The position numbers were made by a program, and so were the translations under genes. A DNA stretch of 64,000 bases from Segatella copri (GTDB lineage Bacteria; Bacteroidota; Bacteroidia; Bacteroidales; Bacteroidaceae): NCBI RefSeq assembly GCF_019249655.2, contig NZ_CP137557.1, forward strand, positions 1,237,001-1,301,000, given 5' to 3'. Below are positions 1 to 64,000 of this stretch, one piece after another. A model generated the notes under the pieces. It was not told where the DNA came from. It was given only the letters and a program-made list of their open reading frames with translations, and did no database searches. How positions within the stretch are numbered: position 1 is the first letter of the stretch; every line of letters begins with the position of its first letter.

Positions 1-199
1 TGCGCACATCCACACCATCCACCTCAATGCTGCCACTATCTGGCTTGTCGAGGGTACCGATAATCTGGAGAAGTGTGGTCTTGCCGGCACCACTAGGTCC
101 GACGATGCTTACCACCTCGCCCTTGTCAATATGCAGGTCGATGCCCTTAAGCACCTGCAGGGAGCCGAAGCTCTTGGTTATACCTTTTATATCAATCAT
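1..199 (-). CDS. ABC transporter ATP-binding protein, LolD-like (partial)
   Basis: This is the N-terminal 66 residues of an ABC ATPase whose remainder lies left of the window. The start is the ATG at 199, giving [12 protein letters not shown], a standard ABC opening. The Walker A motif GPSGAGKTT is visible at about residues 34-42, followed by [14 protein letters not shown], a spacing typical of the LolD/MacB class that powers lipoprotein release or efflux with an FtsX-like permease. A -7-like box (TAATTTTG, minus) sits at 226-233. The LolD assignment rests only on the N-terminal motif and is tentative; the ABC ATPase call is firm. Confidence 0.85.
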
Positions 200-284
200 T
201 TTCTTATTCAAAGTTATTTTGCAGGCAAAATTAAGCAAAATATTTGAAAATGCCTAATTTTAAGAGATAAAAAGAAATAAGTAG

Positions 285-333
285 AGATATAAAAAAACAA
301 AACGAGCCTTATTCTTGCAAATAAAGCTCGTTT
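285..333 (-). terminator. Intrinsic terminator after GH28 gene
   Basis: Arms AAACGAGC (300-307) and GCTCGTTT (326-333) form an 8-bp stem. Read on the minus strand, the stem is followed by a GTTTTTTT tract. It would end the GH106-GH105-GH28 transcript. Confidence 0.75.
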
Positions 334-373
334 CAGTACTCAATTCTGTATTACTTTCTATAAAATGTATGTG

Positions 374-1765
374 TTATTTCAACCCGTCGGCATCGCCTGT
401 GGTCTTCAATCCGTTGCTCTTGCTGCGAGGGGTGATATTCACTTTCTTTGCCATGGTGTTCTCGATGAGGCTGGCATCGAATGCCATTTTCTTGTCGGTG
501 CAGGTGATGTCTTCGAAGGTGAAATCCACCAGACGATACTTGTCGCTCTTGGCTACATCGAAGAAGTTGTCGCAATCCATCTGGATGTTCTTCATCGTGA
601 TGTTGTTGCACTGGCTCAACGGCATGTCCTTGCGGTCGCCCGGCTTGAAGAACTGGGTCCATGGGCGGATGACGAGGAAACTGCCTGTGATGCCCTGGAT
701 GTTATCCACCGTTACGTACTCGTAATGCTGAGGCGTATCAGGGCGCATCTTCAGCCAGAGCACGCGCTGTGCCTTATCCACCTTGATGTTGCGGAGCACA
801 ATGTTGCGGTCTTTCACACTTTCGCTGCCAAGAGTCAGACAGCCATGCACGGTTCCGTAATGGCAATTCTGGATGAGCACATTATATACCGGACCATTCT
901 CCAGTGCCTGGTCTGCCCAGGTTCCCTTACCGCCCTTGATGGCGATGGCATCATCGTTTACGCTCATGTAGCAGCCATCCACCAGCACATCGTGACAGAC
1001 ATCAATGTCGATGGCGTCGCTGCTTGGTGCCCGCATGCCACTGGTAGGGGCGAAGATGGTGCAGCCCAGGAAGCGGACGTGGTCGCAACGGTAGATGTGG
1101 TTGGTCCAGAACGGACTGTTCTGAATATGCACATCCTGCAAGGTTACGTTGCTGGAGTTGCTGATATAAACGAGACGAGGACGCTGTGCATCCTTGTTGG
1201 TACACTGTCGGTTCCAGGTGCGACGAATCCAGAACTCCTCCCAGTAGTGATAACCGTTTCCGTCGATGGTACCCGGACCGGCGATGGTGAAGCCATCACA
1301 TTTGTCGGCATTGATGAATGCCGAGAAGTATTTGCAGGTTTCGCCCTCGATGCGGGTTTCTACCACAGGGAAGTTGGCGATGCGGTCGCTTCCTTTCAGT
1401 TTTCCGCCTTCTGAAACATAGAGATGAGTCTTTGGCTTGAAGAAGAGGGCACCGCTCTGATAGGTTCCGGCAGGTACCACGATAACGCCACCGCCATCCT
1501 GGGCAGCACGGTCGATGACAGCCTGGATAGCCTTGGTCTGAATCAGGGTGCTATCCGCCTTTACACCATAGTCGGTGAGAACGTATTTCTTGCCCAGGGT
1601 ATCCACGTTCACCTTCTGGGCGTTGCTGAACCAGGCATCCATCTTTGTGCCATCAGGCCAAAGCTCGGTTTGTGCCTTCTTTGCTTTCTTCTGTTTCTTA
1701 GCGGCGTTGGCGCTTAGTGGCGAAAACGCCACCAGGCAAGCCATCAGCCAGATATATTTCTTCAT
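374..1765 (-). CDS. GH28 polygalacturonase / rhamnogalacturonan hydrolase
   Basis: This 463-aa secreted protein has a signal peptide ending around ANA-A (residue 21) and a basic linker, followed by a right-handed beta-helix typical of glycoside hydrolase family 28. Family signatures are visible: SSDAIDID near residue 250, NDDAIAIKGG near 273 (the paired catalytic aspartates), a HGC segment near 306, and RVLWLKMRP near 338 (the RIK-like motif). GH28 enzymes cut galacturonic-acid linkages in pectin, in either homogalacturonan or the RG-I backbone. The PL11, GH105, GH106 and rhamnose neighbours favour an RG-I substrate. It is the last gene of a minus-strand set with GH105 and GH106, 22 bp downstream of GH105. 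The family call is firm; the exact substrate is inferred. Confidence 0.9.
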   Translation of the reverse strand: MKKYIWLMACLVAFSPLSANAAKKQKKAKKAQTELWPDGTKMDAWFSNAQKVNVDTLGKKYVLTDYGVKADSTLIQTKAIQAVIDRAAQDGGGVIVVPAGTYQSGALFFKPKTHLYVSEGGKLKGSDRIANFPVVETRIEGETCKYFSAFINADKCDGFTIAGPGTIDGNGYHYWEEFWIRRTWNRQCTNKDAQRPRLVYISNSSNVTLQDVHIQNSPFWTNHIYRCDHVRFLGCTIFAPTSGMRAPSSDAIDIDVCHDVLVDGCYMSVNDDAIAIKGGKGTWADQALENGPVYNVLIQNCHYGTVHGCLTLGSESVKDRNIVLRNIKVDKAQRVLWLKMRPDTPQHYEYVTVDNIQGITGSFLVIRPWTQFFKPGDRKDMPLSQCNNITMKNIQMDCDNFFDVAKSDKYRLVDFTFEDITCTDKKMAFDASLIENTMAKKVNITPRSKSNGLKTTGDADGLK

Positions 1766-1787
1766 GATTTGTTTCTTTCTTACCTTT

Positions 1788-2915
1788 TTACTTTTTTACC
1801 TTTACAAGCTTGTAATACTCTGCAGCACCAAGTAGGAGGCAGCCTGTGCCGTAGTCCTCGAAGTCTGGGACTGATGTGAAGGTGACAGGCTGACCGGCTG
1901 CAGGATCCTTTCCTGTGCCCTGATTGTAGCCGATGAAGCCATCCTCGTGAACCGATGCGGCAAGCGCCTTCCATGCCTTGTCCATCGCCTTCTGATAGGT
2001 GGCTCTAGGAAGAATGCCCTGCTGAACACCCCATGCCATACCATAGAGAAAGAGACCAGTACCCGTCATTTCAGGACCGCCATAGTTGGCTGGACAAACG
2101 AGGCTCACGTTCCAGTAGCCATCTTCACGCTGGCATTTCAGGATAGCCTTACTCATCAAGATAAAGTCTTTTTTCAGATACTGATAGTATTTATCTTTCT
2201 TTGGCAAAGTCTCCATCACGCGGACCAGGGCAGCATATACCCAACCGTTGCCACGGCTCCAGTAGCAGTTGCTGCCATCCTTCTCCTTGTAAGGCGGCAC
2301 GTAGTCCTTGTCTCTCCACCAGAGACCTTCTTTCTTGTTGAAGAGGCCATTAGCCAGAGTATCACGGCTCCATTTATAGGAATTCATCGCATAATCCAGA
2401 TACTTGCGCTCACCGGTAATCTTGGCATACTTGGCGTAGACTGGCATCGCCATCTGGATAGCGTCAATCCAAGTCCAGTAGTTCACACGCTTGGTGCTCA
2501 TCTGGTGGTCCAGGTTCTCCTTCACCTTGCTCAAATCCTTCTTGCCGCCGGTCTGAACGTAGCGGTCCATGTAGGTTTGCTGGCAGCACTGGTTGTCGGC
2601 ATCGGTATCGTTCACGCTGCCACGGGCTGTCCACTTGTGGTAATCTGCCCATTTGTCGGTGTAGTCGAGATAGCGCTGCTGAGGGTCAATCTCGTAAAGC
2701 GCCATCAATCCCTCGTAATACACGGCACGGGTCCAGAGGTTGCTGGTGCGGATTTTCTTTACGAATGTGTCGAGAGTAGGGTCGCTATACTTCGCCATGA
2801 AGTAGTTGTTGGTGCGATGGGCTACCTCCAGAATTTCATTTTGCAATGCGTTCTGGGCTGATACAGAGGTCAGACCCAGGAGCATGAAGAGCGATGAAAA
2901 GATCAGTTTCTTCAT
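1788..2915 (-). CDS. GH105 unsaturated rhamnogalacturonyl hydrolase
   Basis: This 375-aa protein resembles YteR/YesR (GH105), which removes the unsaturated galacturonosyl residue left at the non-reducing end by rhamnogalacturonan lyases. I chose the ATG at 2915 because it begins a clean signal peptide (MKKLIFSSLF... ending SVSA-Q). The frame upstream runs through the end of the preceding gene and encodes low-quality sequence. Visible (alpha/alpha)6 features are WIDAIQMAMPVYAKYAK, which carries the likely catalytic Asp, and WSRGNGWVYAALVRVM. Length matches the family. It lies between GH106 and GH28 on the same strand and would act on products of the PL11 lyase encoded at 20262. Confidence 0.9.
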   Translation of the reverse strand: MKKLIFSSLFMLLGLTSVSAQNALQNEILEVAHRTNNYFMAKYSDPTLDTFVKKIRTSNLWTRAVYYEGLMALYEIDPQQRYLDYTDKWADYHKWTARGSVNDTDADNQCCQQTYMDRYVQTGGKKDLSKVKENLDHQMSTKRVNYWTWIDAIQMAMPVYAKYAKITGERKYLDYAMNSYKWSRDTLANGLFNKKEGLWWRDKDYVPPYKEKDGSNCYWSRGNGWVYAALVRVMETLPKKDKYYQYLKKDFILMSKAILKCQREDGYWNVSLVCPANYGGPEMTGTGLFLYGMAWGVQQGILPRATYQKAMDKAWKALAASVHEDGFIGYNQGTGKDPAAGQPVTFTSVPDFEDYGTGCLLLGAAEYYKLVKVKK

Positions 2916-2944
2916 TTGTCTTGTTATTAATGTTTGTTTATTAT

Positions 2945-5524
2945 TTATTTGATTTCCACGAGTTTCACGGTGCTGTTCAGACCGCTTGGCACAGGAGTCC
3001 ATTTCTCGTAGGTGGTCTTCTTGTAGTTGATGTCCACCACGTTGATTTCCTTCATCTTGCGCCACTTTACGCCTTGACGGTCCATTTCTGCGATGCGGTT
3101 GGCTGGCAGGTTGGTTACCTCGATGCGGAGGGTATTCTTGCCCTTTACCAGCTTGTCCTGGCAGTTGAGGATGTAAGGCACAGCCCAGGCACAACCCACG
3201 TACTCGCCGTTGATATAGACACGAGCACTCTCGCGAACATCACCCAGGTCGATGGCCCACTGCTTCTTGGCATCGTCCTTCGACAGCTTGATGGTGGTTT
3301 CATAAACACCAGTTCCCATCATCACCTTCGTCTTGTCGCTGAGACCTTCCCAAGACTTTACGCCCTTCAGGTTGAAGGTTTCGTCTACCTTTGGAGCATC
3401 CTCGATGAACGACAGTTTCCAGGAATTTGCGGTCAGGTCGATGGTCTTGCTATCCGTAGCAGCGATGGCTTCCTTGCCGCCCACCTTCACGTTAGAACCG
3501 AGCTTCCATTCATTCACTGGTTTGTTTGATGTGATGAGGATGCGGCTCTCGCCACTCTTCAGGTTCAGCTGGATGCCCTTGTCACCGATGGCAGCCTCGT
3601 GGTATTCGCCCGTCATAGGGTTGTACCAGATGCCATGCTTCTCGTTCACGGCCAATGCCACGCTAGAGGCGATGTCCTTGCTGGTGAGGTTGGCGATGAA
3701 GTAATGATGACCGATGCTGTTGGCACGTCGAATCATCTTCAAGCCCAGGTTCTTTCTCATCAGTTCCGGTTTTGCCGCCTGTTCCATTGCCTTGATATTA
3801 TCGCCCTTGATAATCTTGGCGCCTTGTGATTTCAATTCTGATATGTGCTCAATCACATCGCTTGGCATGATGTTGTTGCCAGGAATGATGATACCCTTGT
3901 ATCGGGTTCCGGCAGCCGTTTCAATCATACCGTTCTTAAAGGTACACGTGCGAAGGTACTTGTCGCTGATGTAATCGCAGTCGAATCCTGCCTTGTCGAT
4001 GTCGAGAATCACCTTGATAAACTCCGGTGCCTTCTTCGCCATACTGTGGATATCGAATTGCATCAGCCAGTTTTTGGTATCCTTGCGCCACATATCTCTT
4101 ACTGGCAGATAAACCAGGAAATCATTGTCTGGCTGTCCCCACTGCAGATAGGTTTGGCAGTTGGTGATGTATTTCATCAGTTCCGGAGCGTCGCGCCAGA
4201 TGCTGTTGGTAGGACTCATATCTACCGAAGCATAGAACTTCCAGCCTGGCCATGGATCGTTCTTAGGCGAATAGGCGGTGCCATGGAAGAACATGTGGTT
4301 TACTCCGGCGCAGAACATCAGGTCCATATCCGGTTTCATCTGGCTCAGGGAAGTGCTGAAGTGCTCGGTGAGCCAGGTGAAGGTTTCGCTGGATGTATAT
4401 TTCTTTCCGGTGATGTGCGCAGCCGATGGAGCATATTTCAGCATGCTGAGGTCGCTGAAGTTAGGACGGGTCTTGCCCGGATCCTTGCGCAGCCCCTTGA
4501 TGCCGAAGTCGGTCAGTCCGAAGCCTTCAATTTCCGGAATGTCAACGGCTGCATAGCAGTCGATGAGGTTGGCTGGTGAACCGTGTGCCTGGTTGCGGGT
4601 GATGGCACCACGCTTGTTTGCCCATTTGGTCCACTGTTCGGTGAAGTTATGGAGCAGCATGTCGCCCAGGGTTTCACGGTAATCGCTTACCACCCCAGCA
4701 TCGCCATCAAGGAACTCTGGGAACTTATCCTGCAGCTTGTATCCGTGATATTTCTCGAATTCTGTCAGGAGGTTAGGCGTCCAGTTGGCGCCATACACCT
4801 CGTAGCTGTCATTGAAGAAGGTATGCGGATATGGAGCCTTCGATGCTACGAAGGCGCTGTCGATGTGGTGCAGGTAATTCGCCACGGCAGTAGAGTCGAA
4901 GTGGTCGATAACGTATCCTTCTCCGCCCGGAGCCGCACGCTTCACCTTCTGTCGTGTGCGGCTTTCATAGAGAGCGATGACGCGTTTCTTGTATTTTTCA
5001 CCCTCCACAGGGAATGCCTTGATGACCTTCAGTTTGGCGAAGGCACGTTCTTTCTGTGGCACGTTGAATTCTATCTCCATCAGTTTCTGCTTCACATCCA
5101 CGATGGTATCTACGAACACCGCCTTGCATGCCGCCTCGCTGATAGGCACCCAAGGACCTCCGAAAGGCCAGCCTGTTCCGGTGGCCATATCCGTCTCGAT
5201 GCCCACCTGCTTGTTTTCCTTCTCCACGAACTTGAGCATGTCCATCCATTTAGGCGAGAGATAAGGGATATCGTTCTTGTCGTTGCCCTGCACACCATAG
5301 AGTGGTGTGATTTCCACGGCACCGATGCCCGCCTTGGCGTATTCGTCAAGGTTCCACTTCAGGTTTTCCTTATCTACGGCAGATCCCATCCACCACCATC
5401 TTACGCCTGGTTTGGCTTCCTGCGTAGGGGTAGGGAGGAACTGAGCCTGGCAGTTGAGTGACGACATCAATGCCATGGCAAAGGATAATCCTATGAATTT
5501 ATATTTTTGTTTCTTGTTCATCAT
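2945..5524 (-). CDS. GH106 alpha-L-rhamnosidase
   Basis: This 859-aa secreted enzyme carries the GH106 opening: RWWWMG at residues 42-47, then a helix and AGIGAVEITPLYG. The signal peptide follows MMNKKQKYKFIG, so the ATG at 5524 is preferred over one 14 codons upstream. The last ~150 residues form a galactose-binding-like beta-sandwich with the DLGDVRESARVYINGEYVG pattern common to GH2 and GH106 proteins. GH106 enzymes release terminal alpha-L-rhamnose from RG-I or RG-II side chains, feeding the rha genes. It is the first gene of the GH106-GH105-GH28 set, separated from the upstream GH2 by a strong terminator. Two near-identical 22-bp copies lie in its leader. Confidence 0.88.
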   Translation of the reverse strand: MMNKKQKYKFIGLSFAMALMSSLNCQAQFLPTPTQEAKPGVRWWWMGSAVDKENLKWNLDEYAKAGIGAVEITPLYGVQGNDKNDIPYLSPKWMDMLKFVEKENKQVGIETDMATGTGWPFGGPWVPISEAACKAVFVDTIVDVKQKLMEIEFNVPQKERAFAKLKVIKAFPVEGEKYKKRVIALYESRTRQKVKRAAPGGEGYVIDHFDSTAVANYLHHIDSAFVASKAPYPHTFFNDSYEVYGANWTPNLLTEFEKYHGYKLQDKFPEFLDGDAGVVSDYRETLGDMLLHNFTEQWTKWANKRGAITRNQAHGSPANLIDCYAAVDIPEIEGFGLTDFGIKGLRKDPGKTRPNFSDLSMLKYAPSAAHITGKKYTSSETFTWLTEHFSTSLSQMKPDMDLMFCAGVNHMFFHGTAYSPKNDPWPGWKFYASVDMSPTNSIWRDAPELMKYITNCQTYLQWGQPDNDFLVYLPVRDMWRKDTKNWLMQFDIHSMAKKAPEFIKVILDIDKAGFDCDYISDKYLRTCTFKNGMIETAAGTRYKGIIIPGNNIMPSDVIEHISELKSQGAKIIKGDNIKAMEQAAKPELMRKNLGLKMIRRANSIGHHYFIANLTSKDIASSVALAVNEKHGIWYNPMTGEYHEAAIGDKGIQLNLKSGESRILITSNKPVNEWKLGSNVKVGGKEAIAATDSKTIDLTANSWKLSFIEDAPKVDETFNLKGVKSWEGLSDKTKVMMGTGVYETTIKLSKDDAKKQWAIDLGDVRESARVYINGEYVGCAWAVPYILNCQDKLVKGKNTLRIEVTNLPANRIAEMDRQGVKWRKMKEINVVDINYKKTTYEKWTPVPSGLNSTVKLVEIK

Positions 5525-5558
5525 ATTGATGGCTTTTAAGTTTATCTTATTGATTATT

Positions 5559-5603
5559 AACTTCAATGTTTATTACTTCGTAACTTCAATGTTTGTTACT
5601 TCG
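5559..5603. repeat. Tandem 22-bp duplication in GH106 leader
   Basis: Two copies of AACTTCAATGTTT(A/G)TTACTTCG lie at 5559-5580 and 5582-5603, differing by one base. They sit between the putative -7 box at 5608-5615 and the GH106 start, so they would be transcribed as part of the 5' leader. Confidence 0.8.
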
Positions 5604-5607
5604 GTTG

Positions 5608-5615
5608 CAAAGATA
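5608..5615 (-). promoter_or_regulatory. Bacteroidetes -7 box for GH106-GH105-GH28
   Basis: TATCTTTG on the minus strand matches TAnnTTTG and lies 84-91 bp upstream of the GH106 start. No convincing -33 TTTG is seen at the expected 19-21 bp spacing, so activation by a regulator such as the HTCS is plausible. Confidence 0.5.
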
Positions 5616-5710
5616 ATGAAAAATACTCAATTATATCTGTCTTATGGTCCTTAAAAATGTAAAATAGTACAAATTGCTAGGTATTTTGCCAAAAAGTCAA
5701 GGAATTGCAC

Positions 5711-5757
5711 ACAAAAGAAAGCTAGTTGCCCAACAAAGGCAACTAGCTTTCTTTTTT
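5711..5757. terminator. Strong bidirectional-type terminator after GH2
   Basis: A long perfect stem pairs the AGAAAGCTAGTTGCC arm (5716-5730) with its complement (5738-5752) around a 7-nt loop. T-rich sequence flanks both sides. It separates the GH2 gene at 5801-8833 from the GH106 set, indicating separate transcription units. Confidence 0.85.
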
Positions 5758-5800
5758 AATAAACTCTCCTGCTATTTATTCTTTTTATTCTTCTTATTCT

Positions 5801-8800
5801 TCAGAAAAACAATCTCTTCTTATTCTTCAGAAAATCAATCTCTACGATTCTCAATACCGGTTTGCCCTTCTTGATTCCTATGAAATCGAGGGTGCTTGCC
5901 TTGCCGCCCGCCAGCTCCTTGGTGTCGCTGAGCTGGGTCTTGCTCTTGGCATCGCCTATCATCCTGATGGTGATGTCCTTTGCCTTCACTGGTTTGTCGA
6001 TATTGATGTGAACATAGCCGAGGCAGGCATAGGTATAACCCTCCCAGACCTTCTTCTTGCCGGCAAAGATGGCGAGCGGATACATCTTGTCTCTCCATCC
6101 CGTGAGCTTTACGGTGATTTCATCCACCATCTCTTTCTTGGCAAACTGATAGGTAATCCATGCATTCTCAGGTTTGCCATCGCTCTTCCATTCTGTGGTC
6201 TCATCGTCATCGAAAGATTTCTGGGCATTTTCCTGGTTTACGCCAGCCACGGCACCGGTGATGTCGATGGTCTCCTTGATATCGGTATAGGATGGGGTAG
6301 ATGGAGTCTCACCACGGGAGAGATCTCCCTTTAGAGTCATCTGAGGCAAATAGTGTTCGATATCTACCTTGTTTGTCTTTAAATCGATGCTTGCCACGCC
6401 CTTGATGCCATCAGCACCAGCGCAAATCTTGATATCGCCAGGATTTACGGTACTGCGTATAAGAACTCTGTTCACGCCGCATTCTACAGGTAAATCAATC
6501 ATTCCGATATAATTGTCAAAGGTGTTGTCGCTATCTGTAGAGTCCAAATCCTCGTTAGGAGTTGCCAATCCGCCAATCCATTCCATTTCGCCCTGATAGT
6601 TGAAGTGGATGGTGCGGTTATCGAGTGGACAGCGTCTGCCCTGCTTATCAACCACCTCTACCTGGATGAGCGCCATGTCGGCACCGTCAGCCTTGAAACC
6701 TTCCGGGTTCTGGATGCTGGTGAGCTTGATGTGATGAGGCTTGCCCGCAGTTTCGATGGCATATCGGCTTGACTCTTTCCTGATTTTTGAATCTTTAGAA
6801 TTCTTATCTGCATGATTGTATGTATAGGCCACAGCCTCAATCTTGCCTGCCTCGAAAGGTACATTCTTCCAGGTGAAAAGCCACTGGTTGCTGCGCTCGC
6901 CCATGCCCAGACTCTTGCCGTTGACGAAGAGTTCTACCTCGTCGCCGGTACTTACCACATATTCTGTCTGCTTGATGGTTCCTGGTTTGTAGTTCCAGTG
7001 CCCTACGATATAGGTGGCATCTTTTTCAGGAGATACCCAGCCATTCCACATTACCTGATGAGCAAAGAAGGCATCCTTCGGGATGCGCATCGCATCGGTC
7101 ACACCGCTCGAACGGTAGTTTGCCTCACCACGATGATGGGTGTTGGTATCCGAGAAGATGATCTTGGTACCGCCATCGCTTACTCGTTTGCCAGTGCCCG
7201 GACGCTCCTGCCAGTATTCGAACCAGCGCTCTACCATGCTTGCTGCAAAGGTATCCATGTTGTGATTGTATTCGAAGGCTGGCTTGCCACGATACAATGG
7301 TCCGTCGCCTTCCTTATGGTAAGGATAGCTCTGCTCATCCCAGTATTTACGCAAACCCTCGTCGCGATGATACTCCATCGACCACATCGGGTGCTTCTTG
7401 CTCTTGTTGATGTAAAGCATCTCGCCGCCATATTCAGCCTCGTTGATGTTGAGCATCTCTCGGCTGCCGCTGGCTCTGCCACCGTGAGGGTCGAACTCAT
7501 CGCGGATGGCTTTCATCTGTAGCATGTGCTTGCGGCTCACGCCCTTGTTTCCGCTTTCATAGAAGATGATGCTAGGGTTGTTGCGGTTGTAAATGATGGC
7601 TTCCTTCATCAGTTCCAGGCGCTGTTCCCATCTGCGGTCGAAGACATCCTTCTCTGCATCACCTGCTGGCATCGCCTGAATCAGTCCCACACGGTCGCAG
7701 CTCTCGATATCCTGTTTCCAAGGGCAGACGTGCATCCAGCGAACCAGGTTGCCGCCCGATTCTACCATCAGTCTGTTACTGTAGTCGCTCAACCAGGCAG
7801 GAACGCTCATACCCACGCCAGGCCACTCGTTGGAGGTGCGCTGCGCATAGCCGTGCATCATGATGGCACGGTCGTTGAGGTAGAACTTGCCTTCACCGAA
7901 CTGGGTCTTGCGGAAACCGGTCTTGGTGATGACATCGTCTATCTTGCTGCCGTCATCCGCCTTTAGAAGAGTCTTCACGGTGTAGAGATATCCATATCCC
8001 CAGCTCCAGAAGTGGGCGTTGTTCAGGAGTCCGCTCACCTTTACAGTCTTGGTTTCGCCTGGTTTCAAGGTATATCTTTCGCCCTCAAAATGGCCTACTT
8101 CCTTGCCGTCAGCGTCCAGAATCTTGGCGAAGAAACGGAAAGAGCGAGACTTGGAATCCTCATTCCTTACCTGCGATTCTGCATTTACCGTTACCTTCTT
8201 TCCCGCAATATCATAGTTGCTGCCATAGATATAGATACCTGTGGTCTTAAGATTATTGTAGAGCGGAAGAGTCTGGTAGAGTTTGTCGGTGATGTGGAGG
8301 AACACATTCTTTGGAATACCGCCATAGTTGGCATTGAAGTTCTTGTCGTTCCACTGGAAACGCTGACCGCTGGTACGCTCACGATAGTTCCAGGAGTTAT
8401 CCACACGTACGGCTATGACATTTTCACCTTTTATAATATAAGGTGTCAGGTCGAATCCGCTTGCCATCACACCATTCTCGGTATATCCCACTTTCTTGCC
8501 ATTGAGCCAGATGTCGGCACCGAAGCGCACGCCCTCAAACTCGATGAAATACTTGCGGTCGCCCACTTCCTGGATATGGAAGTGCTTGCGATACCACGTG
8601 ATGGTGTCGCTGAGGTGTTCGATAGAAACCTTGAACGCTTCTTTCTCGTTGAAGGCACGAGGCAGCGTAATCTGTTTCCAACCGGCATCCTTGTAGTTTG
8701 CCTGTTCTGCTCCCGGGAAGTCGCCCACCTTGAGCAACCATCCTCCATTGAAATTGAGTTTTGTCCTTTCTACTGCATACATCTGGCATAGCGAGATGAA

Positions 8801-8833
8801 AGCGAGTAGAAGCAGAAATAGTCTTTTTCTCAT
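5801..8833 (-). CDS. GH2-family glycosidase with altered acid/base site and C-terminal F5/8-type domain
   Basis: This 1010-aa secreted protein has a signal peptide ending near QMYA (residue 20). A GH2 sugar-binding domain follows (WYRKHFHI, FEGVRFGADIWLNGKKVG), then Ig-like and TIM-barrel domains, a GH2 C-terminal domain (TGDEVELFVNGKSLG), and a last ~130 residues resembling an F5/8 type C module (DDDETTEWKSDGKPENAWITYQF). In most GH2 enzymes the acid/base Glu lies in a GNE motif. Here the aligned stretch near residue 420-426 reads FYESGNKG, with Lys in that place and a Glu four residues earlier. A candidate nucleophile is in WSMEYHRD near 485. Context suggests a beta-galactosidase-like role on RG-I side chains, but specificity and mechanism are uncertain. 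Confidence 0.82.
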   Translation of the reverse strand: MRKRLFLLLLAFISLCQMYAVERTKLNFNGGWLLKVGDFPGAEQANYKDAGWKQITLPRAFNEKEAFKVSIEHLSDTITWYRKHFHIQEVGDRKYFIEFEGVRFGADIWLNGKKVGYTENGVMASGFDLTPYIIKGENVIAVRVDNSWNYRERTSGQRFQWNDKNFNANYGGIPKNVFLHITDKLYQTLPLYNNLKTTGIYIYGSNYDIAGKKVTVNAESQVRNEDSKSRSFRFFAKILDADGKEVGHFEGERYTLKPGETKTVKVSGLLNNAHFWSWGYGYLYTVKTLLKADDGSKIDDVITKTGFRKTQFGEGKFYLNDRAIMMHGYAQRTSNEWPGVGMSVPAWLSDYSNRLMVESGGNLVRWMHVCPWKQDIESCDRVGLIQAMPAGDAEKDVFDRRWEQRLELMKEAIIYNRNNPSIIFYESGNKGVSRKHMLQMKAIRDEFDPHGGRASGSREMLNINEAEYGGEMLYINKSKKHPMWSMEYHRDEGLRKYWDEQSYPYHKEGDGPLYRGKPAFEYNHNMDTFAASMVERWFEYWQERPGTGKRVSDGGTKIIFSDTNTHHRGEANYRSSGVTDAMRIPKDAFFAHQVMWNGWVSPEKDATYIVGHWNYKPGTIKQTEYVVSTGDEVELFVNGKSLGMGERSNQWLFTWKNVPFEAGKIEAVAYTYNHADKNSKDSKIRKESSRYAIETAGKPHHIKLTSIQNPEGFKADGADMALIQVEVVDKQGRRCPLDNRTIHFNYQGEMEWIGGLATPNEDLDSTDSDNTFDNYIGMIDLPVECGVNRVLIRSTVNPGDIKICAGADGIKGVASIDLKTNKVDIEHYLPQMTLKGDLSRGETPSTPSYTDIKETIDITGAVAGVNQENAQKSFDDDETTEWKSDGKPENAWITYQFAKKEMVDEITVKLTGWRDKMYPLAIFAGKKKVWEGYTYACLGYVHINIDKPVKAKDITIRMIGDAKSKTQLSDTKELAGGKASTLDFIGIKKGKPVLRIVEIDFLKNKKRLFF

Positions 8834-8891
8834 TCTACTGATGTTTTGATTGTTTTGTTGCGTTATTTATTATTGCGATGTTATTGTGATG

Positions 8892-8899
8892 CAAAATTA
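8892..8899 (-). promoter_or_regulatory. -7 box for GH2 gene
   Basis: TAATTTTG on the minus strand lies ~60 bp upstream of the GH2 start at 8833. The divergent interval 8834-9123 also carries the rhaD promoter. No clear -33 element is seen. Confidence 0.5.
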
Positions 8900-9078
8900 C
8901 GAAAAATATCCGATGTTTTTTTGTTTTTCCATTCAAAATTTTGTGTTTTTGTCCGCCATTTGTTTTTAGGGGATGATGGAAGATAGAAAGCCTCTTCTGT
9001 AATCAGTAAATGATGCAAAGATGCCAAATGTCATAGCAGAAATATCAAAAGAATAGGGTGAATATGGGGGAAAATGAT

Positions 9079-9086
9079 TACTTTTG
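9079..9086 (+). promoter_or_regulatory. -7 box for rhaD
   Basis: TACTTTTG matches TAnnTTTG, 38 bp upstream of the rhaD ATG at 9124. It is followed by TTGCAGCA, also seen after the putative -7 box of the PL11 gene (20225-20232). Confidence 0.6.
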
Positions 9087-9123
9087 CAGCAGAAATTTTA
9101 AACAAGCTAATAACAAGATTATT

Positions 9124-9933
9124 ATGAATAGTGTTTTAGAAGGTCGTCCTGCCTTGAAAAAGGAGGTCGAGAAGATTGCTGAAGTTGCTGGATACCTCTG
9201 GCAGAATGGTTGGGCTGAGCGTAATGGTGGTAACATCACCGTGAACATCACCGACTTGGTAGATGACGAAATCAAGGCTTTGCCTGCCATCAGCGAAGTG
9301 AATCAGATCGGTACAGCTTTACCTGCTTTGAAGGGCTGCTACTTCTTCTGCAAGGGTACAGGCAAGCGCATGCGCGACTTGGCTCGCTGGCCTATGGAGA
9401 ATGGTTCTATCATCCGCATCCTCGACGATTGCGCCAGCTATGTCATCATCGCAGATAACGCCGTGATGCCAACATCTGAGTTGCCTAGCCACTTGAGCGT
9501 TCATGCCCGTCTCATCGAGAAGGGTTCTAACTACAAGGCTACCGTTCATACTCATCCTATCGAGCTCATCGCCATGAGTCACAATAAGAAGTTCATGGGC
9601 AAGGACGTGTTGAGCAACCTGCTCTGGAGCATGATTCCTGAAACCAAGGCGTTCTGTCCACTCGGTCTGGGCATCGTTCCTTATCAGTTGCCTGGCAGCT
9701 TGAAGCTTGCTGAGGAAACCTTGAAGGAATTGGAGGATTATGATGTAGTAATGTGGGAGAAGCACGGCGTCTTTGCCAAGGGCTTGGACGTGATGGATGC
9801 CTTCGACCAGATTGACGTGCTCTCTAAGAGTGCCAAAATCTACATCGATTCTAAGTGCATGGGATTCGAGCCTGATGGTATGAGCCAGGAAGAGATGGCT
9901 GAGATGACCAAGGCTTTCAATTTGCCAAGATAA
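9124..9933 (+). CDS. rhaD: Rhamnulose-1-phosphate aldolase
   Basis: This 269-aa class II aldolase splits L-rhamnulose 1-phosphate into dihydroxyacetone phosphate and L-lactaldehyde in the cytoplasm. Residues matching the E. coli RhaD metal site are visible: His142 and His144 in VHTHP and His214 in WEKHG. Glu119 and Glu173 lie where catalytic acids are expected, and the NGGNI phosphate-binding loop is at 34-38. I chose the ATG at 9124 because the protein then matches the ~270-aa family length; the upstream in-frame ATG at 9058 precedes the -7 promoter box. It is convergent with the rhaBATM operon and shares a bidirectional terminator with it. Confidence 0.95.
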   Translation: MNSVLEGRPALKKEVEKIAEVAGYLWQNGWAERNGGNITVNITDLVDDEIKALPAISEVNQIGTALPALKGCYFFCKGTGKRMRDLARWPMENGSIIRILDDCASYVIIADNAVMPTSELPSHLSVHARLIEKGSNYKATVHTHPIELIAMSHNKKFMGKDVLSNLLWSMIPETKAFCPLGLGIVPYQLPGSLKLAEETLKELEDYDVVMWEKHGVFAKGLDVMDAFDQIDVLSKSAKIYIDSKCMGFEPDGMSQEEMAEMTKAFNLPR

Positions 9934-9957
9934 TATAAGAGGAAACTTTAAAATAGA

Positions 9958-9995
9958 AAATCCCCAGGCGTTGGAAAATGCCTGGGGATTTTTAG
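9958..9995. terminator. Bidirectional terminator between rhaD and rhaM
   Basis: Arms CCCCAGGC (9962-9969) and GCCTGGGG (9980-9987) are flanked by ATTTTTAG on the plus side and ATTTTC on the minus side. It lies between the convergent 3' ends of rhaD and the rha operon. Confidence 0.85.
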
Positions 9996-10042
9996 TAACT
10001 TATATTATTAATATGTAAAAATGATAGATTTCTACTTCTATC

Positions 10043-10360
10043 TTAGTCCATGTGGAAGAGTTCTTCCAATGGGATGCTGACTGGCGAATTATCCGGATTC
10101 ACCTCCATGATGTCTGCCATCATATCCCACCATTTCTGGGTGATAGGATCCACATTGGTGGTGTCCTGACTGTTGGTATCGCTATCGCATTTCTGAACGG
10201 CAAAGAGTAGGTTGGTGTCCTTGTCCCAGAAGATGCTGTAGTCGCTCACACCCTGATCCTTGATCATCTGTTTCAACTCTGGCCAAATCGCAGCGTGGCG
10301 CTTGGCATATTCCTTTTCGCATCCCTTCTTGAGATACATTTTAAATGCAAATCTTTTCAT
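10043..10360 (-). CDS. rhaM: L-rhamnose mutarotase
   Basis: This 105-aa protein is the length of RhaM and interconverts the anomers of L-rhamnopyranose, supplying the form used by the isomerase. Tyr18 and His22 fall at the same positions as the catalytic residues of E. coli RhaM (EKEYAKRH). The family opening KRFAFKMYLKKG and the closing PLEELFHMD are also seen. It is the last gene of rhaB-rhaA-rhaT-rhaM, 13 bp after rhaT, so almost certainly co-transcribed. Confidence 0.95.
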   Translation of the reverse strand: MKRFAFKMYLKKGCEKEYAKRHAAIWPELKQMIKDQGVSDYSIFWDKDTNLLFAVQKCDSDTNSQDTTNVDPITQKWWDMMADIMEVNPDNSPVSIPLEELFHMD

Positions 10361-10373
10361 TTTATTTAATGTG

Positions 10374-11405
10374 TTAAATCAACTGTGGCAAGAAGCTTGA
10401 GATAATCAAGACGATGATGCCGACGATTAATACGGTGATGGTCTTCTTGGAGCAGCCCTTCCATTCCTTCAGAATGATGCCCCATACATTAGAGAACACT
10501 ACGTTCAGTGCCATCAGAATACAGAACGACAGGGTCATGAGGGTAGGAGACTCGGTGAGGAAACCTTTTCCCAATGACAAACCGAAGAACTGACTGTACC
10601 ACAAGGCACCGGCAAGGGCACAAAACAGAAGGTTGTTGCCCCATACCTCCTTTTTTTGGTAATCGCCCCAAGTATGGTTCTTGGTGTTCTGATAGAAACA
10701 GTAGATGGCGTTGGTGATGAAACCGCCCAGGGTAACCAGGAAGGTGGCTGGCAAGGTTTTGTACATATCAGGAGTGAAACTGCCGAAATGGATGTCGTCG
10801 CCGAAGGCAAGACCCACATTGAAGCATCCGCTCATGAAACCAGCCAGCAAGGCGATGGCAAGACCCTTAGGGAAGTTGAAGTCCTTCACTGCCGCCTTCT
10901 TCTCTTCTTCTGAGAGCGAAGCCGCCTTCATGCTACCTGCCACACCGATGATGGCAATACCGAGAAGAGTGACTACCACACCGAGAATTACGCTGAAGGT
11001 GAGTGATGAGAGGGCGTCCATCTCTGGGAAGAAGATGTTGAGCAATACTGGACCCATGATGGTGCCGAGACCTGCACAGGTTCCCAGGGCGATGCTCTGA
11101 CCCAAAGCTACTCCCAAATAGCGCATGGAAAGACCGAAAGTCAGTCCGCCTACGCCCCAGAGCACACCAAAGAGCATGGTCATCGCTACATTGAAGCCAT
11201 AACCGTCGAATAATTCAAAGAAGGAATGTCCGCTTGGTACAGCAAGCATAGCGCCGAAAAAAGGCAAAATAAGCCATGCGAACACACCCTGAACTATCCA
11301 GTAGGATTCCCAACTCCAATCTTTAATCTTGTTGATTGGGACGTAGCAGCTGGACTGGCAGAATGCGCCGATGGCTATGATTAAAAGTCCTATTAATATC
11401 TCCAT
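10374..11405 (-). CDS. rhaT: L-rhamnose/proton symporter
   Basis: This 343-aa inner-membrane protein has about ten hydrophobic helices and strong RhaT features: an opening with QSSCYVPINKIKDWSWESYW, GVLWGVGGLTFGLSMRYLG, and LGQSIALGTCAGLGTIMGP. RhaT imports L-rhamnose with protons. It sits between rhaA and rhaM in the rhamnose operon. A GC-rich hairpin with a short T run separates it from rhaA and may lower its expression relative to the upstream kinase and isomerase. Its presence explains how rhamnose freed outside or in the periplasm reaches the cytoplasm. Confidence 0.95.
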   Translation of the reverse strand: MEILIGLLIIAIGAFCQSSCYVPINKIKDWSWESYWIVQGVFAWLILPFFGAMLAVPSGHSFFELFDGYGFNVAMTMLFGVLWGVGGLTFGLSMRYLGVALGQSIALGTCAGLGTIMGPVLLNIFFPEMDALSSLTFSVILGVVVTLLGIAIIGVAGSMKAASLSEEEKKAAVKDFNFPKGLAIALLAGFMSGCFNVGLAFGDDIHFGSFTPDMYKTLPATFLVTLGGFITNAIYCFYQNTKNHTWGDYQKKEVWGNNLLFCALAGALWYSQFFGLSLGKGFLTESPTLMTLSFCILMALNVVFSNVWGIILKEWKGCSKKTITVLIVGIIVLIISSFLPQLI

Positions 11406-11445
11406 TGTATTGTTTATTGCTTGGTTTTTAGGTTAAAACAGACTG

Positions 11446-11478
11446 AAAAATCCTAGGCTTCGCTGAGCCTAGGACTTT
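11446..11478 (-). terminator. Hairpin between rhaA and rhaT (partial terminator?)
   Basis: TCCTAGGC (11451-11458) and GCCTAGGA (11467-11474) pair perfectly around an 8-nt loop. On the minus strand the stem is followed by TTTTTC. It lies inside the rha operon, so it probably attenuates transcription or protects mRNA ends rather than ending the operon fully. Confidence 0.7.
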
Positions 11479-11502
11479 TAGCCTGCTTTAATAACTTATA
11501 TC

Positions 11503-12756
11503 TTAGTTTCTCTTAGCGAGAACCTCTGCTTCATACTTCTCGATGTCAGCGATGTACTCCTCGCCAACTGGGATGTTGTTCTTCAAGTTGAAGTAATCAT
11601 ATACAGCACCGAATGGCAATGTCTTCTCTTCCTCGAGGAGAGCCAGACGCTGGAAGAGCTTGCCCTCGTCCTCATACTTGCGGAGTGTATCAAGTGGCTC
11701 AAGGAATGCCTGCAACAATGACTTCTGGGCTGCACGTACACCGATGATGTAAGCACCGATGCGGTTGATAGAACCGTCGAAGTAGTCGAGACCGATGTGA
11801 GCACGGTCGAGTGCGTTGGCACGAACCAATTCTGAGAAGAGGTTGCGGGTGTTGTCGTCGAAGAGTGTTACGTGGTCTGAATCCCAGTGCATTGGGCGAG
11901 ATACGTGGAGCATCAACTCTGGAACGAAGAGCAGGAGTGCTGAAACAGCATCTGATACGTTCTCTGTTGGCTCATAGTGACCTGTATCGAGGGTGTACAT
12001 CACGTTGTTCTTAGCGCAGTAGCCAGCGTAGAAGTCGTGAGAACCTACGGTGTAAGCCTCCAAGCCGATACCGAAGAGCTTAGCCTCCAGGCAAGACCTC
12101 ATGTTTGGCAACTCCTCTGCCAGAATCTCATCAAGAGAGTTCTTCAAGATCTCGCGGTAGCGACCCTTTTCAACGGTGATATCCTTAGAACCATCGTGTA
12201 CCCAGATGTTCATGATACATGGGTCGTTCTGGAACTTACCCATAGCGTCTGCAATGCGGCGGCAACGCTTGGTGTGCTCAATCCAGAACTCGCGAATAGC
12301 TGGGTCGGGATTTGACAATGAGAGACTGCCACTCTTAGGGTGAGAGAAAGATGTAGAATTGAAGTCGAGCTTCATGTTCTGCTCCTTAGCCCACTGCATC
12401 CAGCCTGTAAACTGGTCAACAGAAACCTCGTTACGGTCAATCTGCTTGCCACCGAACTCACCGTAAATCTCATGAAGGTTGAGACGGAAAGTACCAGCCA
12501 GGAGAGAGTTCACCTTCTCGATGTCCTGACGGAGCTCGTCGATGTTGCGAGCCTTGCCAGGATAGTTACCTGTGCTCTGGATACCACCAGAAGCAGCCTC
12601 GCCGCGCTCGAAGCCAACCACGTCGTCAGCCTGCCAGCAGTGCAATGAGATAGGAGTCTTCTCCAAAGTCTCAATAGCCTTGTCTGTATCCACACCCAGA
12701 GCAGCATAGCGCTCCTTTGCAATCTCGTAATTCTTTAAAATCAAATCTGCTTTCAT
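11503..12756 (-). CDS. rhaA: L-rhamnose isomerase
   Basis: This 417-aa cytoplasmic isomerase converts L-rhamnose to L-rhamnulose. The sequence is clearly RhaA: TPISLHCWQADDVVGFE at the start, NLHEIYGEFGG, FQNDPCIMNIWVHDGSKD, DTGHYEPTENVSD and HVSRPMHWDSDHV. These contain the His, Asp and Glu residues that bind two divalent metals. Length fits the family. It lies 42 bp after rhaB and before a hairpin and rhaT. Confidence 0.97.
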   Translation of the reverse strand: MKADLILKNYEIAKERYAALGVDTDKAIETLEKTPISLHCWQADDVVGFERGEAASGGIQSTGNYPGKARNIDELRQDIEKVNSLLAGTFRLNLHEIYGEFGGKQIDRNEVSVDQFTGWMQWAKEQNMKLDFNSTSFSHPKSGSLSLSNPDPAIREFWIEHTKRCRRIADAMGKFQNDPCIMNIWVHDGSKDITVEKGRYREILKNSLDEILAEELPNMRSCLEAKLFGIGLEAYTVGSHDFYAGYCAKNNVMYTLDTGHYEPTENVSDAVSALLLFVPELMLHVSRPMHWDSDHVTLFDDNTRNLFSELVRANALDRAHIGLDYFDGSINRIGAYIIGVRAAQKSLLQAFLEPLDTLRKYEDEGKLFQRLALLEEEKTLPFGAVYDYFNLKNNIPVGEEYIADIEKYEAEVLAKRN

Positions 12757-12798
12757 TGTTTTTATGTATTTTGTTTGTTATTGTTTATTTTTACTTTT

Positions 12799-14298
12799 TT
12801 ACCCTTTTACCTTTAAAAACTTCTCGTAAGCCGCATCCCATGCCTCCTTGTCTTGTGGCTCGAATTTCTTCAGCTCAAGCGAGTTGGCGATGATCTGTCG
12901 CATCTCCCAGATGTCCTTCACGTCGCCGGATGCCTTTGCCTGGAGCATGATGTTGCCGATGGCGGTGCCTTCCTGAGGACCTGCCAATACGGTTACGCCA
13001 CAGCTGTTGGCAGTAAACTGGTTGAGATATTGGTTGAGCGAACCTCCACCGATGATATGGAGCACGTTGAGCTCGATGTCGGCGAAATCCTTGAGCCATG
13101 TGAATACCTGGCGATAGCGGAGTGCAAGACTCTCGAAGATGCAGCGGCAGAATTCGCCATAGCTCTGAGGCACATGCTGTCCTGTCTTCTCGCAATACTG
13201 CTTGATGGCCTCTACCATGCTCGATGGGTTGGCGAAGCAGGTATCGTCTGGATTGATGATGCTCTGGAAGGCTGGCTGCTTCATGGCCTCGGCAATCAGG
13301 GCACCGTGTGCTAGAGTTGCCATGTCTTTGTTCTTGGCTGCAGCCTCGTCTTTCCATTCCTTGCGGCAACGCTCGTAAATCCACATGCCGCAGATGTTCT
13401 TCAGGAATCGGGTAGTGCCCTCGATGCCGCCCTCGTTGGTGAAGTTGAGCTCGTAGCTCTTCTCGTTGATGATGGCGTTCTTGGTCTCGATGCCCATCAG
13501 ACTCCAGGTTCCTGAACTCAAATAGGCAAACTCCTCGTTCTTGGCAGGAACGGCTGCTACGGCGCTGGCTGTATCATGACCTGCTACGGCGATGACCGGA
13601 ACGGCATTCAAGCCAGTCATCTTCTGCACCTCTTCGGTCAGTGTGCCGATGATGGTAGCAGGGTTGGTCATCTCGCCAAACTGTTCTCTCTTCAATCCGA
13701 GACTTTCCACGAGATCGTTGTCCAGGTCGCCCGTCATCGGGTTGAGAATCTGTGATGTTGAAGCCACGGTATATTCGCAGATAGCCTTGCCGGTGAGCAT
13801 GTAGCTCAGGGCATCAGGGATGAAGAGAATCTTGTCGGCATTCTCCAGAGCTACGTTGCCTGCTTTGCGCATGGCATACATCTGGAACAATGAGTTGAAG
13901 TTCATAAACTGGATGCCAGTCTTTTCATAAACCTTCTCCTTGCTCATCTTCTCGTCGAAGTATTTCTCCATCATGCCGAACGTATGAGGGTCGCGGTATG
14001 CCATCGGGTTTCGGAGGATGGCACCATCCTTGCCCACATATACGAAGTCGCATCCCCAGGTATCGATACCGATGCTCTGGATGGCGATGCCACGCTGAGC
14101 CACGAGCTTCAAGCCCTTGATGATTTCGAAGTAGAGGGCATAGATGTCCCAATAGAAGTGACCGCCTGTTTCGATGAGGTTGTTATCGAAGCGAGTCAGT
14201 TCCTCCAAGTCGAATTTTCCATCCGATAAACTTCCTACGATAGTTCTTCCGCTGGTAGCACCTAAATCTACGGCGAAAAAGTATTTCTTTTGTTCCAT
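12799..14298 (-). CDS. rhaB: Rhamnulokinase
   Basis: This 499-aa FGGY-family kinase phosphorylates L-rhamnulose to the 1-phosphate used by RhaD. It shows the N-terminal phosphate loop FAVDLGATSGRTIVG, SIGIDTWGCDFVYV, the central GHDTASAVAAVPA and SSGTWSLMGIE motifs, and the adenosine motif IIGGGSLNQYLNQFTA. It is the first gene of rhaB-rhaA-rhaT-rhaM. A -7-like box lies at 14349-14356, and an AraC-type regulator gene ends 113 bp upstream on the same strand. Confidence 0.96.
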   Translation of the reverse strand: MEQKKYFFAVDLGATSGRTIVGSLSDGKFDLEELTRFDNNLIETGGHFYWDIYALYFEIIKGLKLVAQRGIAIQSIGIDTWGCDFVYVGKDGAILRNPMAYRDPHTFGMMEKYFDEKMSKEKVYEKTGIQFMNFNSLFQMYAMRKAGNVALENADKILFIPDALSYMLTGKAICEYTVASTSQILNPMTGDLDNDLVESLGLKREQFGEMTNPATIIGTLTEEVQKMTGLNAVPVIAVAGHDTASAVAAVPAKNEEFAYLSSGTWSLMGIETKNAIINEKSYELNFTNEGGIEGTTRFLKNICGMWIYERCRKEWKDEAAAKNKDMATLAHGALIAEAMKQPAFQSIINPDDTCFANPSSMVEAIKQYCEKTGQHVPQSYGEFCRCIFESLALRYRQVFTWLKDFADIELNVLHIIGGGSLNQYLNQFTANSCGVTVLAGPQEGTAIGNIMLQAKASGDVKDIWEMRQIIANSLELKKFEPQDKEAWDAAYEKFLKVKG

Positions 14299-14348
14299 TA
14301 TCTTTTTAAGTTATGTCTTTAAGCCTTATTGTTTATTGATTTCGGTTG

Positions 14349-14356
14349 CAAAGATA
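14349..14356 (-). promoter_or_regulatory. -7 box for rhaBATM operon
   Basis: TATCTTTG on the minus strand lies 51-58 bp upstream of rhaB. No standard -33 TTTG is seen, consistent with dependence on an AraC-type activator such as the one encoded next door. Confidence 0.5.
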
Positions 14357-14411
14357 GGGCAAAAAAGAGATAAGGAACACGAGAAATTGATTTTAAAGCA
14401 TGATTTTTTGT

Positions 14412-15287
14412 CTATCTCGTCATATTTCTGAAATCTGATGGCTTCATGCCGGTTTGATTCTTGAATTTGGCAGAGAAATAATCAGGCGATTCGAAGTTTA
14501 GCCGATAGGCTATCTCCTTGATGCTCTCGTCTGTGGTAGAGAGGAGTTCCTTGGCACGCTGCAGTCTCAGCGACTGCTGATACATGGCTGGTGCCATGCC
14601 GGTGTATTCCTTGAAGAGCTTTCGGAAACTGGAGTAGCTGATGCCCAGTTCCTGTGCGATGTCTTGGATGGAGACGGCTTCTTCCAGGGTTTCTCGGATG
14701 CGGAGCCTACCTTTATTGATAAGGTCTACGTGCTGGGTGTTTTTGTTGAGCACGATGTTTCGCTCCAGCGAGTACATGGTGCCGATGAGATGGTTCACGA
14801 TGCCTGCCAGGGTCTGCTGCGAGTATGCCGCCTCTTCCTGTGCTGTCTTGTAAGCTTCTTCGTAGAGGGCTAGAATCTCGTTGCTGAATCCTACGTGATA
14901 GATGGGCTTCTCGGGAGAGAGGAATCCCGCCTTCACGCGGTCGTCGATGTTCTTTCCCTTAAAACCTATCCAGTAGCTCTTCCAGCCTTTTGTGGCAGAA
15001 GGGTGGTAGGTGTGCCATTCTCCCGGGAAGAGGAGGAAGATGTCGCCAGCCTTGATTCGGGTTTCCGGGATGTGTTCCGATTGGAATACGCCTTCGCCCT
15101 CAGGCTGGTAGAGGAGCTGATATTCGTCGAGGGTTCTTCCTTTCTGGATATCGAAGTAATAACCGTCGGCGTGTCCCTTGGTGGGATAGGCTTCTCCTGG
15201 GGCGATGATTTCCCGTCCCACGGTACTGATGGTGAGACCCCATTCGGCGTCTCTTTCTGTTGCTATCAGATATTTACTGGTTTGCAT
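14412..15287 (-). CDS. AraC-family rhamnose regulator (RhaR-like)
   Basis: This 291-aa protein has an N-terminal cupin-like sensing half (IKAGDIFLLFPGEWHTYHP around residues 80-98) and a C-terminal pair of helix-turn-helix units. The units are SIQDIAQELGISYSSFRKLFKEYTG and SIKEIAYRLNFESPDYFSAKFKNQTG, the AraC/XylS signature. Its place directly upstream of rhaB on the same strand suggests it senses L-rhamnose and activates the rha genes, as described for RhaR in Bacteroides. The ligand is inferred from context. The 15288-15657 interval holds its promoter-like box (TATTTTTG minus at 15362-15369) and the terminator of the HTCS gene; nothing else is seen there. Confidence 0.88.
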   Translation of the reverse strand: MQTSKYLIATERDAEWGLTISTVGREIIAPGEAYPTKGHADGYYFDIQKGRTLDEYQLLYQPEGEGVFQSEHIPETRIKAGDIFLLFPGEWHTYHPSATKGWKSYWIGFKGKNIDDRVKAGFLSPEKPIYHVGFSNEILALYEEAYKTAQEEAAYSQQTLAGIVNHLIGTMYSLERNIVLNKNTQHVDLINKGRLRIRETLEEAVSIQDIAQELGISYSSFRKLFKEYTGMAPAMYQQSLRLQRAKELLSTTDESIKEIAYRLNFESPDYFSAKFKNQTGMKPSDFRNMTR

Positions 15288-15607
15288 ATTGTTTTTTTAT
15301 TAATTGTTTAATTCTATATTTATTGATTATTTTATCGTTGGTTCTATCATATTTTCTTTTGCAAAAATACAAAAAAATCGGTTTACACCTTATTATATTA
15401 TATATAAAAAGCTTTAAAATGGATGAATTTATCAATTATTGGACGATAAGGAGAATATTTCCCAAAAAACACGATTCATTGAGCAGAATTTGAAGGTTGA
15501 TTGATGGAAAAAGTGCTATTTTTGCACCCAGTAAAAGAAATTGGTATATTTTAGGTTTAAGTATATAAGTTTTTTAATTAAGTGTTATTAGGTATAAATT
15601 TAGTAGA

Positions 15608-15655
15608 TTAAAAAAACAAAGAACCGTGGGTGCTGTGAAGTTCCCACGGTTCTCT
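15608..15655 (-). terminator. Intrinsic terminator of HTCS gene
   Basis: GAACCGTGGG (15621-15630) and CCCACGGTTC (15643-15652) form a 10-bp stem directly after the stop codon of the HTCS. On the minus strand it is followed by TTTGTTTTTTT. Confidence 0.9.
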
Positions 15656-15657
15656 TT

Positions 15658-18600
15658 TTATTTGCCATACTTGCTTGGTGCCACGCCATATTTGTTCTTG
15701 AAGCATTTGTAGAAATAGGTGGAATCAGAGAATCCCACTTTCTCGCTGATTTCTGCCACGGAGTATTCGCCTTCGAGCAGCAGTTTGGCGGCGATGCGGA
15801 GACGCTCGTTCTGGATGTACATGTTAGGCGATACACCCATGATGCTCTTCGTGCGGTTGTAAACCGTGGTTCTGCCCAGGTTGAGCAGCTCAGCCAGTTT
15901 ATCCACATTGAAACCGTTGTCACCGATGTGCTGTGCCACGATGGCTTCCAATGTATCCTTAAACTTCTTGTCGAGAGCAGACATATAGAGGGTAGGCTCA
16001 TCCTTTTTCAGTTCCTTCACAGGCTTGATCTTGATGGTCTTCTCTGTAGTCAGCTCTTTCTCGGCTTTCTCTGTAGCCAGCTCTTTCTCTGCCTCTGTTG
16101 TCACTTCTTTCCCTGCTTCTGCTTCAATCTTCTTTTCATGGGCAGATTTCTTCTGCTTCATGTCTGATGCCACGAATTGCAGGGCTCTTGCCACGAGCAG
16201 CTTGAAGTTGCAAGGTTTCACCATGTAGTCATCCACAAAACTCTTGTATGCCTTCAGTATGTGGTTGGCATCGTCAAAGGCGGTGAGCATGATTACTGGG
16301 ATGTCTTGTGTTTCTGGTTCTGCCTTCAGATTGCTTACAATCTCGTAGCCGCTCATGCCTGGCAACATGATGTCGCTAATCACGAGGGCTGGCTTGATTT
16401 GCCTGATGTTTTCGTACCCCGTCTTGCCGTTCATGAAAGCTTCCACGCGGAAGTAGGTAGAGAGTTCAGACTTGATCTGTTCCATCATGTCTGGGTCGTC
16501 TTCGATAACCACCACCGTCACGTTGTTGATCGCCTGCGGTGTCATCTCCTTCACCATCATGTCGATTTCTTCCTTATCCACGCTGCTGCTATCGATGGCT
16601 TTTGTGGTTACGAAATCTTCTGGTTCAAACAGATTCTGGTCGGTAGGCAGGGTAAGCGTAAAGATGCTTCCGCCCAGGTTGCCGGAACGCTGGTAGCTCA
16701 GGTCGCCTTTGTGCAGCTTCGCCATCTCGTAGGCAGTATAGAGTCCGATACCCATACCGCCCTTCGATACATAGCCGTGCATGAATGGTTTGAAGAGGTC
16801 TTTCTCTCTTTCCGGTTTAATGCCAGGACCATTGTCTTCTATCTGGAAAATGAGTTCCTCGTCTTTCAGGGCGAGTTTCACCTCGATGGCGCCATTGTCT
16901 GGGGTGTATTTCACGGCGTTGCTCAGCAGATTATACACGATGGTTTCCATCTTGTCGTGGTCAAAGTACATCTTGTAGTTGCTGCTCCATGGTGTCATCA
17001 GCATGTTGATGCCTTTTTGTTGTGCCACCAGTCTCACATCGCTGAAGATGTTTTTGATGAATACCACGATGTCGCCCTCTTCCATGGTGAGCTTCATGTT
17101 GCCCGTGTTCGCCTTGCGGAATTCCATCAGTTGGTTGATGAGCCGCTGCATCCTTCGGGTGCTTCGGGTCAGGGTGAGCAGGGCGTTTCTTGATGAACCT
17201 TCCTTGTTGTTCAGCTTTGCCACGGCACTCTGGATGATGGCGAGTGGAGTGCGGAACTCGTGCGAGATGTGGGTGAAGAACTCGATGCGGAAGTTCGACA
17301 TCTGCTTCTCCATCTCTATCTGTTGGTTCAGGTTGAAGTTTCTCAGCCATGAACGGTAGAACAGGAAGCTGACGCTACCTATTATAATAAGGTATATTGT
17401 CCATGCCCACCAGGTGTTGTACCAAGGTTCGCGGATGGTAATCTTGAACAGCGTCTCCTCGCTCCACTTGTTGTTGCCGATGAAGGTGCGCAGGTGGAGC
17501 GTGTAGGTGCCTGGCTGCAAACTGCTGAAGTCGGCATGGTTCACGCTGGTCATCGGGCACCAGGTCTTGTCGAGTCCTTCCAGATAATACTGGTACATGG
17601 CATTCTTGATGTGCGGATAGTCGAAGTTCGAGAAGAAGATGCTCAGTGAGTTCTTGTCGGAAGGCAGACTGATTTCCTGGGTATGGTTCAGTGCCTTGGT
17701 GAGCAGATCTTCGTTTTCGGCTTCGTAGATAGAGATGCCGTTGATGGTCATGTTGGTGATGGTTGCCTTGGTGCCGTGCGGATACTCCTTGGTCTTCTGG
17801 GTTGGAGTAAGGAGGAGCAGGGCGTTGCTGGTACCGAAGGCGATGCGACCATCTTCGAGACTCACGGCACAGTTTTCCGTGAAATTGTTGCTCTGGATGT
17901 CTTTCCTGAGTTGGTAGGTACGGATGTCGAGGGTATGGCTGTTAATTTTCGATATACCCTCCTCGGTTCCTATCCAGATATTGCCAAACCGGTCTTCTGC
18001 CACCGAGCGTACGGTGTTGGTGGTAAGTCCGTTGGTGGTATTGAAAAGCTGGCAATCCAGCTTTTTCGTTTTCTCATCGTAGGTACATCTCATCACGCCT
18101 TTGGTAGTTCCAAACCATAGACTTCCGTCGTGCGCTTCAATTCCGCAATCCACTTCGCTCACCGGAAGCTTCCCGTTTTCCTCGTTGAATCTCAGAATCT
18201 TTTTGTCGGTGATTTGTCGTTCGCGGGTATCAATCATGGCGATACCGTTGTTGGTGGAAGCCCACAGTCTGCCTTTCTTGTCCAGGAACAGGTCGTGGAT
18301 TTGCGCCTCCTTACCATTGGTTGCCATGAACGATTCAAACTTCAGGTTTCCCGTATTGGCATCGTTTGCCCGGGTGCAGAGCAATCCGTCTCCCCAGGTA
18401 GCGAGCCAGGCTTTTCCCATCTTGTCGAATGCAACGTCGTAGAAGTTGATGGTTGGGGCATAGTGCTCCTTTTCCCATTTCGAGTATTTGATGCCATCGA
18501 TGAGGATGCCGTCTCCCTTGGTGCCAATCCAGGCTCTGCCCCGTGCGTCTATGCCGTAGCAATATACGCAGGCATCGGTTTGCAGTACCAGGGTGCGTTG

Positions 18601-20022
18601 CTGGGTTTGAGTATCAAAGAGATACGTCTTGTTCTCGCGGGTGCTGACGGCGAGTTTGTTGGGTGCCACCTTGCTGATGTGGCGGATGGTGTTGCTCCAT
18701 TCATGTTTGCTCTCTGGTTCCATCTTTATAAACTCGGAGTTCAGTTCCTTTTGCTCCACGCAGCAGAACACGCCGTCGCCTGTGCCCACCCATACGCAAC
18801 CGCTTCTATCTACGAATACATTGAGCAAAAAGTCGGAATGGAAGAGTGAATTTTCGTTCTGCACGGAGAACTGCTGCAGGATGTCGGTTTTCGGGTCATA
18901 TACGAAGAAACCACTACCGTATGAGGCGATATACACCTTCTTGTCCTGGCTTTCTGCAGCCACGAAGTTCTTGTCGCGCGCATTGATGTAGGTAGGGTTA
19001 TCCAGCAGATGAAACTTTTTGAAGAGTGCCGAATGCTTGCCGAAGAGATAGGCATAGCCCTGCTTGTCGTACAGGAAATGGTATGACTTGAGCTGGTTCT
19101 TGTCCATGGCGTTCGGAATCTGAAGGGCAGGTTTCTGGAATTGTCCCGTCTTCAAATCCATGGCAAAGGTTTCACCTTGGGTGAAGATGTACCACCAGCC
19201 TTGCCAGAAGAAAGAGGCACGCGACTTACCCACAAAACCCAACATAGATGGGAGTTGTGAATGCTTGATGAGCTGGGCGTGGTCGTTGTAGAGGAAGGCT
19301 TCGCCTTTGTCTGTGAGCAGGGCGATGTGCGAACCGTCGCAGGTCATCACGATAATCTTCTTGTTCTTGAGGATGATGCGGCTCTTGAAGTCGGGAGTAA
19401 TCAGGTTCACGCCTTTATCGGATGCAATCCAGATGTTGTTCCTGCCGTCTTCCCCAAAGTTCAGCTTATGGGTATCCAGCAGTTTTCCGTTTTGCGGGGT
19501 AAAGTCGATACTTTGCATCTTTCCTTCTTTCACGTAAATGAATCGTACACCGAAGTCGGCAGATGAAATCCAGGTTCCCTTTGAACTCTGGTATCGGTTG
19601 CCCAGAAGGGTAGTGGTGGCATCCAGGTCGAAATAATCTGAGAAGCGTGCCGCCTCCAGATCGTAACAGCACAGGATATTGTTCGGGGTGAATCCCCAGA
19701 TTTGTCCGTGGGTGTTATCACTGATGAGCTGCGATATCGAGGAGTAGTTTCTCTGTTTCGCATTGTTGTTGAACTTTGAGAAGTTCTGAAATTGATAACC
19801 GTCGTATCTGCTCATGCCGTTGGGGGTGGATAGCCAGATGAATCCATCTCTGTCCTGCTGCACGCTGTTGATGGTGTTGCACGAGAGTCCGTCTTTTGCC
19901 GACAGGCGGGTTACGTTGAAATTGAGGTCGTAGGCATGCACGTCTATAGCCACCATCAGCAGGCTGACGGTTACTATATATAATAAGGTGTAGAACGCCT
20001 TGTAGTTGTTTTTGTTTATCAT
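15658..20022 (-). CDS. Hybrid two-component system regulator (HTCS) for RG-I genes
   Basis: This 1454-aa one-protein signalling system has a signal/anchor helix, then a large periplasmic region of beta-propeller repeats (DRDGFIWLSTPNGMSRYDGY type) and a Y_Y_Y domain near 770-850. A membrane helix lies near 875-895. The histidine kinase core follows (ISHEFRTPLAIIQ, His near 920), with ATPase boxes IEDNGPGI and GGMGIGLYTAYEMA. A receiver domain (DDPDMMEQ, LVISDIMLPGMSG, Asp near 1215) and an AraC-type DNA-binding domain (1355-1454) complete it. A Lys/Glu-rich linker of ~50 residues separates receiver and DNA-binding domains. I prefer the ATG at 20022 over a GTG four codons upstream. HTCS proteins bind oligosaccharides and activate nearby utilisation genes; here the divergent PL11 operon is the obvious target. 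Confidence 0.95.
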   Translation of the reverse strand: MINKNNYKAFYTLLYIVTVSLLMVAIDVHAYDLNFNVTRLSAKDGLSCNTINSVQQDRDGFIWLSTPNGMSRYDGYQFQNFSKFNNNAKQRNYSSISQLISDNTHGQIWGFTPNNILCCYDLEAARFSDYFDLDATTTLLGNRYQSSKGTWISSADFGVRFIYVKEGKMQSIDFTPQNGKLLDTHKLNFGEDGRNNIWIASDKGVNLITPDFKSRIILKNKKIIVMTCDGSHIALLTDKGEAFLYNDHAQLIKHSQLPSMLGFVGKSRASFFWQGWWYIFTQGETFAMDLKTGQFQKPALQIPNAMDKNQLKSYHFLYDKQGYAYLFGKHSALFKKFHLLDNPTYINARDKNFVAAESQDKKVYIASYGSGFFVYDPKTDILQQFSVQNENSLFHSDFLLNVFVDRSGCVWVGTGDGVFCCVEQKELNSEFIKMEPESKHEWSNTIRHISKVAPNKLAVSTRENKTYLFDTQTQQRTLVLQTDACVYCYGIDARGRAWIGTKGDGILIDGIKYSKWEKEHYAPTINFYDVAFDKMGKAWLATWGDGLLCTRANDANTGNLKFESFMATNGKEAQIHDLFLDKKGRLWASTNNGIAMIDTRERQITDKKILRFNEENGKLPVSEVDCGIEAHDGSLWFGTTKGVMRCTYDEKTKKLDCQLFNTTNGLTTNTVRSVAEDRFGNIWIGTEEGISKINSHTLDIRTYQLRKDIQSNNFTENCAVSLEDGRIAFGTSNALLLLTPTQKTKEYPHGTKATITNMTINGISIYEAENEDLLTKALNHTQEISLPSDKNSLSIFFSNFDYPHIKNAMYQYYLEGLDKTWCPMTSVNHADFSSLQPGTYTLHLRTFIGNNKWSEETLFKITIREPWYNTWWAWTIYLIIIGSVSFLFYRSWLRNFNLNQQIEMEKQMSNFRIEFFTHISHEFRTPLAIIQSAVAKLNNKEGSSRNALLTLTRSTRRMQRLINQLMEFRKANTGNMKLTMEEGDIVVFIKNIFSDVRLVAQQKGINMLMTPWSSNYKMYFDHDKMETIVYNLLSNAVKYTPDNGAIEVKLALKDEELIFQIEDNGPGIKPEREKDLFKPFMHGYVSKGGMGIGLYTAYEMAKLHKGDLSYQRSGNLGGSIFTLTLPTDQNLFEPEDFVTTKAIDSSSVDKEEIDMMVKEMTPQAINNVTVVVIEDDPDMMEQIKSELSTYFRVEAFMNGKTGYENIRQIKPALVISDIMLPGMSGYEIVSNLKAEPETQDIPVIMLTAFDDANHILKAYKSFVDDYMVKPCNFKLLVARALQFVASDMKQKKSAHEKKIEAEAGKEVTTEAEKELATEKAEKELTTEKTIKIKPVKELKKDEPTLYMSALDKKFKDTLEAIVAQHIGDNGFNVDKLAELLNLGRTTVYNRTKSIMGVSPNMYIQNERLRIAAKLLLEGEYSVAEISEKVGFSDSTYFYKCFKNKYGVAPSKYGK

Positions 20023-20091
20023 TTTTTGTTTCACTTTTTCTATTTCGGCCGTTTAATATGGTTTCCGAATGGTTTGATTTGATTTCAATGG

Positions 20092-20122
20092 CAAAAGTAC
20101 GATAAAAAAATAAAATGGCAAA
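20092..20122 (-). promoter_or_regulatory. Promoter of HTCS gene
   Basis: Minus-strand TTTG (20119-20122) and TACTTTTG (20092-20099) are separated by 19 bp measured from the TTG core. This is a canonical Bacteroidetes -33/-7 pair, ~70 bp upstream of the HTCS start. Confidence 0.7.
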
Positions 20123-20224
20123 ACAAATGGCGAATATTGTACTAAAATACAGATAACTTTAACAATTTGGATGATATTTCGTACTTTTGAATAATATTGC
20201 AAGGTAGGTAACAATCATAATGAG

Positions 20225-20232
20225 TAATTTTG
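20225..20232 (+). promoter_or_regulatory. -7 box for PL11 operon
   Basis: TAATTTTG lies 29-36 bp before the PL11 start and is followed by CAGCAAA. A second candidate, TACTTTTG, is at 20182-20189. Neither has a good -33 element, fitting activation by the divergent HTCS. Confidence 0.45.
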
Positions 20233-20261
20233 CAGCAAATAATAACCTAAGAATGTAAATT

Positions 20262-22379
20262 ATGATAGAATTCAAGCAATTGTTGGTTCCTGCGGCTTGT
20301 CTCCTGATGGGATGCATGCCGATGCAAGCCAGCGAGAAACAGAATTGTCCATCTGTAGCTGCAATGGAGAAACTCGACCGTGGCGTGGTGGCATTGCCTG
20401 CTGCCGGCAAGGGCATCTTCATCAGCTGGCGCATGCTGGGTACCGATAGCAAGAACGTATGCTTCGATGTGGAACGAGACGGAAAGGTTATCGCCCATCA
20501 CATCAAGGCTACCAACTATACAGATGTCAAAGGTTTGGCATTCCATACCTATCGCATCATCACCTATCAGGATGAACCCAAGATAGATGCTGCTGCAAGG
20601 CGGGAAGTGTCGAAGGCGGTCAAGCCTTGGGCGGATTTATATCGCTCTCTGCCCATCAACCATCCAGAGGGTGGCATCACTCCCGATGGGAAAAGCTATA
20701 GCTATACCCCCAACGATTGCAGCGTGGGCGATGTGGATGGCGATGGAGAATATGAACTGATTCTGAAATGGGACCCAAGTAACGCCCATGATAATTCGCA
20801 TAATGGATATACGGGCGATGTGATCCTGGATTGTTACAAACTGGATGGTACCCAGCTCTGGCGCATCAATCTGGGTAAGAACATCCGTGCCGGTGCGCAC
20901 TATACCCAGTTTCTCGTCTATGATTTCGATGGCGACGGCAAGGCTGAACTGATTTGCAAGACCTCGGCAGGAAGCTTAGATGGCAAGGGACGTTTCGTGA
21001 ACCTGGCTGCCACCGATGCAGAAATCAGGGCGGTGGATAACCAGGCAGATTATCGCAACAAGGTGGGGCGCATCATGGAAGGTCCGGAGATGCTCACCGT
21101 GTTCCGTGGACTTTCGGGCGAGGCGATTCATACCGTCTGGTATAATCCAAACCGCGCCTTTGGTGTAGGCAAGCAGGTGGCAGAAGGCGAAAGTCTGCTC
21201 AATGGCTATCCTCAGTATTCTTCCATCTGGGGCGATAAGGACAACTATGGCAATCGTGGCGAGCGTTACCTGGCGGGTGTTGCTCATCTCGATGGCATAG
21301 ACAGGAATCCGAGTGCCGTGATGTGTCGTGGCTATTATACCCGCTCTTATCTCTGGGCTGTGGATTTCGACGGCAAGGAATTAAAGACCAGATGGCTCCA
21401 CGCATCCGTTTCCCCTAACGATTGGGAGGTGAGAGATGCTGAAGGAAAGATAATCAGAGAGGCTCACGGATTGAAGAACAGAGATCCGAAAGGTAATGAA
21501 GTTTCTGCCACAGCCTTCGCCCAAGGTGCCCACAGTTTGGCGGTGGGTGATGTGGATGGCGACGGTTGCGACGAAATCACTTATGGTTCGGCTGCCATCA
21601 ACAACGATGGTACCTTATTATATTCCACCGGTTTGGGACATGGTGATGCCTTGCATTTCAGCGACCTGGATCCCGACCGTCCGGGCTTGGAAGTATTCAT
21701 GGTGCACGAGGAATACCCTTACGGTTCCGATCTGCGTGATGCCAGAACGGGCGAAATCCTGCTCTATCATACGGATAGGGATGATACCGGAAGAGGCGTG
21801 GCTGCCGACATTGATGCCAAGTATCGCGGTTGTGAACTCTGGAGCATAGATGTTCCAGGCGTAAGAAATATCAAGGGAGATCAGATTTCACTGGGTGGTT
21901 TCCGAAAGCACGAATATGGTGAGCGGGAATCCTATACCCCCGGATTCAGATGGCCGGCGATGAACTTCCGCATCTATTGGGATGGCGACTTGCAGGAAGA
22001 ACTGCTCGCCAACCAGGGCAGACCGCATTTCGTACCTTATCTCCAGAAATGGGATGGTAAGAAAGCCGTTCCGTTGCCGCTGAGCAATGGCAGGCAACTC
22101 TACGAGATGGGACATTCGGCTAGTTGCAACTGGTCGAAGGCAACGCCTAACCTGCAAGCCGACCTCTTCGGCGATTGGCGAGAGGAAATAATCTATTGGG
22201 ATGAGAGCGACGCCTCGCACCTGAATATCTTCACCACCAACATTCCTACGGAGTATCGTGTGCCAACCCTGATGCACGACCATATCTATCGCATGGGTGT
22301 GGCATGGCAGAATGTGGCATACAACCAGCCGCCTCATCTGGGATATTATATGCCCGATAAAGCAGAGAAAGTGAAGTAA
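20262..22379 (+). CDS. PL11 rhamnogalacturonan lyase
   Basis: This 705-aa secreted enzyme resembles YesW/YesX (polysaccharide lyase family 11), which cuts the alternating rhamnose-galacturonate backbone of RG-I by beta-elimination. The eight-bladed propeller shows its Ca-binding DxDGDG motifs: GDVDGDGEYELILKWD, YDFDGDGKAELICKT, VGDVDGDGCDEITYG. Conserved blocks ISWRMLGTD, HDHIYRMGVAWQNVAYNQPPH and GDWREEIIYW are present. The signal sequence ends LLMGC, so it may be a lipoprotein, though the position -2 Met is unusual. It heads a plus-strand run with CE12 and DUF4450 genes and is divergent from the HTCS. Its unsaturated products suit the GH105 enzyme encoded at 1788. Confidence 0.93.
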   Translation: MIEFKQLLVPAACLLMGCMPMQASEKQNCPSVAAMEKLDRGVVALPAAGKGIFISWRMLGTDSKNVCFDVERDGKVIAHHIKATNYTDVKGLAFHTYRIITYQDEPKIDAAARREVSKAVKPWADLYRSLPINHPEGGITPDGKSYSYTPNDCSVGDVDGDGEYELILKWDPSNAHDNSHNGYTGDVILDCYKLDGTQLWRINLGKNIRAGAHYTQFLVYDFDGDGKAELICKTSAGSLDGKGRFVNLAATDAEIRAVDNQADYRNKVGRIMEGPEMLTVFRGLSGEAIHTVWYNPNRAFGVGKQVAEGESLLNGYPQYSSIWGDKDNYGNRGERYLAGVAHLDGIDRNPSAVMCRGYYTRSYLWAVDFDGKELKTRWLHASVSPNDWEVRDAEGKIIREAHGLKNRDPKGNEVSATAFAQGAHSLAVGDVDGDGCDEITYGSAAINNDGTLLYSTGLGHGDALHFSDLDPDRPGLEVFMVHEEYPYGSDLRDARTGEILLYHTDRDDTGRGVAADIDAKYRGCELWSIDVPGVRNIKGDQISLGGFRKHEYGERESYTPGFRWPAMNFRIYWDGDLQEELLANQGRPHFVPYLQKWDGKKAVPLPLSNGRQLYEMGHSASCNWSKATPNLQADLFGDWREEIIYWDESDASHLNIFTTNIPTEYRVPTLMHDHIYRMGVAWQNVAYNQPPHLGYYMPDKAEKVK

Positions 22380-22437
22380 GATAAAGAGTTAAAAAATAAT
22401 TTGAATAAACATATAACACATATAAACGCTAAGACAA

Positions 22438-24090
22438 ATGAGAAGATTATTATTTGCAATGTCTTTGATGGCAGCAGCTACTAGCATGAGCTATGCACAG
22501 GTTGCAAAACCTGCAGATAAGGCGAAGCCTACAGTGGCAGGACCTATGGAAGATGTAAATCATGTGATTGATAATACCGTGGATAGCCTGAACAAGGCGA
22601 TGACGGCACGTATCAAACCGGGTACCAGCAGAAAGGGCAACAATCCTGTGCTCTTCCTCATTGGTAACTCCACCATGCGAAATGGTACCCTGGGTAATGG
22701 TAACAACGGTCAGTGGGGCTGGGGCTATTACGAGCATGAGTTCTTTGATGCCAACAAGATTACCGTAGAGAATCAGGCTTTGGGCGGCATGAGCAGCCGT
22801 ACCTTCTACAACCGTCTGTGGCCGGATGTGCGCAAGGGCATCAAGGCAGGTGACTGGGTGATTATTTCCATCGGTCATAACGACAATGGACCATACGATA
22901 GCGGCAGAGCACGTGCCAGCATCCCTGGCATCGGCAAGGATTCGCTCAATGTCACCATCAAGGAGACGGGTGTGAAGGAAACCGTCTATACTTACGGCGA
23001 ATACATGCGCAAATACATCAACGACTGTAAGGCGCTGGGGGCTCATCCTATCCTGATGTCGTTGACTCCACGTGATGCCTACGATGAGAATGATAAGATA
23101 GTTCGTGTCAACAAGACCTTCGGCTTGTGGGCAAAGCAGGTGGCTGAGCAGGAAGGCGTTCCTTTCGTTGATTTGAATGAGATTTCTGCAGCCAAGCTCG
23201 ACAGCTATGGTCATTGGAAGGAGAAGTATCATTTCTTTACCGACCATATCCATACTTCCCGTTTCGGAGCGATGATGAATGCCCGTTCGGCAGCCGAGGG
23301 ATTGGCTGAGAGCAAAGACCCAAGTCTGGCTCCATTGCAGGCGATGATGGTCAATGTGGCTTTGCCTGTAGAGAATTTCAAGCGTGAGCCGGGCAAACCT
23401 GTAGTCTTCTTCACAGGCGACAGTACTGTGAAGAATGCCGATAAGGAAGAAGACGGCATGTGGGGCTGGGGCTCTCAGGCTTATACCATCTTCAACCCAA
23501 AGAAGATTACCTGTGTAAATGCAGCCAAGGCGGGTCGCAGTTCCCGTTCTTATCTTAATGAAGGAAGATGGGAGAAGGTGTATAACAGTCTTCAACCAGG
23601 CGACTACGTGCTTATCGAGTTCGGTCATAACGACATCTGTTCTATGACCGATAAGAAGATGCGTGGTTCCATTCCTTGTGCCAAGGATACCTGTCATGTC
23701 TATCAGATGGAAGAAAGCAAGCAGTATGAGGTGGTTTATTCTTTCGGCTGGTACCTGAAGAAGTTCATCCAGGATGTTCGTGAGAAGGGAGCTACCCCAA
23801 TCCTCGTTTCCCTGACTCCTCGCAACGAGTGGCCAAAGGGCAAGATGGAGCGCCGCAACGATACCTACGGCAAGTGGTATCGCGAAATCGTGGCTGAGAC
23901 GGGCGTTGCCTTCCTTGATCTCCACAACATCGCTGCCGATTCATACGATAAAATAGGCAAGGAAAAGGTGAAGGCATATTACAAGAAGGATCATACACAC
24001 ACCAGTCTGAAGGGTGCCCAGCACAATGCCAAGTGTGTGGCCAAGGGTTTGAAGAAGATGAAGAGCCCATTGGCTAAGTATCTGAAGTAA
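22438..24090 (+). CDS. Double-domain CE12 rhamnogalacturonan acetylesterase
   Basis: This 550-aa secreted protein (signal peptide ending SYA-Q) carries two tandem SGNH hydrolase domains. Domain 1 has LIGNSTMRNG (Ser near 78), SIGHNDNGP and DHIHTS near 271. Domain 2 has FTGDSTVKN (Ser near 329), EFGHNDICS and DHTHTS near 518. Both keep Ser, Gly, Asn and the Asp-x-x-His pair, so both look active, although domain 1 has GNST where CE12 enzymes usually have GDST. CE12 enzymes remove acetyl groups from galacturonate in RG-I, clearing the way for PL11. It lies 58 bp after PL11 in an apparent operon. Confidence 0.9.
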   Translation: MRRLLFAMSLMAAATSMSYAQVAKPADKAKPTVAGPMEDVNHVIDNTVDSLNKAMTARIKPGTSRKGNNPVLFLIGNSTMRNGTLGNGNNGQWGWGYYEHEFFDANKITVENQALGGMSSRTFYNRLWPDVRKGIKAGDWVIISIGHNDNGPYDSGRARASIPGIGKDSLNVTIKETGVKETVYTYGEYMRKYINDCKALGAHPILMSLTPRDAYDENDKIVRVNKTFGLWAKQVAEQEGVPFVDLNEISAAKLDSYGHWKEKYHFFTDHIHTSRFGAMMNARSAAEGLAESKDPSLAPLQAMMVNVALPVENFKREPGKPVVFFTGDSTVKNADKEEDGMWGWGSQAYTIFNPKKITCVNAAKAGRSSRSYLNEGRWEKVYNSLQPGDYVLIEFGHNDICSMTDKKMRGSIPCAKDTCHVYQMEESKQYEVVYSFGWYLKKFIQDVREKGATPILVSLTPRNEWPKGKMERRNDTYGKWYREIVAETGVAFLDLHNIAADSYDKIGKEKVKAYYKKDHTHTSLKGAQHNAKCVAKGLKKMKSPLAKYLK

Positions 24091-24092
24091 AA

Positions 24093-24143
24093 AAACACTC
24101 TGATTTTTCAGAATTTAAAACACTCTGATTTCTTCTGAATTTA
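24093..24143. repeat. Two-copy intergenic repeat
   Basis: AAACACTCTGATTT occurs at 24093 and again at 24118, each followed by a CAGAATTTA or CTGAATTTA tail. Each copy has small internal symmetry (CTGA/TCAG-like). It lies between the CE12 and DUF4450 genes. Confidence 0.7.
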
Positions 24144-24166
24144 AATGTTTCTTAAATAAAAGCAAT

Positions 24167-27100
24167 ATGAAGCAAATTGCTGTTTGGGGATTGTTGGCGA
24201 ACATGGCTCTACCGATGTTTTCGGCAGGGGTGGTTCGCCAAGCATCCTATTATCCCGAAGGCAATGCCTTTGTTTGTGTGAATGGTAATCATCGCTACAC
24301 CCGTGCCCTTTATGGAAGTATGGCGGAATGGCGAGTGGAAACCAGCGACCGTCCTATCTTCGCCACCTATAAGAAAAACCAGACGGGTAATATTAGGTTC
24401 CGAATCTCGTATGCCGGACAGGTGATGTGGCTCGATGAGGTTGAATATTGCAAGGCGAGTTATGAAGCTGGACGTCGTGACTATCTTCTGAAAGACAGGC
24501 GATGGGGAAAGGGGGAACTCGACATATCGGTCCTGGCATTTTCTGATGCTGAAGGAGCTATCTGGCGCTTTGCTGCTCATGGATTCGATAACAGAAAAAT
24601 GAAGGTGGAGGCTATCCTGAGCAAAACTGCAGTTCCTAAACCAGCCCGTTCGGGTGATATTGGAAGTTTCCTGAAACCGGGTACCTTCGAAGCTGCTACA
24701 TCAGAAACGGCAGTTCTCGGAACTGTATCTCAGTCTTCTCCAAGTTCCATCTTCTATTTCTCAATAGATGGAGATAATCAGCTTTCTGCAGCCCCGAACT
24801 CTCTGATGCAGCCTCGGTTCGATGCAGCCGAGCAATGGCGAAGTCTGCTTGCTTCATCAGTCTGTTTCCATACCCCCGATGCCTATATCAATCCTATCGG
24901 TGGAGCTTTGGTGATGGCTGCCGATGGTGCCTGGGATGGTAAGGTGTGGCAGCATGGAGCCGTGGGATGGCGCATGCCGCTGCCTGGATGGAGAGCTGCC
25001 TACATGGGCGATTTTCTTGGAATGCCAGACAGACAACGCACCCACTTTGATGCATACGCCAAGAGTCAGGTAACCGATGTGCCCGTTACAGAACCTCATC
25101 TGATGGATGAGAAAAATAACCTGGCGCGTGGTACCTACAAGTGGGGAACGCCGATGTACAGCACGGGCTATATATGCAGAAATCCGGAGAAGAACAACCA
25201 ATTTCATCATTACGACATGAATCTGGTGTATATAGACGAACTGCTGTGGCACTTCCAGTTTGATGCCGATACCACGTATATGCGCCAGATGTGGCCGGTA
25301 ATCCAGCGCCATCTGGCATGGGAGAAGCAGGCTTGGGACTCCGATAACGATGGACTTTACGATGCCTATTGCTGCATCTGGGCGAGCGATGCCCTGCAAT
25401 ACAACAGTGGTGCCGTGACCCATTCTTCCGCCTACAACTATCGCAGCAACCGCCTGGCGGCCCGCATAGCTGAAATCATCGGTGAGAATCCGAAACCCTA
25501 TCAGGATGAAGCCGACAGAATATTGAAGGCGATGAACGAGAGACTGTGGCTGAAGGATTCCGGTCATTGGGCGGAATATCAAGACTTCATGGGCTTGAAG
25601 CGAGTACATCGCGATGCAGCGCTTTGGAGCATCTATACTCCGATAGACTGTGGGGTGGGAACTGCTGAGCAGAACTATAGCGCCACCCGATATGTGGATC
25701 GCCATACGCCTCATATACCTTATATATATAAGGGGACAGAATACCAGACCTTGAGCACTTCTGATTGGGCACCTTACGAATGGAGCATCAACAATGTGGC
25801 AATGGCAGAGGTGATGCATACCGTCTTGGCTTATTACCAGGCGGGCAGAGTGGAAGAGGCTTATTGCCTGTTGAAAGCCAATGTGCTCGACTTCATGTAC
25901 TTGGGAAGCAGTCCTGCCAACTTCGGGCAGTTGTCGAAGCTGGATGCAGCCACCGGTGAGGGTTATCGCGACTTTGCCGATGTAACGGGCATCTCATCCC
26001 GTGCCCTCATCCAGGGACTCTACGGTATCACGCCGAATGCCCTGGAGGGTGAGTGCATCATCCGTCCAGGCTTCCCTGCCGCTTGGGATAGTGCCTCGGT
26101 GCATACGCCTTATCTAGACTATGCATTTAAGCGGGTAAACGGAAAGGATGTGTTCGATGTTACCCAGAACTTCAAGCGACCTTTGAAACTGGTGATTCGC
26201 CAGAACCTGGGAGGCGGCAAGTATAAGGATACTGCTTTCTCTACAGATAAGGTGCAGCATATTGAGTTGCCAACCATCCTGCCAAAGGAAGAAAGGGATA
26301 TGAAAGATGAAAAGGATATGGTTGGAAAATATCCATTGGCAGAAAGCATTGCTGAGCAAGCTGTGGATGCCTGGGCTTCTATCAAGGGCGTGGGCAACGA
26401 CTTTGCCGAAGTAAACCCGAAGGAGTGCCGTAAGGTGAACATGGACAAGGCCTTTAATGCAAACGTGAGCGACATCTTCAAGAACCAGTATCTTTCGCCT
26501 CGTTCACCATACACTACACTCTGTGTACCAACCCAAGGCATCGGCGACTGGTGTTCCACCAAGAAGACGGCAAACATCGATGATACGAAGTTCAGAAGTC
26601 TTATCCAAGATGGCGAGTTCATGGCGCAGGTGGATGGCGATTTGTCGTTCCGCTCTCCCAAGGAAGGCAAGAACATCGCCTATACATCTCTTTGGGACAA
26701 CTATCCGGATAGCATCTCCGTAGCCTTGAAGGGTAAGGCATCTCATGCCTATCTTCTGATGGCGGGTTCTACTAATGCAATGCAGTATGCCATAGGAAAT
26801 GCCGTGGTAAGGGTGGAGTATTCGGATGGAACAAGCGATGAACTGATGCTGGTGCCACCGGTCAACTGGTGTCCGATAGAGCAGGATTTCCTGGAGAATA
26901 CCACTGCCTTCCCGCAGCCGGAACTTCGTCCTTATCGAGTAGGTCTGGCATCGGGAAAGGTGAGCCGGCATCTCTTCCGTGATCTCCATCTTGCTGCCAA
27001 TAAAAACATGGCAGATGTGCCTGGTTTCAAGAAAGCCGTGGCAGAGATAGAGGGTGGAGCTGCGATATTGCTCGACATGCCACTGGATGCAAGGAAGAAA

Positions 27101-27175
27101 TTGAAGCGTTTCACTTTAAGGGCGCTGTGCAACGAGGTGGTTGTCGGATTAATGGGAATTACCCTGCAGAAATAG
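24167..27175 (+). CDS. Secreted six-hairpin glycosidase-like protein (DUF4450 type)
   Basis: This 1002-aa exported protein has an N-terminal signal and a beta-rich domain opening with YYPEGNAFVCVNGNHRYTRALYG and VETSDRPIFATY, which I recognise as the DUF4450 pattern of Bacteroidota. The middle ~330-680 region looks like an (alpha/alpha)6 barrel (WEKQAWDSDNDGLYDAYCCIW, DALWSIYTPIDCGVG-like, WAPYEWSINNVAMAEVM). The C-terminal ~290 residues form another beta-rich domain. Activity is not established here. Its place between RG-I acetylesterases and next to a GH2 suggests a glycosidase acting on RG-I pieces. AU-rich hairpin sequence follows at 27213-27242. Confidence 0.65.
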   Translation: MKQIAVWGLLANMALPMFSAGVVRQASYYPEGNAFVCVNGNHRYTRALYGSMAEWRVETSDRPIFATYKKNQTGNIRFRISYAGQVMWLDEVEYCKASYEAGRRDYLLKDRRWGKGELDISVLAFSDAEGAIWRFAAHGFDNRKMKVEAILSKTAVPKPARSGDIGSFLKPGTFEAATSETAVLGTVSQSSPSSIFYFSIDGDNQLSAAPNSLMQPRFDAAEQWRSLLASSVCFHTPDAYINPIGGALVMAADGAWDGKVWQHGAVGWRMPLPGWRAAYMGDFLGMPDRQRTHFDAYAKSQVTDVPVTEPHLMDEKNNLARGTYKWGTPMYSTGYICRNPEKNNQFHHYDMNLVYIDELLWHFQFDADTTYMRQMWPVIQRHLAWEKQAWDSDNDGLYDAYCCIWASDALQYNSGAVTHSSAYNYRSNRLAARIAEIIGENPKPYQDEADRILKAMNERLWLKDSGHWAEYQDFMGLKRVHRDAALWSIYTPIDCGVGTAEQNYSATRYVDRHTPHIPYIYKGTEYQTLSTSDWAPYEWSINNVAMAEVMHTVLAYYQAGRVEEAYCLLKANVLDFMYLGSSPANFGQLSKLDAATGEGYRDFADVTGISSRALIQGLYGITPNALEGECIIRPGFPAAWDSASVHTPYLDYAFKRVNGKDVFDVTQNFKRPLKLVIRQNLGGGKYKDTAFSTDKVQHIELPTILPKEERDMKDEKDMVGKYPLAESIAEQAVDAWASIKGVGNDFAEVNPKECRKVNMDKAFNANVSDIFKNQYLSPRSPYTTLCVPTQGIGDWCSTKKTANIDDTKFRSLIQDGEFMAQVDGDLSFRSPKEGKNIAYTSLWDNYPDSISVALKGKASHAYLLMAGSTNAMQYAIGNAVVRVEYSDGTSDELMLVPPVNWCPIEQDFLENTTAFPQPELRPYRVGLASGKVSRHLFRDLHLAANKNMADVPGFKKAVAEIEGGAAILLDMPLDARKKLKRFTLRALCNEVVVGLMGITLQK

Positions 27176-27212
27176 ACAGGAATAATAGTTTTTGAACGAT
27201 TTTTATATAAGA

Positions 27213-27247
27213 AGGATAAAAAGCATAATATCTTTTTGTCCTTTTTA
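27213..27247 (+). terminator. AU-rich terminator-like hairpin after DUF4450 gene
   Basis: AGGATAAAAAG (27213-27223) pairs with CTTTTTGTCCT (27232-27242) with one mismatch and is followed by TTTTAT. The stem is weak in GC, so termination may be partial. A -7 box (TATCTTTG, 27250-27257) follows directly, suggesting a second promoter for the CE12-GH2 pair. Confidence 0.55.
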
Positions 27248-27313
27248 TGTATCTTTGCTCTCGAAATTCAATCATAACCAAGATGAATGACAACAACAGA
27301 AAAAATGATTTAT

Positions 27314-28570
27314 ATGAAAACTAGAAATTTTTTATTCACCAGTCTGCTGGCACTGGCTTCTACTGTAACCGCCAATGCCCAGACTTTTGATATTGATATG
27401 TTGAAGGCGCAGCCTGTTTATTCCGTAGAGAACGGACAGGGATACGATATCGTGGCTGCTCCAAAGGCAAAGAGTAATGCGCCTTTCTTCTATTCCGTGA
27501 AGGTGGCTGATGGCAACTATAAGGTGACCGTGGTGCTCGGTTCAAAGAAAAAGGCGGGCAAAACGGTGGTGCGTGCCGAAAGCCGCAGATTGATGCTCGA
27601 TGAGGTGAGCACCAGGAAGGGTGAGTTCAAGACTTACTCCTTCATCGTGAACAAGCGCTCTCCTTATATTACTGATAAGAAGAATGTGAAAATCAAAGCC
27701 CGTGAGAAAGGATACTTTACCTGGGATGAAAAGCTGACCTTGGAGTTTACTGGTGCAGCCCCAGCAGTAAAGAGTATCAAGGTAGAACCGGCTCCTGCTG
27801 AAACTACCACCGTTTTCCTTTGTGGCAACTCTACGGTAGTAGATCAGTTTACGGAGCCATACGCTTCCTGGGGACAGATGATTACCCGATGGTTTGGTCC
27901 TGAGGTAGCTATCTCCAACCATGCCGAGAGCGGATTGACTGCAGGTTCTTTCCTCGCTTCCAACCGTCTGGACAAGGTATTGGCGATGATGAAGAAGGGC
28001 GATTATGTGATTTGTGAGTTCGGACACAACGACCAGAAGGAGAAGTATGCAGGCAGTGGTGCCTGGTATAATTTCTCTTTCAACCTGAAGAAATTCATTG
28101 ACGAGGTACGCAAGAATGGTGGCAACATCATCTTCGTAACTCCTACCCAGCGCCGAATGTTCGACAAGGCTACCCATAGCAAGATTCAGGAAACTCATGG
28201 CGATTATCCTGATGCCATGCGAGCAGTGGCGAAACGAGAGGGCGTGCCTGTGATAGAACTTCACGATATGACCCGCACTTTCTTTGAGACTTTGGGTTAC
28301 GAGAACAGTAAGAAGTCGCTGGTTCACTATCCGGCAAATACTTATCCTAACCAGCCTAAGGCTCTGGAGGATAACACCCACTTCAATCCATACGGAGCCT
28401 ACGAGGTGGCTAAGATGGTGGTAATGGGCATGAAGCAGCTCAATCTGCCTATCGTGAAGTATCTACGCAGTGACTGGAAGGACTACAATCCTGCCCAGCC
28501 AGATGATTTCAATCAATTCGTGTGGTATCCATCCGTGAATCTGGATGTAACCAAGCCAGACGGAAATTAA
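27314..28570 (+). CDS. CE12-type acetylesterase with N-terminal beta-sandwich
   Basis: This ~418-aa secreted SGNH hydrolase starts at the ATG at 27314, giving the signal peptide MKTRNFLFTSLLALASTVTANA. In-frame ATGs at 27287 and 27305 would only lengthen the N terminus. Residues ~25-150 form a carbohydrate-binding-like beta-sandwich (YDIVAAPKAKSNAPFFYSVKV). The esterase core has FLCGNSTVVDQ (Ser near 173), CEFGHNDQKEK and DNTHFNPYGAYEVA (Asp/His near 354-357). It probably deacetylates RG-I like the double CE12 upstream, but its single domain and accessory module suggest a different fragment or position. It is followed within 30 bp by GH2. Confidence 0.88.
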   Translation: MKTRNFLFTSLLALASTVTANAQTFDIDMLKAQPVYSVENGQGYDIVAAPKAKSNAPFFYSVKVADGNYKVTVVLGSKKKAGKTVVRAESRRLMLDEVSTRKGEFKTYSFIVNKRSPYITDKKNVKIKAREKGYFTWDEKLTLEFTGAAPAVKSIKVEPAPAETTTVFLCGNSTVVDQFTEPYASWGQMITRWFGPEVAISNHAESGLTAGSFLASNRLDKVLAMMKKGDYVICEFGHNDQKEKYAGSGAWYNFSFNLKKFIDEVRKNGGNIIFVTPTQRRMFDKATHSKIQETHGDYPDAMRAVAKREGVPVIELHDMTRTFFETLGYENSKKSLVHYPANTYPNQPKALEDNTHFNPYGAYEVAKMVVMGMKQLNLPIVKYLRSDWKDYNPAQPDDFNQFVWYPSVNLDVTKPDGN

Positions 28571-28585
28571 TAAAATGAATTTGGA

Positions 28586-31054
28586 ATGAATAAAAAGACA
28601 ATACTTTTCGCCTCGTTGTTGCTGGGTGGTTTGCCTTTGATGGGAACCCTTTCGGCTGAGGCTGCGGTGCGCGATACAATCAGCATCAACCAGGGATGGC
28701 AGTTTCATCGTGGTGATGTGAAGAATATTGCTGAGTTGAAGTCAACTCAAAGTGGGGATGATGTGGTGAATCTGCCACATGATTTCCTGATAGGACAGGA
28801 TTGGGTGGCTCCGGATGCCAGTGAGCGACCAGATAACAGTGATGCGGGCAGCAATGTGCGCAGCCGATTGAGTTCCCGTGGATTCAAGGAGATGGGCATC
28901 GGTTGGTATCGCTACGAACTCACTCCCAAGGATGAATGGAAGGGAAAGCGCATCGTGCTCGACTTCCAGGGCATCATGCTGGTAGGAGATGTCTATCTGA
29001 ACGGAAAGCGTATCGGTGGCACAGACTATGGCTATCTGGGCTTCGATATCGACCTGAGCAAACTCTTGAAGTGGGGACAGTCTAACGAAATCGCAGTAAA
29101 GGCGGATACGCAAAATCCAAGCAACTCCCGCTGGTTTACGGGTGCCGGTCTCTATCGTGATGTCAACCTTATTGTTACCAATAAGAATCTGTTCTTCCCT
29201 CGCCATCCGCTCTTTATCCGTACACAGGACAACAAGGAGGTGAAGATCAAGGCGGAAATCATCAACCAGCAGAAGGTAGCTAAGGGGCAGAGCGCTGCCA
29301 AGATGCCGGTGGGTGTTCGTATTCTCGATGCCGATGGCAAGGTGGTGGCTGAGCAGAAGAACGACATCCACTTCAATGCCAAATGGAGAGACAGAGAGTA
29401 TGAATTGCCAAGCATCTCTTTGGAAAATGCCAAGTTGTGGTCGCCGGATTCACCTTATTTATATACTGCCGAGGTGACGCTTTATGACAGTAAGGGCAAC
29501 ATCGCCGACCAGATTAAGGAGCCGTTTGGTGTGCGCACCATCGAAATCGTTCCGCAGAAGGGCTTGCTGGTAAACGGCAAGAAGGTGCTTTTGAAAGGTT
29601 ATGCCAACCATCATACCCTCGGTGCCCTGGGTGCTGCCGCCTATCCGCGTGCCATCGAGAAGCGACTGAAACTGATGAAGGAATTCGGAATGAACCATAT
29701 CCGCACCTCTCATAATCCATATAGCGAGGACTTCCTGAAACTCTGCGATAAGTATGGCATTCTGGTGGTGGATGAGCTTTACGACAAGTGGCTCACCCAG
29801 TATGCCGGTGGCAGAGTGGATTGGGAGAGTCTCTGGCAGAAGGATGTTCCCGAGTGGGTGAAGCGAGACAGAAACCATCCTTCGGTGGTGATGTGGAGCT
29901 TGGGAAATGAGTTGCAGCAGTATAGCAACCTGCCTTTCAACGATTGGGGCGTTACAGCTTATAAGCTTCAGAAGGAGTTGCTGCACCGTTATGACGATAC
30001 CCGACTCACCACCGTGGCGATGCATCCGCGCTATCGCAACCTGGAGACGGATTCCATCCCAGCCGATTTGGCAATAGAGACAGAGGTAAACTCATATAAC
30101 TATCGTTACATGTATTTCCCTGGCGACAGCAAGCGCTATCCTGAGAAAACCTTCTATCAGAGCGAGGCGAGTGTGGCTGCCATGGGACCAAACTTCTACG
30201 AGATGGATCTCGACAAGGTGATTGGTCTTGCCTATTGGGGTGCCATCGATTATCTGGGCGAGAGCATGGGATGGCCTATCAAGGGTTGGAATCAGGGTGT
30301 GTTCGACCTTTCTCTTCAGCCAAAGCCAGATGCTTATTTCGTGAAGAGCATGTTTACTGACGAGCCAACCGTTCACATCGGTGTTATCGAGAAATCGGGT
30401 GGCAACATCCAGTGGAATGGCATCAATGTTTCTGCCGGAAAGCTTTCAGAAAACTGGAACCGTGAGGCAGGCGAGCAGGTATCGCTCTATACCTATACCA
30501 ATAGCGACGAGGTGGAACTCTTCCTCAACGGCAAGAGCCTGGGTGTGAAGAAGAACAGTAACGACCCTAAGCTCCGTTCCCGAATCAAGTGGGACAACAT
30601 CGCCTATGCTCCAGGCACACTTGTGGCTGTGGCTAAGAAAAACGGCAAGGTGGTGGCTCGCCATCAGATAGAGACCACGGGCGAGGCTGTTGCCTTGAAG
30701 TTGGTGCCTGATGCTGAAAACTGGCATGCGGATGGTAAGGATCTGATGCACGTTCGCATCTATGCCGTGGACAAGAAGGGCAGAAGAGTACTGAACGTGA
30801 AAGACGCCAAGGCATTCGATAAGTTGACATTCACCGTGAAGGGCGATGCGAATATCGTGGCGGTGGATAATGGAAACATCTCATCGAATGAACTTCATAT
30901 CGGAAAGACCCAGTTGGAGAAGACCATTCAGCGCAATCTCTTCCAGGGTTCTGCTCTCGTGATATTGAGAGCCGGCGATAAGCCAGGAAAGATAGAACTT
31001 TCGGTAGCTGGTGAAAAGATGAAAGCCAAGAAGCTGGTTTTGAATACGAAGTAA
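28586..31054 (+). CDS. GH2 beta-galactosidase-type enzyme
   Basis: This 822-aa secreted GH2 enzyme has a sugar-binding domain with NLPHDFLIGQDWV, WYRYELTP and VYLNGKRIGG. An Ig-like domain follows, then a TIM barrel with HNPYSEDFLKLCDKYGILVVDE, the acid/base motif VMWSLGNE (Glu near 441) and the nucleophile region FYQSEASVA (Glu near 527). The C-terminal DUF4982/Ig modules include SDEVELFLNGKSLG. Both catalytic glutamates are intact, unlike the GH2 at 5801. It likely removes beta-galactose from RG-I side chains. It is the last gene of the plus-strand RG-I run, ended by the terminator at 31060. Confidence 0.9.
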   Translation: MNKKTILFASLLLGGLPLMGTLSAEAAVRDTISINQGWQFHRGDVKNIAELKSTQSGDDVVNLPHDFLIGQDWVAPDASERPDNSDAGSNVRSRLSSRGFKEMGIGWYRYELTPKDEWKGKRIVLDFQGIMLVGDVYLNGKRIGGTDYGYLGFDIDLSKLLKWGQSNEIAVKADTQNPSNSRWFTGAGLYRDVNLIVTNKNLFFPRHPLFIRTQDNKEVKIKAEIINQQKVAKGQSAAKMPVGVRILDADGKVVAEQKNDIHFNAKWRDREYELPSISLENAKLWSPDSPYLYTAEVTLYDSKGNIADQIKEPFGVRTIEIVPQKGLLVNGKKVLLKGYANHHTLGALGAAAYPRAIEKRLKLMKEFGMNHIRTSHNPYSEDFLKLCDKYGILVVDELYDKWLTQYAGGRVDWESLWQKDVPEWVKRDRNHPSVVMWSLGNELQQYSNLPFNDWGVTAYKLQKELLHRYDDTRLTTVAMHPRYRNLETDSIPADLAIETEVNSYNYRYMYFPGDSKRYPEKTFYQSEASVAAMGPNFYEMDLDKVIGLAYWGAIDYLGESMGWPIKGWNQGVFDLSLQPKPDAYFVKSMFTDEPTVHIGVIEKSGGNIQWNGINVSAGKLSENWNREAGEQVSLYTYTNSDEVELFLNGKSLGVKKNSNDPKLRSRIKWDNIAYAPGTLVAVAKKNGKVVARHQIETTGEAVALKLVPDAENWHADGKDLMHVRIYAVDKKGRRVLNVKDAKAFDKLTFTVKGDANIVAVDNGNISSNELHIGKTQLEKTIQRNLFQGSALVILRAGDKPGKIELSVAGEKMKAKKLVLNTK

Positions 31055-31059
31055 ATATG

Positions 31060-31104
31060 ATACTAAAAAAGGTCGCCAAAATGCTGGCGACCTTTTTTTA
31101 GTAT
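31060..31104. terminator. Bidirectional terminator, left copy of a duplicated element
   Basis: GGTCGCCA/TGGCGACC stem with AAATGC loop, extended by complementary A and T runs and ATACTA/TAGTAT tips. The same element, identical except for one T in the T run, recurs at 48551-48595. The two copies bracket the AT-rich island. Confidence 0.9.
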
Positions 31105-31111
31105 ATTTAGA

Positions 31112-31192
31112 TTCGCTATATCCGTCGAAATTCGACGGTTTTTCCGCTATAAGAATGCCGAATTCGCTATAATTCCGCTATAATCCGCTATA
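31112..31192. repeat. Five TATAGCG(G/A)A repeats around a palindrome
   Basis: Read on the minus strand, TATAGCGGA or TATAGCGAA occurs at 31112-31120, 31143-31151, 31163-31171, 31174-31182 and 31184-31192. Between the first two lies the near-perfect palindrome CCGTCGAAATTCGACGG (31122-31138). The cluster lies just after the 3' end of the AlbA_2-type gene and next to the island boundary. Confidence 0.8.
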
Positions 31193-31201
31193 ATATGTCC
31201 T

Positions 31202-32896
31202 CTATGATTGAGGCATGACATACCAAGTTCGTCCTTCCGCTTTTATTAAATATTCTTTGCTCATATTTTTGAGCAAATCTCCGAGCATACGAATTTTTTG
31301 TTCTTCCGTCTTGTTTTGCGGAAGAACATCCTTCAGATATTCGTATATACTATCTCGCTTGGCGCCTTCGTCTCCTGCATTGCTGAGATACTGTAGAACC
31401 ATTTGACGCAATCTCTCCTTATCCAATCCTTTGGTCTTTGTGTAAGAAGGCAGTTGGTGAGTGTTCTTGGCAATGCTAAGAGAAATACTGTAATGCGGGA
31501 CCTCACCTTCTATCAGTCCACGTTTGAGTAAGTCTTGCGCTATATCCTCATGAATAGTTCTGCCTTTTTGTACTGCGTCAAGAGAGATGCAATCCCAGAG
31601 AGATAGAGTGTCGTTTGTCTTCAACAAATCAGTGTATCGTTTATTGATTTCATTGCCATAGATGCGGACAACTACTTTCTTCTTGATCTGGTCAATCTCA
31701 TAGTCAGGCATAGGGAAGTGTCTGCGCCATTGCTCATTGAACATTTTCTTGATACCACGGCTTACGGTATCAATCATGTTGAAATCTACCATCGCCCTAC
31801 ATAAACATTCATTGCGGAAATGCGTCTGAGGCTCTTCGTTCCTCAAAACATTCTCCAAAGTGCCAGGAATGAATGTGCCAGCATTGGAATAATACAGATA
31901 TCCTGGATTCTCTACGAAATTGATGCGTTGCTGAAGAGTGTAGTCTTGATGGCCAATACAATTATGAAGGGCCTCACGGATGGTATAGTCGTCATACTGC
32001 TTCATCGTGTCGGGGAAAAGCGTACCTCCAGGCATTTCACGCAATGTCAGATTCTCTATCTTTGAGAGGATTTCGTCCACCGTTAATATAAATGGAACTG
32101 TGAAGTGTTCGTAGTCAACCACTTCCTGGTTCTTGTCTCGCCGTGTCCAAGTAACCTGTACAACAGCAGGACGCAGTTTGAAAGCGGATTCGTATTTGCC
32201 CAACAAAATGATAGCTGCCCGAGTAATACCTCCGTTTCTCGTTAATCCACACTTGCTCAAGAAAGTTTGAACATTCCAGGCATTCACTTCTTCAGCAGGA
32301 ATACGGCTATGTACTTTCTTGAACATCATTCGAGCTTTGGCAATAGCAACCTCATCCAAATCATCTATTGTCGCATCTGGTACAATTTCTGCAGACCAGT
32401 CCTTTGCTGCGTAGATTGGCTCTTCAAGAATGACAGCCATTCTTTCTTGGGTCAGTTCCACCAACGAATCTTCTATGCGTTGCCATGCCTTCTTGTGGGC
32501 AAGGACAGGGCGACGAGGCAAGTGCTTTGGAATATGTATTATCCATACTCGCCTATTTGTATCATCGGTTATAAACTCCTCAATGCTTAGACCTTCAGAT
32601 GAAAGATAAGTGCATTGTTCTGTGAGTTTGAACGTTGTCGACTGAGTGTTTGCAGGTTGCCCATTAAAAGTAAGCCTTGAAATATCAGTCCCAACAATTT
32701 CAAGCGTCTTATCCTTTACACCAATCACAAGATGTCCACCCTCCATGTTGGCAATAGCTGACACGTAGGAAATAACATCATCCTTCTCGTCCCCACAGAA
32801 CGAGTTCTTCAGATTTTTAAATTCCTTCCATTCACAGCGAGCATTCTCTTGTGGGTATTCGCGGAAGAGGTATTGTTGTAGTTCGAGTTCGAGCAT
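31202..32896 (-). CDS. AlbA_2 / Schlafen-type ATP-binding protein
   Basis: This 564-aa protein has an N-terminal AlbA_2 domain (CEWKEFKNLKNSFCGDEKDDVISYVSAIANMEGGHLVIGVKD, ~20-65), related to the Schlafen core. A middle region carries a GHKL-like ATP-binding part (REALHNCIGHQDY, LYYSNAGTFIPG, ~315-370). A C-terminal region is winged-helix-like (DDSIYEYLKDVLPQN type). Related proteins are annotated as transcriptional regulators or RNA-binding ATPases and turn up in defence contexts. It is the third gene of a minus-strand set after the giant helicase-nuclease and the NERD helicase, 65 bp downstream of the latter. Function is unknown; an effector or regulator role for the neighbouring helicases is inference. 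Confidence 0.8.
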   Translation of the reverse strand: MLELELQQYLFREYPQENARCEWKEFKNLKNSFCGDEKDDVISYVSAIANMEGGHLVIGVKDKTLEIVGTDISRLTFNGQPANTQSTTFKLTEQCTYLSSEGLSIEEFITDDTNRRVWIIHIPKHLPRRPVLAHKKAWQRIEDSLVELTQERMAVILEEPIYAAKDWSAEIVPDATIDDLDEVAIAKARMMFKKVHSRIPAEEVNAWNVQTFLSKCGLTRNGGITRAAIILLGKYESAFKLRPAVVQVTWTRRDKNQEVVDYEHFTVPFILTVDEILSKIENLTLREMPGGTLFPDTMKQYDDYTIREALHNCIGHQDYTLQQRINFVENPGYLYYSNAGTFIPGTLENVLRNEEPQTHFRNECLCRAMVDFNMIDTVSRGIKKMFNEQWRRHFPMPDYEIDQIKKKVVVRIYGNEINKRYTDLLKTNDTLSLWDCISLDAVQKGRTIHEDIAQDLLKRGLIEGEVPHYSISLSIAKNTHQLPSYTKTKGLDKERLRQMVLQYLSNAGDEGAKRDSIYEYLKDVLPQNKTEEQKIRMLGDLLKNMSKEYLIKAEGRTWYVMPQS

Positions 32897-32961
32897 ATCA
32901 CATATTTACTTTTATGATTATTCGTGCATTTTCTTCTCTATTCTAATAGGAAAAATCATAT

Positions 32962-33352
32962 TTATTCTTTTTTTTCATATAATCTTTCAGGAACACTTTT
33001 TAGGGGTTCTTGTAATTTGCCATCATACAGAATATACAAGTTTCTATATGTTCTGGTCATTGCCACGTAAAGTGCCTTCTTTTCGTCTGTATTTCGTGCA
33101 CCATTGTAAAATGGTATAATTACAGTCTCAAACTGTAGGCCTTTAGCACTATGATAAGTCATGAGTTTTGGATGTTCGGTTTTAAAGTTCAGTGTGTCCT
33201 TATTTCTTGAGTCATTATAACCAGCATTGTATTTAAATTCGCATGCAAATTTAGAAGAAGTAAATGAATTCATTATTTCAATAACCATTTCATTATCAGC
33301 TACTAAGATTCCAACATTTCGATATTTGTTCTTTTTTGTTATAGAAATAATC
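32962..33352 (-). pseudogene. 3' part of NERD-UvrD helicase, cut off by ISL3 insertion
   Basis: This is the C-terminal ~130 residues of a superfamily 1 helicase. Motif V (TYHSAKGLQFETVIIP) and motif VI (ALYVAMTRTYRNLYI) are intact, but there is no N-terminal part or promoter of its own. Removing the IS and one copy of the 8-bp duplication joins it in frame with 35217-36918. The join would restore a 694-aa protein across ...NKIISITKKNKY. The piece may be translated from an internal ATG (33288), but it lacks motifs I-IV and would be inactive alone. Confidence 0.9.
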
Positions 33353-35216
33353 GGTTCTTCTCAAATTTTAGTACAAAGCCCCAATTTTTATATGAAGGAG
33401 CAATATTTTTGAGAAAGTTTAATATAAAAAATTAGCGATTGTCTCCAAAAATATGTAAGTTTAAAGTGATCATAAAATATGACTTACAATGGATACAATC
33501 GCTAACAGATGCAAAATTATAAAAAAGATAAGGAACAACCAAATAAAATCCGATATAAATGCTTCTATGGCCGGAGAAAAACTTCTTATGGACATTTTTC
33601 CTGCCATAGATGGCTTTTTTATCACAAGTTGTGACTTCTCTTCCACGGAACTCAAAATGGTTCTCGTGAGTACGGCTACCCATGCCTTCTGCGACCGTTG
33701 TGGCCAGAAAACCACTCATACCCGTGGCTGGCAAAAGAGAACGGTCACGATGTGTCCTTTAGGGTGTAAACGGTTTGTTCTCACCCTTTACATGCGCCGT
33801 TTTTACTGCCAGTCTGATAAACATATATTTGTAGAGCAACAGACGAAGTGGCTAAACAAATATGCAAGATTCAGTGTAAGATGCATAGAGTTGATGAACC
33901 AGCTTCATATACATATGTCATCTGTGTCGACCTCCAAGGTCATGAGAAAGATGGGAATCACCTGCTGTCCAAATACTTGCATAAATCATTTGAAAAAGAT
34001 CCAAAGACTTCCAGACAGGACTGCCAGGAATATAGGCATAGATGACTTTGCCAAGAGAAAGGGACATACCTATGGCAGTGTTATCGTAGACCATGACACA
34101 GGCGAGATTTTGGAACTGATAGACTCTAGAGATTCTTCGATTGTGGCAAATGTCTTGAAACAATACAAGAAAGTCGATACTATCACTCGTGATAGGGGAC
34201 GATGCTTCATTAAGGCTATCAAGCAAGGAGCCCCATCAGCACATGCTATCACAGACAAATTCCATGTCATTGAAGACTTGACGAGCGCAGTCTTTCCAAA
34301 GATTCTGCAGGAGTTTTTGCATAAGAGAATGGAGTTGCTGACTCAAGGTCTAGTTGGTCCCATTAAGCCACAAATAAGTAGAGGTTGGCTTTATACCAGC
34401 ATATATGCAGTCTTGGAATCGATGTGCAAGGATACAAGAAGAATCAAGAAAATGGCTGAATGGAACACTTTCATGGATCTTTATGCAAGGCAAGGACTGA
34501 CTTTGAGTGAAATCCATGACAAAACAGGGTTTGATGGATTTAAGATGGGAAAGCTAAGGAACACCAAATATGAGGACTTGCTCAACCCAACGCAACTAAG
34601 GGCTTACAAAGCCATAGAATCTATTACAAACAGGATTCTCTGTAAAAAGTCATTGGATTACTCTGTGGTTACCAAGGGGTTACATTCTACAGAGAAGAAA
34701 GAAATACTGAAAAGACTTCTTTTTCTACTGAGAGAAAAATGGAAGGAAGACTGGAAGGCATACGATGATGCCTACAAGGCATTTCTTGCAAAGGCAACTA
34801 TCAGGAGCGAAGAGTATGACCTTTGGAATTCAATAGTTCACTTCAACTGGAAAACCAAGACTGATACAGTCAGATTGTTTCTGCAGGACTTGCATATTAC
34901 CGATTTAGCCTATTATATAACAACATTTCAAGGCATTTTGAGCGGAGAGGTCAAAATGAACTTGTACAAATGGATTAACATGGTCATAGGATGTGGTAAT
35001 GAGAAAATGGAAAAGTTTGCCAAAGGACTGATTAAGGACTATTCCGCCATCAATAATTCTATTGCTAGCAAATTGAACAATGGAATCCTTGAAGGTTCGG
35101 TCAACAAGATAAAGACCGCAAAGCGAATTATGGGTGGAAGAGCATCGATTTCTCTTTTGCAGATAAAGGTCTCCTCAAACTTAGATACATAAATGTACCA
35201 AAATTTGAGAAGAACC
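33353..35216 (+). mobile_element. Complete ISL3-family insertion sequence
   Basis: The element is 1864 bp. Its ends are GGTTCTTCTCAAATTTT(A/G)GTACA inverted repeats with a single mismatch over ~22 bp, and perfect 8-bp target duplications AAATAATC flank it (33345-33352 and 35217-35224). The 8-bp duplication length is typical of ISL3. It carries one intact transposase gene. The clean ends and duplication imply a recent insertion, here into the NERD-UvrD helicase gene. Confidence 0.97.
33489..35192 (+). CDS. ISL3-family transposase
   Basis: This 567-aa transposase has the ISL3 layout. An N-terminal zinc-ribbon-like segment (FCDRCGQKTTHTRGW, RFYCQSDKHIFVEQ) and a helix-turn-helix region are followed by a DDE domain beginning IGIDDFAKRKGHTYGSVIVDHDTGEILEL. 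The second Asp lies around ITRDRGRCFIKAIKQGAP, and a C-terminal GSVNKIKTAKRIMGGRAS holds the final acidic/basic motif region. The gene is intact and lies inside perfect terminal repeats, so the element may still be mobile. Confidence 0.95.
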   Translation: MDTIANRCKIIKKIRNNQIKSDINASMAGEKLLMDIFPAIDGFFITSCDFSSTELKMVLVSTATHAFCDRCGQKTTHTRGWQKRTVTMCPLGCKRFVLTLYMRRFYCQSDKHIFVEQQTKWLNKYARFSVRCIELMNQLHIHMSSVSTSKVMRKMGITCCPNTCINHLKKIQRLPDRTARNIGIDDFAKRKGHTYGSVIVDHDTGEILELIDSRDSSIVANVLKQYKKVDTITRDRGRCFIKAIKQGAPSAHAITDKFHVIEDLTSAVFPKILQEFLHKRMELLTQGLVGPIKPQISRGWLYTSIYAVLESMCKDTRRIKKMAEWNTFMDLYARQGLTLSEIHDKTGFDGFKMGKLRNTKYEDLLNPTQLRAYKAIESITNRILCKKSLDYSVVTKGLHSTEKKEILKRLLFLLREKWKEDWKAYDDAYKAFLAKATIRSEEYDLWNSIVHFNWKTKTDTVRLFLQDLHITDLAYYITTFQGILSGEVKMNLYKWINMVIGCGNEKMEKFAKGLIKDYSAINNSIASKLNNGILEGSVNKIKTAKRIMGGRASISLLQIKVSSNLDT

Positions 35217-36918
35217 AAATAATCTTGTTAATTTGTTCTTGTTTTGATTCACAACTCATGATTACAGGTAATGCATTTTCTTTGCTTAAATAAAGGCTTT
35301 CAGAGAAATCTCTAACTTTATCGTTTTTTTCATCCAAACCAAGATAATCCTGTGTAATTTTAGCAACAGATTTAGGAAGACGATAATTATTGTAGAGCCG
35401 TGACACAGCTACTCCTGTCATCTGAGATATTTGATCTATTGTCATTGTCATCTTTCCAAATGCTTTATATATAGATTGAGCTGTATCTCCGAAAAAATAA
35501 AAGCATTTTTTTGCAGCATGTATAAACTGCAATATTTCTTTTTTATCAAAATCCTGTATCTCATCAACAATTATATAATCTGCAGATGGCATACCTTGGT
35601 CAATCCATTGCCAATGATAAAAGAACTTCTTATCAAGTGTATTTGCTTTTCCTTGACTCATATATCTATTTAATGATTTGGTGAAGGCGATTAATATTAC
35701 ATCACCTCCAGCTTCTAGAATTTGCTGAGCTTTGTACATAGCAATAACAGATTTTCCACTTCCTGCACATCCTGCTACAATCATGGATTTTCCAATATTA
35801 TCTCCAATTAGGTCTAATTGATCATCGTCCATAGATTCTGTATCGACATTGAATGCTTTTAATATTTTTTGCTTCAAGCCAAATCGTTTCTTAGGCTTTG
35901 AAGTTTGTTCTATTATAATATTATTAGGTTGATTAACAATATTATCAACTTCATTTTCAACAGTTTTAATGTCCTCAATTAATTGAGTTGCATCTTCTTT
36001 AATCACAGATAATTGCTCTGCAGAAGTGTCTACATGATTATTAGCTTCTTCCAATCGTTCTACTTTAATCTGAAGCAACTCTGCCTGCTGTTGTTGGATA
36101 ATTATATCCTTTTCTTCTGCCATTTTCTGCATTTTAGCCATCATAGTCTGAAGTAAATCTACAGCCTCATGTATTGTTTCTTTGTTCTTGGCATTATCCT
36201 CTTTTTCTTTTGCGAGAAGGACGTTAGGGGAGAAATCATCTCCGTTATGAGCAAACTCTTCGTGGAATAAATCTCCCGGCATCACGTTTGTATCGCTATA
36301 TTTTGTGATTATATAACGCTCATCTAGTCCCTTGCTTCTGATAAAATCAAATATATCACCATCGGTCAAAATAATTGATTTATTCGAACGTGTCCTTGCT
36401 TTAATTGTATCTAACTCTTCGCAAATATGTTCTACATCAGATACATTCACCCACGCATTTGCTCCCCATTTAAAATCTTCATCCAATTTTAAGGATGAAA
36501 TTGAAGAAAACACAACAAGTGCTTGTATATTATTACATGCATCTTCATTCTTGATATATCTCGATAACCCATCTCGTAAAGCTCGACGGTTGATTTTAAG
36601 TTGCTCAAATACAGTTTTACTGGAACCATCTTTCTTCTTGGCTCCTCCATTTATTCTTTCGCTGCCATGAAACCAATCACCGTTCGCCTGAGCTTTAATC
36701 TCACCAGCATAGTTCTTAAATTCAACTAATACAATGGCATCTTCTTTGATTATTAGCCCATCAATATCAACTCCGTTAATATTCAGTTTGCCACTTAAAT
36801 ATAGTACAACTTCGTTCTTTCCCTGATAATGTTTTTGCATGATTGGCAATGTGGAACGAAATTGACTAATTTCTCCAGCATTATCAGCTTTATTAAATTC
36901 ATATGTTATTAAACTCAT
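35128..36918 (-). pseudogene. 5' part of NERD-domain UvrD-like helicase, interrupted by ISL3
   Basis: The genuine coding part runs 36918-35217 (about 567 codons); the frame then reads ~30 codons into the IS and stops at 35128. The N terminus is a NERD nuclease-related domain (DGLIIKEDAIVLVEFKNYAGEI, ~50-75). A coiled-coil-like stretch (~250-330) precedes SF1 helicase motifs: Walker A VAGCAGSGKS, Walker B YIIVDEIQDF, GDTAQSIYKAFG and YNNYRLPKS. Motifs V and VI are on the severed piece at 32962. The start lies 12 bp after the stop of the giant helicase gene, so the two were surely co-transcribed. The current allele is probably null unless the IS excises precisely. Confidence 0.92.
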
Positions 36919-36930
36919 ATTTCTTATAAT

Positions 36931-39900
36931 TTATTTGCCATATCCGGCAATGTTAACAATAAATATATAACCTTGCTTTTGGGCATCTTGTGACCATCCT
37001 AACGCATAATTAGGATTCCTTCCTGTTTCCTCTTCTGCATGCCTGTCTGCAACAAGTGTATCATCATACGTCCAATAGAAAACGTCGCTGACAAAAAAAC
37101 CAGTCAATAGTTCTATATCATCTGCTTCCATATGGTGGGCTATACTGCTTCTTCTGGATAATTGACCAACAATGCTTCCATTATGAATAATATTATATGT
37201 AGTGAATTGCTGGCCATTTCTGTTCATACCTCTGTAACGTCTAATTTCTACTGGATCATTCTTACGCACATTATATGCGATAGCTTTGTTACCATTAAAA
37301 TTATATCCAGCATTAAACCCTATATTATAATTATCGAGTCCAACTTTTCTTTCTCTTATTCCCCATTGGTCTTCAAGGCTGGTAAAGCGACGCATGTTTT
37401 CAACCGCCTTCTCCCTATTTCCTTTGTATACGAATAGGTATTTTCTTGCACGAGTATATGCAACATATAGTAGTCTTTTCTCTTCTTCTATTTGTTCAAT
37501 GTCATTAGAGGAGAGTGGGGTAGACTCATCAATATCTTCAGTTGGGTTAAAAGGAAGAGACGTTACCGATGGTGTTATAATGACAGCATCAAACTCCAAT
37601 CCCTTCACTTTATGCATAGTGGTAAGCACTACATTAAGTTGTTGGTCTAATAATATTCGTCTGTTTTGGAACCGCTTGTCATCATATAACTTATATAGCT
37701 GTGGATTATCTTCCTTTAAAGTCTCTCTGATACTATCGGCCATATCCCCATAAGTATGTAATTCCTCATCTGTCGATGCAAAATCAAGATAATCAAGTAT
37801 TAATACAAATGCAAAATCCATATAGAATGAGTCCCAATTAGGACGTTGACTCATCCAATATGCAATTTTTTCCTTCAATTCATATTCTGTTTGGTTATTC
37901 TCCAGTTTGATCTTCTTATTACATTCTTTATCCAGTAGTGTAAGTACAGCATAAATTTCTCGCATTCTATATAACTCACATACAGAAGCACCTTGTATCC
38001 TGATTCTAATACCTGGTAGATTAAGGGCTTTTATAAGTGAGTAACCGTGATAGACTTCATTATTCGTTCTGAAGAACACGGCCAAATCAGTGATACCTTG
38101 CTCTTTTAACCATTGAACATATCCACCAAAATCGTTTGACCATTCTCTGCTGTCTTGGTAAATATACACATACTCTGATTGTGGTTCGTTTTCTATATTC
38201 TTCTTGCATGGAACTGGTACATGAGAAGTTGCTGGTAGATAGCGACTGGCTTCTTTGAGAATCTTTGGATATGAACGATAATTAGTGCTCATTGTCATTT
38301 TCTTAGGACTTAAAGTCTTATAAAGCTGTTCATAATAATAATTTGGATCCATAGACTCTTCTTTCTCAAATCCATATATACTTTGATCTTTATCTCCAAT
38401 TGTAAAGAACGTGAGGTCATTATAGATTTCTTTCAACCCAAACATTGCATTAAGTCTTGTTTGAGTAATATCTTGGAACTCGTCAATAAATACATATTGA
38501 AGATCTGGCATTGCTGCTCGAACGTCATTTGGCTTGTTTTTTATCGTTCTAAGTAGTATTCTTTCCCACTCATTCATTTCATGTCCGGAGAGCGCAGTAT
38601 CTCCGCACACTCTTTTTGCAAGACTGTGGAAAGTGTATACATGTAATTGACTTGCAGAACGACTCAATCCAAGTGACGCGAATAGTTTAGCCAAACGACT
38701 TTTTAGCTCAACAACTACAGCCCTGTTATAAGCCAACACTAAGATGCTCTTAGGGTTTACATGTTGATGGTATATTAGTTTTGCACATTTTAATGTCAGG
38801 ACATGTGTTTTTCCTGATCCAGGGCCTGCTTCTACGTTAACATTTTCATTTGAGTTCTCATTGTAGATGGCCCATTGTTCCGGATTGTCTTGTAATTGTT
38901 TTTCCGCTTTTTTTATTGCCGTGGCACGAAGAGCATCCCAGATAGGATCAGATTCTTCATAGTAGTTACTTAATAATGTTTTAAAGTCTTCGGAGTTTTT
39001 TAATGAAAAATATGATCCGATCAATTCCTGGAATTCCTGTTTTGAGTGAATCTTCGTTGTAAGAACGTCCATAACGCATAAACGAAGATTTCTGATTTCT
39101 ATAGCTTCATCAAATGCGACTTTGTCTTGATAATCTTTAGAATCTGGCTCAACGTTCTCTAAAATCACTTCTTCAGAATTGTCAGTTGTATATATCTCAA
39201 TGCCAGTAGGAAGCAATGCATCCGTGGAGATGTATGCCATTCCATTTAGATATCGTAAAAGGCTCTCGAAATATACGAATCCTTTATTTTCAAATCCCAA
39301 CTCAACAATAGCATCAGACCAGCGGATTATAGTGCTTTGGCATTTATTGATATATTCCAAGGTTTTCAAACAGTCTGCCTGAAAATCATTTAAAAATTCT
39401 TTCCATGTGTCTTTCTCTACTATTACAGATTGAAGAACACATTTTTTCTTTGTATCTATGTATGATTGTACTTTAACATCAGGAATAATCTCCAATAATG
39501 ATATGACTTGTCTCAGGCGTTTCTTGTATAAATCGTCATGGTATGAATGGGCAATAGATAAGCCTTTATTATTTTGTTTATCATTCTCATTATACCAAGT
39601 CATGTATTTTTCTGTAGACTGATTGCCGTCTTCATCGGTCTTAGTGACCTTCTTTACAATTTCTTCTAGGGTATCTGAATCCTTAATGAATTGACGAATA
39701 TCGGAAAGAGTATAATTCTTTTCGAGTTTTAATCCATTATTCAGCAACAGTGATCTTGTGGCATTCAAAATTATATGAAATGCAACTTCATGTGAATTCC
39801 AGTCCATCATGTAGGAAACTTCACTCAGTCTAGTGAACGCAATGTGGCATCGAGTTTCTTGTTCTATTCGAATAATTTTATGTTTCTCGCACCAAATCAA

Positions 39901-42900
39901 ACTGTCTAGCAGTTTGGCTGAAGGCATTGACAGTTTTGCAGCAAGTTTCTGAATGGAGACCTGAATATTTGAATTTTGTTGTTCTGTTTGAATGAATCTC
40001 AACTCAGCTAAAATAGCTGTAGCATAAGTGGCGCTACGGGATGTAGAAAGCCTTTTGATTCTTTCTTCTAACGTCTCTTCATTTGAATCTGCTGAATTAT
40101 TATCAAGAATTGTAATATTAATATGTGCAGGACTCAAATATCCCATCTTGATTCTTCCCATTCGCTCAAGCCAATACTGGCCAATTTTGAAGTCTGTAAA
40201 GTCATAATCGAACTGGCCATTTGCCCATAACGTATTTGGAACTACTACAGGATATTCTTTAGTTTTATCAATTGACTGTATTTTTGTAATGTACGAATTA
40301 ATAGCTACTCTAATCTCCTCAAGATTCTTCCAACTTAAGGTGCTTTGGAGAAGCTGCTCTTTAGCTTTCTTAATATCATCCTTTGAGAACAGACACAAGG
40401 TCGGTATAGGATTTGATTCACTAAATCCTGCATCTATATACATTTTTTTATTTCGTCCAGCTCTACCAACTTCCTGAAGATAATCTTCCATTACACTTGG
40501 CGGCATCAAATGGACAATATAGTGAATGTTAGGTATATCCATCCCCATACCAAATGCCTTTGTTGCACAAAGTATATATAATGGATCATTGTTATCTTTA
40601 AATCTTTTATATGTTTCTTCTCTATCATCGCCATCCATGCCAGCATGGAAATAGCCTATTGCTTGTGTTGACAATTCTTTACTTAAGATTTCTGCCTTGT
40701 ACAATTCATCCGCTAGAAGCAAAGACATTTCTTCACATTGATTTCTAGTTTTACAGAAAACAAGCATTCGGCTATCTTGAGCTTTGATGTTATTTTTTAT
40801 GATATAGTCAACGATTTCTTTCAAACGATGAGGTATATCATGAAACACCAATTTAAAGTCCATTTTGATGTGGCTCCTGATAGGATTGTAAATCTTCTTA
40901 TCATTTTCTTGTCCCAATCGCTTTACAGGAATTACATCATTTATTTGATCGTATATCATGTCGGTTACTGTCGCTGAAAACATTGATATACACATGTCAT
41001 CGCCATAAGTATCCTTGAACTTCTTACATATTTTTATAACATTTAAATATTCTGGACGGAACTCCATTCCCCATTGTGAAATACAATGCGCTTCATCAAA
41101 TATCATATACTCAAGTCCATGATCATTTGCCATTCTTGAGGATAAAGCATTTAAGAATGCTCTTGAACGGAAACGCTCAGGAGTTACATAAAGAATCGCT
41201 ATTTCACCACCATTAATTTTTCTATATATGTTCTTTACTTCTTGGTATGATCTGTCTCCATTTAAGTAATCTACATTGGATATAAAGCCTTTTTCTCCTA
41301 GTTCTTTTACCTGATCTTGCATCAATGCCTTCAATGGAGTTACTACAATAGACAGTTTATTTGTATATGCTGAATTATAAAGCGCAGGTCCTTGGAATAA
41401 AACGGATTTTCCACCACCTGTAGGTAGTGAGACAAGATAGTTTCCTTGTCTTTTAAGGATATGAGGGATAATCTCCGCTTGAATAGGGCTCCATTTCTTT
41501 TCAGGATCATGTTCTGGATTTACTAATATCGAAAAAATAAGGTCTTTAGCCTTTTCAATATCTGAATCATTTTCATAAATGGATGAGCTATCCGTAAAGA
41601 AAGTCTTGCAAATATTTAGTGAATCATTAAAATCTTCCTCTTTATTCCATAATTGTTTTACCCTATAAGAAGATACACCCCATACTGCTGAAAGAAAGTG
41701 ATATTCCTCTAGGAAAGAGTCAAGTACATACATTGTTGATTCAATGCTGTTAGCTTTTATAAAATGATAATAATATTCATATACAGGCCATATAGACAGC
41801 AAAATAGACTGGTAAGTATCTTTTGCCGAACCTATTGCAACAGATGTTCCTTTTTCTTTTATACCATCATACAAGAATGATTTGTTAAACTCATTTGTAA
41901 GACCATTCCACATCATCATATGTTTCTCAACGGCCAGGTTATCCCACACATAACAATATGGTGTGTCTCTTCGCCAATCAACGATATCAAAGAAATGATT
42001 TTTGCTTGTTACAAGCATACCATTTTCATGATGGTCTATCAACTCAAGTTTTCTGACCAAAGAACCATTGTCAGGAATATAGAAACCTAATGTTCTTGCA
42101 TAAGACACGACATCTTCTATTTCCAGAGAATCTTCTAATAATAGAATTATAGGGCGATGATCTTTATAGAAATGAATGTCTTTAAGTAAAGCCATTTGAT
42201 AGGCCCAGTAGGTGGCTCTATACCTTGATGTTGCACTGACGCGCTTTTGTAAAGCATCAAATCCTTTGCCATGTCCACTATATACTAAATGTATTGAGTT
42301 GTTATTTCCGCTGTCTGTTATCCATGGAATTATTTCTATTGTCACCCCCTCAGAGCCATTGTTCAGTGACTCTAAAATAGAGAAGAAATCATAATTGTAG
42401 CTAACGACATACTTGCCTTCTCTAGTTCTCTCAATCCATACGTTAGCAGCTTCCGAAGGTACATCATTAAAAATATTTAGTTTTCGTTCTTCCTTATTTA
42501 CAGCAATGTAACTGGATGCCCCTAATCGCATAGGGATACTGCTATCATTTAGCCAAAAAACAGAAGGAGAATAATGAGTTGGCAATGAATATTGGTTTAC
42601 TCGATTTTCAATTTCACAACCAACAAACCAAATATGTTCGTAATTTTTTAGGTTACTATTTTCCCTTAGAAACTCCATGTCTGCACAATCTACATTTCCG
42701 GAGCTTTCAATAACGTACTCTTCAAGTAGATTATCAGATAAATAATTGAGCCTAAGATATTGAGCAAGATTTGCTACAACTGGAGTTTTTGACATGGTAA
42801 CAAATCTATTTAAAAGTGCATTAAGGAAAGTATCGTCAAGAGGTTTCTCATGAAGCATTTTTTTACTAATAGACATGTAATCAATGTCTTCCTGCTTCTG

Positions 42901-45900
42901 GACAAATTTCATATCCACATATTCAGCAATTCTTGACCATAGACGTTTAGGAGCAATAATTAACCTCTTTGAATCAATATCGTTAATTGCCTTTATACGA
43001 GATACAACTTGTTCATCTGTATCAGTAAGAACCTGATAAAAGTTGTCTTCTTTAGAATCCTTGCTAAAGAAATCAGAAAATTCTGGTTGTCTCAAAACAT
43101 CTAAGATCTCATTAATTTTGGCAGGAAGTAAGTCTTTAAGTTCGCCACACAAAGACACATTCTTTGAGAGTCTATAAAGCTGATTCCAGAATAATCGATC
43201 TACCAGTTCTGTATCTTCTTGAGCTGTATGTCCTGTGTGAAGTGCATATGAGTATCTGCAAGGATTTAATAGAATCTCTATTTCTAAAGTGTCCCAAACA
43301 AATGCATTTGACTCAAAGCCTTTCTTGCTTAATATACAGCCCAAATCCCACGCTTTGATTCTGTGACCAACAATAATCTCAGTTCCTTTTAATGCACGTA
43401 GAAGTGTATTTAGCTGCTCTTCTCCTTGGTACATCTTTGTGCTTTCATCTTTTCTAAAAGCAAATTCCTTAATAGTATCCCCATCTGATTCTAAATCGAA
43501 AGCCACATATGGAATTTGTGATTTTAATTTCTTCCATTGTTCACCAATAAACAGATCAAAGAGTTTTGTTGAAGCAAAATACCGAACAACTATGTCTTTT
43601 GCATAAGTCTCAGGACATAACTGCAGAATCTTATACTGGTCATCTTCAGATAACTCAATTATAGAATCTCTAAATTTTTCACTATTTATAGATGTAAGGG
43701 TTTCAGCAATAGCTTCTTTATCTTCATCATCAATAAAAGATTTCTGACAACTTAGGAGAAATTGACTTACAAATGAAGGCTCTTGCTCATTTATCCAAAG
43801 AGGTATAGAATCAAAATCTTCTATTTCATTTAGATTATCTGGATTAGCAGTTAATGCAAATAGTTCAACATACAATTCATCCTTCACTGAGGCAGTGATG
43901 GAAATAATATCTGCAGGTTGGTTGTTATTATTAATGCACAAATTGAAAAACGAACGTACCTCTGGCTCTTTGTCTGCTATCAGAGTATTCAGATGTTCTC
44001 CTATTTGTGGGTATATATGTCGTACATCTATTCCGTTTAGTATATAATTGTTAATGATGTCGAAATCATTTTGTATAAATCTTCCAGCCAACAGTTTTAG
44101 GACTTCTAAATGATGTTGTGGATTATCTAATAACTTAGTAACCAGTTTTTTTGACGTCTCATAGTCAAGCTCATCTATTAAATTTGCTTGTTCTATGAAC
44201 GCTTTGTCTTTATCTGAAAAATAATAAATCAAGAAAGAAAATGCTTCAGATTCAGATTTTTCCTTGAGAAATTTGTATGCTTCGTTCCAGGGCTTACCTG
44301 CGTCATTGTAGATAGAATTATTTTGCGTAATAAGAGAAATTACATAAAGCAGATTCATCGAAAGGCTTGTCGGATTTGCCAATAAAGCATTTAATATGGA
44401 AGTATGTGCCGAAATCCAAAGTCTAACTTCTGTTAAGTGCTCTTCTGATGATTTTTCAAGGGATTCAATGGTCTCTGTAAGACATGAAGAAAAATCGAAA
44501 TCATCAGGTAGTGCCTGTAAGATACTTATATCTTTTTGGGTGAAAATACTATTTTCTACGGTAGCTGTTATTGATTTTATAGCATTACAATAAGTACCAT
44601 TATCTGATGTGTATGACTTTAACTCTGGCAACAATGCAATTAGTTGTTTAAGCAAATTGCTATCCTGCAGAAATTCTTCAATTATTTGAGAACATTCCAC
44701 ATTGCTATAATTCGATAGATACTCTGCGAAAGTTTCTATTACTATTTCTTTTCCTTCAGGCTTTCTTAGAATCTTGCCTACGACATGGCAGATTACGTCA
44801 TGATCATGATACGATCCTTTTGAATCTTGCCCTTCTATTTTAGCGAAAATTCCTCTATAAGGAAGAGCTAATAAAAGTCCATTTTTGTCATATGTCAACC
44901 AATCACCATTTATAGCTTCACGTCTTCCCCTAAATGTTGATGGATTCATTATAATCCATACATCTTCCTCAGGATAAACCTCTGATTTCCAATTTCTCTC
45001 ATTGAGATTGAAAGTGTATAATTTGCCGGAAGTATCTTCGTTATTTATGCCAAGAGCGTTAGTGAGAACTTTTCCGAAATTATTAACACGACTATCATAG
45101 AATTGAACTATGGCAATATTCTTGTCAAGTTTAAGCTGTTCTTTTTCCTTTGGTTGTTTTGAGCCATGGTCAGCTTTTGGCATAAGTTGACTTGTGATGT
45201 CAATTTCAACTAAATGCTTACTGATATCTATACTTATAATGTTACCAGAAATCGTTTTTCCAATTGGATAAGTATATCCGTTCGGAATAGAAGCTTCAAC
45301 AATGGCACCATTCTGAATTTCGATATATGCACGGCTTTTAGATATCTTTTTAACAATACCTTGAATTTCATTTCCTGTTGCGAACTGATCAATTTGTGAT
45401 AGTAAAGGGTCATCCAGTAATTGTTTTCTTCCAACTCTCAGTTTTTTCTTTTCTTCTTCATAACCAATAATGGTGACCTCTATTTCCATCCCCTCATACA
45501 AAAAGTTATTTATGTCGTCGATATACCCCCATGTGACATCCTTAGTGTATAAGAAAGCAGAAAGTTTTTCAACGGTTACATATGCGCCATGTGGCATAAC
45601 TCGTTGAACCTTTCCTGTAAATCGCTCGTTTTGATGTGTATTGCCAAATTCTCTTAACTGTGCAATCGTTTCTTCGGAAAGAAGATTTTTGGGGTTCTGT
45701 TCTTTCTTTGTCCTATGCTTAGGTCTAGTACTTTGGTTTAATGAACTTAAATCTATTTTACCAAGAACCCTAGGCTCCTTATTAATTTGATTTTCTTTCT
45801 TTAACGTGAATATCTTCGGTGCAGATTCGTTTGAATCAATATTACTTTTAGGTATTATCTGTTTATATTTATATTGATGGGTGAATATTGGATCAATTTG

Positions 45901-46038
45901 TCTAAGTTGCGAATCATCTAATACATACTCTGGGTCTTCAGGTAGTATTACTCCTTTTTCCTTAGCATTTTGAACTATGTCATAGACCATTAGGCCTTTG
46001 ATATCTGCATATTCTTGTATTGTAATTCTCTGTGCCAT
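36931..46038 (-). CDS. Giant S1-exonuclease-RecQ-UvrD fusion protein (3035 aa)
   Basis: A single open frame encodes several nucleic-acid modules in order. An N-terminal helical segment is followed by an S1 domain (~139-210, RFTGKVQRVMPHGAYVTV) and a second S1-like domain (~220-285). A possible cold-shock-like stretch (IAIVQFYDSRVNNFGKVL) and a helical region follow. A DEDDh exonuclease comes next (FDLESD near 849, VGHRIKAWDLG near 894, HTAQEDTELVDR near 941), then an unassigned ~550-residue region. The RecQ-type helicase has PTGGGKS near 1541, FDEAHCISQWG near 1648, and GMDIPNIHYIVHL with EVGRAGRN. A UvrD/Rep-type helicase ends it (GPGSGKT near 2405, FIDEFQD near 2519, RLLYVAYTRARKYL near 2859). 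It is strongly AT-rich and starts 109 bp after a UpxY gene. I do not know a named family with this layout; a defence role is inference. Confidence 0.9.
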   Translation of the reverse strand: MAQRITIQEYADIKGLMVYDIVQNAKEKGVILPEDPEYVLDDSQLRQIDPIFTHQYKYKQIIPKSNIDSNESAPKIFTLKKENQINKEPRVLGKIDLSSLNQSTRPKHRTKKEQNPKNLLSEETIAQLREFGNTHQNERFTGKVQRVMPHGAYVTVEKLSAFLYTKDVTWGYIDDINNFLYEGMEIEVTIIGYEEEKKKLRVGRKQLLDDPLLSQIDQFATGNEIQGIVKKISKSRAYIEIQNGAIVEASIPNGYTYPIGKTISGNIISIDISKHLVEIDITSQLMPKADHGSKQPKEKEQLKLDKNIAIVQFYDSRVNNFGKVLTNALGINNEDTSGKLYTFNLNERNWKSEVYPEEDVWIIMNPSTFRGRREAINGDWLTYDKNGLLLALPYRGIFAKIEGQDSKGSYHDHDVICHVVGKILRKPEGKEIVIETFAEYLSNYSNVECSQIIEEFLQDSNLLKQLIALLPELKSYTSDNGTYCNAIKSITATVENSIFTQKDISILQALPDDFDFSSCLTETIESLEKSSEEHLTEVRLWISAHTSILNALLANPTSLSMNLLYVISLITQNNSIYNDAGKPWNEAYKFLKEKSESEAFSFLIYYFSDKDKAFIEQANLIDELDYETSKKLVTKLLDNPQHHLEVLKLLAGRFIQNDFDIINNYILNGIDVRHIYPQIGEHLNTLIADKEPEVRSFFNLCINNNNQPADIISITASVKDELYVELFALTANPDNLNEIEDFDSIPLWINEQEPSFVSQFLLSCQKSFIDDEDKEAIAETLTSINSEKFRDSIIELSEDDQYKILQLCPETYAKDIVVRYFASTKLFDLFIGEQWKKLKSQIPYVAFDLESDGDTIKEFAFRKDESTKMYQGEEQLNTLLRALKGTEIIVGHRIKAWDLGCILSKKGFESNAFVWDTLEIEILLNPCRYSYALHTGHTAQEDTELVDRLFWNQLYRLSKNVSLCGELKDLLPAKINEILDVLRQPEFSDFFSKDSKEDNFYQVLTDTDEQVVSRIKAINDIDSKRLIIAPKRLWSRIAEYVDMKFVQKQEDIDYMSISKKMLHEKPLDDTFLNALLNRFVTMSKTPVVANLAQYLRLNYLSDNLLEEYVIESSGNVDCADMEFLRENSNLKNYEHIWFVGCEIENRVNQYSLPTHYSPSVFWLNDSSIPMRLGASSYIAVNKEERKLNIFNDVPSEAANVWIERTREGKYVVSYNYDFFSILESLNNGSEGVTIEIIPWITDSGNNNSIHLVYSGHGKGFDALQKRVSATSRYRATYWAYQMALLKDIHFYKDHRPIILLLEDSLEIEDVVSYARTLGFYIPDNGSLVRKLELIDHHENGMLVTSKNHFFDIVDWRRDTPYCYVWDNLAVEKHMMMWNGLTNEFNKSFLYDGIKEKGTSVAIGSAKDTYQSILLSIWPVYEYYYHFIKANSIESTMYVLDSFLEEYHFLSAVWGVSSYRVKQLWNKEEDFNDSLNICKTFFTDSSSIYENDSDIEKAKDLIFSILVNPEHDPEKKWSPIQAEIIPHILKRQGNYLVSLPTGGGKSVLFQGPALYNSAYTNKLSIVVTPLKALMQDQVKELGEKGFISNVDYLNGDRSYQEVKNIYRKINGGEIAILYVTPERFRSRAFLNALSSRMANDHGLEYMIFDEAHCISQWGMEFRPEYLNVIKICKKFKDTYGDDMCISMFSATVTDMIYDQINDVIPVKRLGQENDKKIYNPIRSHIKMDFKLVFHDIPHRLKEIVDYIIKNNIKAQDSRMLVFCKTRNQCEEMSLLLADELYKAEILSKELSTQAIGYFHAGMDGDDREETYKRFKDNNDPLYILCATKAFGMGMDIPNIHYIVHLMPPSVMEDYLQEVGRAGRNKKMYIDAGFSESNPIPTLCLFSKDDIKKAKEQLLQSTLSWKNLEEIRVAINSYITKIQSIDKTKEYPVVVPNTLWANGQFDYDFTDFKIGQYWLERMGRIKMGYLSPAHINITILDNNSADSNEETLEERIKRLSTSRSATYATAILAELRFIQTEQQNSNIQVSIQKLAAKLSMPSAKLLDSLIWCEKHKIIRIEQETRCHIAFTRLSEVSYMMDWNSHEVAFHIILNATRSLLLNNGLKLEKNYTLSDIRQFIKDSDTLEEIVKKVTKTDEDGNQSTEKYMTWYNENDKQNNKGLSIAHSYHDDLYKKRLRQVISLLEIIPDVKVQSYIDTKKKCVLQSVIVEKDTWKEFLNDFQADCLKTLEYINKCQSTIIRWSDAIVELGFENKGFVYFESLLRYLNGMAYISTDALLPTGIEIYTTDNSEEVILENVEPDSKDYQDKVAFDEAIEIRNLRLCVMDVLTTKIHSKQEFQELIGSYFSLKNSEDFKTLLSNYYEESDPIWDALRATAIKKAEKQLQDNPEQWAIYNENSNENVNVEAGPGSGKTHVLTLKCAKLIYHQHVNPKSILVLAYNRAVVVELKSRLAKLFASLGLSRSASQLHVYTFHSLAKRVCGDTALSGHEMNEWERILLRTIKNKPNDVRAAMPDLQYVFIDEFQDITQTRLNAMFGLKEIYNDLTFFTIGDKDQSIYGFEKEESMDPNYYYEQLYKTLSPKKMTMSTNYRSYPKILKEASRYLPATSHVPVPCKKNIENEPQSEYVYIYQDSREWSNDFGGYVQWLKEQGITDLAVFFRTNNEVYHGYSLIKALNLPGIRIRIQGASVCELYRMREIYAVLTLLDKECNKKIKLENNQTEYELKEKIAYWMSQRPNWDSFYMDFAFVLILDYLDFASTDEELHTYGDMADSIRETLKEDNPQLYKLYDDKRFQNRRILLDQQLNVVLTTMHKVKGLEFDAVIITPSVTSLPFNPTEDIDESTPLSSNDIEQIEEEKRLLYVAYTRARKYLFVYKGNREKAVENMRRFTSLEDQWGIRERKVGLDNYNIGFNAGYNFNGNKAIAYNVRKNDPVEIRRYRGMNRNGQQFTTYNIIHNGSIVGQLSRRSSIAHHMEADDIELLTGFFVSDVFYWTYDDTLVADRHAEEETGRNPNYALGWSQDAQKQGYIFIVNIAGYGK

Positions 46039-46147
46039 ATCGGACTTGTTATTTTACTTGTTTATAAACTGTTAATGTATTGTCAATTCTATTTTAAGGT
46101 CGCAGGCTAAAAAAAGCTATAACCTTCGAAATCTTTTGTAAAAGAAA

Positions 46148-46933
46148 TCACAATTGTTGAGACTCGGAAGTTTTTGTCTTATCTGTCATACACATACTGA
46201 TGATCTTATGTTCATTATACATTTCCATTGCCCCATTCGGTATATACGCCGTAGCCACCAAGCATCCATCAAAAAGTTCTACCACCACTCTCTGCTGACC
46301 TGCAATCCTTGTCACTCTACCATGTATATCCTTAAACTCACCCTCTGTAATCACGACTTCATCCCCTAACTTATATTTGATATTCTCAGAAGTAACAGGG
46401 ATAATGTGAGGATTATGTATGGAGGTTAAACGGATGAAATTATCCATAGCAGTATCGGCAATGATTAGAGGAGGATTCTTGGTTGGCGCATTTTCACAAT
46501 GTGAAGTATGGTCGTAATAGTAACTCAACAAAGCTCTATTTTCAAAAGCCTTGATGTTCTTATCTTGCAAAAGAGAGTCAACTTGCTCTGCTGTTGCATG
46601 AACAATCATAAAAGATGAAATAAGAGGCTCCGTGATGATTCGCTTTTTTCCTTGCTTTCTTACCTCTTTATATCGCAAAGGAACATAACATTCCAATCCT
46701 TTAGCCTCAACGAATGTTTTTGCTTTGATAATACGCCCATAAGAAACTCTTAATACAAACCATTGCTTGTTTCGTGAAGGCACATTCTCTACCGACACCC
46801 CACCTCTGTTCTTTGAAGTGGAGGGCGTACAAGAGGTAAGTCTTGCACTTGGACACGATGAACCTGTGTCAGTAGGTTGCCCATTATACAATGAAGCGTT
46901 AGCCGTTAAAGGCTGTTTGATTTTATCTTCCAA
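46148..46933 (-). CDS. UpxY-family NusG paralogue (antiterminator)
   Basis: This 261-aa protein is a specialised NusG. An NGN domain starts at Trp58 (WFVLRVSYGRIIKAKTFVEAKG), and a KOW domain near 187-220 reads LGDEVVITEGEFKDIHGRVTR. It has a ~57-residue low-complexity Ser/Thr/Pro-rich extension before the NGN domain. Bacteroides UpxY proteins antiterminate the capsule operons they precede. Here the downstream gene is not a polysaccharide gene but the 9.1-kb helicase-nuclease gene, 109 bp away on the same strand. I infer that it lets RNA polymerase run through this very long AT-rich operon. Confidence 0.88.
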   Translation of the reverse strand: MEDKIKQPLTANASLYNGQPTDTGSSCPSARLTSCTPSTSKNRGGVSVENVPSRNKQWFVLRVSYGRIIKAKTFVEAKGLECYVPLRYKEVRKQGKKRIITEPLISSFMIVHATAEQVDSLLQDKNIKAFENRALLSYYYDHTSHCENAPTKNPPLIIADTAMDNFIRLTSIHNPHIIPVTSENIKYKLGDEVVITEGEFKDIHGRVTRIAGQQRVVVELFDGCLVATAYIPNGAMEMYNEHKIISMCMTDKTKTSESQQL

Positions 46934-47001
46934 TGTTATATTCAGAGGTTAGATTAAAAACCGACTGACTTTTCTCTATAAGAATTGCCAAATATTGAAC
47001 A

Positions 47002-47009
47002 CAAAGGTA
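47002..47009 (-). promoter_or_regulatory. -7 box for UpxY-helicase operon
   Basis: TACCTTTG on the minus strand matches TAnnTTTG and lies ~69 bp upstream of the UpxY start. The IS4-type element begins ~100 bp further upstream, so the native promoter may be intact. No clear -33 element is seen. Confidence 0.5.
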
Positions 47010-47112
47010 AGAAAAAAGATTGAGATTTAAGACTTTTGTAGTGGAAAACTTTGTGCTGAGGGCGCTTTTTAACATTTGACAATGCTTGGCGAGTTTTCCC
47101 AGAGAGACGATT

Positions 47113-48507
47113 GTAAGAAGAAATAAATCATAAGAATCGTTTTGACAATAGTTCGTTAATAATTCAATAATGTGCTAAGCAGCTATACGCTGTAAGCACG
47201 AGAGATCTTTGAAAATCTTGCTAATTAAAGTTCGGTTCGGGGTGTACCCGCTTGCTTTAAAAATTCGTTTCACCAGATAAATATTGGTCATCAGTGACTT
47301 GAATGAAGACATAGAATATTCCATTCCCATCTCCTTCATAGTTACCTTGGCAACATTTAGTGATGTGAACGAAGCATTGAAAGCAAAATCGAGTTTCCAC
47401 TTATCGCGAGCCTGGCAGTCCATAAGACCAGTATAGCCTTTGGCGTCACGAAAGCAAAATTCGATCTGGAACCTGGTTCTATAATAAAGAAGTACTTCTT
47501 CACCCGAAAGTGAGGTGTCTGTAGAGAAGAATAGTTTCTTCTTGCCATTCGGCATCTGCCAGATGACAAGTCTAACTTTACACCTGAGTGCCTTGGAATA
47601 GGCTATCAAAGTATAAGCTGTTCCTTCTATATCTTTCATCTCCATCTTCTCCATTCGAGTGAGGTCAAGATTCTTCATATCAATCTTGCCATCCTTGGTC
47701 TTGGGGCGACCACGTTTTCCAGTACGTGGACCAGCATAGACATAAAAGAGACAAGCATTGTCACGAAAGCGGCTTATCAAAGAGAACCCTTCTTTCTTTA
47801 TCCCATTAACAAATGTACTTGTAGAGAAGTAAGCATCTGCAACTATGAGGGTTGAGAGTTTAAGAAGTTCCTTGCGGTAACGCTTAATGACGCTGATATA
47901 GAAATCTACCATAGTCTTGTTTCTAAGACTCAGTTCTTTATTACTTAGCGACTGGTGTGCTTTTAACATCATGCAGTCTTTGGCATCAATATCAATGAGG
48001 CCAATACCCATGATTTCGAGACCATGTTTAACAGACTGTGCACATCCCGACCAAAAACGACCGATATGTGGAGTCTTCTTGCCAGCTTTGCTGATGTAGC
48101 TGGGATCAATGGCAATAGCCCATCTTCCCTGTTTACCAAAGAAGCGCTTGGCAAGTGAGACATTAAGTTTGAGCCAGTCAATGCTTTTCGACTTTTTTAA
48201 GCCGAATGCGTTGCGATAGGTTTGCTCAACATGCGAGCCATACCTCCCCATTTGGGTGAAATTTATCTTTCTTGGTATTACCATGAACAAAATTATCACC
48301 TCGATGAGTATTTTCTCGAAACTTTTTGTTAACTTTGCAGCCGAATCTTCAACTGCATCTTTAAAGATATCCATATATTGGTCAAGTCCTGTATTCATAT
48401 AATTTTGCGTTTGTCGTGATTTGCAAAGTTACTGAAAATCAGCGACTTGACCAACTTTCTATAGTTAAGTTTTCATAAGCATTTCTTAATATAAGTTATT
48501 GATTTAC
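47113..48507 (-). mobile_element. IS4-type insertion sequence (ends tentative)
   Basis: The transposase gene is flanked by an 8-bp direct repeat AGACGATT (47105-47112 and 48508-48515), which would make the element 1395 bp with GTAA.../...TTAC termini. Beyond those few bases the terminal inverted repeats are poor, so the exact ends are uncertain even though the element itself is clear. Confidence 0.55.
47175..48398 (-). CDS. IS4-family transposase
   Basis: This 407-aa DDE transposase has WAIAIDPSYISKAGKKTPH (first Asp), LIVADAYFSTSTFV (second Asp) and the YREK signature of IS4-type enzymes in YYRTRFQIEFCFRDAK (Y-x2-R-x3-E-x6-K). The frame is intact from MNTGLDQYMDIF to LQRIAA. It lies between the UpxY-helicase operon and the right copy of the duplicated terminator, inside the island. 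Confidence 0.9.
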   Translation of the reverse strand: MNTGLDQYMDIFKDAVEDSAAKLTKSFEKILIEVIILFMVIPRKINFTQMGRYGSHVEQTYRNAFGLKKSKSIDWLKLNVSLAKRFFGKQGRWAIAIDPSYISKAGKKTPHIGRFWSGCAQSVKHGLEIMGIGLIDIDAKDCMMLKAHQSLSNKELSLRNKTMVDFYISVIKRYRKELLKLSTLIVADAYFSTSTFVNGIKKEGFSLISRFRDNACLFYVYAGPRTGKRGRPKTKDGKIDMKNLDLTRMEKMEMKDIEGTAYTLIAYSKALRCKVRLVIWQMPNGKKKLFFSTDTSLSGEEVLLYYRTRFQIEFCFRDAKGYTGLMDCQARDKWKLDFAFNASFTSLNVAKVTMKEMGMEYSMSSFKSLMTNIYLVKRIFKASGYTPNRTLISKIFKDLSCLQRIAA

Positions 48508-48550
48508 AGACGATTAAATATTAATTTAACGCAGTATTGTTTTGATTGTT

Positions 48551-48595
48551 ATACTAAAAAAGGTCGCCAAAATGCTGGCGACCTTTTTTTTAGTA
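48551..48595. terminator. Bidirectional terminator, right copy of duplicated element
   Basis: Same GGTCGCCA-AAATGC-TGGCGACC hairpin, A/T extensions and ATACTA/TAGTAT tips as at 31060-31104, with one extra T. It ends the minus-strand antiporter gene (stop at 48611). Confidence 0.9.
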
Positions 48596-48610
48596 TCCTT
48601 TGTTTTCTCT

Positions 48611-50743
48611 TTATTTTCTGAATTTCTTTTTGAACCATTGGTTGAATGCCACGTAGGCACTGATTTCCTCCTGGTGCTGAGGCTCGGCAAATGTCAGTAC
48701 ATTGCCCGATGAATCTCCGTGCTGGTCAGGGAAGATTATCATCAGGTTGGTGCCCGAGAAGAAACGTGTAAGCTCTTCCGGCAATCGCTCCAATGCCGAC
48801 TTGTGGGAAACGGTTCCCTTTCGGGCTGTTACCACCACAAAGAGATGGTCCTTGCTTATGTGTGAGGCAAGCTGCGGCATCTCGTTCCAATGGTGCATCA
48901 GGGTGTAGTCGGCTCTCACTTCATGATGGCGGTTGGTGATGTACTCGTTGATGAGTGCCATCGTCTCCTCCCTGCCATGGAATTGGATGCGGCAATCCAG
49001 GTTACCGGCAAGTCGGGCGAGTCGCTCTACCCATCGGTAGAAGCCCGGTTCAAACTCGGCTCTCGATGGTATCGCCACCTGTATTCGGCGGATGGTATTG
49101 AGCGGCTGCTTGATGCGCGCCATGATAATCTGACGGCTCAGTCCGTTGAAGAGACTCTGGTGGAACTCTCCCCAGAACTTAGGCGAAACCTCCGGGTGCA
49201 TGTGCATGCCGATGATGATTTCTGAACACTGGAACTCGTTGAAGGCATGCTTGATGCCGTTGGCAATGTTGGCAGCAATGCGAACTTGTGTCTGTGTCAT
49301 CACATCCGTGGCTGCGGCAAGCTGACTGCAATGGTCCAGCAGCTGGCGACCCTGTTCCTGCTTGTATCGCATGTCCTTATCATCATATACCACGTTCAGG
49401 CAGACCAGTCCTCTGTTCAGTTTCTGGTTTCTCACCAGGAAGGCGAGGCTCATCAGATTATCGGCATATTCTGGATACTTCACAGGTATGAGAATCTTCT
49501 CATCGCTAACCTTCTTGGTATCCTCGGCATCTGGAAGCTCCTTGTCGCGGAGGATAATCTTTCTGGAACTCCAGTCGGTGAGCATCGAAGAGATGACGCA
49601 GGTGCAGAGAATCATCATTACCACTCCATTCAGCATGTCATCGTTCACCAGATAGGTGTTAGGTCCCACCAGGATGTTCATACCCACCATCACCATGGCG
49701 ATACTGCCGGCAGCATGGGCAGAAGTCAAACCGAACATCATGTGACCCGATGACAGCGGCAACCGGAATCCGAAGCAGGCGGCATAGGCTGCAATGGCTT
49801 TTCCCAAGGTTCCGAAGAACACGATGCAGAAGATGACCCACAGAATATGACCGCCCTGGAAGAGCAGTCCCACGTTGATGAGCATGCCCACACCTATCAG
49901 AAAGTAAGGGATGAAGAGTGCATTGCCCGTAAACTCCAGTCGGTTCATCAGCGGAGAAACGTGCGGGATATACCTGTTTAATATAAGACCTGCGAAGAAG
50001 GCACCGAACACGCCCTCGATGCCCACCATCTGCGAGAGAGCCGCACTCATGAAGAGCATCGCCATCACGAAGATAAACTGCATCACGGAATCGCTGTACC
50101 GGCGCAGGAACCATCTCGTTAATCTAGGAATCAGGAAAATCATGACTCCGCAGTAAGCTGCAAACTTGGCGGCGAAGAAAAGCCAGAAGAGAACGCCGTC
50201 GTGCTTGGAGAACGAGGCGACGAGACCCGCCAGCATGATGAGCGCTATCAGCAGCGAAAGCATACTGGAACCCACACTCAGCGTGACGCTCGGCTTCTGC
50301 TGCAATCCGAATCGGGAAACGATAGGGTAGGCTATCAGGGTGTTGGAAGCCATGATGCAACTCAGCAGGAAGGAAGCCTTGAGGGAATAATGCAGCAGCC
50401 AGATGCTCATGCCGAAGGTGAGGAAGAAGGGGATGAAGCAGGTGAGCAGACCATAGATGATGAGCCGCAACTTGTTTTTCTTCATGCCTTCCATGTCCAT
50501 CTCTAGGGCTGCGAGAAACATGATGTAATAAAGTCCCACCTTTCCGAAGAGTTCGAACGAGGCATCTCGTTCCAGGATGTTCAGTCCGTATTTGCCCACG
50601 AGGATACCCGCCAGCACCATTCCGATGATGTGGGGAATTCTGAGTTTACCCATGATGATGGGGGCAAAGAGGATGATGAGGAGCACTACGAAGAAGATCA
50701 ACGTAGGGTCGGTAATCGGGAAGTATTGGGCAATATTTATCAT
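48611..50743 (-). CDS. CPA2-family cation:proton antiporter with C-terminal USP-like region
   Basis: This 710-aa inner-membrane protein has about twelve hydrophobic helices over residues 1-395 with CPA2 signatures (LRIPHIIGMVLAGILVG, VGIEGVFGAFFAGLILNR, FGLTSAHAAGSIAMVMVG). A ~300-residue soluble C-terminal region follows, resembling universal-stress-type domains (DEKILIPVKYPEYADNLMSLA, CSEIIIGMHMHPE). Such proteins exchange Na+ or K+ for protons. It is expressed from a canonical promoter at 50824-50854 and reads toward the island terminator. Codon use is host-like. Confidence 0.9.
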   Translation of the reverse strand: MINIAQYFPITDPTLIFFVVLLIILFAPIIMGKLRIPHIIGMVLAGILVGKYGLNILERDASFELFGKVGLYYIMFLAALEMDMEGMKKNKLRLIIYGLLTCFIPFFLTFGMSIWLLHYSLKASFLLSCIMASNTLIAYPIVSRFGLQQKPSVTLSVGSSMLSLLIALIMLAGLVASFSKHDGVLFWLFFAAKFAAYCGVMIFLIPRLTRWFLRRYSDSVMQFIFVMAMLFMSAALSQMVGIEGVFGAFFAGLILNRYIPHVSPLMNRLEFTGNALFIPYFLIGVGMLINVGLLFQGGHILWVIFCIVFFGTLGKAIAAYAACFGFRLPLSSGHMMFGLTSAHAAGSIAMVMVGMNILVGPNTYLVNDDMLNGVVMMILCTCVISSMLTDWSSRKIILRDKELPDAEDTKKVSDEKILIPVKYPEYADNLMSLAFLVRNQKLNRGLVCLNVVYDDKDMRYKQEQGRQLLDHCSQLAAATDVMTQTQVRIAANIANGIKHAFNEFQCSEIIIGMHMHPEVSPKFWGEFHQSLFNGLSRQIIMARIKQPLNTIRRIQVAIPSRAEFEPGFYRWVERLARLAGNLDCRIQFHGREETMALINEYITNRHHEVRADYTLMHHWNEMPQLASHISKDHLFVVVTARKGTVSHKSALERLPEELTRFFSGTNLMIIFPDQHGDSSGNVLTFAEPQHQEEISAYVAFNQWFKKKFRK

Positions 50744-50823
50744 TGGCTTTCTTCTTTTTATTAGTTATGTTGAAAGAGGGATTCCGGCATCCGCCATCAC
50801 CCCTCTTCTTTCGTTTTTGAGTG

Positions 50824-50854
50824 CAAAATTACGAATAATTCTTGAAAGAGCAAA
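50824..50854 (-). promoter_or_regulatory. Promoter of antiporter gene
   Basis: Minus-strand TTTG (50851-50854) and TAATTTTG (50824-50831) are separated by 19 bp, a textbook Bacteroidetes -33/-7 pair. Confidence 0.75.
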
Positions 50855-50949
50855 GTTTTTGCCCTCTTATCCTTTCATTGTGGAGATATTTTTGTAATTT
50901 TGCACCCCGAAAACAAATATATAAGATAAAAAGAATTAGGATAGCACAT

Positions 50950-52089
50950 ATGAAAAAAGGATTGTTTGCTCTCGCCCTGGGTACCTTTACTCTGGGTATG
51001 GCAGAGTTTATTATCGAGGGAATCCTCACCGATGTGGCGCACGATATGAACGTGTCCATCCCTCAGGCTGGTCATCTCATCTCCATCTATGCGCTGGGCG
51101 TTTGCGCCGGTGCCTTTTCTCTTATCTTGATGCATAAGTACCGCCCCAAGAAGATTCTCCTGTTTCTCACTTCGCTGGTTACACTGGGTGCCGTCATTGC
51201 AACGATTGCCCCAAGCTACTGGCTTTTGCTCTGTGCCCGATTTGTTCAGGGACTTCCTCATGGTGCCTACTTCGGCACGGGTACCATCGTGGCTGTGAAG
51301 ATGGCAAAGGAGGGCAAGGGAACCAAGGCGGTGGCGATGATGTGTGCCGGTATGCCTTTTGCCAACCTGATGGGTGTTCCGCTGGGCACCTTTCTGAGTC
51401 ATGCCTTCTCCTGGCGAGTACCTTTCCTGATGTCGGTGGCGTTGGGAGTCATTACGCTTTATATGATTTACAAGTGGGTTCCTGATGTAGAGGCTTTGCC
51501 TAACAAGGGCATGAAGGCGCAGTTCAGATTCATGCGCAATCTGGCTCCGTGGCTTATCATCGCCGCCACCTTCCTGGGCAATGGCGGTATTCTCTGCTGG
51601 TTCAGTTATATCTCACCGCTTTTGCAGATAGATGGCGGATTCCATGCGGCATCAATCTCTGTACTGATGATACTTGCCGGTTTGGGAATGGTGGTAGGAA
51701 ACCAGCTGAGTGCCTTGCTGGCAGATAGGTTCAAGCCGGGTCGCTTTACCTGTTGCCTTCAGTTTCTGGCTGCTGCAGCCTTGCTTGCCACCTTCTTCTT
51801 CTCGTACAATGGCTGGGTATCGGCAGCGATGATGTTCATCAGTTGTGCCTGCCTTTTCGGTATCGGTTCGCCAGAGCAGTTTCTCATCGTGAAGCACAGC
51901 GAGGGAGGCGAGATGCTGGGCGGTTGCTGCATCCAGGCAGCGTTCAATCTGGGCAATGCCCTGGGTGCCTTCTTGGGCGGAATCCCTGTGGCGATGGGAT
52001 TGGGATATAATTATCCTGCGCTCATCGGTGTGCCGATGGCATTGGCTGGAGCCGTTTGTCTTCTGGTGTTTCATCGTAAATACGAGTAA
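50950..52089 (+). CDS. MFS transporter, AraJ/PbuE-like
   Basis: This 379-aa major facilitator has twelve hydrophobic helices, opening MKKGLFALALGTFTLGMAEFIIEGIL and continuing with QAGHLISIYALGVCAGA, the pattern of the AraJ/PbuE drug- or nucleoside-efflux group. The ATG at 50950 is chosen because the 36 codons before it overlap the promoter (TAATTTTG at 50895-50902) and encode no helix. It is divergent from the antiporter. Substrate is not predictable from sequence. Confidence 0.88.
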   Translation: MKKGLFALALGTFTLGMAEFIIEGILTDVAHDMNVSIPQAGHLISIYALGVCAGAFSLILMHKYRPKKILLFLTSLVTLGAVIATIAPSYWLLLCARFVQGLPHGAYFGTGTIVAVKMAKEGKGTKAVAMMCAGMPFANLMGVPLGTFLSHAFSWRVPFLMSVALGVITLYMIYKWVPDVEALPNKGMKAQFRFMRNLAPWLIIAATFLGNGGILCWFSYISPLLQIDGGFHAASISVLMILAGLGMVVGNQLSALLADRFKPGRFTCCLQFLAAAALLATFFFSYNGWVSAAMMFISCACLFGIGSPEQFLIVKHSEGGEMLGGCCIQAAFNLGNALGAFLGGIPVAMGLGYNYPALIGVPMALAGAVCLLVFHRKYE

Positions 52090-52191
52090 ACTTCCCCTTG
52101 AGATATACTCATTCCTCCTTCCTTTATTGGTAGAGACTCCTCGTCGAAGACGGGAATTCCTGCATCACTTATTTTTTTTTCGGGATATTCC

Positions 52192-52222
52192 TTTGCTTGT
52201 ATCATTATTTTTTGTAACTTTG
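52192..52222 (+). promoter_or_regulatory. Promoter of AAA-ATPase-like gene
   Basis: TTTG (52192-52195) and TAACTTTG (52215-52222) with 19-bp spacing, 27 bp before the start codon. Confidence 0.75.
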
Positions 52223-52248
52223 CCGAAAGATTTTAAAAAGGCAGCAAT

Positions 52249-53835
52249 ATGAAATATCCTATAGGAATACAAGACTTCGAAAAAATCATAGAGGGTGGAT
52301 ATGTTTATCTTGATAAAACTGGCCTCGTTTATGATTTGGTGCAAAATGGCAATATATACTTTCTGTGTCGTCCTAGACGATTCGGAAAGTCGTTGCTCGT
52401 ATCTACCTTGAAATACTATTTCGAGGGAAAAAAGGAGTTGTTCAAGGGCCTTGCCATCGATAAACTGGAGAAAGATTGGAAGCAATATCCTGTGTTCCAT
52501 CTCTCTTTTGGTGGTCAAAACTTTGTAGAGCCTTATGCGTTAGACAAAGTGTTGGAGGAGTTTGTTGCCATGGCAGAACGTATCTATGGACGTGAGGAGT
52601 TGGCCGAGACTTTAGGCAGCCGCTTTAAGGCAGTGTTGGGGAAAGCTCATCAGAAGACAGGAATGAGGGCTGTCGTGCTAATTGATGAATACGATAAGCC
52701 GTTGTTGGACGTAATGGATATGGATATTCCTGTAAGAGAAACTCCGAATAAAATGACTTTGGAAGAGTATAATCGCAATCTTCTCAAAGGTTTTTATTCC
52801 GTTTTTAAGGAAGCCGATGCCGATTTGCAGTTTGTTTTGTTGACTGGCGTTACCAAGTTCTCTCAGGTGAGTGTGTTCAGCGGTTTTAACCAACCTGATG
52901 ACATTAGCTTGGATGAGCACTATGAGGCTCTTTGTGGAATCACCAAGGAAGAATTATATACGACCTTTAGGGAGCAAATCAAGGCAATGGCAGAGAGATA
53001 TAGGGTTTCAGAGGATGAGATGAAGTATAAGTTGAAACGTAAGTTCGACGGTTATCATTTTAGCTCTAACATGCTCGATATCTATAATCCGTTTAGTATC
53101 TTGAATTCCTTGAGCAAGAGGAGACTAAGCGACTTTTGGTTTCGTACTGGTACACCAACTTATTTGGTTCGCTTGCTTTCCCATTTTAAGGAGAATTTGA
53201 ATGAGTTGACTGGCAAGTATTATCCAACAAGTAGTTTCGTGGATTATCGGGCAGATGTAGAAGCGCCATTGCCTATGATTTATCAGAGTGGCTATCTTAC
53301 GATAAAGGATTGGAACATGAATATGGATTCCTATCTATTGGATTTTCCGAATGATGAGGTAAAAAATGGTTTCCTTACTTTGGTGGCTACTAGCTATTTA
53401 CAGCCAAAAGAGTCGACTGATGCTTTTGTTTTACAAGTGGTGAGTGCTATGGACGTGGGCGATTGTAAACAGTTGGAGAAACTGCTCACTTCTTTCTTTG
53501 CCAGCATCCCTTATGGTCAACGCCGTAAGGATGACGAGCGAGAGAAAGAGCGCTATTTCCAATATACCTTCTATCTCGTATTGAGAATGATCAGCTGTTT
53601 CACGGTCTTCATCGAAAAGCAGCAAAGCGAAGGTAGGGTAGATTGCGTGGTTGAGACCCAGAACTATATCTACATCTTCGAGTTCAAGCGTGATGGTTTG
53701 GCAGAGGAAGCCCTGAAGCAGATAGAGGAAATGGGCTATGCTAGGGAATATGCAGCAGATGGCAGAAAGATTTATCAGATAGGCTGCAACTTCTCATCGA
53801 AGACGGGAACCATTGATGGGTGGAAAATGAAGTAG
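52249..53835 (+). CDS. AAA-ATPase-like / PD-(D/E)XK nuclease family protein
   Basis: This 528-aa protein matches the AAA-ATPase_like plus PDDEXK_9 architecture that is expanded in Bacteroidota. It opens YPIGIQDFEKIIEGGYVYLDKT. Walker A is RPRRFGKSLLVSTL (~41-54) and Walker B is VVLIDEYDKPL (~142-152), followed by LLTGVTKFSQVSVFSGFN. A C-terminal nuclease-like fold carries GRVDCVVETQNYIYIFEFK (~466-484), which has the D...E-x-K triad. Function is unknown; the family occurs in many near-identical copies per genome. A 13-base match to its 3' coding end (TCGAAGACGGGAA) at 52142-52154 hints that another copy once lay upstream. Confidence 0.88.
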   Translation: MKYPIGIQDFEKIIEGGYVYLDKTGLVYDLVQNGNIYFLCRPRRFGKSLLVSTLKYYFEGKKELFKGLAIDKLEKDWKQYPVFHLSFGGQNFVEPYALDKVLEEFVAMAERIYGREELAETLGSRFKAVLGKAHQKTGMRAVVLIDEYDKPLLDVMDMDIPVRETPNKMTLEEYNRNLLKGFYSVFKEADADLQFVLLTGVTKFSQVSVFSGFNQPDDISLDEHYEALCGITKEELYTTFREQIKAMAERYRVSEDEMKYKLKRKFDGYHFSSNMLDIYNPFSILNSLSKRRLSDFWFRTGTPTYLVRLLSHFKENLNELTGKYYPTSSFVDYRADVEAPLPMIYQSGYLTIKDWNMNMDSYLLDFPNDEVKNGFLTLVATSYLQPKESTDAFVLQVVSAMDVGDCKQLEKLLTSFFASIPYGQRRKDDEREKERYFQYTFYLVLRMISCFTVFIEKQQSEGRVDCVVETQNYIYIFEFKRDGLAEEALKQIEEMGYAREYAADGRKIYQIGCNFSSKTGTIDGWKMK

Positions 53836-54036
53836 ATAATTTGCAAGAATTACCCGAAGATGTAGTGATGTGGCGTTATTGAGAATGAATCTTCTTTACA
53901 TTAGCTTGCCTGAGATTCTCGTATTTCCAGACGCTTATTATTTCTTTGAGAATATCGTAAATATGAAGAGAGATAGAAACTTATTGATAATCAAGTGTTT
54001 ATAATTTCTTGACAAGATGGTGACGTTGAGGAAAAT
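53836..54036. other. Gene-free interval
   Basis: I see no coding frame, RNA gene or clear terminator here. It leads into the palindrome array at 54037. Confidence 0.6.
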
Positions 54037-54145
54037 CTATAGTTGTACGACTATAACCCCTATAGTTGTACAACCATAACTCTACAGTTGTACAACCATA
54101 GCATGTATAGTCGTACAACTGTAACTTTATAGTCGTACAACTATA
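54037..54145. repeat. Five-fold array of AGTTGTACAACT-like palindromes
   Basis: Five copies of TATAGTTGTACAACTATA-like palindromes have GTAC centres at 54045, 54068, 54090, 54113 and 54135, i.e. alternating 23- and 22-bp spacing. Each copy has one or two substitutions (for example GTCGTAC). Regular spacing of about two helical turns suggests protein binding along one DNA face. Confidence 0.85.
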
Positions 54146-54170
54146 GGTCTTATTCTTAATAGAGAGCAGA

Positions 54171-54208
54171 AAACGGGGATTTCCAGCCTTTCAAATCCCT
54201 CGTTTTTG
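54171..54208 (+). terminator. Terminator-like hairpin after palindrome array
   Basis: ACGGGGATTT (54173-54182) pairs with AAATCCCTCGT (54193-54203) with a bulge and is followed by TTTTTG. There is no obvious gene just upstream; the transcript it ends is unknown. Confidence 0.55.
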
Positions 54209-54270
54209 TCGCTAGATTCCAAACTTGTAAGTATATGAATTTTGAGTATAAATATTGACGGGAGGTTGGG

Positions 54271-54335
54271 TATTCTCCTTTCACACTTAATAAGTTGATT
54301 AGCTGAGATGAAGATTAGGTTGTGAAAGGAGAATA
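54271..54335. repeat. Perfect 15-bp inverted repeat
   Basis: TATTCTCCTTTCACA (54271-54285) and TGTGAAAGGAGAATA (54321-54335) are exact complements separated by 35 bp. No gene lies between them. Confidence 0.85.
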
Positions 54336-54423
54336 GAAACAAGGAAACCAAGCGTAAGGTCTAGCATCCGTTTTGTCATTTGGTACATTCAGAATGGCAT
54401 TTCATACAAGACAAGTTTGGATA

Positions 54424-54455
54424 TTTGGCTGATTGAAATGATCTTTTTACTTTTG
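54424..54455 (+). promoter_or_regulatory. Promoter of small secreted protein
   Basis: TTTG (54424-54427) and TACTTTTG (54448-54455) with 20-bp spacing give a canonical promoter, implying a leader of ~75 nt before the start at 54538. Confidence 0.75.
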
Positions 54456-54537
54456 CACTCGTAATCGGGAAGCGATGGAAAAGAAAGAATCGTAGAACGA
54501 GGAAAATGAAGTATAACCCTTTAATATATAATAAGGT

Positions 54538-54879
54538 ATGAAGAAGATTATGATTTCGTTGATGCTGGTAGTAGCTGCCACCACAACCAGTTTTGCAAAG
54601 AGTAACAACACCGATGTGGCAAATGCCGTAAAGAGCGTAGCCGAGCAGGTGAAGCAGGCACCATCCGGCATAGTGTATGGTGTAGTTGAAAACACCAAGC
54701 ACCACATCACCGTAGCTACTCCTTTCGGAAAGTACACCATAGAGAAGAAGGACGGCGGCGTCAGCTTTATGGGAATGTCGGCGAAGCTGGTATCATCGAA
54801 GAATGGCATTTATAAAGTCAAGACATCCCTTGGTAATTTTACGTTGAATGCCGGAAAGGGAACGGTGGTGAAGAACTAA
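54538..54879 (+). CDS. Small secreted protein of unknown function
   Basis: This 113-aa protein has a clear signal peptide (MKKIMISLMLVVAATTTSFA-K). A ~90-residue mature part follows, rich in short beta-strands (GIVYGVVENTKHHITVATPFGKYTIEKKDGG; LVSSKNGIYKVKTSLGNFTLN). I do not recognise a family. It has its own promoter and no operon partner. It lies between the repeat-rich interval and transposase remnants, so it may be a strain-variable gene. Confidence 0.75.
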   Translation: MKKIMISLMLVVAATTTSFAKSNNTDVANAVKSVAEQVKQAPSGIVYGVVENTKHHITVATPFGKYTIEKKDGGVSFMGMSAKLVSSKNGIYKVKTSLGNFTLNAGKGTVVKN

Positions 54880-54959
54880 ACGGAAAAGGAAGATAGAAAA
54901 TTGGCTATATTTGATAGATTTCTGTCGTAACTTCTAAAGAGAGCAGGACTAGTTTTGAA

Positions 54960-55182
54960 AAGATGGGGAAAGAATGTTGGCAGAAGCCATATACGTGAAC
55001 TCATTTCGGTAAGAGACACGATTATGGAGAGGAAAGACAATGTGCTCAATTATTTCAAAATAGATCTACCAATGCTTCTACAGAATCTTTCAACTCTAAG
55101 CTGAAAGGCTTTAGGGCACAAGTGCGTGGGCTGGCAGTCATGCCATTCTTCATATATCGTACGGTCAAGATCTTTGGTTAGG
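54960..55182 (+). pseudogene. Transposase C-terminal remnant (ISL3-like / ISAon1-type)
   Basis: In two frames joined by a one-base shift at the AAAA run near 55057 the sequence reads GRSHIRELISVRDTIMERKDNVLNYFK and then NRSTNASTESFNSKLKGFR, ending PFFIYRTVKIFG-stop. This is the conserved C-terminal block of a DDE transposase of that group. No N-terminal part is left. Confidence 0.7.
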
Positions 55183-55486
55183 AACCCTTCAACATCCTTC
55201 TTCTTGCGTGTACACGTCCTCTCATTACTGAATTATCAGATAAATTGAGGCTGAAACATCCCTTCTGCCTACGACATCCCCTTACCCCACAATGCGACTT
55301 GAGACAATATGCAGTATCATACCCATAAGTTATCATCGAAGATACGTTCCTTTCCTTCACCCCAGGGCGATAACTAGAGAACTTCTTGTATGTAGGCTTT
55401 GCATCATACAGTTCAGTCTCTATAAACTGATGGTTGAAATCAACGTCATACTTCTCACCTTCTTTCAGTTGACCAGATGCAAACAT
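55178..55486 (-). pseudogene. Transposase fragment (IS1380-like)
   Basis: A short minus-strand frame contains KYDVDFNHQFIETELYDAK and YKKFSSYRPGVKE, resembling the middle of IS1380-type DDE transposases. The rest of the frame is unlike a transposase, so this is a decayed fragment. It abuts the remnant at 54960. Confidence 0.55.
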
Positions 55487-55568
55487 ACAAGTGAGTAGTT
55501 ATGTGTTGAGAAATTTAGGTTAAATAGCCTTAAATTTTCATTGGGGCGTTGATATTTTCTACCATTTC

Positions 55569-55600
55569 TTGCCTTTTCTCAATAAAATTCCGTACTTTTG
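55569..55600 (+). promoter_or_regulatory. Promoter upstream of leader RNA and second UpxY
   Basis: TTG (55569-55571) and TACTTTTG (55593-55600) with 21-bp spacing. The start codon of UpxY is ~490 bp downstream, with a terminator in between. Confidence 0.65.
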
Positions 55601-55604
55601 CAAT

Positions 55605-56050
55605 TGGATTGTATAGCCAGATTGCAGTTGTCACTGTAAGGCGAGTTCTTTTATGACAACCGAGTCGGCAGCCTACGCCGTGCTTAGTGTAGTGAAGTCA
55701 GCCATGACATATCTATACGAAAGCGGGCTTTGGGTGGGAAGACAATCCAGACATAGAAGGCGTTTATTGACGCTGTGTTTAAGGCGAACTGAAATCTTCC
55801 AAAACTATCAGTATCAAAGTCTTGAACGTAGCCAACGGTAGATGTCCCGGGTGTGATTATATCAATCCCGTGGAGACCTGTAAGCATAGATTGTACCATT
55901 TTGGCGCAGTCTAATGTATTATATAGGTCTCTTTACGGTAATGATTTTCATATCGGCGTGGGCTCTGACGTTGTCTGTTCAACTTTGATAGGCAGTTGGA
56001 AGAGCCTCAGTTCGTGGAATAGACAACAGGACGATTCCACGCTTTTTTTC
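55605..56050 (+). ncRNA. Candidate structured leader or small RNA ending in an intrinsic terminator
   Basis: The ~445-nt stretch starts after a good promoter and ends in the terminator CGTGGAAT (56013-56020) / ATTCCACG (56034-56041) plus CTTTTTTT. Early inverted pairs such as GTTGTCA (55627) and TGACAAC (55654) suggest folding. The only frame inside is a 62-codon, arginine-rich ORF (55653-55841) without recognisable features. It could be an independent RNA or a terminator-controlled leader of the UpxY gene 47 bp downstream. I do not recognise an Rfam family. Confidence 0.45.
56013..56050 (+). terminator. Intrinsic terminator just upstream of second UpxY
   Basis: An 8-bp perfect stem CGTGGAAT/ATTCCACG with 13-nt loop followed by CTTTTTTT, ending 47 bp before the UpxY ATG. 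It separates the promoter at 55569 from the gene. Confidence 0.85.
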
Positions 56051-56096
56051 TGTCGCAATTTAACGGATTTCTGTCTAGAAAAAAGTTAGCACCGAT

Positions 56097-56828
56097 ATGA
56101 AAGTCGATGAATGGGCATCAGAAGATGTACACACCTCAGGAGGTGGTGAACTTCCTCCTTGCGCTGGACTTACCTCCAACGCCCTCCCCGAAGCTCAATG
56201 CACTGTTTCCGCTGAGAGTTCACAAACAGGGGTGTCCACCAGAAATGCCCATATAGCAAGTAAGCCTAAAGCACAAAAAGAGGAAGATATCCCTCATTGG
56301 TATGCCTTACGTACCACATATGGTAGAGAGAAAAAGGCATACGACTACATGACAGTCAAAGGCATCACTGCTTTCTATCCTACTACAGATACTGTAAAAC
56401 TTATAAAAGGTAAGCGCAAAGTGGTTACCGAGTCACGTTTACCAAATATCTTCTTCGCCTATGGTACAGAAGAGCAACTCAAATCTTTCGTTTACGACAA
56501 CGTAAACCTCCCATTTCTCCGCTTTTATTATCGTCACGTCCACGTTGGGCGCAGAATAGAGAAAATTCCATTGATTGTTCCCAACTATCAGATGGAAAGT
56601 CTCAAAATCATCTGTGCTGCCGATGCGGACAATACCATCGTGTCATTTGTCGAAGTGTCAAAGTTCGAGAAAGGACAATTGGTTAAGGTTACTGAAGGAG
56701 CGTTCAAAGGAGTGATAGGAAGAGTTGCACGCTGGCAAGGACAGCAGAGAGTTGGGGTTGTAGTAGATGACTTGGTGACAGTTGTGACAGCGTATATTCC
56801 AAGCGCGTTTATAGAGTTAATAAAATAA
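56097..56828 (+). CDS. UpxY-family NusG paralogue (antiterminator)
   Basis: This 243-aa specialised NusG has an NGN domain from Trp68 (HWYALRTTYGREKKAYDYMTVKGI) and a KOW domain near 200-235 (FEKGQLVKVTEGAFKGVIGRVARWQGQQRVG). Like the paralogue at 46148 it carries a long Ser/Thr/Ala-rich N-terminal extension (~67 residues). No capsule genes follow. The next genes are an 871-aa repeat protein and a very long WG-repeat gene on the same strand, so I infer antitermination of that cassette. The terminator 47 bp before its start suggests it may be autoregulated. Confidence 0.87.
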   Translation: MKVDEWASEDVHTSGGGELPPCAGLTSNALPEAQCTVSAESSQTGVSTRNAHIASKPKAQKEEDIPHWYALRTTYGREKKAYDYMTVKGITAFYPTTDTVKLIKGKRKVVTESRLPNIFFAYGTEEQLKSFVYDNVNLPFLRFYYRHVHVGRRIEKIPLIVPNYQMESLKIICAADADNTIVSFVEVSKFEKGQLVKVTEGAFKGVIGRVARWQGQQRVGVVVDDLVTVVTAYIPSAFIELIK

Positions 56829-56914
56829 ATACCTTTTATAACAATGTGGAGTTAAATTTCTCCATGGTTCGAAAATATCCCTCCAAAAGGAGTGGGTTTC
56901 CCAGATTTAATTTG

Positions 56915-56922
56915 TATTTTTG
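56915..56922 (+). promoter_or_regulatory. -7-like box before LRR gene
   Basis: TATTTTTG matches TAnnTTTG, 155 bp before the start at 57078, without a clear -33. A hairpin CTGGGCAAC/GTTGCTCAG (56997-57020) follows in the leader but has no T run, so it may act as a processing or antitermination site. Confidence 0.4.
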
Positions 56923-57041
56923 CCATGTCTATCGTAGGATTCTCTTGTTTGTTTTTGCAACACTAAGATAAGTGAATTCTTCGATATGACAAACCCCTGG
57001 GCAACTTTTTTGTTGCTCAGGTACTTAAAAAGTTTAATTTA

Positions 57042-57057
57042 TAATAGTGTTGCGGAA
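57042..57057 (+). repeat. Leader repeat shared by LRR and WG genes (copy 1)
   Basis: TAATAGTGTTGCGGA occurs here, ~20 bp before the LRR gene start, and again at 59733-59747 before the WG gene. Similar downstream bases (TT-AAGA-TA) follow in both. Confidence 0.75.
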
Positions 57058-57077
57058 TTAAAGATTACTTAAAAAAT

Positions 57078-59693
57078 ATGGCCAGAATAGCAGATATTCC
57101 AAAACTAGCAGCTGAGATTAAGGCTTTGTTAATTAAGTACGATGGTGTACCATCAGCTAATGTTGACAGAAAAGCCTATGCTAAAATTTATGCTAGCTTT
57201 AAAAGGTATGCAAACGAACCAGAATTTATCAATTTAATTGATGAATTTAAGCTTAATGTGATAGATAGTCATCTATCCATTGGCAAAGGAACTCGGAGAG
57301 GTCCTGGTAATGATGATTTTGAACAGAAGGCAAAGGAGTTGCTTGAAATTGTTCGTCAATATAATGGCATGCCAAGCCAATCTCAAGATAGTGCAGCGTA
57401 TGCTAAAATCAACTATTACTTAAAACGGTATGGTGACCGAGATGAATTGCAAGAATTAAAGAAATTATGTAATATAGAAAATGGGGGAAGTGCATATTTC
57501 AAAGACAAATTAGAAAAAATTGAGCAAGTTTTAAAAGAAGAGAAACGCATTCCTGCTGTTAAGGAGAATCCGTCACAATATTATGCTTGTCGTAACTTAT
57601 TTAAAAAACATTCAGATCAACCTGATGTTAAAAGGCTGATGTACATCTATGTATCATCATCCTTATTTCCACTGCCTAATACTAAATTTGGGCCAATGCC
57701 AGCTCATGAAATGGAGGAAGTGCTTCTCGTACACTCAGAAAGGATAGTTCGTATGAGTGACAATCCTGAATACTATAGATGGAGGCGCGACGTTAACTAC
57801 GAATACATATGTTTTGTGTACGAAAATTACGGAGTGTTGCCAGCAGAAAAAACTAAACCGATGCAATTTCTTTTACGGGAAATAGAGCATTGGGAAAGAT
57901 ATAATATTGATGCAAATAGTACAAGCCGAAACAATGCATTATTAATGGTTCTTGAAAAACTAGTCGAACTAGGTTGTAAAGAACCATATATTATTCATGC
58001 CCTGAATTCGTTGTTAATTAAACTAGATGAACTTAATTGTGCTGTACGTCAACTTGTGATTAATAATGGTTCTTGTTCAATACATTATATTGCACAAGGA
58101 GCAATTCCTTCAATGCCTTTGTCAGACAGGTTTGTATATTATTATTTCTATAATTTGCACAATGATAGACCTTTATACAGAGAACAATTACCCTGTTTAG
58201 GTGAATTGTATGCAAGTTTTGATAATGCGGCTATATTAAGAGTCCATTACCGCGATCTTTATAAGTGTAAGATTGATCAGCTTAGGACGATGGCTCTAAA
58301 GTATAATCGTAATTGGGAAGATTTTCCTCCATTGACACAGGAAGATTGGCAAAACTATGGGATATGTATGTTTTTTATGGCAGAAAAAAGCTCAAAATGG
58401 AGTCATCTGACCTTTAATACAGAAACCAACTTTATTGAAAGTTGTTTCCAAGAAGGACATGAATACTTTAATTTTTATAAATCAGACAGTTATTTTAAGT
58501 ATGCGGATTATGTTCTGTTTTTATTAGAAAATGGTTATAAATTAGGCTCTAAATCCCAAACTGATCTGGTTGATGCTTTCATGCCTGATAAAATATGTCG
58601 ATATGACTATTATCATCAAGGAATAACAGAAGATGACACAACGACTCTCTATTCTATATTATGTAAAAGAGATGATTGCTTTGTTGATAAGTCAGGTGTC
58701 GTATATTCTATGATTAACAACGAAAAATGTTTGCTGATGTTCCCTCCTAAAGCTACATCTGTTCGAATTGCATCAGGTACAAAGCGTGTATATTTCAGAG
58801 CTATACTCACATGTAAGGACAGTTTAACTAGTGTTGTTATAAATTCTGGGCTAGAATCAGTAGAGTGTAGTTTTAGTTCTACATGTGATAAGTTAGAAGA
58901 AATTATTATACCCAATTCTGTTATTGAAAAATATCAGAAAATATTTTCAAAACACGATGTGGCTAATTTTAAGGATAAGCAAGGAAATGTTATACCTCCA
59001 AAAGCTATATTTGAAGGTACTAAGTTAGTTTCTGTGCCATATGGACCATTCTATGAAGTCCCAGAGGGTACAACTGAAATAGCCAAAAGTGCTTTTTCTG
59101 GGAGTGGTGTTAAAAAAGTCGTTATTGCAGGTTCGATTAGAGAAATTCATGAGGCTTTATTCTGGTACAACGAAACTGTTGAGGAAATTATCTTGAAGGA
59201 AGGTGTAGAAATTCTTCAGGGTGGTAGTATTTTTGGAGGATGTCATAATCTTTACAAGATTCAGCTGCCCTCATCATTGCATAAAATTTCTGGTAGCATT
59301 CTAAATAATTCTATCAATGTTAAATCTTTGATATTTCCAGGTGATATCGATTATTTGTATGATGCTTTTAGTGATTCATCGCTTGAGTATCTATGCTTTA
59401 AGGGACATGTAGATAAAATTGATAGTAATGCTTTCGGGTTTTGCGGCCACAAGTTTTTTCTTAAGATAATAGAATTTAAGGGTAGTGTTAACTGTATTTC
59501 AAATTTCTTCCACTCATGTCCAATGCTAGAAGAAGTAGTAGTTACAGGAAAGTGTAATTCTCTCCATGGATTCGAAGATTTCAATTTAAAAAGGACCCCC
59601 GTTCTAAAGAAAATAACGTTATCTAAAGATAATGAGGCTCTATTCTACTCAAAGATACCATCTGAATTTCATTATTTGCTCCACGTACAATAA
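57078..59693 (+). CDS. Helical-repeat plus BspA-type LRR protein (871 aa)
   Basis: I do not recognise a named family. The N terminus has three related ~45-residue helical units, with patterns YDGVPSANVDRKAYAKIYASF (~20-40), YNGMPSQSQDSAAYAKINYYL (~93-113) and KRIPAVKENPSQYYACRNLF (~155-174). These resemble helicase- or endonuclease-associated small helical domains. A central ~350-residue region is unassigned. The C-terminal ~280 residues are leucine-rich repeats of BspA type (PEGTTEIAKSAFSGSGVKKVVIAG, EIILKEGVEIL). There is no signal peptide, so it is likely cytoplasmic, unlike most BspA proteins. AT-rich. It lies between the UpxY paralogue and the WG-repeat gene. Confidence 0.78.
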   Translation: MARIADIPKLAAEIKALLIKYDGVPSANVDRKAYAKIYASFKRYANEPEFINLIDEFKLNVIDSHLSIGKGTRRGPGNDDFEQKAKELLEIVRQYNGMPSQSQDSAAYAKINYYLKRYGDRDELQELKKLCNIENGGSAYFKDKLEKIEQVLKEEKRIPAVKENPSQYYACRNLFKKHSDQPDVKRLMYIYVSSSLFPLPNTKFGPMPAHEMEEVLLVHSERIVRMSDNPEYYRWRRDVNYEYICFVYENYGVLPAEKTKPMQFLLREIEHWERYNIDANSTSRNNALLMVLEKLVELGCKEPYIIHALNSLLIKLDELNCAVRQLVINNGSCSIHYIAQGAIPSMPLSDRFVYYYFYNLHNDRPLYREQLPCLGELYASFDNAAILRVHYRDLYKCKIDQLRTMALKYNRNWEDFPPLTQEDWQNYGICMFFMAEKSSKWSHLTFNTETNFIESCFQEGHEYFNFYKSDSYFKYADYVLFLLENGYKLGSKSQTDLVDAFMPDKICRYDYYHQGITEDDTTTLYSILCKRDDCFVDKSGVVYSMINNEKCLLMFPPKATSVRIASGTKRVYFRAILTCKDSLTSVVINSGLESVECSFSSTCDKLEEIIIPNSVIEKYQKIFSKHDVANFKDKQGNVIPPKAIFEGTKLVSVPYGPFYEVPEGTTEIAKSAFSGSGVKKVVIAGSIREIHEALFWYNETVEEIILKEGVEILQGGSIFGGCHNLYKIQLPSSLHKISGSILNNSINVKSLIFPGDIDYLYDAFSDSSLEYLCFKGHVDKIDSNAFGFCGHKFFLKIIEFKGSVNCISNFFHSCPMLEEVVVTGKCNSLHGFEDFNLKRTPVLKKITLSKDNEALFYSKIPSEFHYLLHVQ

Positions 59694-59732
59694 AATAGGA
59701 AGTTGCTAACCCCTATGGGCATGGGTAGTTGC

Positions 59733-59747
59733 TAATAGTGTTGCGGA
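59733..59747 (+). repeat. Leader repeat shared by LRR and WG genes (copy 2)
   Basis: Second TAATAGTGTTGCGGA copy, ~135 bp before the WG gene start. It follows a G/C-rich segment with GTTGCTAA on both sides. Confidence 0.75.
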
Positions 59748-59881
59748 TTTTAAGAATATATAAAATTTGGAGGACGTTGGATATATATATATGACAAAGA
59801 TGCGTTCTGGAGAGATTTTTTCTATGGAATATTCTATAGATATGTTTGAACAAAGAGTATAACATTGGTAAATAATATATT

Positions 59882-60562
59882 ATGGCAGATTTAAAAAATG
59901 TTCAGCCACTTAATGATTTTGATTGGGATGCCTTTGAAAAAGGCACGTTCAATGAAGATAAAATCGAAGTTATTTCCGAATACAAGCAGGGAGTGGCTAT
60001 TGTAAAGAAAAATAATCTATTTGGTGCTATAATGGTAGGTGGAAAAGAAATCATTAAACCAATATATAAAAAGTTAAGTGATTTCGATTGTGGATATGCA
60101 AAAGCATCATATACCATACATATAAATGGAGTAGAAAAACAAGAAGAACGAAGCATTAACATGTCTGGGCAGATATGTGTAATGCATAATGAAAATGAAG
60201 TTTATCTCCCTGAAGAATATGATTGGGGTATGGATTTCGATGGTAATCTTTGCGTTGTTATTAAAAATGGCCTATATGGGGTTATTGATTCCAATTTTAA
60301 CACTATACTAGACTGTAGTTATACCCATTTTGATAGTTATATCAATGGGTATGCAACTTTTGAGGGTACTGAAAAAACTGTAATGATAGATACCGAAGGC
60401 CGAATTTGTTATTGTCTAGAAAATATCTACACTGATGGCTATAAAATTATTAGTAGTTTAACCGATGGCAAATTTTATGGGCTGTTAAATGAAAAAAACA
60501 ATCTTGTACTACCAGTAAAGTACGATAATCTTAATAGGCTAAAATGTGGCTTGTTGGTATAA
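59882..60562 (+). CDS. WG-repeat protein, N-terminal part up to in-frame stop
   Basis: This 226-aa open frame contains WG/KWG-type repeats: NNLFGAIMVGGKEIIKPIYKKL, NGLYGVIDSNFNTILDCSYTHF, GKFYGLLNEKNNLVLPVKYDNL. Each is a beta-hairpin unit of the WG family. It stops at TAA 60560-60562 in the middle of a repeat, and the same frame continues open for more than 1100 codons. It is therefore either the first piece of a broken gene or a truncated protein. There is no signal peptide. Confidence 0.75.
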   Translation: MADLKNVQPLNDFDWDAFEKGTFNEDKIEVISEYKQGVAIVKKNNLFGAIMVGGKEIIKPIYKKLSDFDCGYAKASYTIHINGVEKQEERSINMSGQICVMHNENEVYLPEEYDWGMDFDGNLCVVIKNGLYGVIDSNFNTILDCSYTHFDSYINGYATFEGTEKTVMIDTEGRICYCLENIYTDGYKIISSLTDGKFYGLLNEKNNLVLPVKYDNLNRLKCGLLV

Positions 60563-63500
60563 AAGACTGATAATCAACAGTATAGCTTCTTTAATCCTTT
60601 AGATGGTCAGATAAAAAAGACTATAGAGTGTGACGATGTATATGATATTTCTTCTGTGTTTTTTGCCATTAAGGCAAACATTGGTGCAACAAAGAATAGT
60701 ACTTTATTCTACGATAAAGAATTTTGTGAACTAGAAACTATACCTTATTGCATTGACAATATCAGACAGAATAAAGAATCGGTTTTATTTAAAGTAAATG
60801 GATTGTCCATTGAATGCACTTGTGAGGGAAATTTATTTGTTCTCCCACAGTTTACAAACGGATGGTCTCAAGTACCAATTTGTGTTTCTAGAAAGTCAAT
60901 TCGTTTAGACTATCTTAAATATAGACATGAATACCTGGCAAAAGGTTATGAGAAAATAATAGATGAAAATAACAAAGTGGGAATAGCAGATATTGAAGGA
61001 AATATAATCATATCTCCTAAGTATGATTATATTAATTTCGCTTGTAAAGATTTGTTTGTTGCAGCTATTCCTAACCAAGAAGATAACAATCATTTAGTAT
61101 TTGGTGTAATAGACAATTTCGATAATATTAAAATACCATTTAAATATGGCTTTCTGCTATACGTCGTTGGCGAAGTGTTTGCATTTACAGTGGATGAAAA
61201 ATACCCTGTAAACAACTATAATATAGATAAATATTATCATGCTATGCTTCTTAGTAAGGACGAATCCTATATAAAAGATATTTCATATGGTATTGTCACT
61301 ATAAAAAATGGAGAATTAACTAAATCCAATATAAAAAAAATACGTTTCACAGAAAATAACGATAAGTGGCTTATTGTCGGCATATTAAGTATGGGTAAAC
61401 ATGAGACATACCCTGATCTCAAGTATGGCGTATTGGGAATTGACGGAAACTATTTAATCTATCCATGGTATTCTTTAATTACATTTGACAAAGACATTAA
61501 TCGTTTCTCTGTTTCTTTGAACAGAAATAATCCGTATGCATCAAAACAAATTATTGACGAAAAAGGTAATCTTATAACACATGATGTCAACGGCTCCATA
61601 TTATTAGTACCTTCTCATATTGCACAAACGTGTGGAAGTTTTTCAGATGATGGTATTGCCGAAATCGTAAAGGATGGAATAATAGGACATATCAATCGTA
61701 AATTTGAGATTGTGTCTTTTTTTAATGATCATTATATTGAGATTCCGAAACAATACGATTTTGCACTAAACTTTGTTTATGGCTATGCTTCCGTCATAAA
61801 AAATGATAAGTATGGTATTATTGATTCAAACTGTAAAGAGGTTATACCTTGTAAATATGACGGAATAGAAGCAATAAGTCCCAATTATTTAAAGTTTCAA
61901 GAGAATAATCAGTGGGGCATTATGGACTTCCTGTTAAATATTATCATAGAACCATTATATGCTAATGTCGCGTCCTGTATTGAAGAAAAGTTTGTTGTTT
62001 CATTGGCATCAACAAAGCAGAATGGGTCAAGTACACAGCATTCTCATAATTATGGAGTAATTGATTCTCATGGTACCATTTTAATTCCACATAAATATCA
62101 CGAAATAGAACCCATATCTCATGAAGGTAATATATTATGGATAGTAACTAGCTCCGTTGGTTATAGTCAATACAAAAAAGGAGCATTTGATAATCGCCAG
62201 GAATTGGTTATTCCTATCATTTTTGATGATATTGTAGTCAACGACGATAAACTTGAATGTAACGTATTTGAAAAATCATATAATGCCTGCAAAACTGTAC
62301 AATATTCTGCAAAATATAATTTTGTAGGTCAACAGATTCTGCTTATAGATAAAGGAAGGAAAGTTAGAGTTCCTAAAGAATATATGCTTGCATATTCTAG
62401 TGGACTATCAATGCTTCGAGTCATGAAAAATGAAAAATGGGGATTAATTCACATCGATAATTCCATTTTAGTAGAACCACAATATACGTACATAGACAAA
62501 TTTCAATATTCTTATGCGATCATTGGTAATTCTGACGAAGGTTGCATATATTCGTTCGATGATTTTTGGCACATACCTAATATGAAATATGGTCTTATAG
62601 ATAACATGGGAGAAATAGTTTTGCCAATCGAATATAAAGATATAAGTTTTTGGGATAATGGATACATTTGTGTCTATAAAGATGGCGAAGGATATTCCCT
62701 TTTATCTCCCACATTACACCAGTTGATATCAGGGTATTCATTATGCGAAAAGTTAGATAACCGTTTTATTATAGTAGATGGAGAATCAAATAATTATTGT
62801 TCGATGAAGCGCTTGATAGATTATCTAGGACATGAAGTTTTTGATAATTCCAAAATAAATACCGATTTCAAAGAAATTGAAATAATAGAAGACACATATT
62901 TTAAAATAACATTTAGTCGTGGCGATTACGGATCTCATATTGGAATTGCAAATTTTGCGGGTAAAATAATTTATGATAACTGGGAATGCAATGACATCGT
63001 ATACCTTAGGAACGGGTATTTTAAGGTTGAGAAATTGGAATTTATTGATTATGACAATGTACTTAAAACATATAATTTGGTAAATTCTGTTGGTAATGAA
63101 GTTTTTGAAAAGTACTATTACAATATTGATATTAAAGATGATACAACAATCTTTATAACGGGACGTTATGGAAACGGTATGGCAGACATATATGGAAATA
63201 TTATTATTCCTCCTAGATATGCAAATAAATTGAAGTTCAATAACGGTTTTTCTAACATCTACATAAAGGGAGACGACAAGCCACATATAATTGACCGGCA
63301 GAATAATGTCATAGTAATCAATAAGAACAATAGTAAAATAATTTTGCCGAAGAAGTATCATTGGGGAACAAATTTCTTAAATGGGTTAAGCATTGTTAGA
63401 GAATTTAAAGGGTATAGAGATTTTCTCGGAGTAATTAAAGAAGATGGTACCACAGTGTTGGAAGCAAAATATGATTATATATCTTTCTTATCAAACAATA

Positions 63501-64000
63501 CTATTTTTGTTAAAGAAAAAGATTGCTATGGACTATTCGCATCAGATGGTAAATGCATCTTACCGACAATATTTACTAGTATAGATTTTGTGGGAAAGGA
63601 TAGGCTTCGGGTTTTATGGAATTTAATTTTTTCAAATGATTGGCAAGGTACAGACAAGCCATATACGGTGACTGAGGATAAATTTGCTAAACAATATGAT
63701 CTGAATTATACGGTTAAAAATAGGTCAGCAATATGTAATTATGAAGGTAAGATTCTTAATGACGTATCATTGCCTTGCGTAGGAAAATTTATTGGAAAAT
63801 ACGCTATAACATGTAGAACCATAGAGTTCGAAAATAATAAAATAAAACTAAAGGGTATAGGAGTTATAGATATAAATGGTAATAGTATATTGTCCAATGA
63901 CTATGATTATATTAAATTATTCAACACCCAATATGCGCGTGTAACTAAAGGTCATATACGTGGAATTGCCAATTTAGAAGATAAAAGCGTTAAGTTTTTC
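60563..64000 (+). pseudogene. WG-repeat gene, continuation after in-frame stop (runs off window)
   Basis: The frame of the preceding gene stays open from 60563 to the window end (1146 codons) and keeps the repeat character: VGIADIEGNIIISPKYDYI, KYGIIDSNCKEVIPCKYDGI, KYGLIDNMGEIVLPIEYKDI, CYGLFASDGKCILPTIF. The first in-frame ATG after the stop is at 61244, with no good promoter. A single base change at 60560-60562 would give one protein of over 1370 residues. The 3' end is outside the window. AT-rich, no membrane segments seen. WG-repeat proteins are of unknown function; some are found in accessory islands. Confidence 0.75.

Follow-up and report, generated by a model that had tools for sequence, protein, structure and literature searches.

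A helicase–exonuclease giant of an undescribed family in Segatella copri, probably belonging to a new anti-phage system

A minus-strand operon of Segatella copri, lying in the 64,000-nucleotide stretch analysed here (the window), encodes a protein of 3035 amino acids that joins an exonuclease to helicases, and the locus raises the question whether it serves defence, DNA repair or the upkeep of a mobile element. A sequence-only reading had proposed a four-gene defence system in an AT-rich island. The four open reading frames (UpxY, the giant, the start of the NERD-helicase and AlbA_2) were real and lay on the minus strand as described (Table 1). Also the gaps of 109, 12 and 65 bp in the ORF list agreed, except that the last separates only a remnant of the NERD-helicase gene from AlbA_2. 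The island itself was recovered, with a GC content of 0.34–0.39 at 32–48 kb of the window against 0.45–0.51 leftward and 0.47–0.51 at 48–52 kb, but the right end of the window (52–64 kb) is likewise AT-rich (0.31–0.41). An Rfam scan of the window gave zero matches, and the 115-nt leader of the giant folded no better than shuffled sequences (z -0.81). Taken together, the evidence slightly favours a horizontally acquired, AT-rich anti-mobile-element cassette centred on a helicase–exonuclease giant of an undescribed family.

Table 1. Positions in the window of the operon genes, the insertion and the domains of the giant protein (residues in brackets).
Feature	Position	Strand	Basis
UpxY-type NusG paralogue	46148..46933	-	NF033644, PF02357
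Giant protein, 3035 aa	36931..46038	-	ORF; homologues
S1 domain 1 (137-204)	45427..45630	-	Pfam
S1 domain 2 (about 222-283)	45190..45375	-	AF2; tandem match to bS1 D3-D4
Cold-shock domain (about 305-415)	44794..45126	-	structure and profile
Alpha-solenoid (about 415-841)	43516..44796	-	AF2, pLDDT mostly 90+
DEDDh 3'-5' exonuclease (about 843-960)	43159..43512	-	invariant motifs, hhalign
Degenerate DinG/XPD-like SF2 domain (about 1005-1480)	41599..43026	-	fold; P-loop not recognisable
RecQ-type helicase core (1515-1865)	40444..41496	-	TIGR00614, DEAD, Helicase_C, motifs
UvrD-type SF1 helicase (about 2385-2880)	37399..38886	-	PF00580, PF13361, motifs
NERD-helicase gene, 5' part up to insertion	35217..36918 (ORF 35128-36918)	-	PF08378, AAA_30/AAA_19
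ISL3-family insertion in NERD-helicase gene	33353..35216		PF01610, inverted ends, 8-bp repeat
NERD-helicase gene, 3' part (UvrD_C-like end)	32962..33352 (ORF 32962-33288)	-	PF13538, PF13361
SLFN_AlbA_2 + HATPase_c_4 protein, 564 aa	31202..32896	-	PF04326, PF13749

According to sequence and model, the N terminus of the giant carries two S1 domains, a cold-shock domain and an alpha-solenoid, in this order, followed by a core of DEDDh, pseudo-DinG, RecQ and UvrD. Both S1 domains claimed earlier were found, the first by Pfam and the second, like the cold-shock domain, by structure and profile. Also the claimed DEDDh exonuclease was confirmed: its predicted catalytic residues D848, E850, D898, H937 and D942 were present in 50 of the 50 one-ORF giants of at least 2100 aa that formed the conservation set. 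As a PDB sequence search with this region gave no meaningful match, profile comparison was used, and hhalign against an RNase_T set produced an E-value of 5.5e-13 (probability 97.9) with agreeing motif blocks. RecQ motifs I, II and VI were likewise present in all 50 giants; the TIGR00614 score of 203.6 bits fell slightly below the cut-off of 219.8, while DEAD and Helicase_C were above theirs. The UvrD part matched PF00580 and PF13361 above cut-off, with its motifs kept in 48–49 of the 50 giants and the remainder being gaps. Numerous low-scoring AAA/helicase Pfam matches were taken as generic.

The two helicases proposed for the chain thus stood by Pfam and NCBIfam, but a third helicase-like unit between the exonuclease and RecQ had been overlooked. 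This middle domain has a DinG/XPD fold, with Staphylococcus aureus DinG among the fold matches, and no PDB entry matched it in a sequence search. A Walker A P-loop was not found at its expected site, which by eye reads IIAPKRLW (consensus AP..LW). Judged from fold and sequence, the domain is classified as degenerate DinG/XPD-like.

The family search (E ≤ 1e-20) found 713 homologues, and among the 120 of them listed many were 3035–3053 aa long and 85–96% identical. A GTDB scan with an alignment kept 79 loci, while the same scan with the single protein as query confirmed none. Of 393 genomes belonging to one order, 4 carried the giant, as did 3 of 399 genomes in a second sample, the centre genome being counted in both, and the family is accordingly sparse, occurring in about 1% of the sampled genomes. 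This rarity argues against a conserved core gene, an alternative that the earlier reading had left to be checked. Pattern scans of IMG/VR did not find the giant. None of the models listed from PADLOC 2023, Pfam or NCBIfam spans more than a part of it, and among open-licence papers the literature search found none recognisable as describing it.

The flanks of the giant in 18 genomes included 143 PADLOC families over 102 proteins (E ≤ 1e-20) against 28 families over 106 proteins around recQ in the same genomes, these tallies being of families and not proteins, with contributions from shared helicase domains and, in the flank set, from the partners themselves (the helicases of L008, L016 and L022 and the AlbA_2 of L008 and L016). 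Type I R-M, McrBC, pAgo, Druantia-like and MADS genes were present in the flanks of the relatives, with McrC-like clusters at nine loci and McrB-like at eight, as judged from one checked representative of each. The expectation that homologues lie in defence islands was thereby supported. Because of these flanks, the fewer such families at recQ and the rarity of the giant, gene context supports a defence role for the locus. Given the company of anti-virus genes and the exchange of partners described below, the giant probably belongs to an anti-phage system that has yet to be described.

The RecQ, UvrD and DEDDh enzyme types all occur in housekeeping repair, and these parts, as well as the S. 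aureus DinG match of the middle domain, would suit a host DNA-repair or recombination enzyme with no immune role. Such an enzyme is very unlikely, however, given the presence of the giant in so few genomes, flanks rich in defence genes unlike those of recQ in the same genomes, and a separate RecQ above the curated cut-off in 27 of the 30 giant-bearing genomes. An unlikely reading is also that the giant is cargo serving a mobile element, in plasmid or ICE processing or competitor exclusion, with defence only as element–element conflict. The AT-rich stretch and the plasmid relatives fit it: 339 plasmid records match the giant, none over 80% of the query, and the relatives L001 and L004 lie on plasmids typed mobilizable. 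Some of the broader RecQ–UvrD relatives, L004 among them, stand beside partition or replication genes on plasmids, as would fit upkeep of the element. However, the ORFs of at least 150 aa at 31–48.4 kb included two IS transposases and no relaxase, integrase or replication gene, and the best-matching relatives are on genome contigs, many of them with R-M, McrBC or pAgo genes.

The order of OB-folds, helical solenoid and effector also recalls a TOTE-type conflict system (TPR, OB, TBP, Effector), of which the DEDDh–RecQ–UvrD core would be the effector. L008 has an AEP-TOTE gene located after AlbA_2 and a small HTH gene, and weak S1CSD-TOTE-2 matches were found in L021 and L084. Nevertheless, Pfam detected no TBP domain in seven ORFs of the region, the OB model PF22707 had no match in the window and reached only 13–14 bits (cut-off 27) in L021 and L084, and AEP-TOTE was found in one locus only, few downstream genes having been Pfam-scanned. 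The single TPR match was a TPR_19 (0.15) in L064; the solenoid of the giant is modelled by AF2. Membership in this type is quite unlikely. TALON includes NERD and cold-shock proteins (PMC12458937), and TOTE/TALON may share with the giant the combination of OB-fold, helical repeats and effector; it differs in that the operon genes include no YprA-type helicase and no TBP was found in the region.

Other known systems resembled the locus in parts only, and PADLOC models fitted nothing larger on the operon, in agreement with the earlier statement that its layout matches no named system. RecQ-like cores of DpdF, PsyrT and SngC align with the giant (best DpdF, 1e-62, PADLOC), but the match covers its RecQ core alone, and the DpdF equivalog NF041063 scored 143 bits against a cut-off of 550. 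In Gabija, a UvrD-family helicase works with a nuclease in defence. GajB profiles matched the UvrD part of the giant (1.4e-41) and the NERD-helicase (1.5e-9), these matches being non-specific, as PcrA/UvrD models match as well. GajA, the OLD-family ATPase with a TOPRIM domain that neighbours GajB in Gabija, was absent among the PADLOC families listed (25 of 48 on the giant) for five operon and ten other window ORFs, and Pfam found no OLD or TOPRIM in the window ORFs scanned. Unlike Gabija, the giant combines exonuclease, RecQ, pseudo-DinG and OB-folds in a single chain. S. aureus DinG has a DEDDh domain followed by DinG, an order that the giant shares, but the DinG-like part of the giant has no recognisable P-loop, and RecQ and UvrD are added.

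The helicase was a conserved partner: among the 15 close relatives that could be tested, 14 have it immediately downstream of the giant, at gaps of 6–64 bp (L014 is without it). The helicase-bearing group consists of two supported subclades (0.998 and 1.0), the union of which is supported at only 0.251. At its N terminus this partner bears either NERD (PF08378, 34.7 bits, cut-off 22.1) or an alternative domain; for the latter, a HEPN identity was considered and left at resemblance. AAA_30/AAA_19 matches lie in the SF1 RecA-like part. The NERD-helicase gene of the window is not intact, as an ISL3 element interrupts it. The transposase (33489–35192) is on the plus strand, the outer ends of the element are an identical 16 bp, inverted, and the 8-bp direct repeat AAATAATC flanks it at 33345–33352 and 35217–35224. 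In the homologues of L007 and L008 (74–76% identical), the 3' remnant, with PF13538 and PF13361 above cut-off, aligns directly after the 5' part. Because of this insertion the cassette of the window is probably impaired.

Other partners are more variable. Among the 10 close relatives open to testing, AlbA_2 follows in four; it occurs together with the giant in the window, L008, L011, L016 and L143. In L075 and L030 it lies near the giant, and in L018 and L038, which cluster together, it is joined to WYL. L143 was the one contig obtained in an IMG/VR scan for AlbA_2, and groups it with the helicase and a C-terminal piece of the giant. The protein of the window scored 43.8 bits for PF04326 (cut-off 25.3) and 32.4 for PF13749 (cut-off 26). 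It resembles Schlafen proteins in the former domain and in a weak PDB match to SLFN14 (0.0045), but differs in its HATPase_c_4 C terminus; RNase activity is putative. S1 is fused to the giant in the window, L007 and L008, is a separate gene just upstream (-8 to +14 bp) in L015, L016, L022, L026 and L027, that of L027 being unconfirmed by profile, and is missing in L009 and L014, near relatives of the window's giant. A pAgo gene lies 18 bp upstream in L030 and likewise in L025 of the same cluster, and in one of its settings AlbA_2 has a pAgo as neighbour. Partner conservation thus held for the helicase, partly for AlbA_2 and not for UpxY. With UpxY found here only, AlbA_2 following in a minority of the close relatives tested, NERD one of two alternatives and the window's own cassette damaged, the locus does not represent a fixed four-gene system.

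Also the core itself varies in one respect. At 18 loci in Flavobacteriia/Cytophagia, the RecQ motor is divided over two overlapping genes with the border between the RecA lobes. A programmed frameshift is not favoured at this junction, since the overlaps vary (1, 4, 8, 14 and 17 nt) and include TAATG.

From these domains we infer a mechanism, including substrate, polarity and complex formation. The OB-folds (S1, S1, CSD) and solenoid would recognise single-stranded DNA or RNA, for instance in exposed transcripts, in R-loops or where phage genomes replicate at forks. As members of 3'-5' motor families, RecQ and UvrD would unwind the target or strip it, leaving removal of the 3' strand to the DEDDh site. 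The NERD-helicase may contribute endonucleolytic cutting and an extra motor, and the Schlafen-like AlbA_2 protein may either cut RNA or regulate the complex. Lineages differ in their partners, with the helicase (NERD- or other-domain), the S1 protein, AlbA_2 and pAgo being exchanged, and such swaps would alter recognition or outcome while the destructive core stays constant. More broadly, though this is tentative and rather doubtful, the family could be a modular immune platform, with a fixed DEDDh–pseudoDinG–RecQ–UvrD destroyer and exchangeable targeting (S1/CSD, AlbA_2, NERD-helicase or a guide-binding pAgo). In this reading, the split of RecQ at the RecA1/RecA2 border in one lineage would let the motor form only upon assembly of both subunits, which might serve to license it.

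The giant thus unites in a single chain an exonuclease with two intact motors and a third that is dead, and its core is found again in the company of pAgo, AlbA_2, OB-fold and NERD partners. If defensive, it would represent a widely spread system overlooked by the profile libraries consulted, and would allow one to study how the exchange of partners redirects a constant DNA-destroying core. The naturally split RecQ core would provide a test bed for whether the assembly of a two-lobe helicase can switch immunity on.

The UpxY protein scored 110.8 bits for NF033644 (cut-off 100). It was found at none of the 85 other loci (tblastn and HMM/phmmer) nor in IMG/VR, and was for the former reason rejected as a system component; likely it is only a local aid, which would help transcription of the long AT-rich operon. 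UpxY is the first gene of the presumed transcript, and its TTG start is uncertain.

The protein search, which scored the 7991 candidates with the most words in common, gave at least 713 homologues of the 3035-aa giant at E ≤ 1e-20, and among the 120 matches listed of these many contigs carry near-identical full-length giants. GTDB species genomes gave 175 pattern matches, of which 119 encoded a relative; 79 distinct loci were retained. For the genome containing locus L008, giants were matched in 4 of 393 genomes of its order and in 3 of 399 of its family, with that genome itself counted each time. Of the 86 loci handled (85 fetched, designated L, and the window), 84 had the clustered giant ORF, the window among them, the exceptions being L056 and L057. 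Residues 840–3035, the core, are general across the family; the N terminus is variable. In the core tree, built from 50 giants, the window giant groups with those of L007, L008, L009 and L014 (support 1.0), and the sister is an 11-member group (0.998), likewise helicase-bearing. The union of the two groups has a support of just 0.251, rising to 0.966 when L018, L023 and L038, giants without the SF1 helicase partner, are added.

Of the 15 testable members of these two groups, 14 have the SF1 helicase gene downstream of the giant (13 by clustering, L012 by tblastn and Pfam), L013 being left out because its sequence ends too early. The partner is absent from L014, where the giant is broken, and is itself divided over two ORFs in L009. 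Outside the two groups tblastn of the 85 loci found none, all 13 matching loci being inside them. The helicase N terminus is NERD in the window, L007, L008, L009 and L012 (by alignment; checked by Pfam in the window, L008 and L012), and a different helical domain replaces it in nine members and in the IMG/VR contig L143. AlbA_2 follows the helicase in four of the ten members with sufficient sequence (window, L008, L011, L016) and also in L143; none was seen in L010, L017, L019, L022, L027 and L036. L075 (by clustering) and L030 (HMM 4.7e-16) also carry it close to the giant, and so, joined to WYL, do the cluster mates L018 and L038. UpxY was found in none of the 85 loci other than the window. 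Of the partners that the sequence-only reading had placed beside the giant in a four-gene operon, the helicase is kept in close relatives, AlbA_2 is not regularly so, and UpxY drops out as a component.

In L143, a C-terminal giant piece lies with helicase, AlbA_2 (72% identical), AAA_15/AAA_21 ATPase and HTH genes; the preceding genes look Mu-like by eye, and a Pfam scan of one of them gave no match. In L008 an AEP-TOTE primase-helicase (PF22548, 1e-98) is encoded downstream of the genes for the giant, the helicase, AlbA_2 and a small HTH protein. A pAgo gene precedes the giant in the cluster mates L025 and L030, in L030 with an AlbA_2-like gene directly ahead of it.

S1 was fused to the giant solely in the window, L007 and L008 (50 giants checked by phmmer), and was missing in L009 and L014, both close relatives of the window giant. 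Separate S1-repeat protein genes lie just before the giant, with spacings of −8 to +14 bp, in L015, L016, L022, L026 and L027 (the last assigned by clustering only), and farther upstream in L012. This exchange of fused and separate forms ties S1 to the giant. On a Rhodobacter plasmid (L003), the gene for a RecQ-UvrD protein has upstream of it one for a separate protein with a cold-shock annotation (Pfam CSD 25.6 bits, slightly below the cut-off of 27).

In 18 loci, assigned to Flavobacteriia/Cytophagia by their titles, the giant consists of two overlapping genes, a count that omits L046 (no ORF recovered for the second half), the similar-looking L082 (two ORFs, break at the same place, 23-nt overlap) and L002 (giant in more than two pieces). 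The split falls at window residues ~1696–1718, past RecQ motif III and ahead of motif IV, at the RecA1/RecA2 border; in all 18 the first product holds motifs I, II and SAT and the second motif VI. One clade (0.958) contains 17 of them, L058 being separate. Sequencing error is argued against by the varying overlaps (1, 4, 8, 14 and 17 nt; 85 nt in L054 is an artefact of the chosen start) and by the two-gene annotation in L001.

In the same 18 genomes, the flanks of the giant were compared with those of recQ (TIGR01389), a flank being the closest ORFs of ≥150 aa, at most three per side. Counted as families rather than proteins, PADLOC matches at E ≤ 1e-20 numbered 143 over 102 proteins at the giant, partners of L008, L016 and L022 themselves included, versus 28 over 106 proteins at recQ, in support of the proposed defence role. 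The best 25 of the 143 were topped by NERD+UvrD, DruE, Type I R-M, pAgo, MADS and DpdJ; the best 25 of the 28 were PDC-S02/S04/S13 candidates together with AbiE and a single PD_DExK model, each matching one protein. McrC-like clusters occurred at nine giant loci and McrB-like clusters at eight.

Judged by sequence and PADLOC 2023 profiles, the cassette is filed as a variant within the helicase-nuclease kind of defence. It is not Gabija, because no GajA was found with it, and not Dpd, because the giant's score is far under the cut-off. The overall plan of OB, solenoid and effector resembles TOTE, but membership is not established since TBP was not found and the family's match to the TOTE OB model is under the cut-off.

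For the giant, the analysis established the order of its domains, the conservation of its catalytic residues, its partners and its context. The OB-folds and solenoid would bind the invader's single-stranded nucleic acid, RecQ and UvrD would power unwinding, and DEDDh would degrade the 3' strand; the NERD-helicase may cut, and AlbA_2 may cut RNA or regulate. RecQ and UvrD point to DNA as the likelier target, yet RNA or R-loops are possible because of the S1 and cold-shock domains.

Positions of the features
Locus	Feature	Position	Strand
Window	UpxY ORF	46148-46933	-
Window	Giant ORF	36931-46038	-
Window	Helicase (NERD) ORF	35128-36918	-
Window	AlbA_2 protein ORF	31202-32896	-
Window	ISL3 element	33353-35216	
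Window	TACCTTTG	47002-47009	-
Window	Second NusG/UpxY-type gene	56097-56828	
Window	AAA-ATPase_like + PDDEXK_9 protein	52249-53835	
L025	pAgo (Piwi) gene, 18 bp upstream of giant	6395-8449	
L030	pAgo (Piwi) gene, 18 bp upstream of giant	6569-8614	
L008	AEP-TOTE primase-helicase	15271-18111	
L143	Giant piece to HTH	7639-13949	
L003	Cold-shock and RecQ-UvrD proteins	7111-14512	
L001, L042, L044, L045, L047-L055, L058, L059, L061, L062, L083	Split giant		

ORF analysis of the window bore out the positions of the four genes, with intergenic gaps of 109, 12 and 65 bp, the last from the helicase remnant to AlbA_2. The helicase gene is split by an ISL3 element with outer ends identical over 16 bp and an 8-bp direct repeat, so that this copy is probably short of full function. 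The GC content is 0.34–0.39 across 32–48 kb, 0.45–0.51 on the left side and 0.47–0.51 at 48–52 kb; the proposed AT-rich island is thus low in GC but not distinctive, since values return to 0.31–0.41 past 52 kb. GH2 and rhamnogalacturonan lyase genes lie to the left of the cassette, and transposase, Na+/H+ exchanger and MFS transporter genes to the right. About 70 bp ahead of UpxY is TACCTTTG, which fits the Bacteroidetes −7 box. The second NusG/UpxY-type gene lies in a different AT-rich stretch, ahead of genes for BspA-like LRR and WG-repeat proteins. In L007 a relative of the AAA-ATPase_like and PDDEXK_9 protein is encoded upstream of the giant, at a distance of 48 bp.
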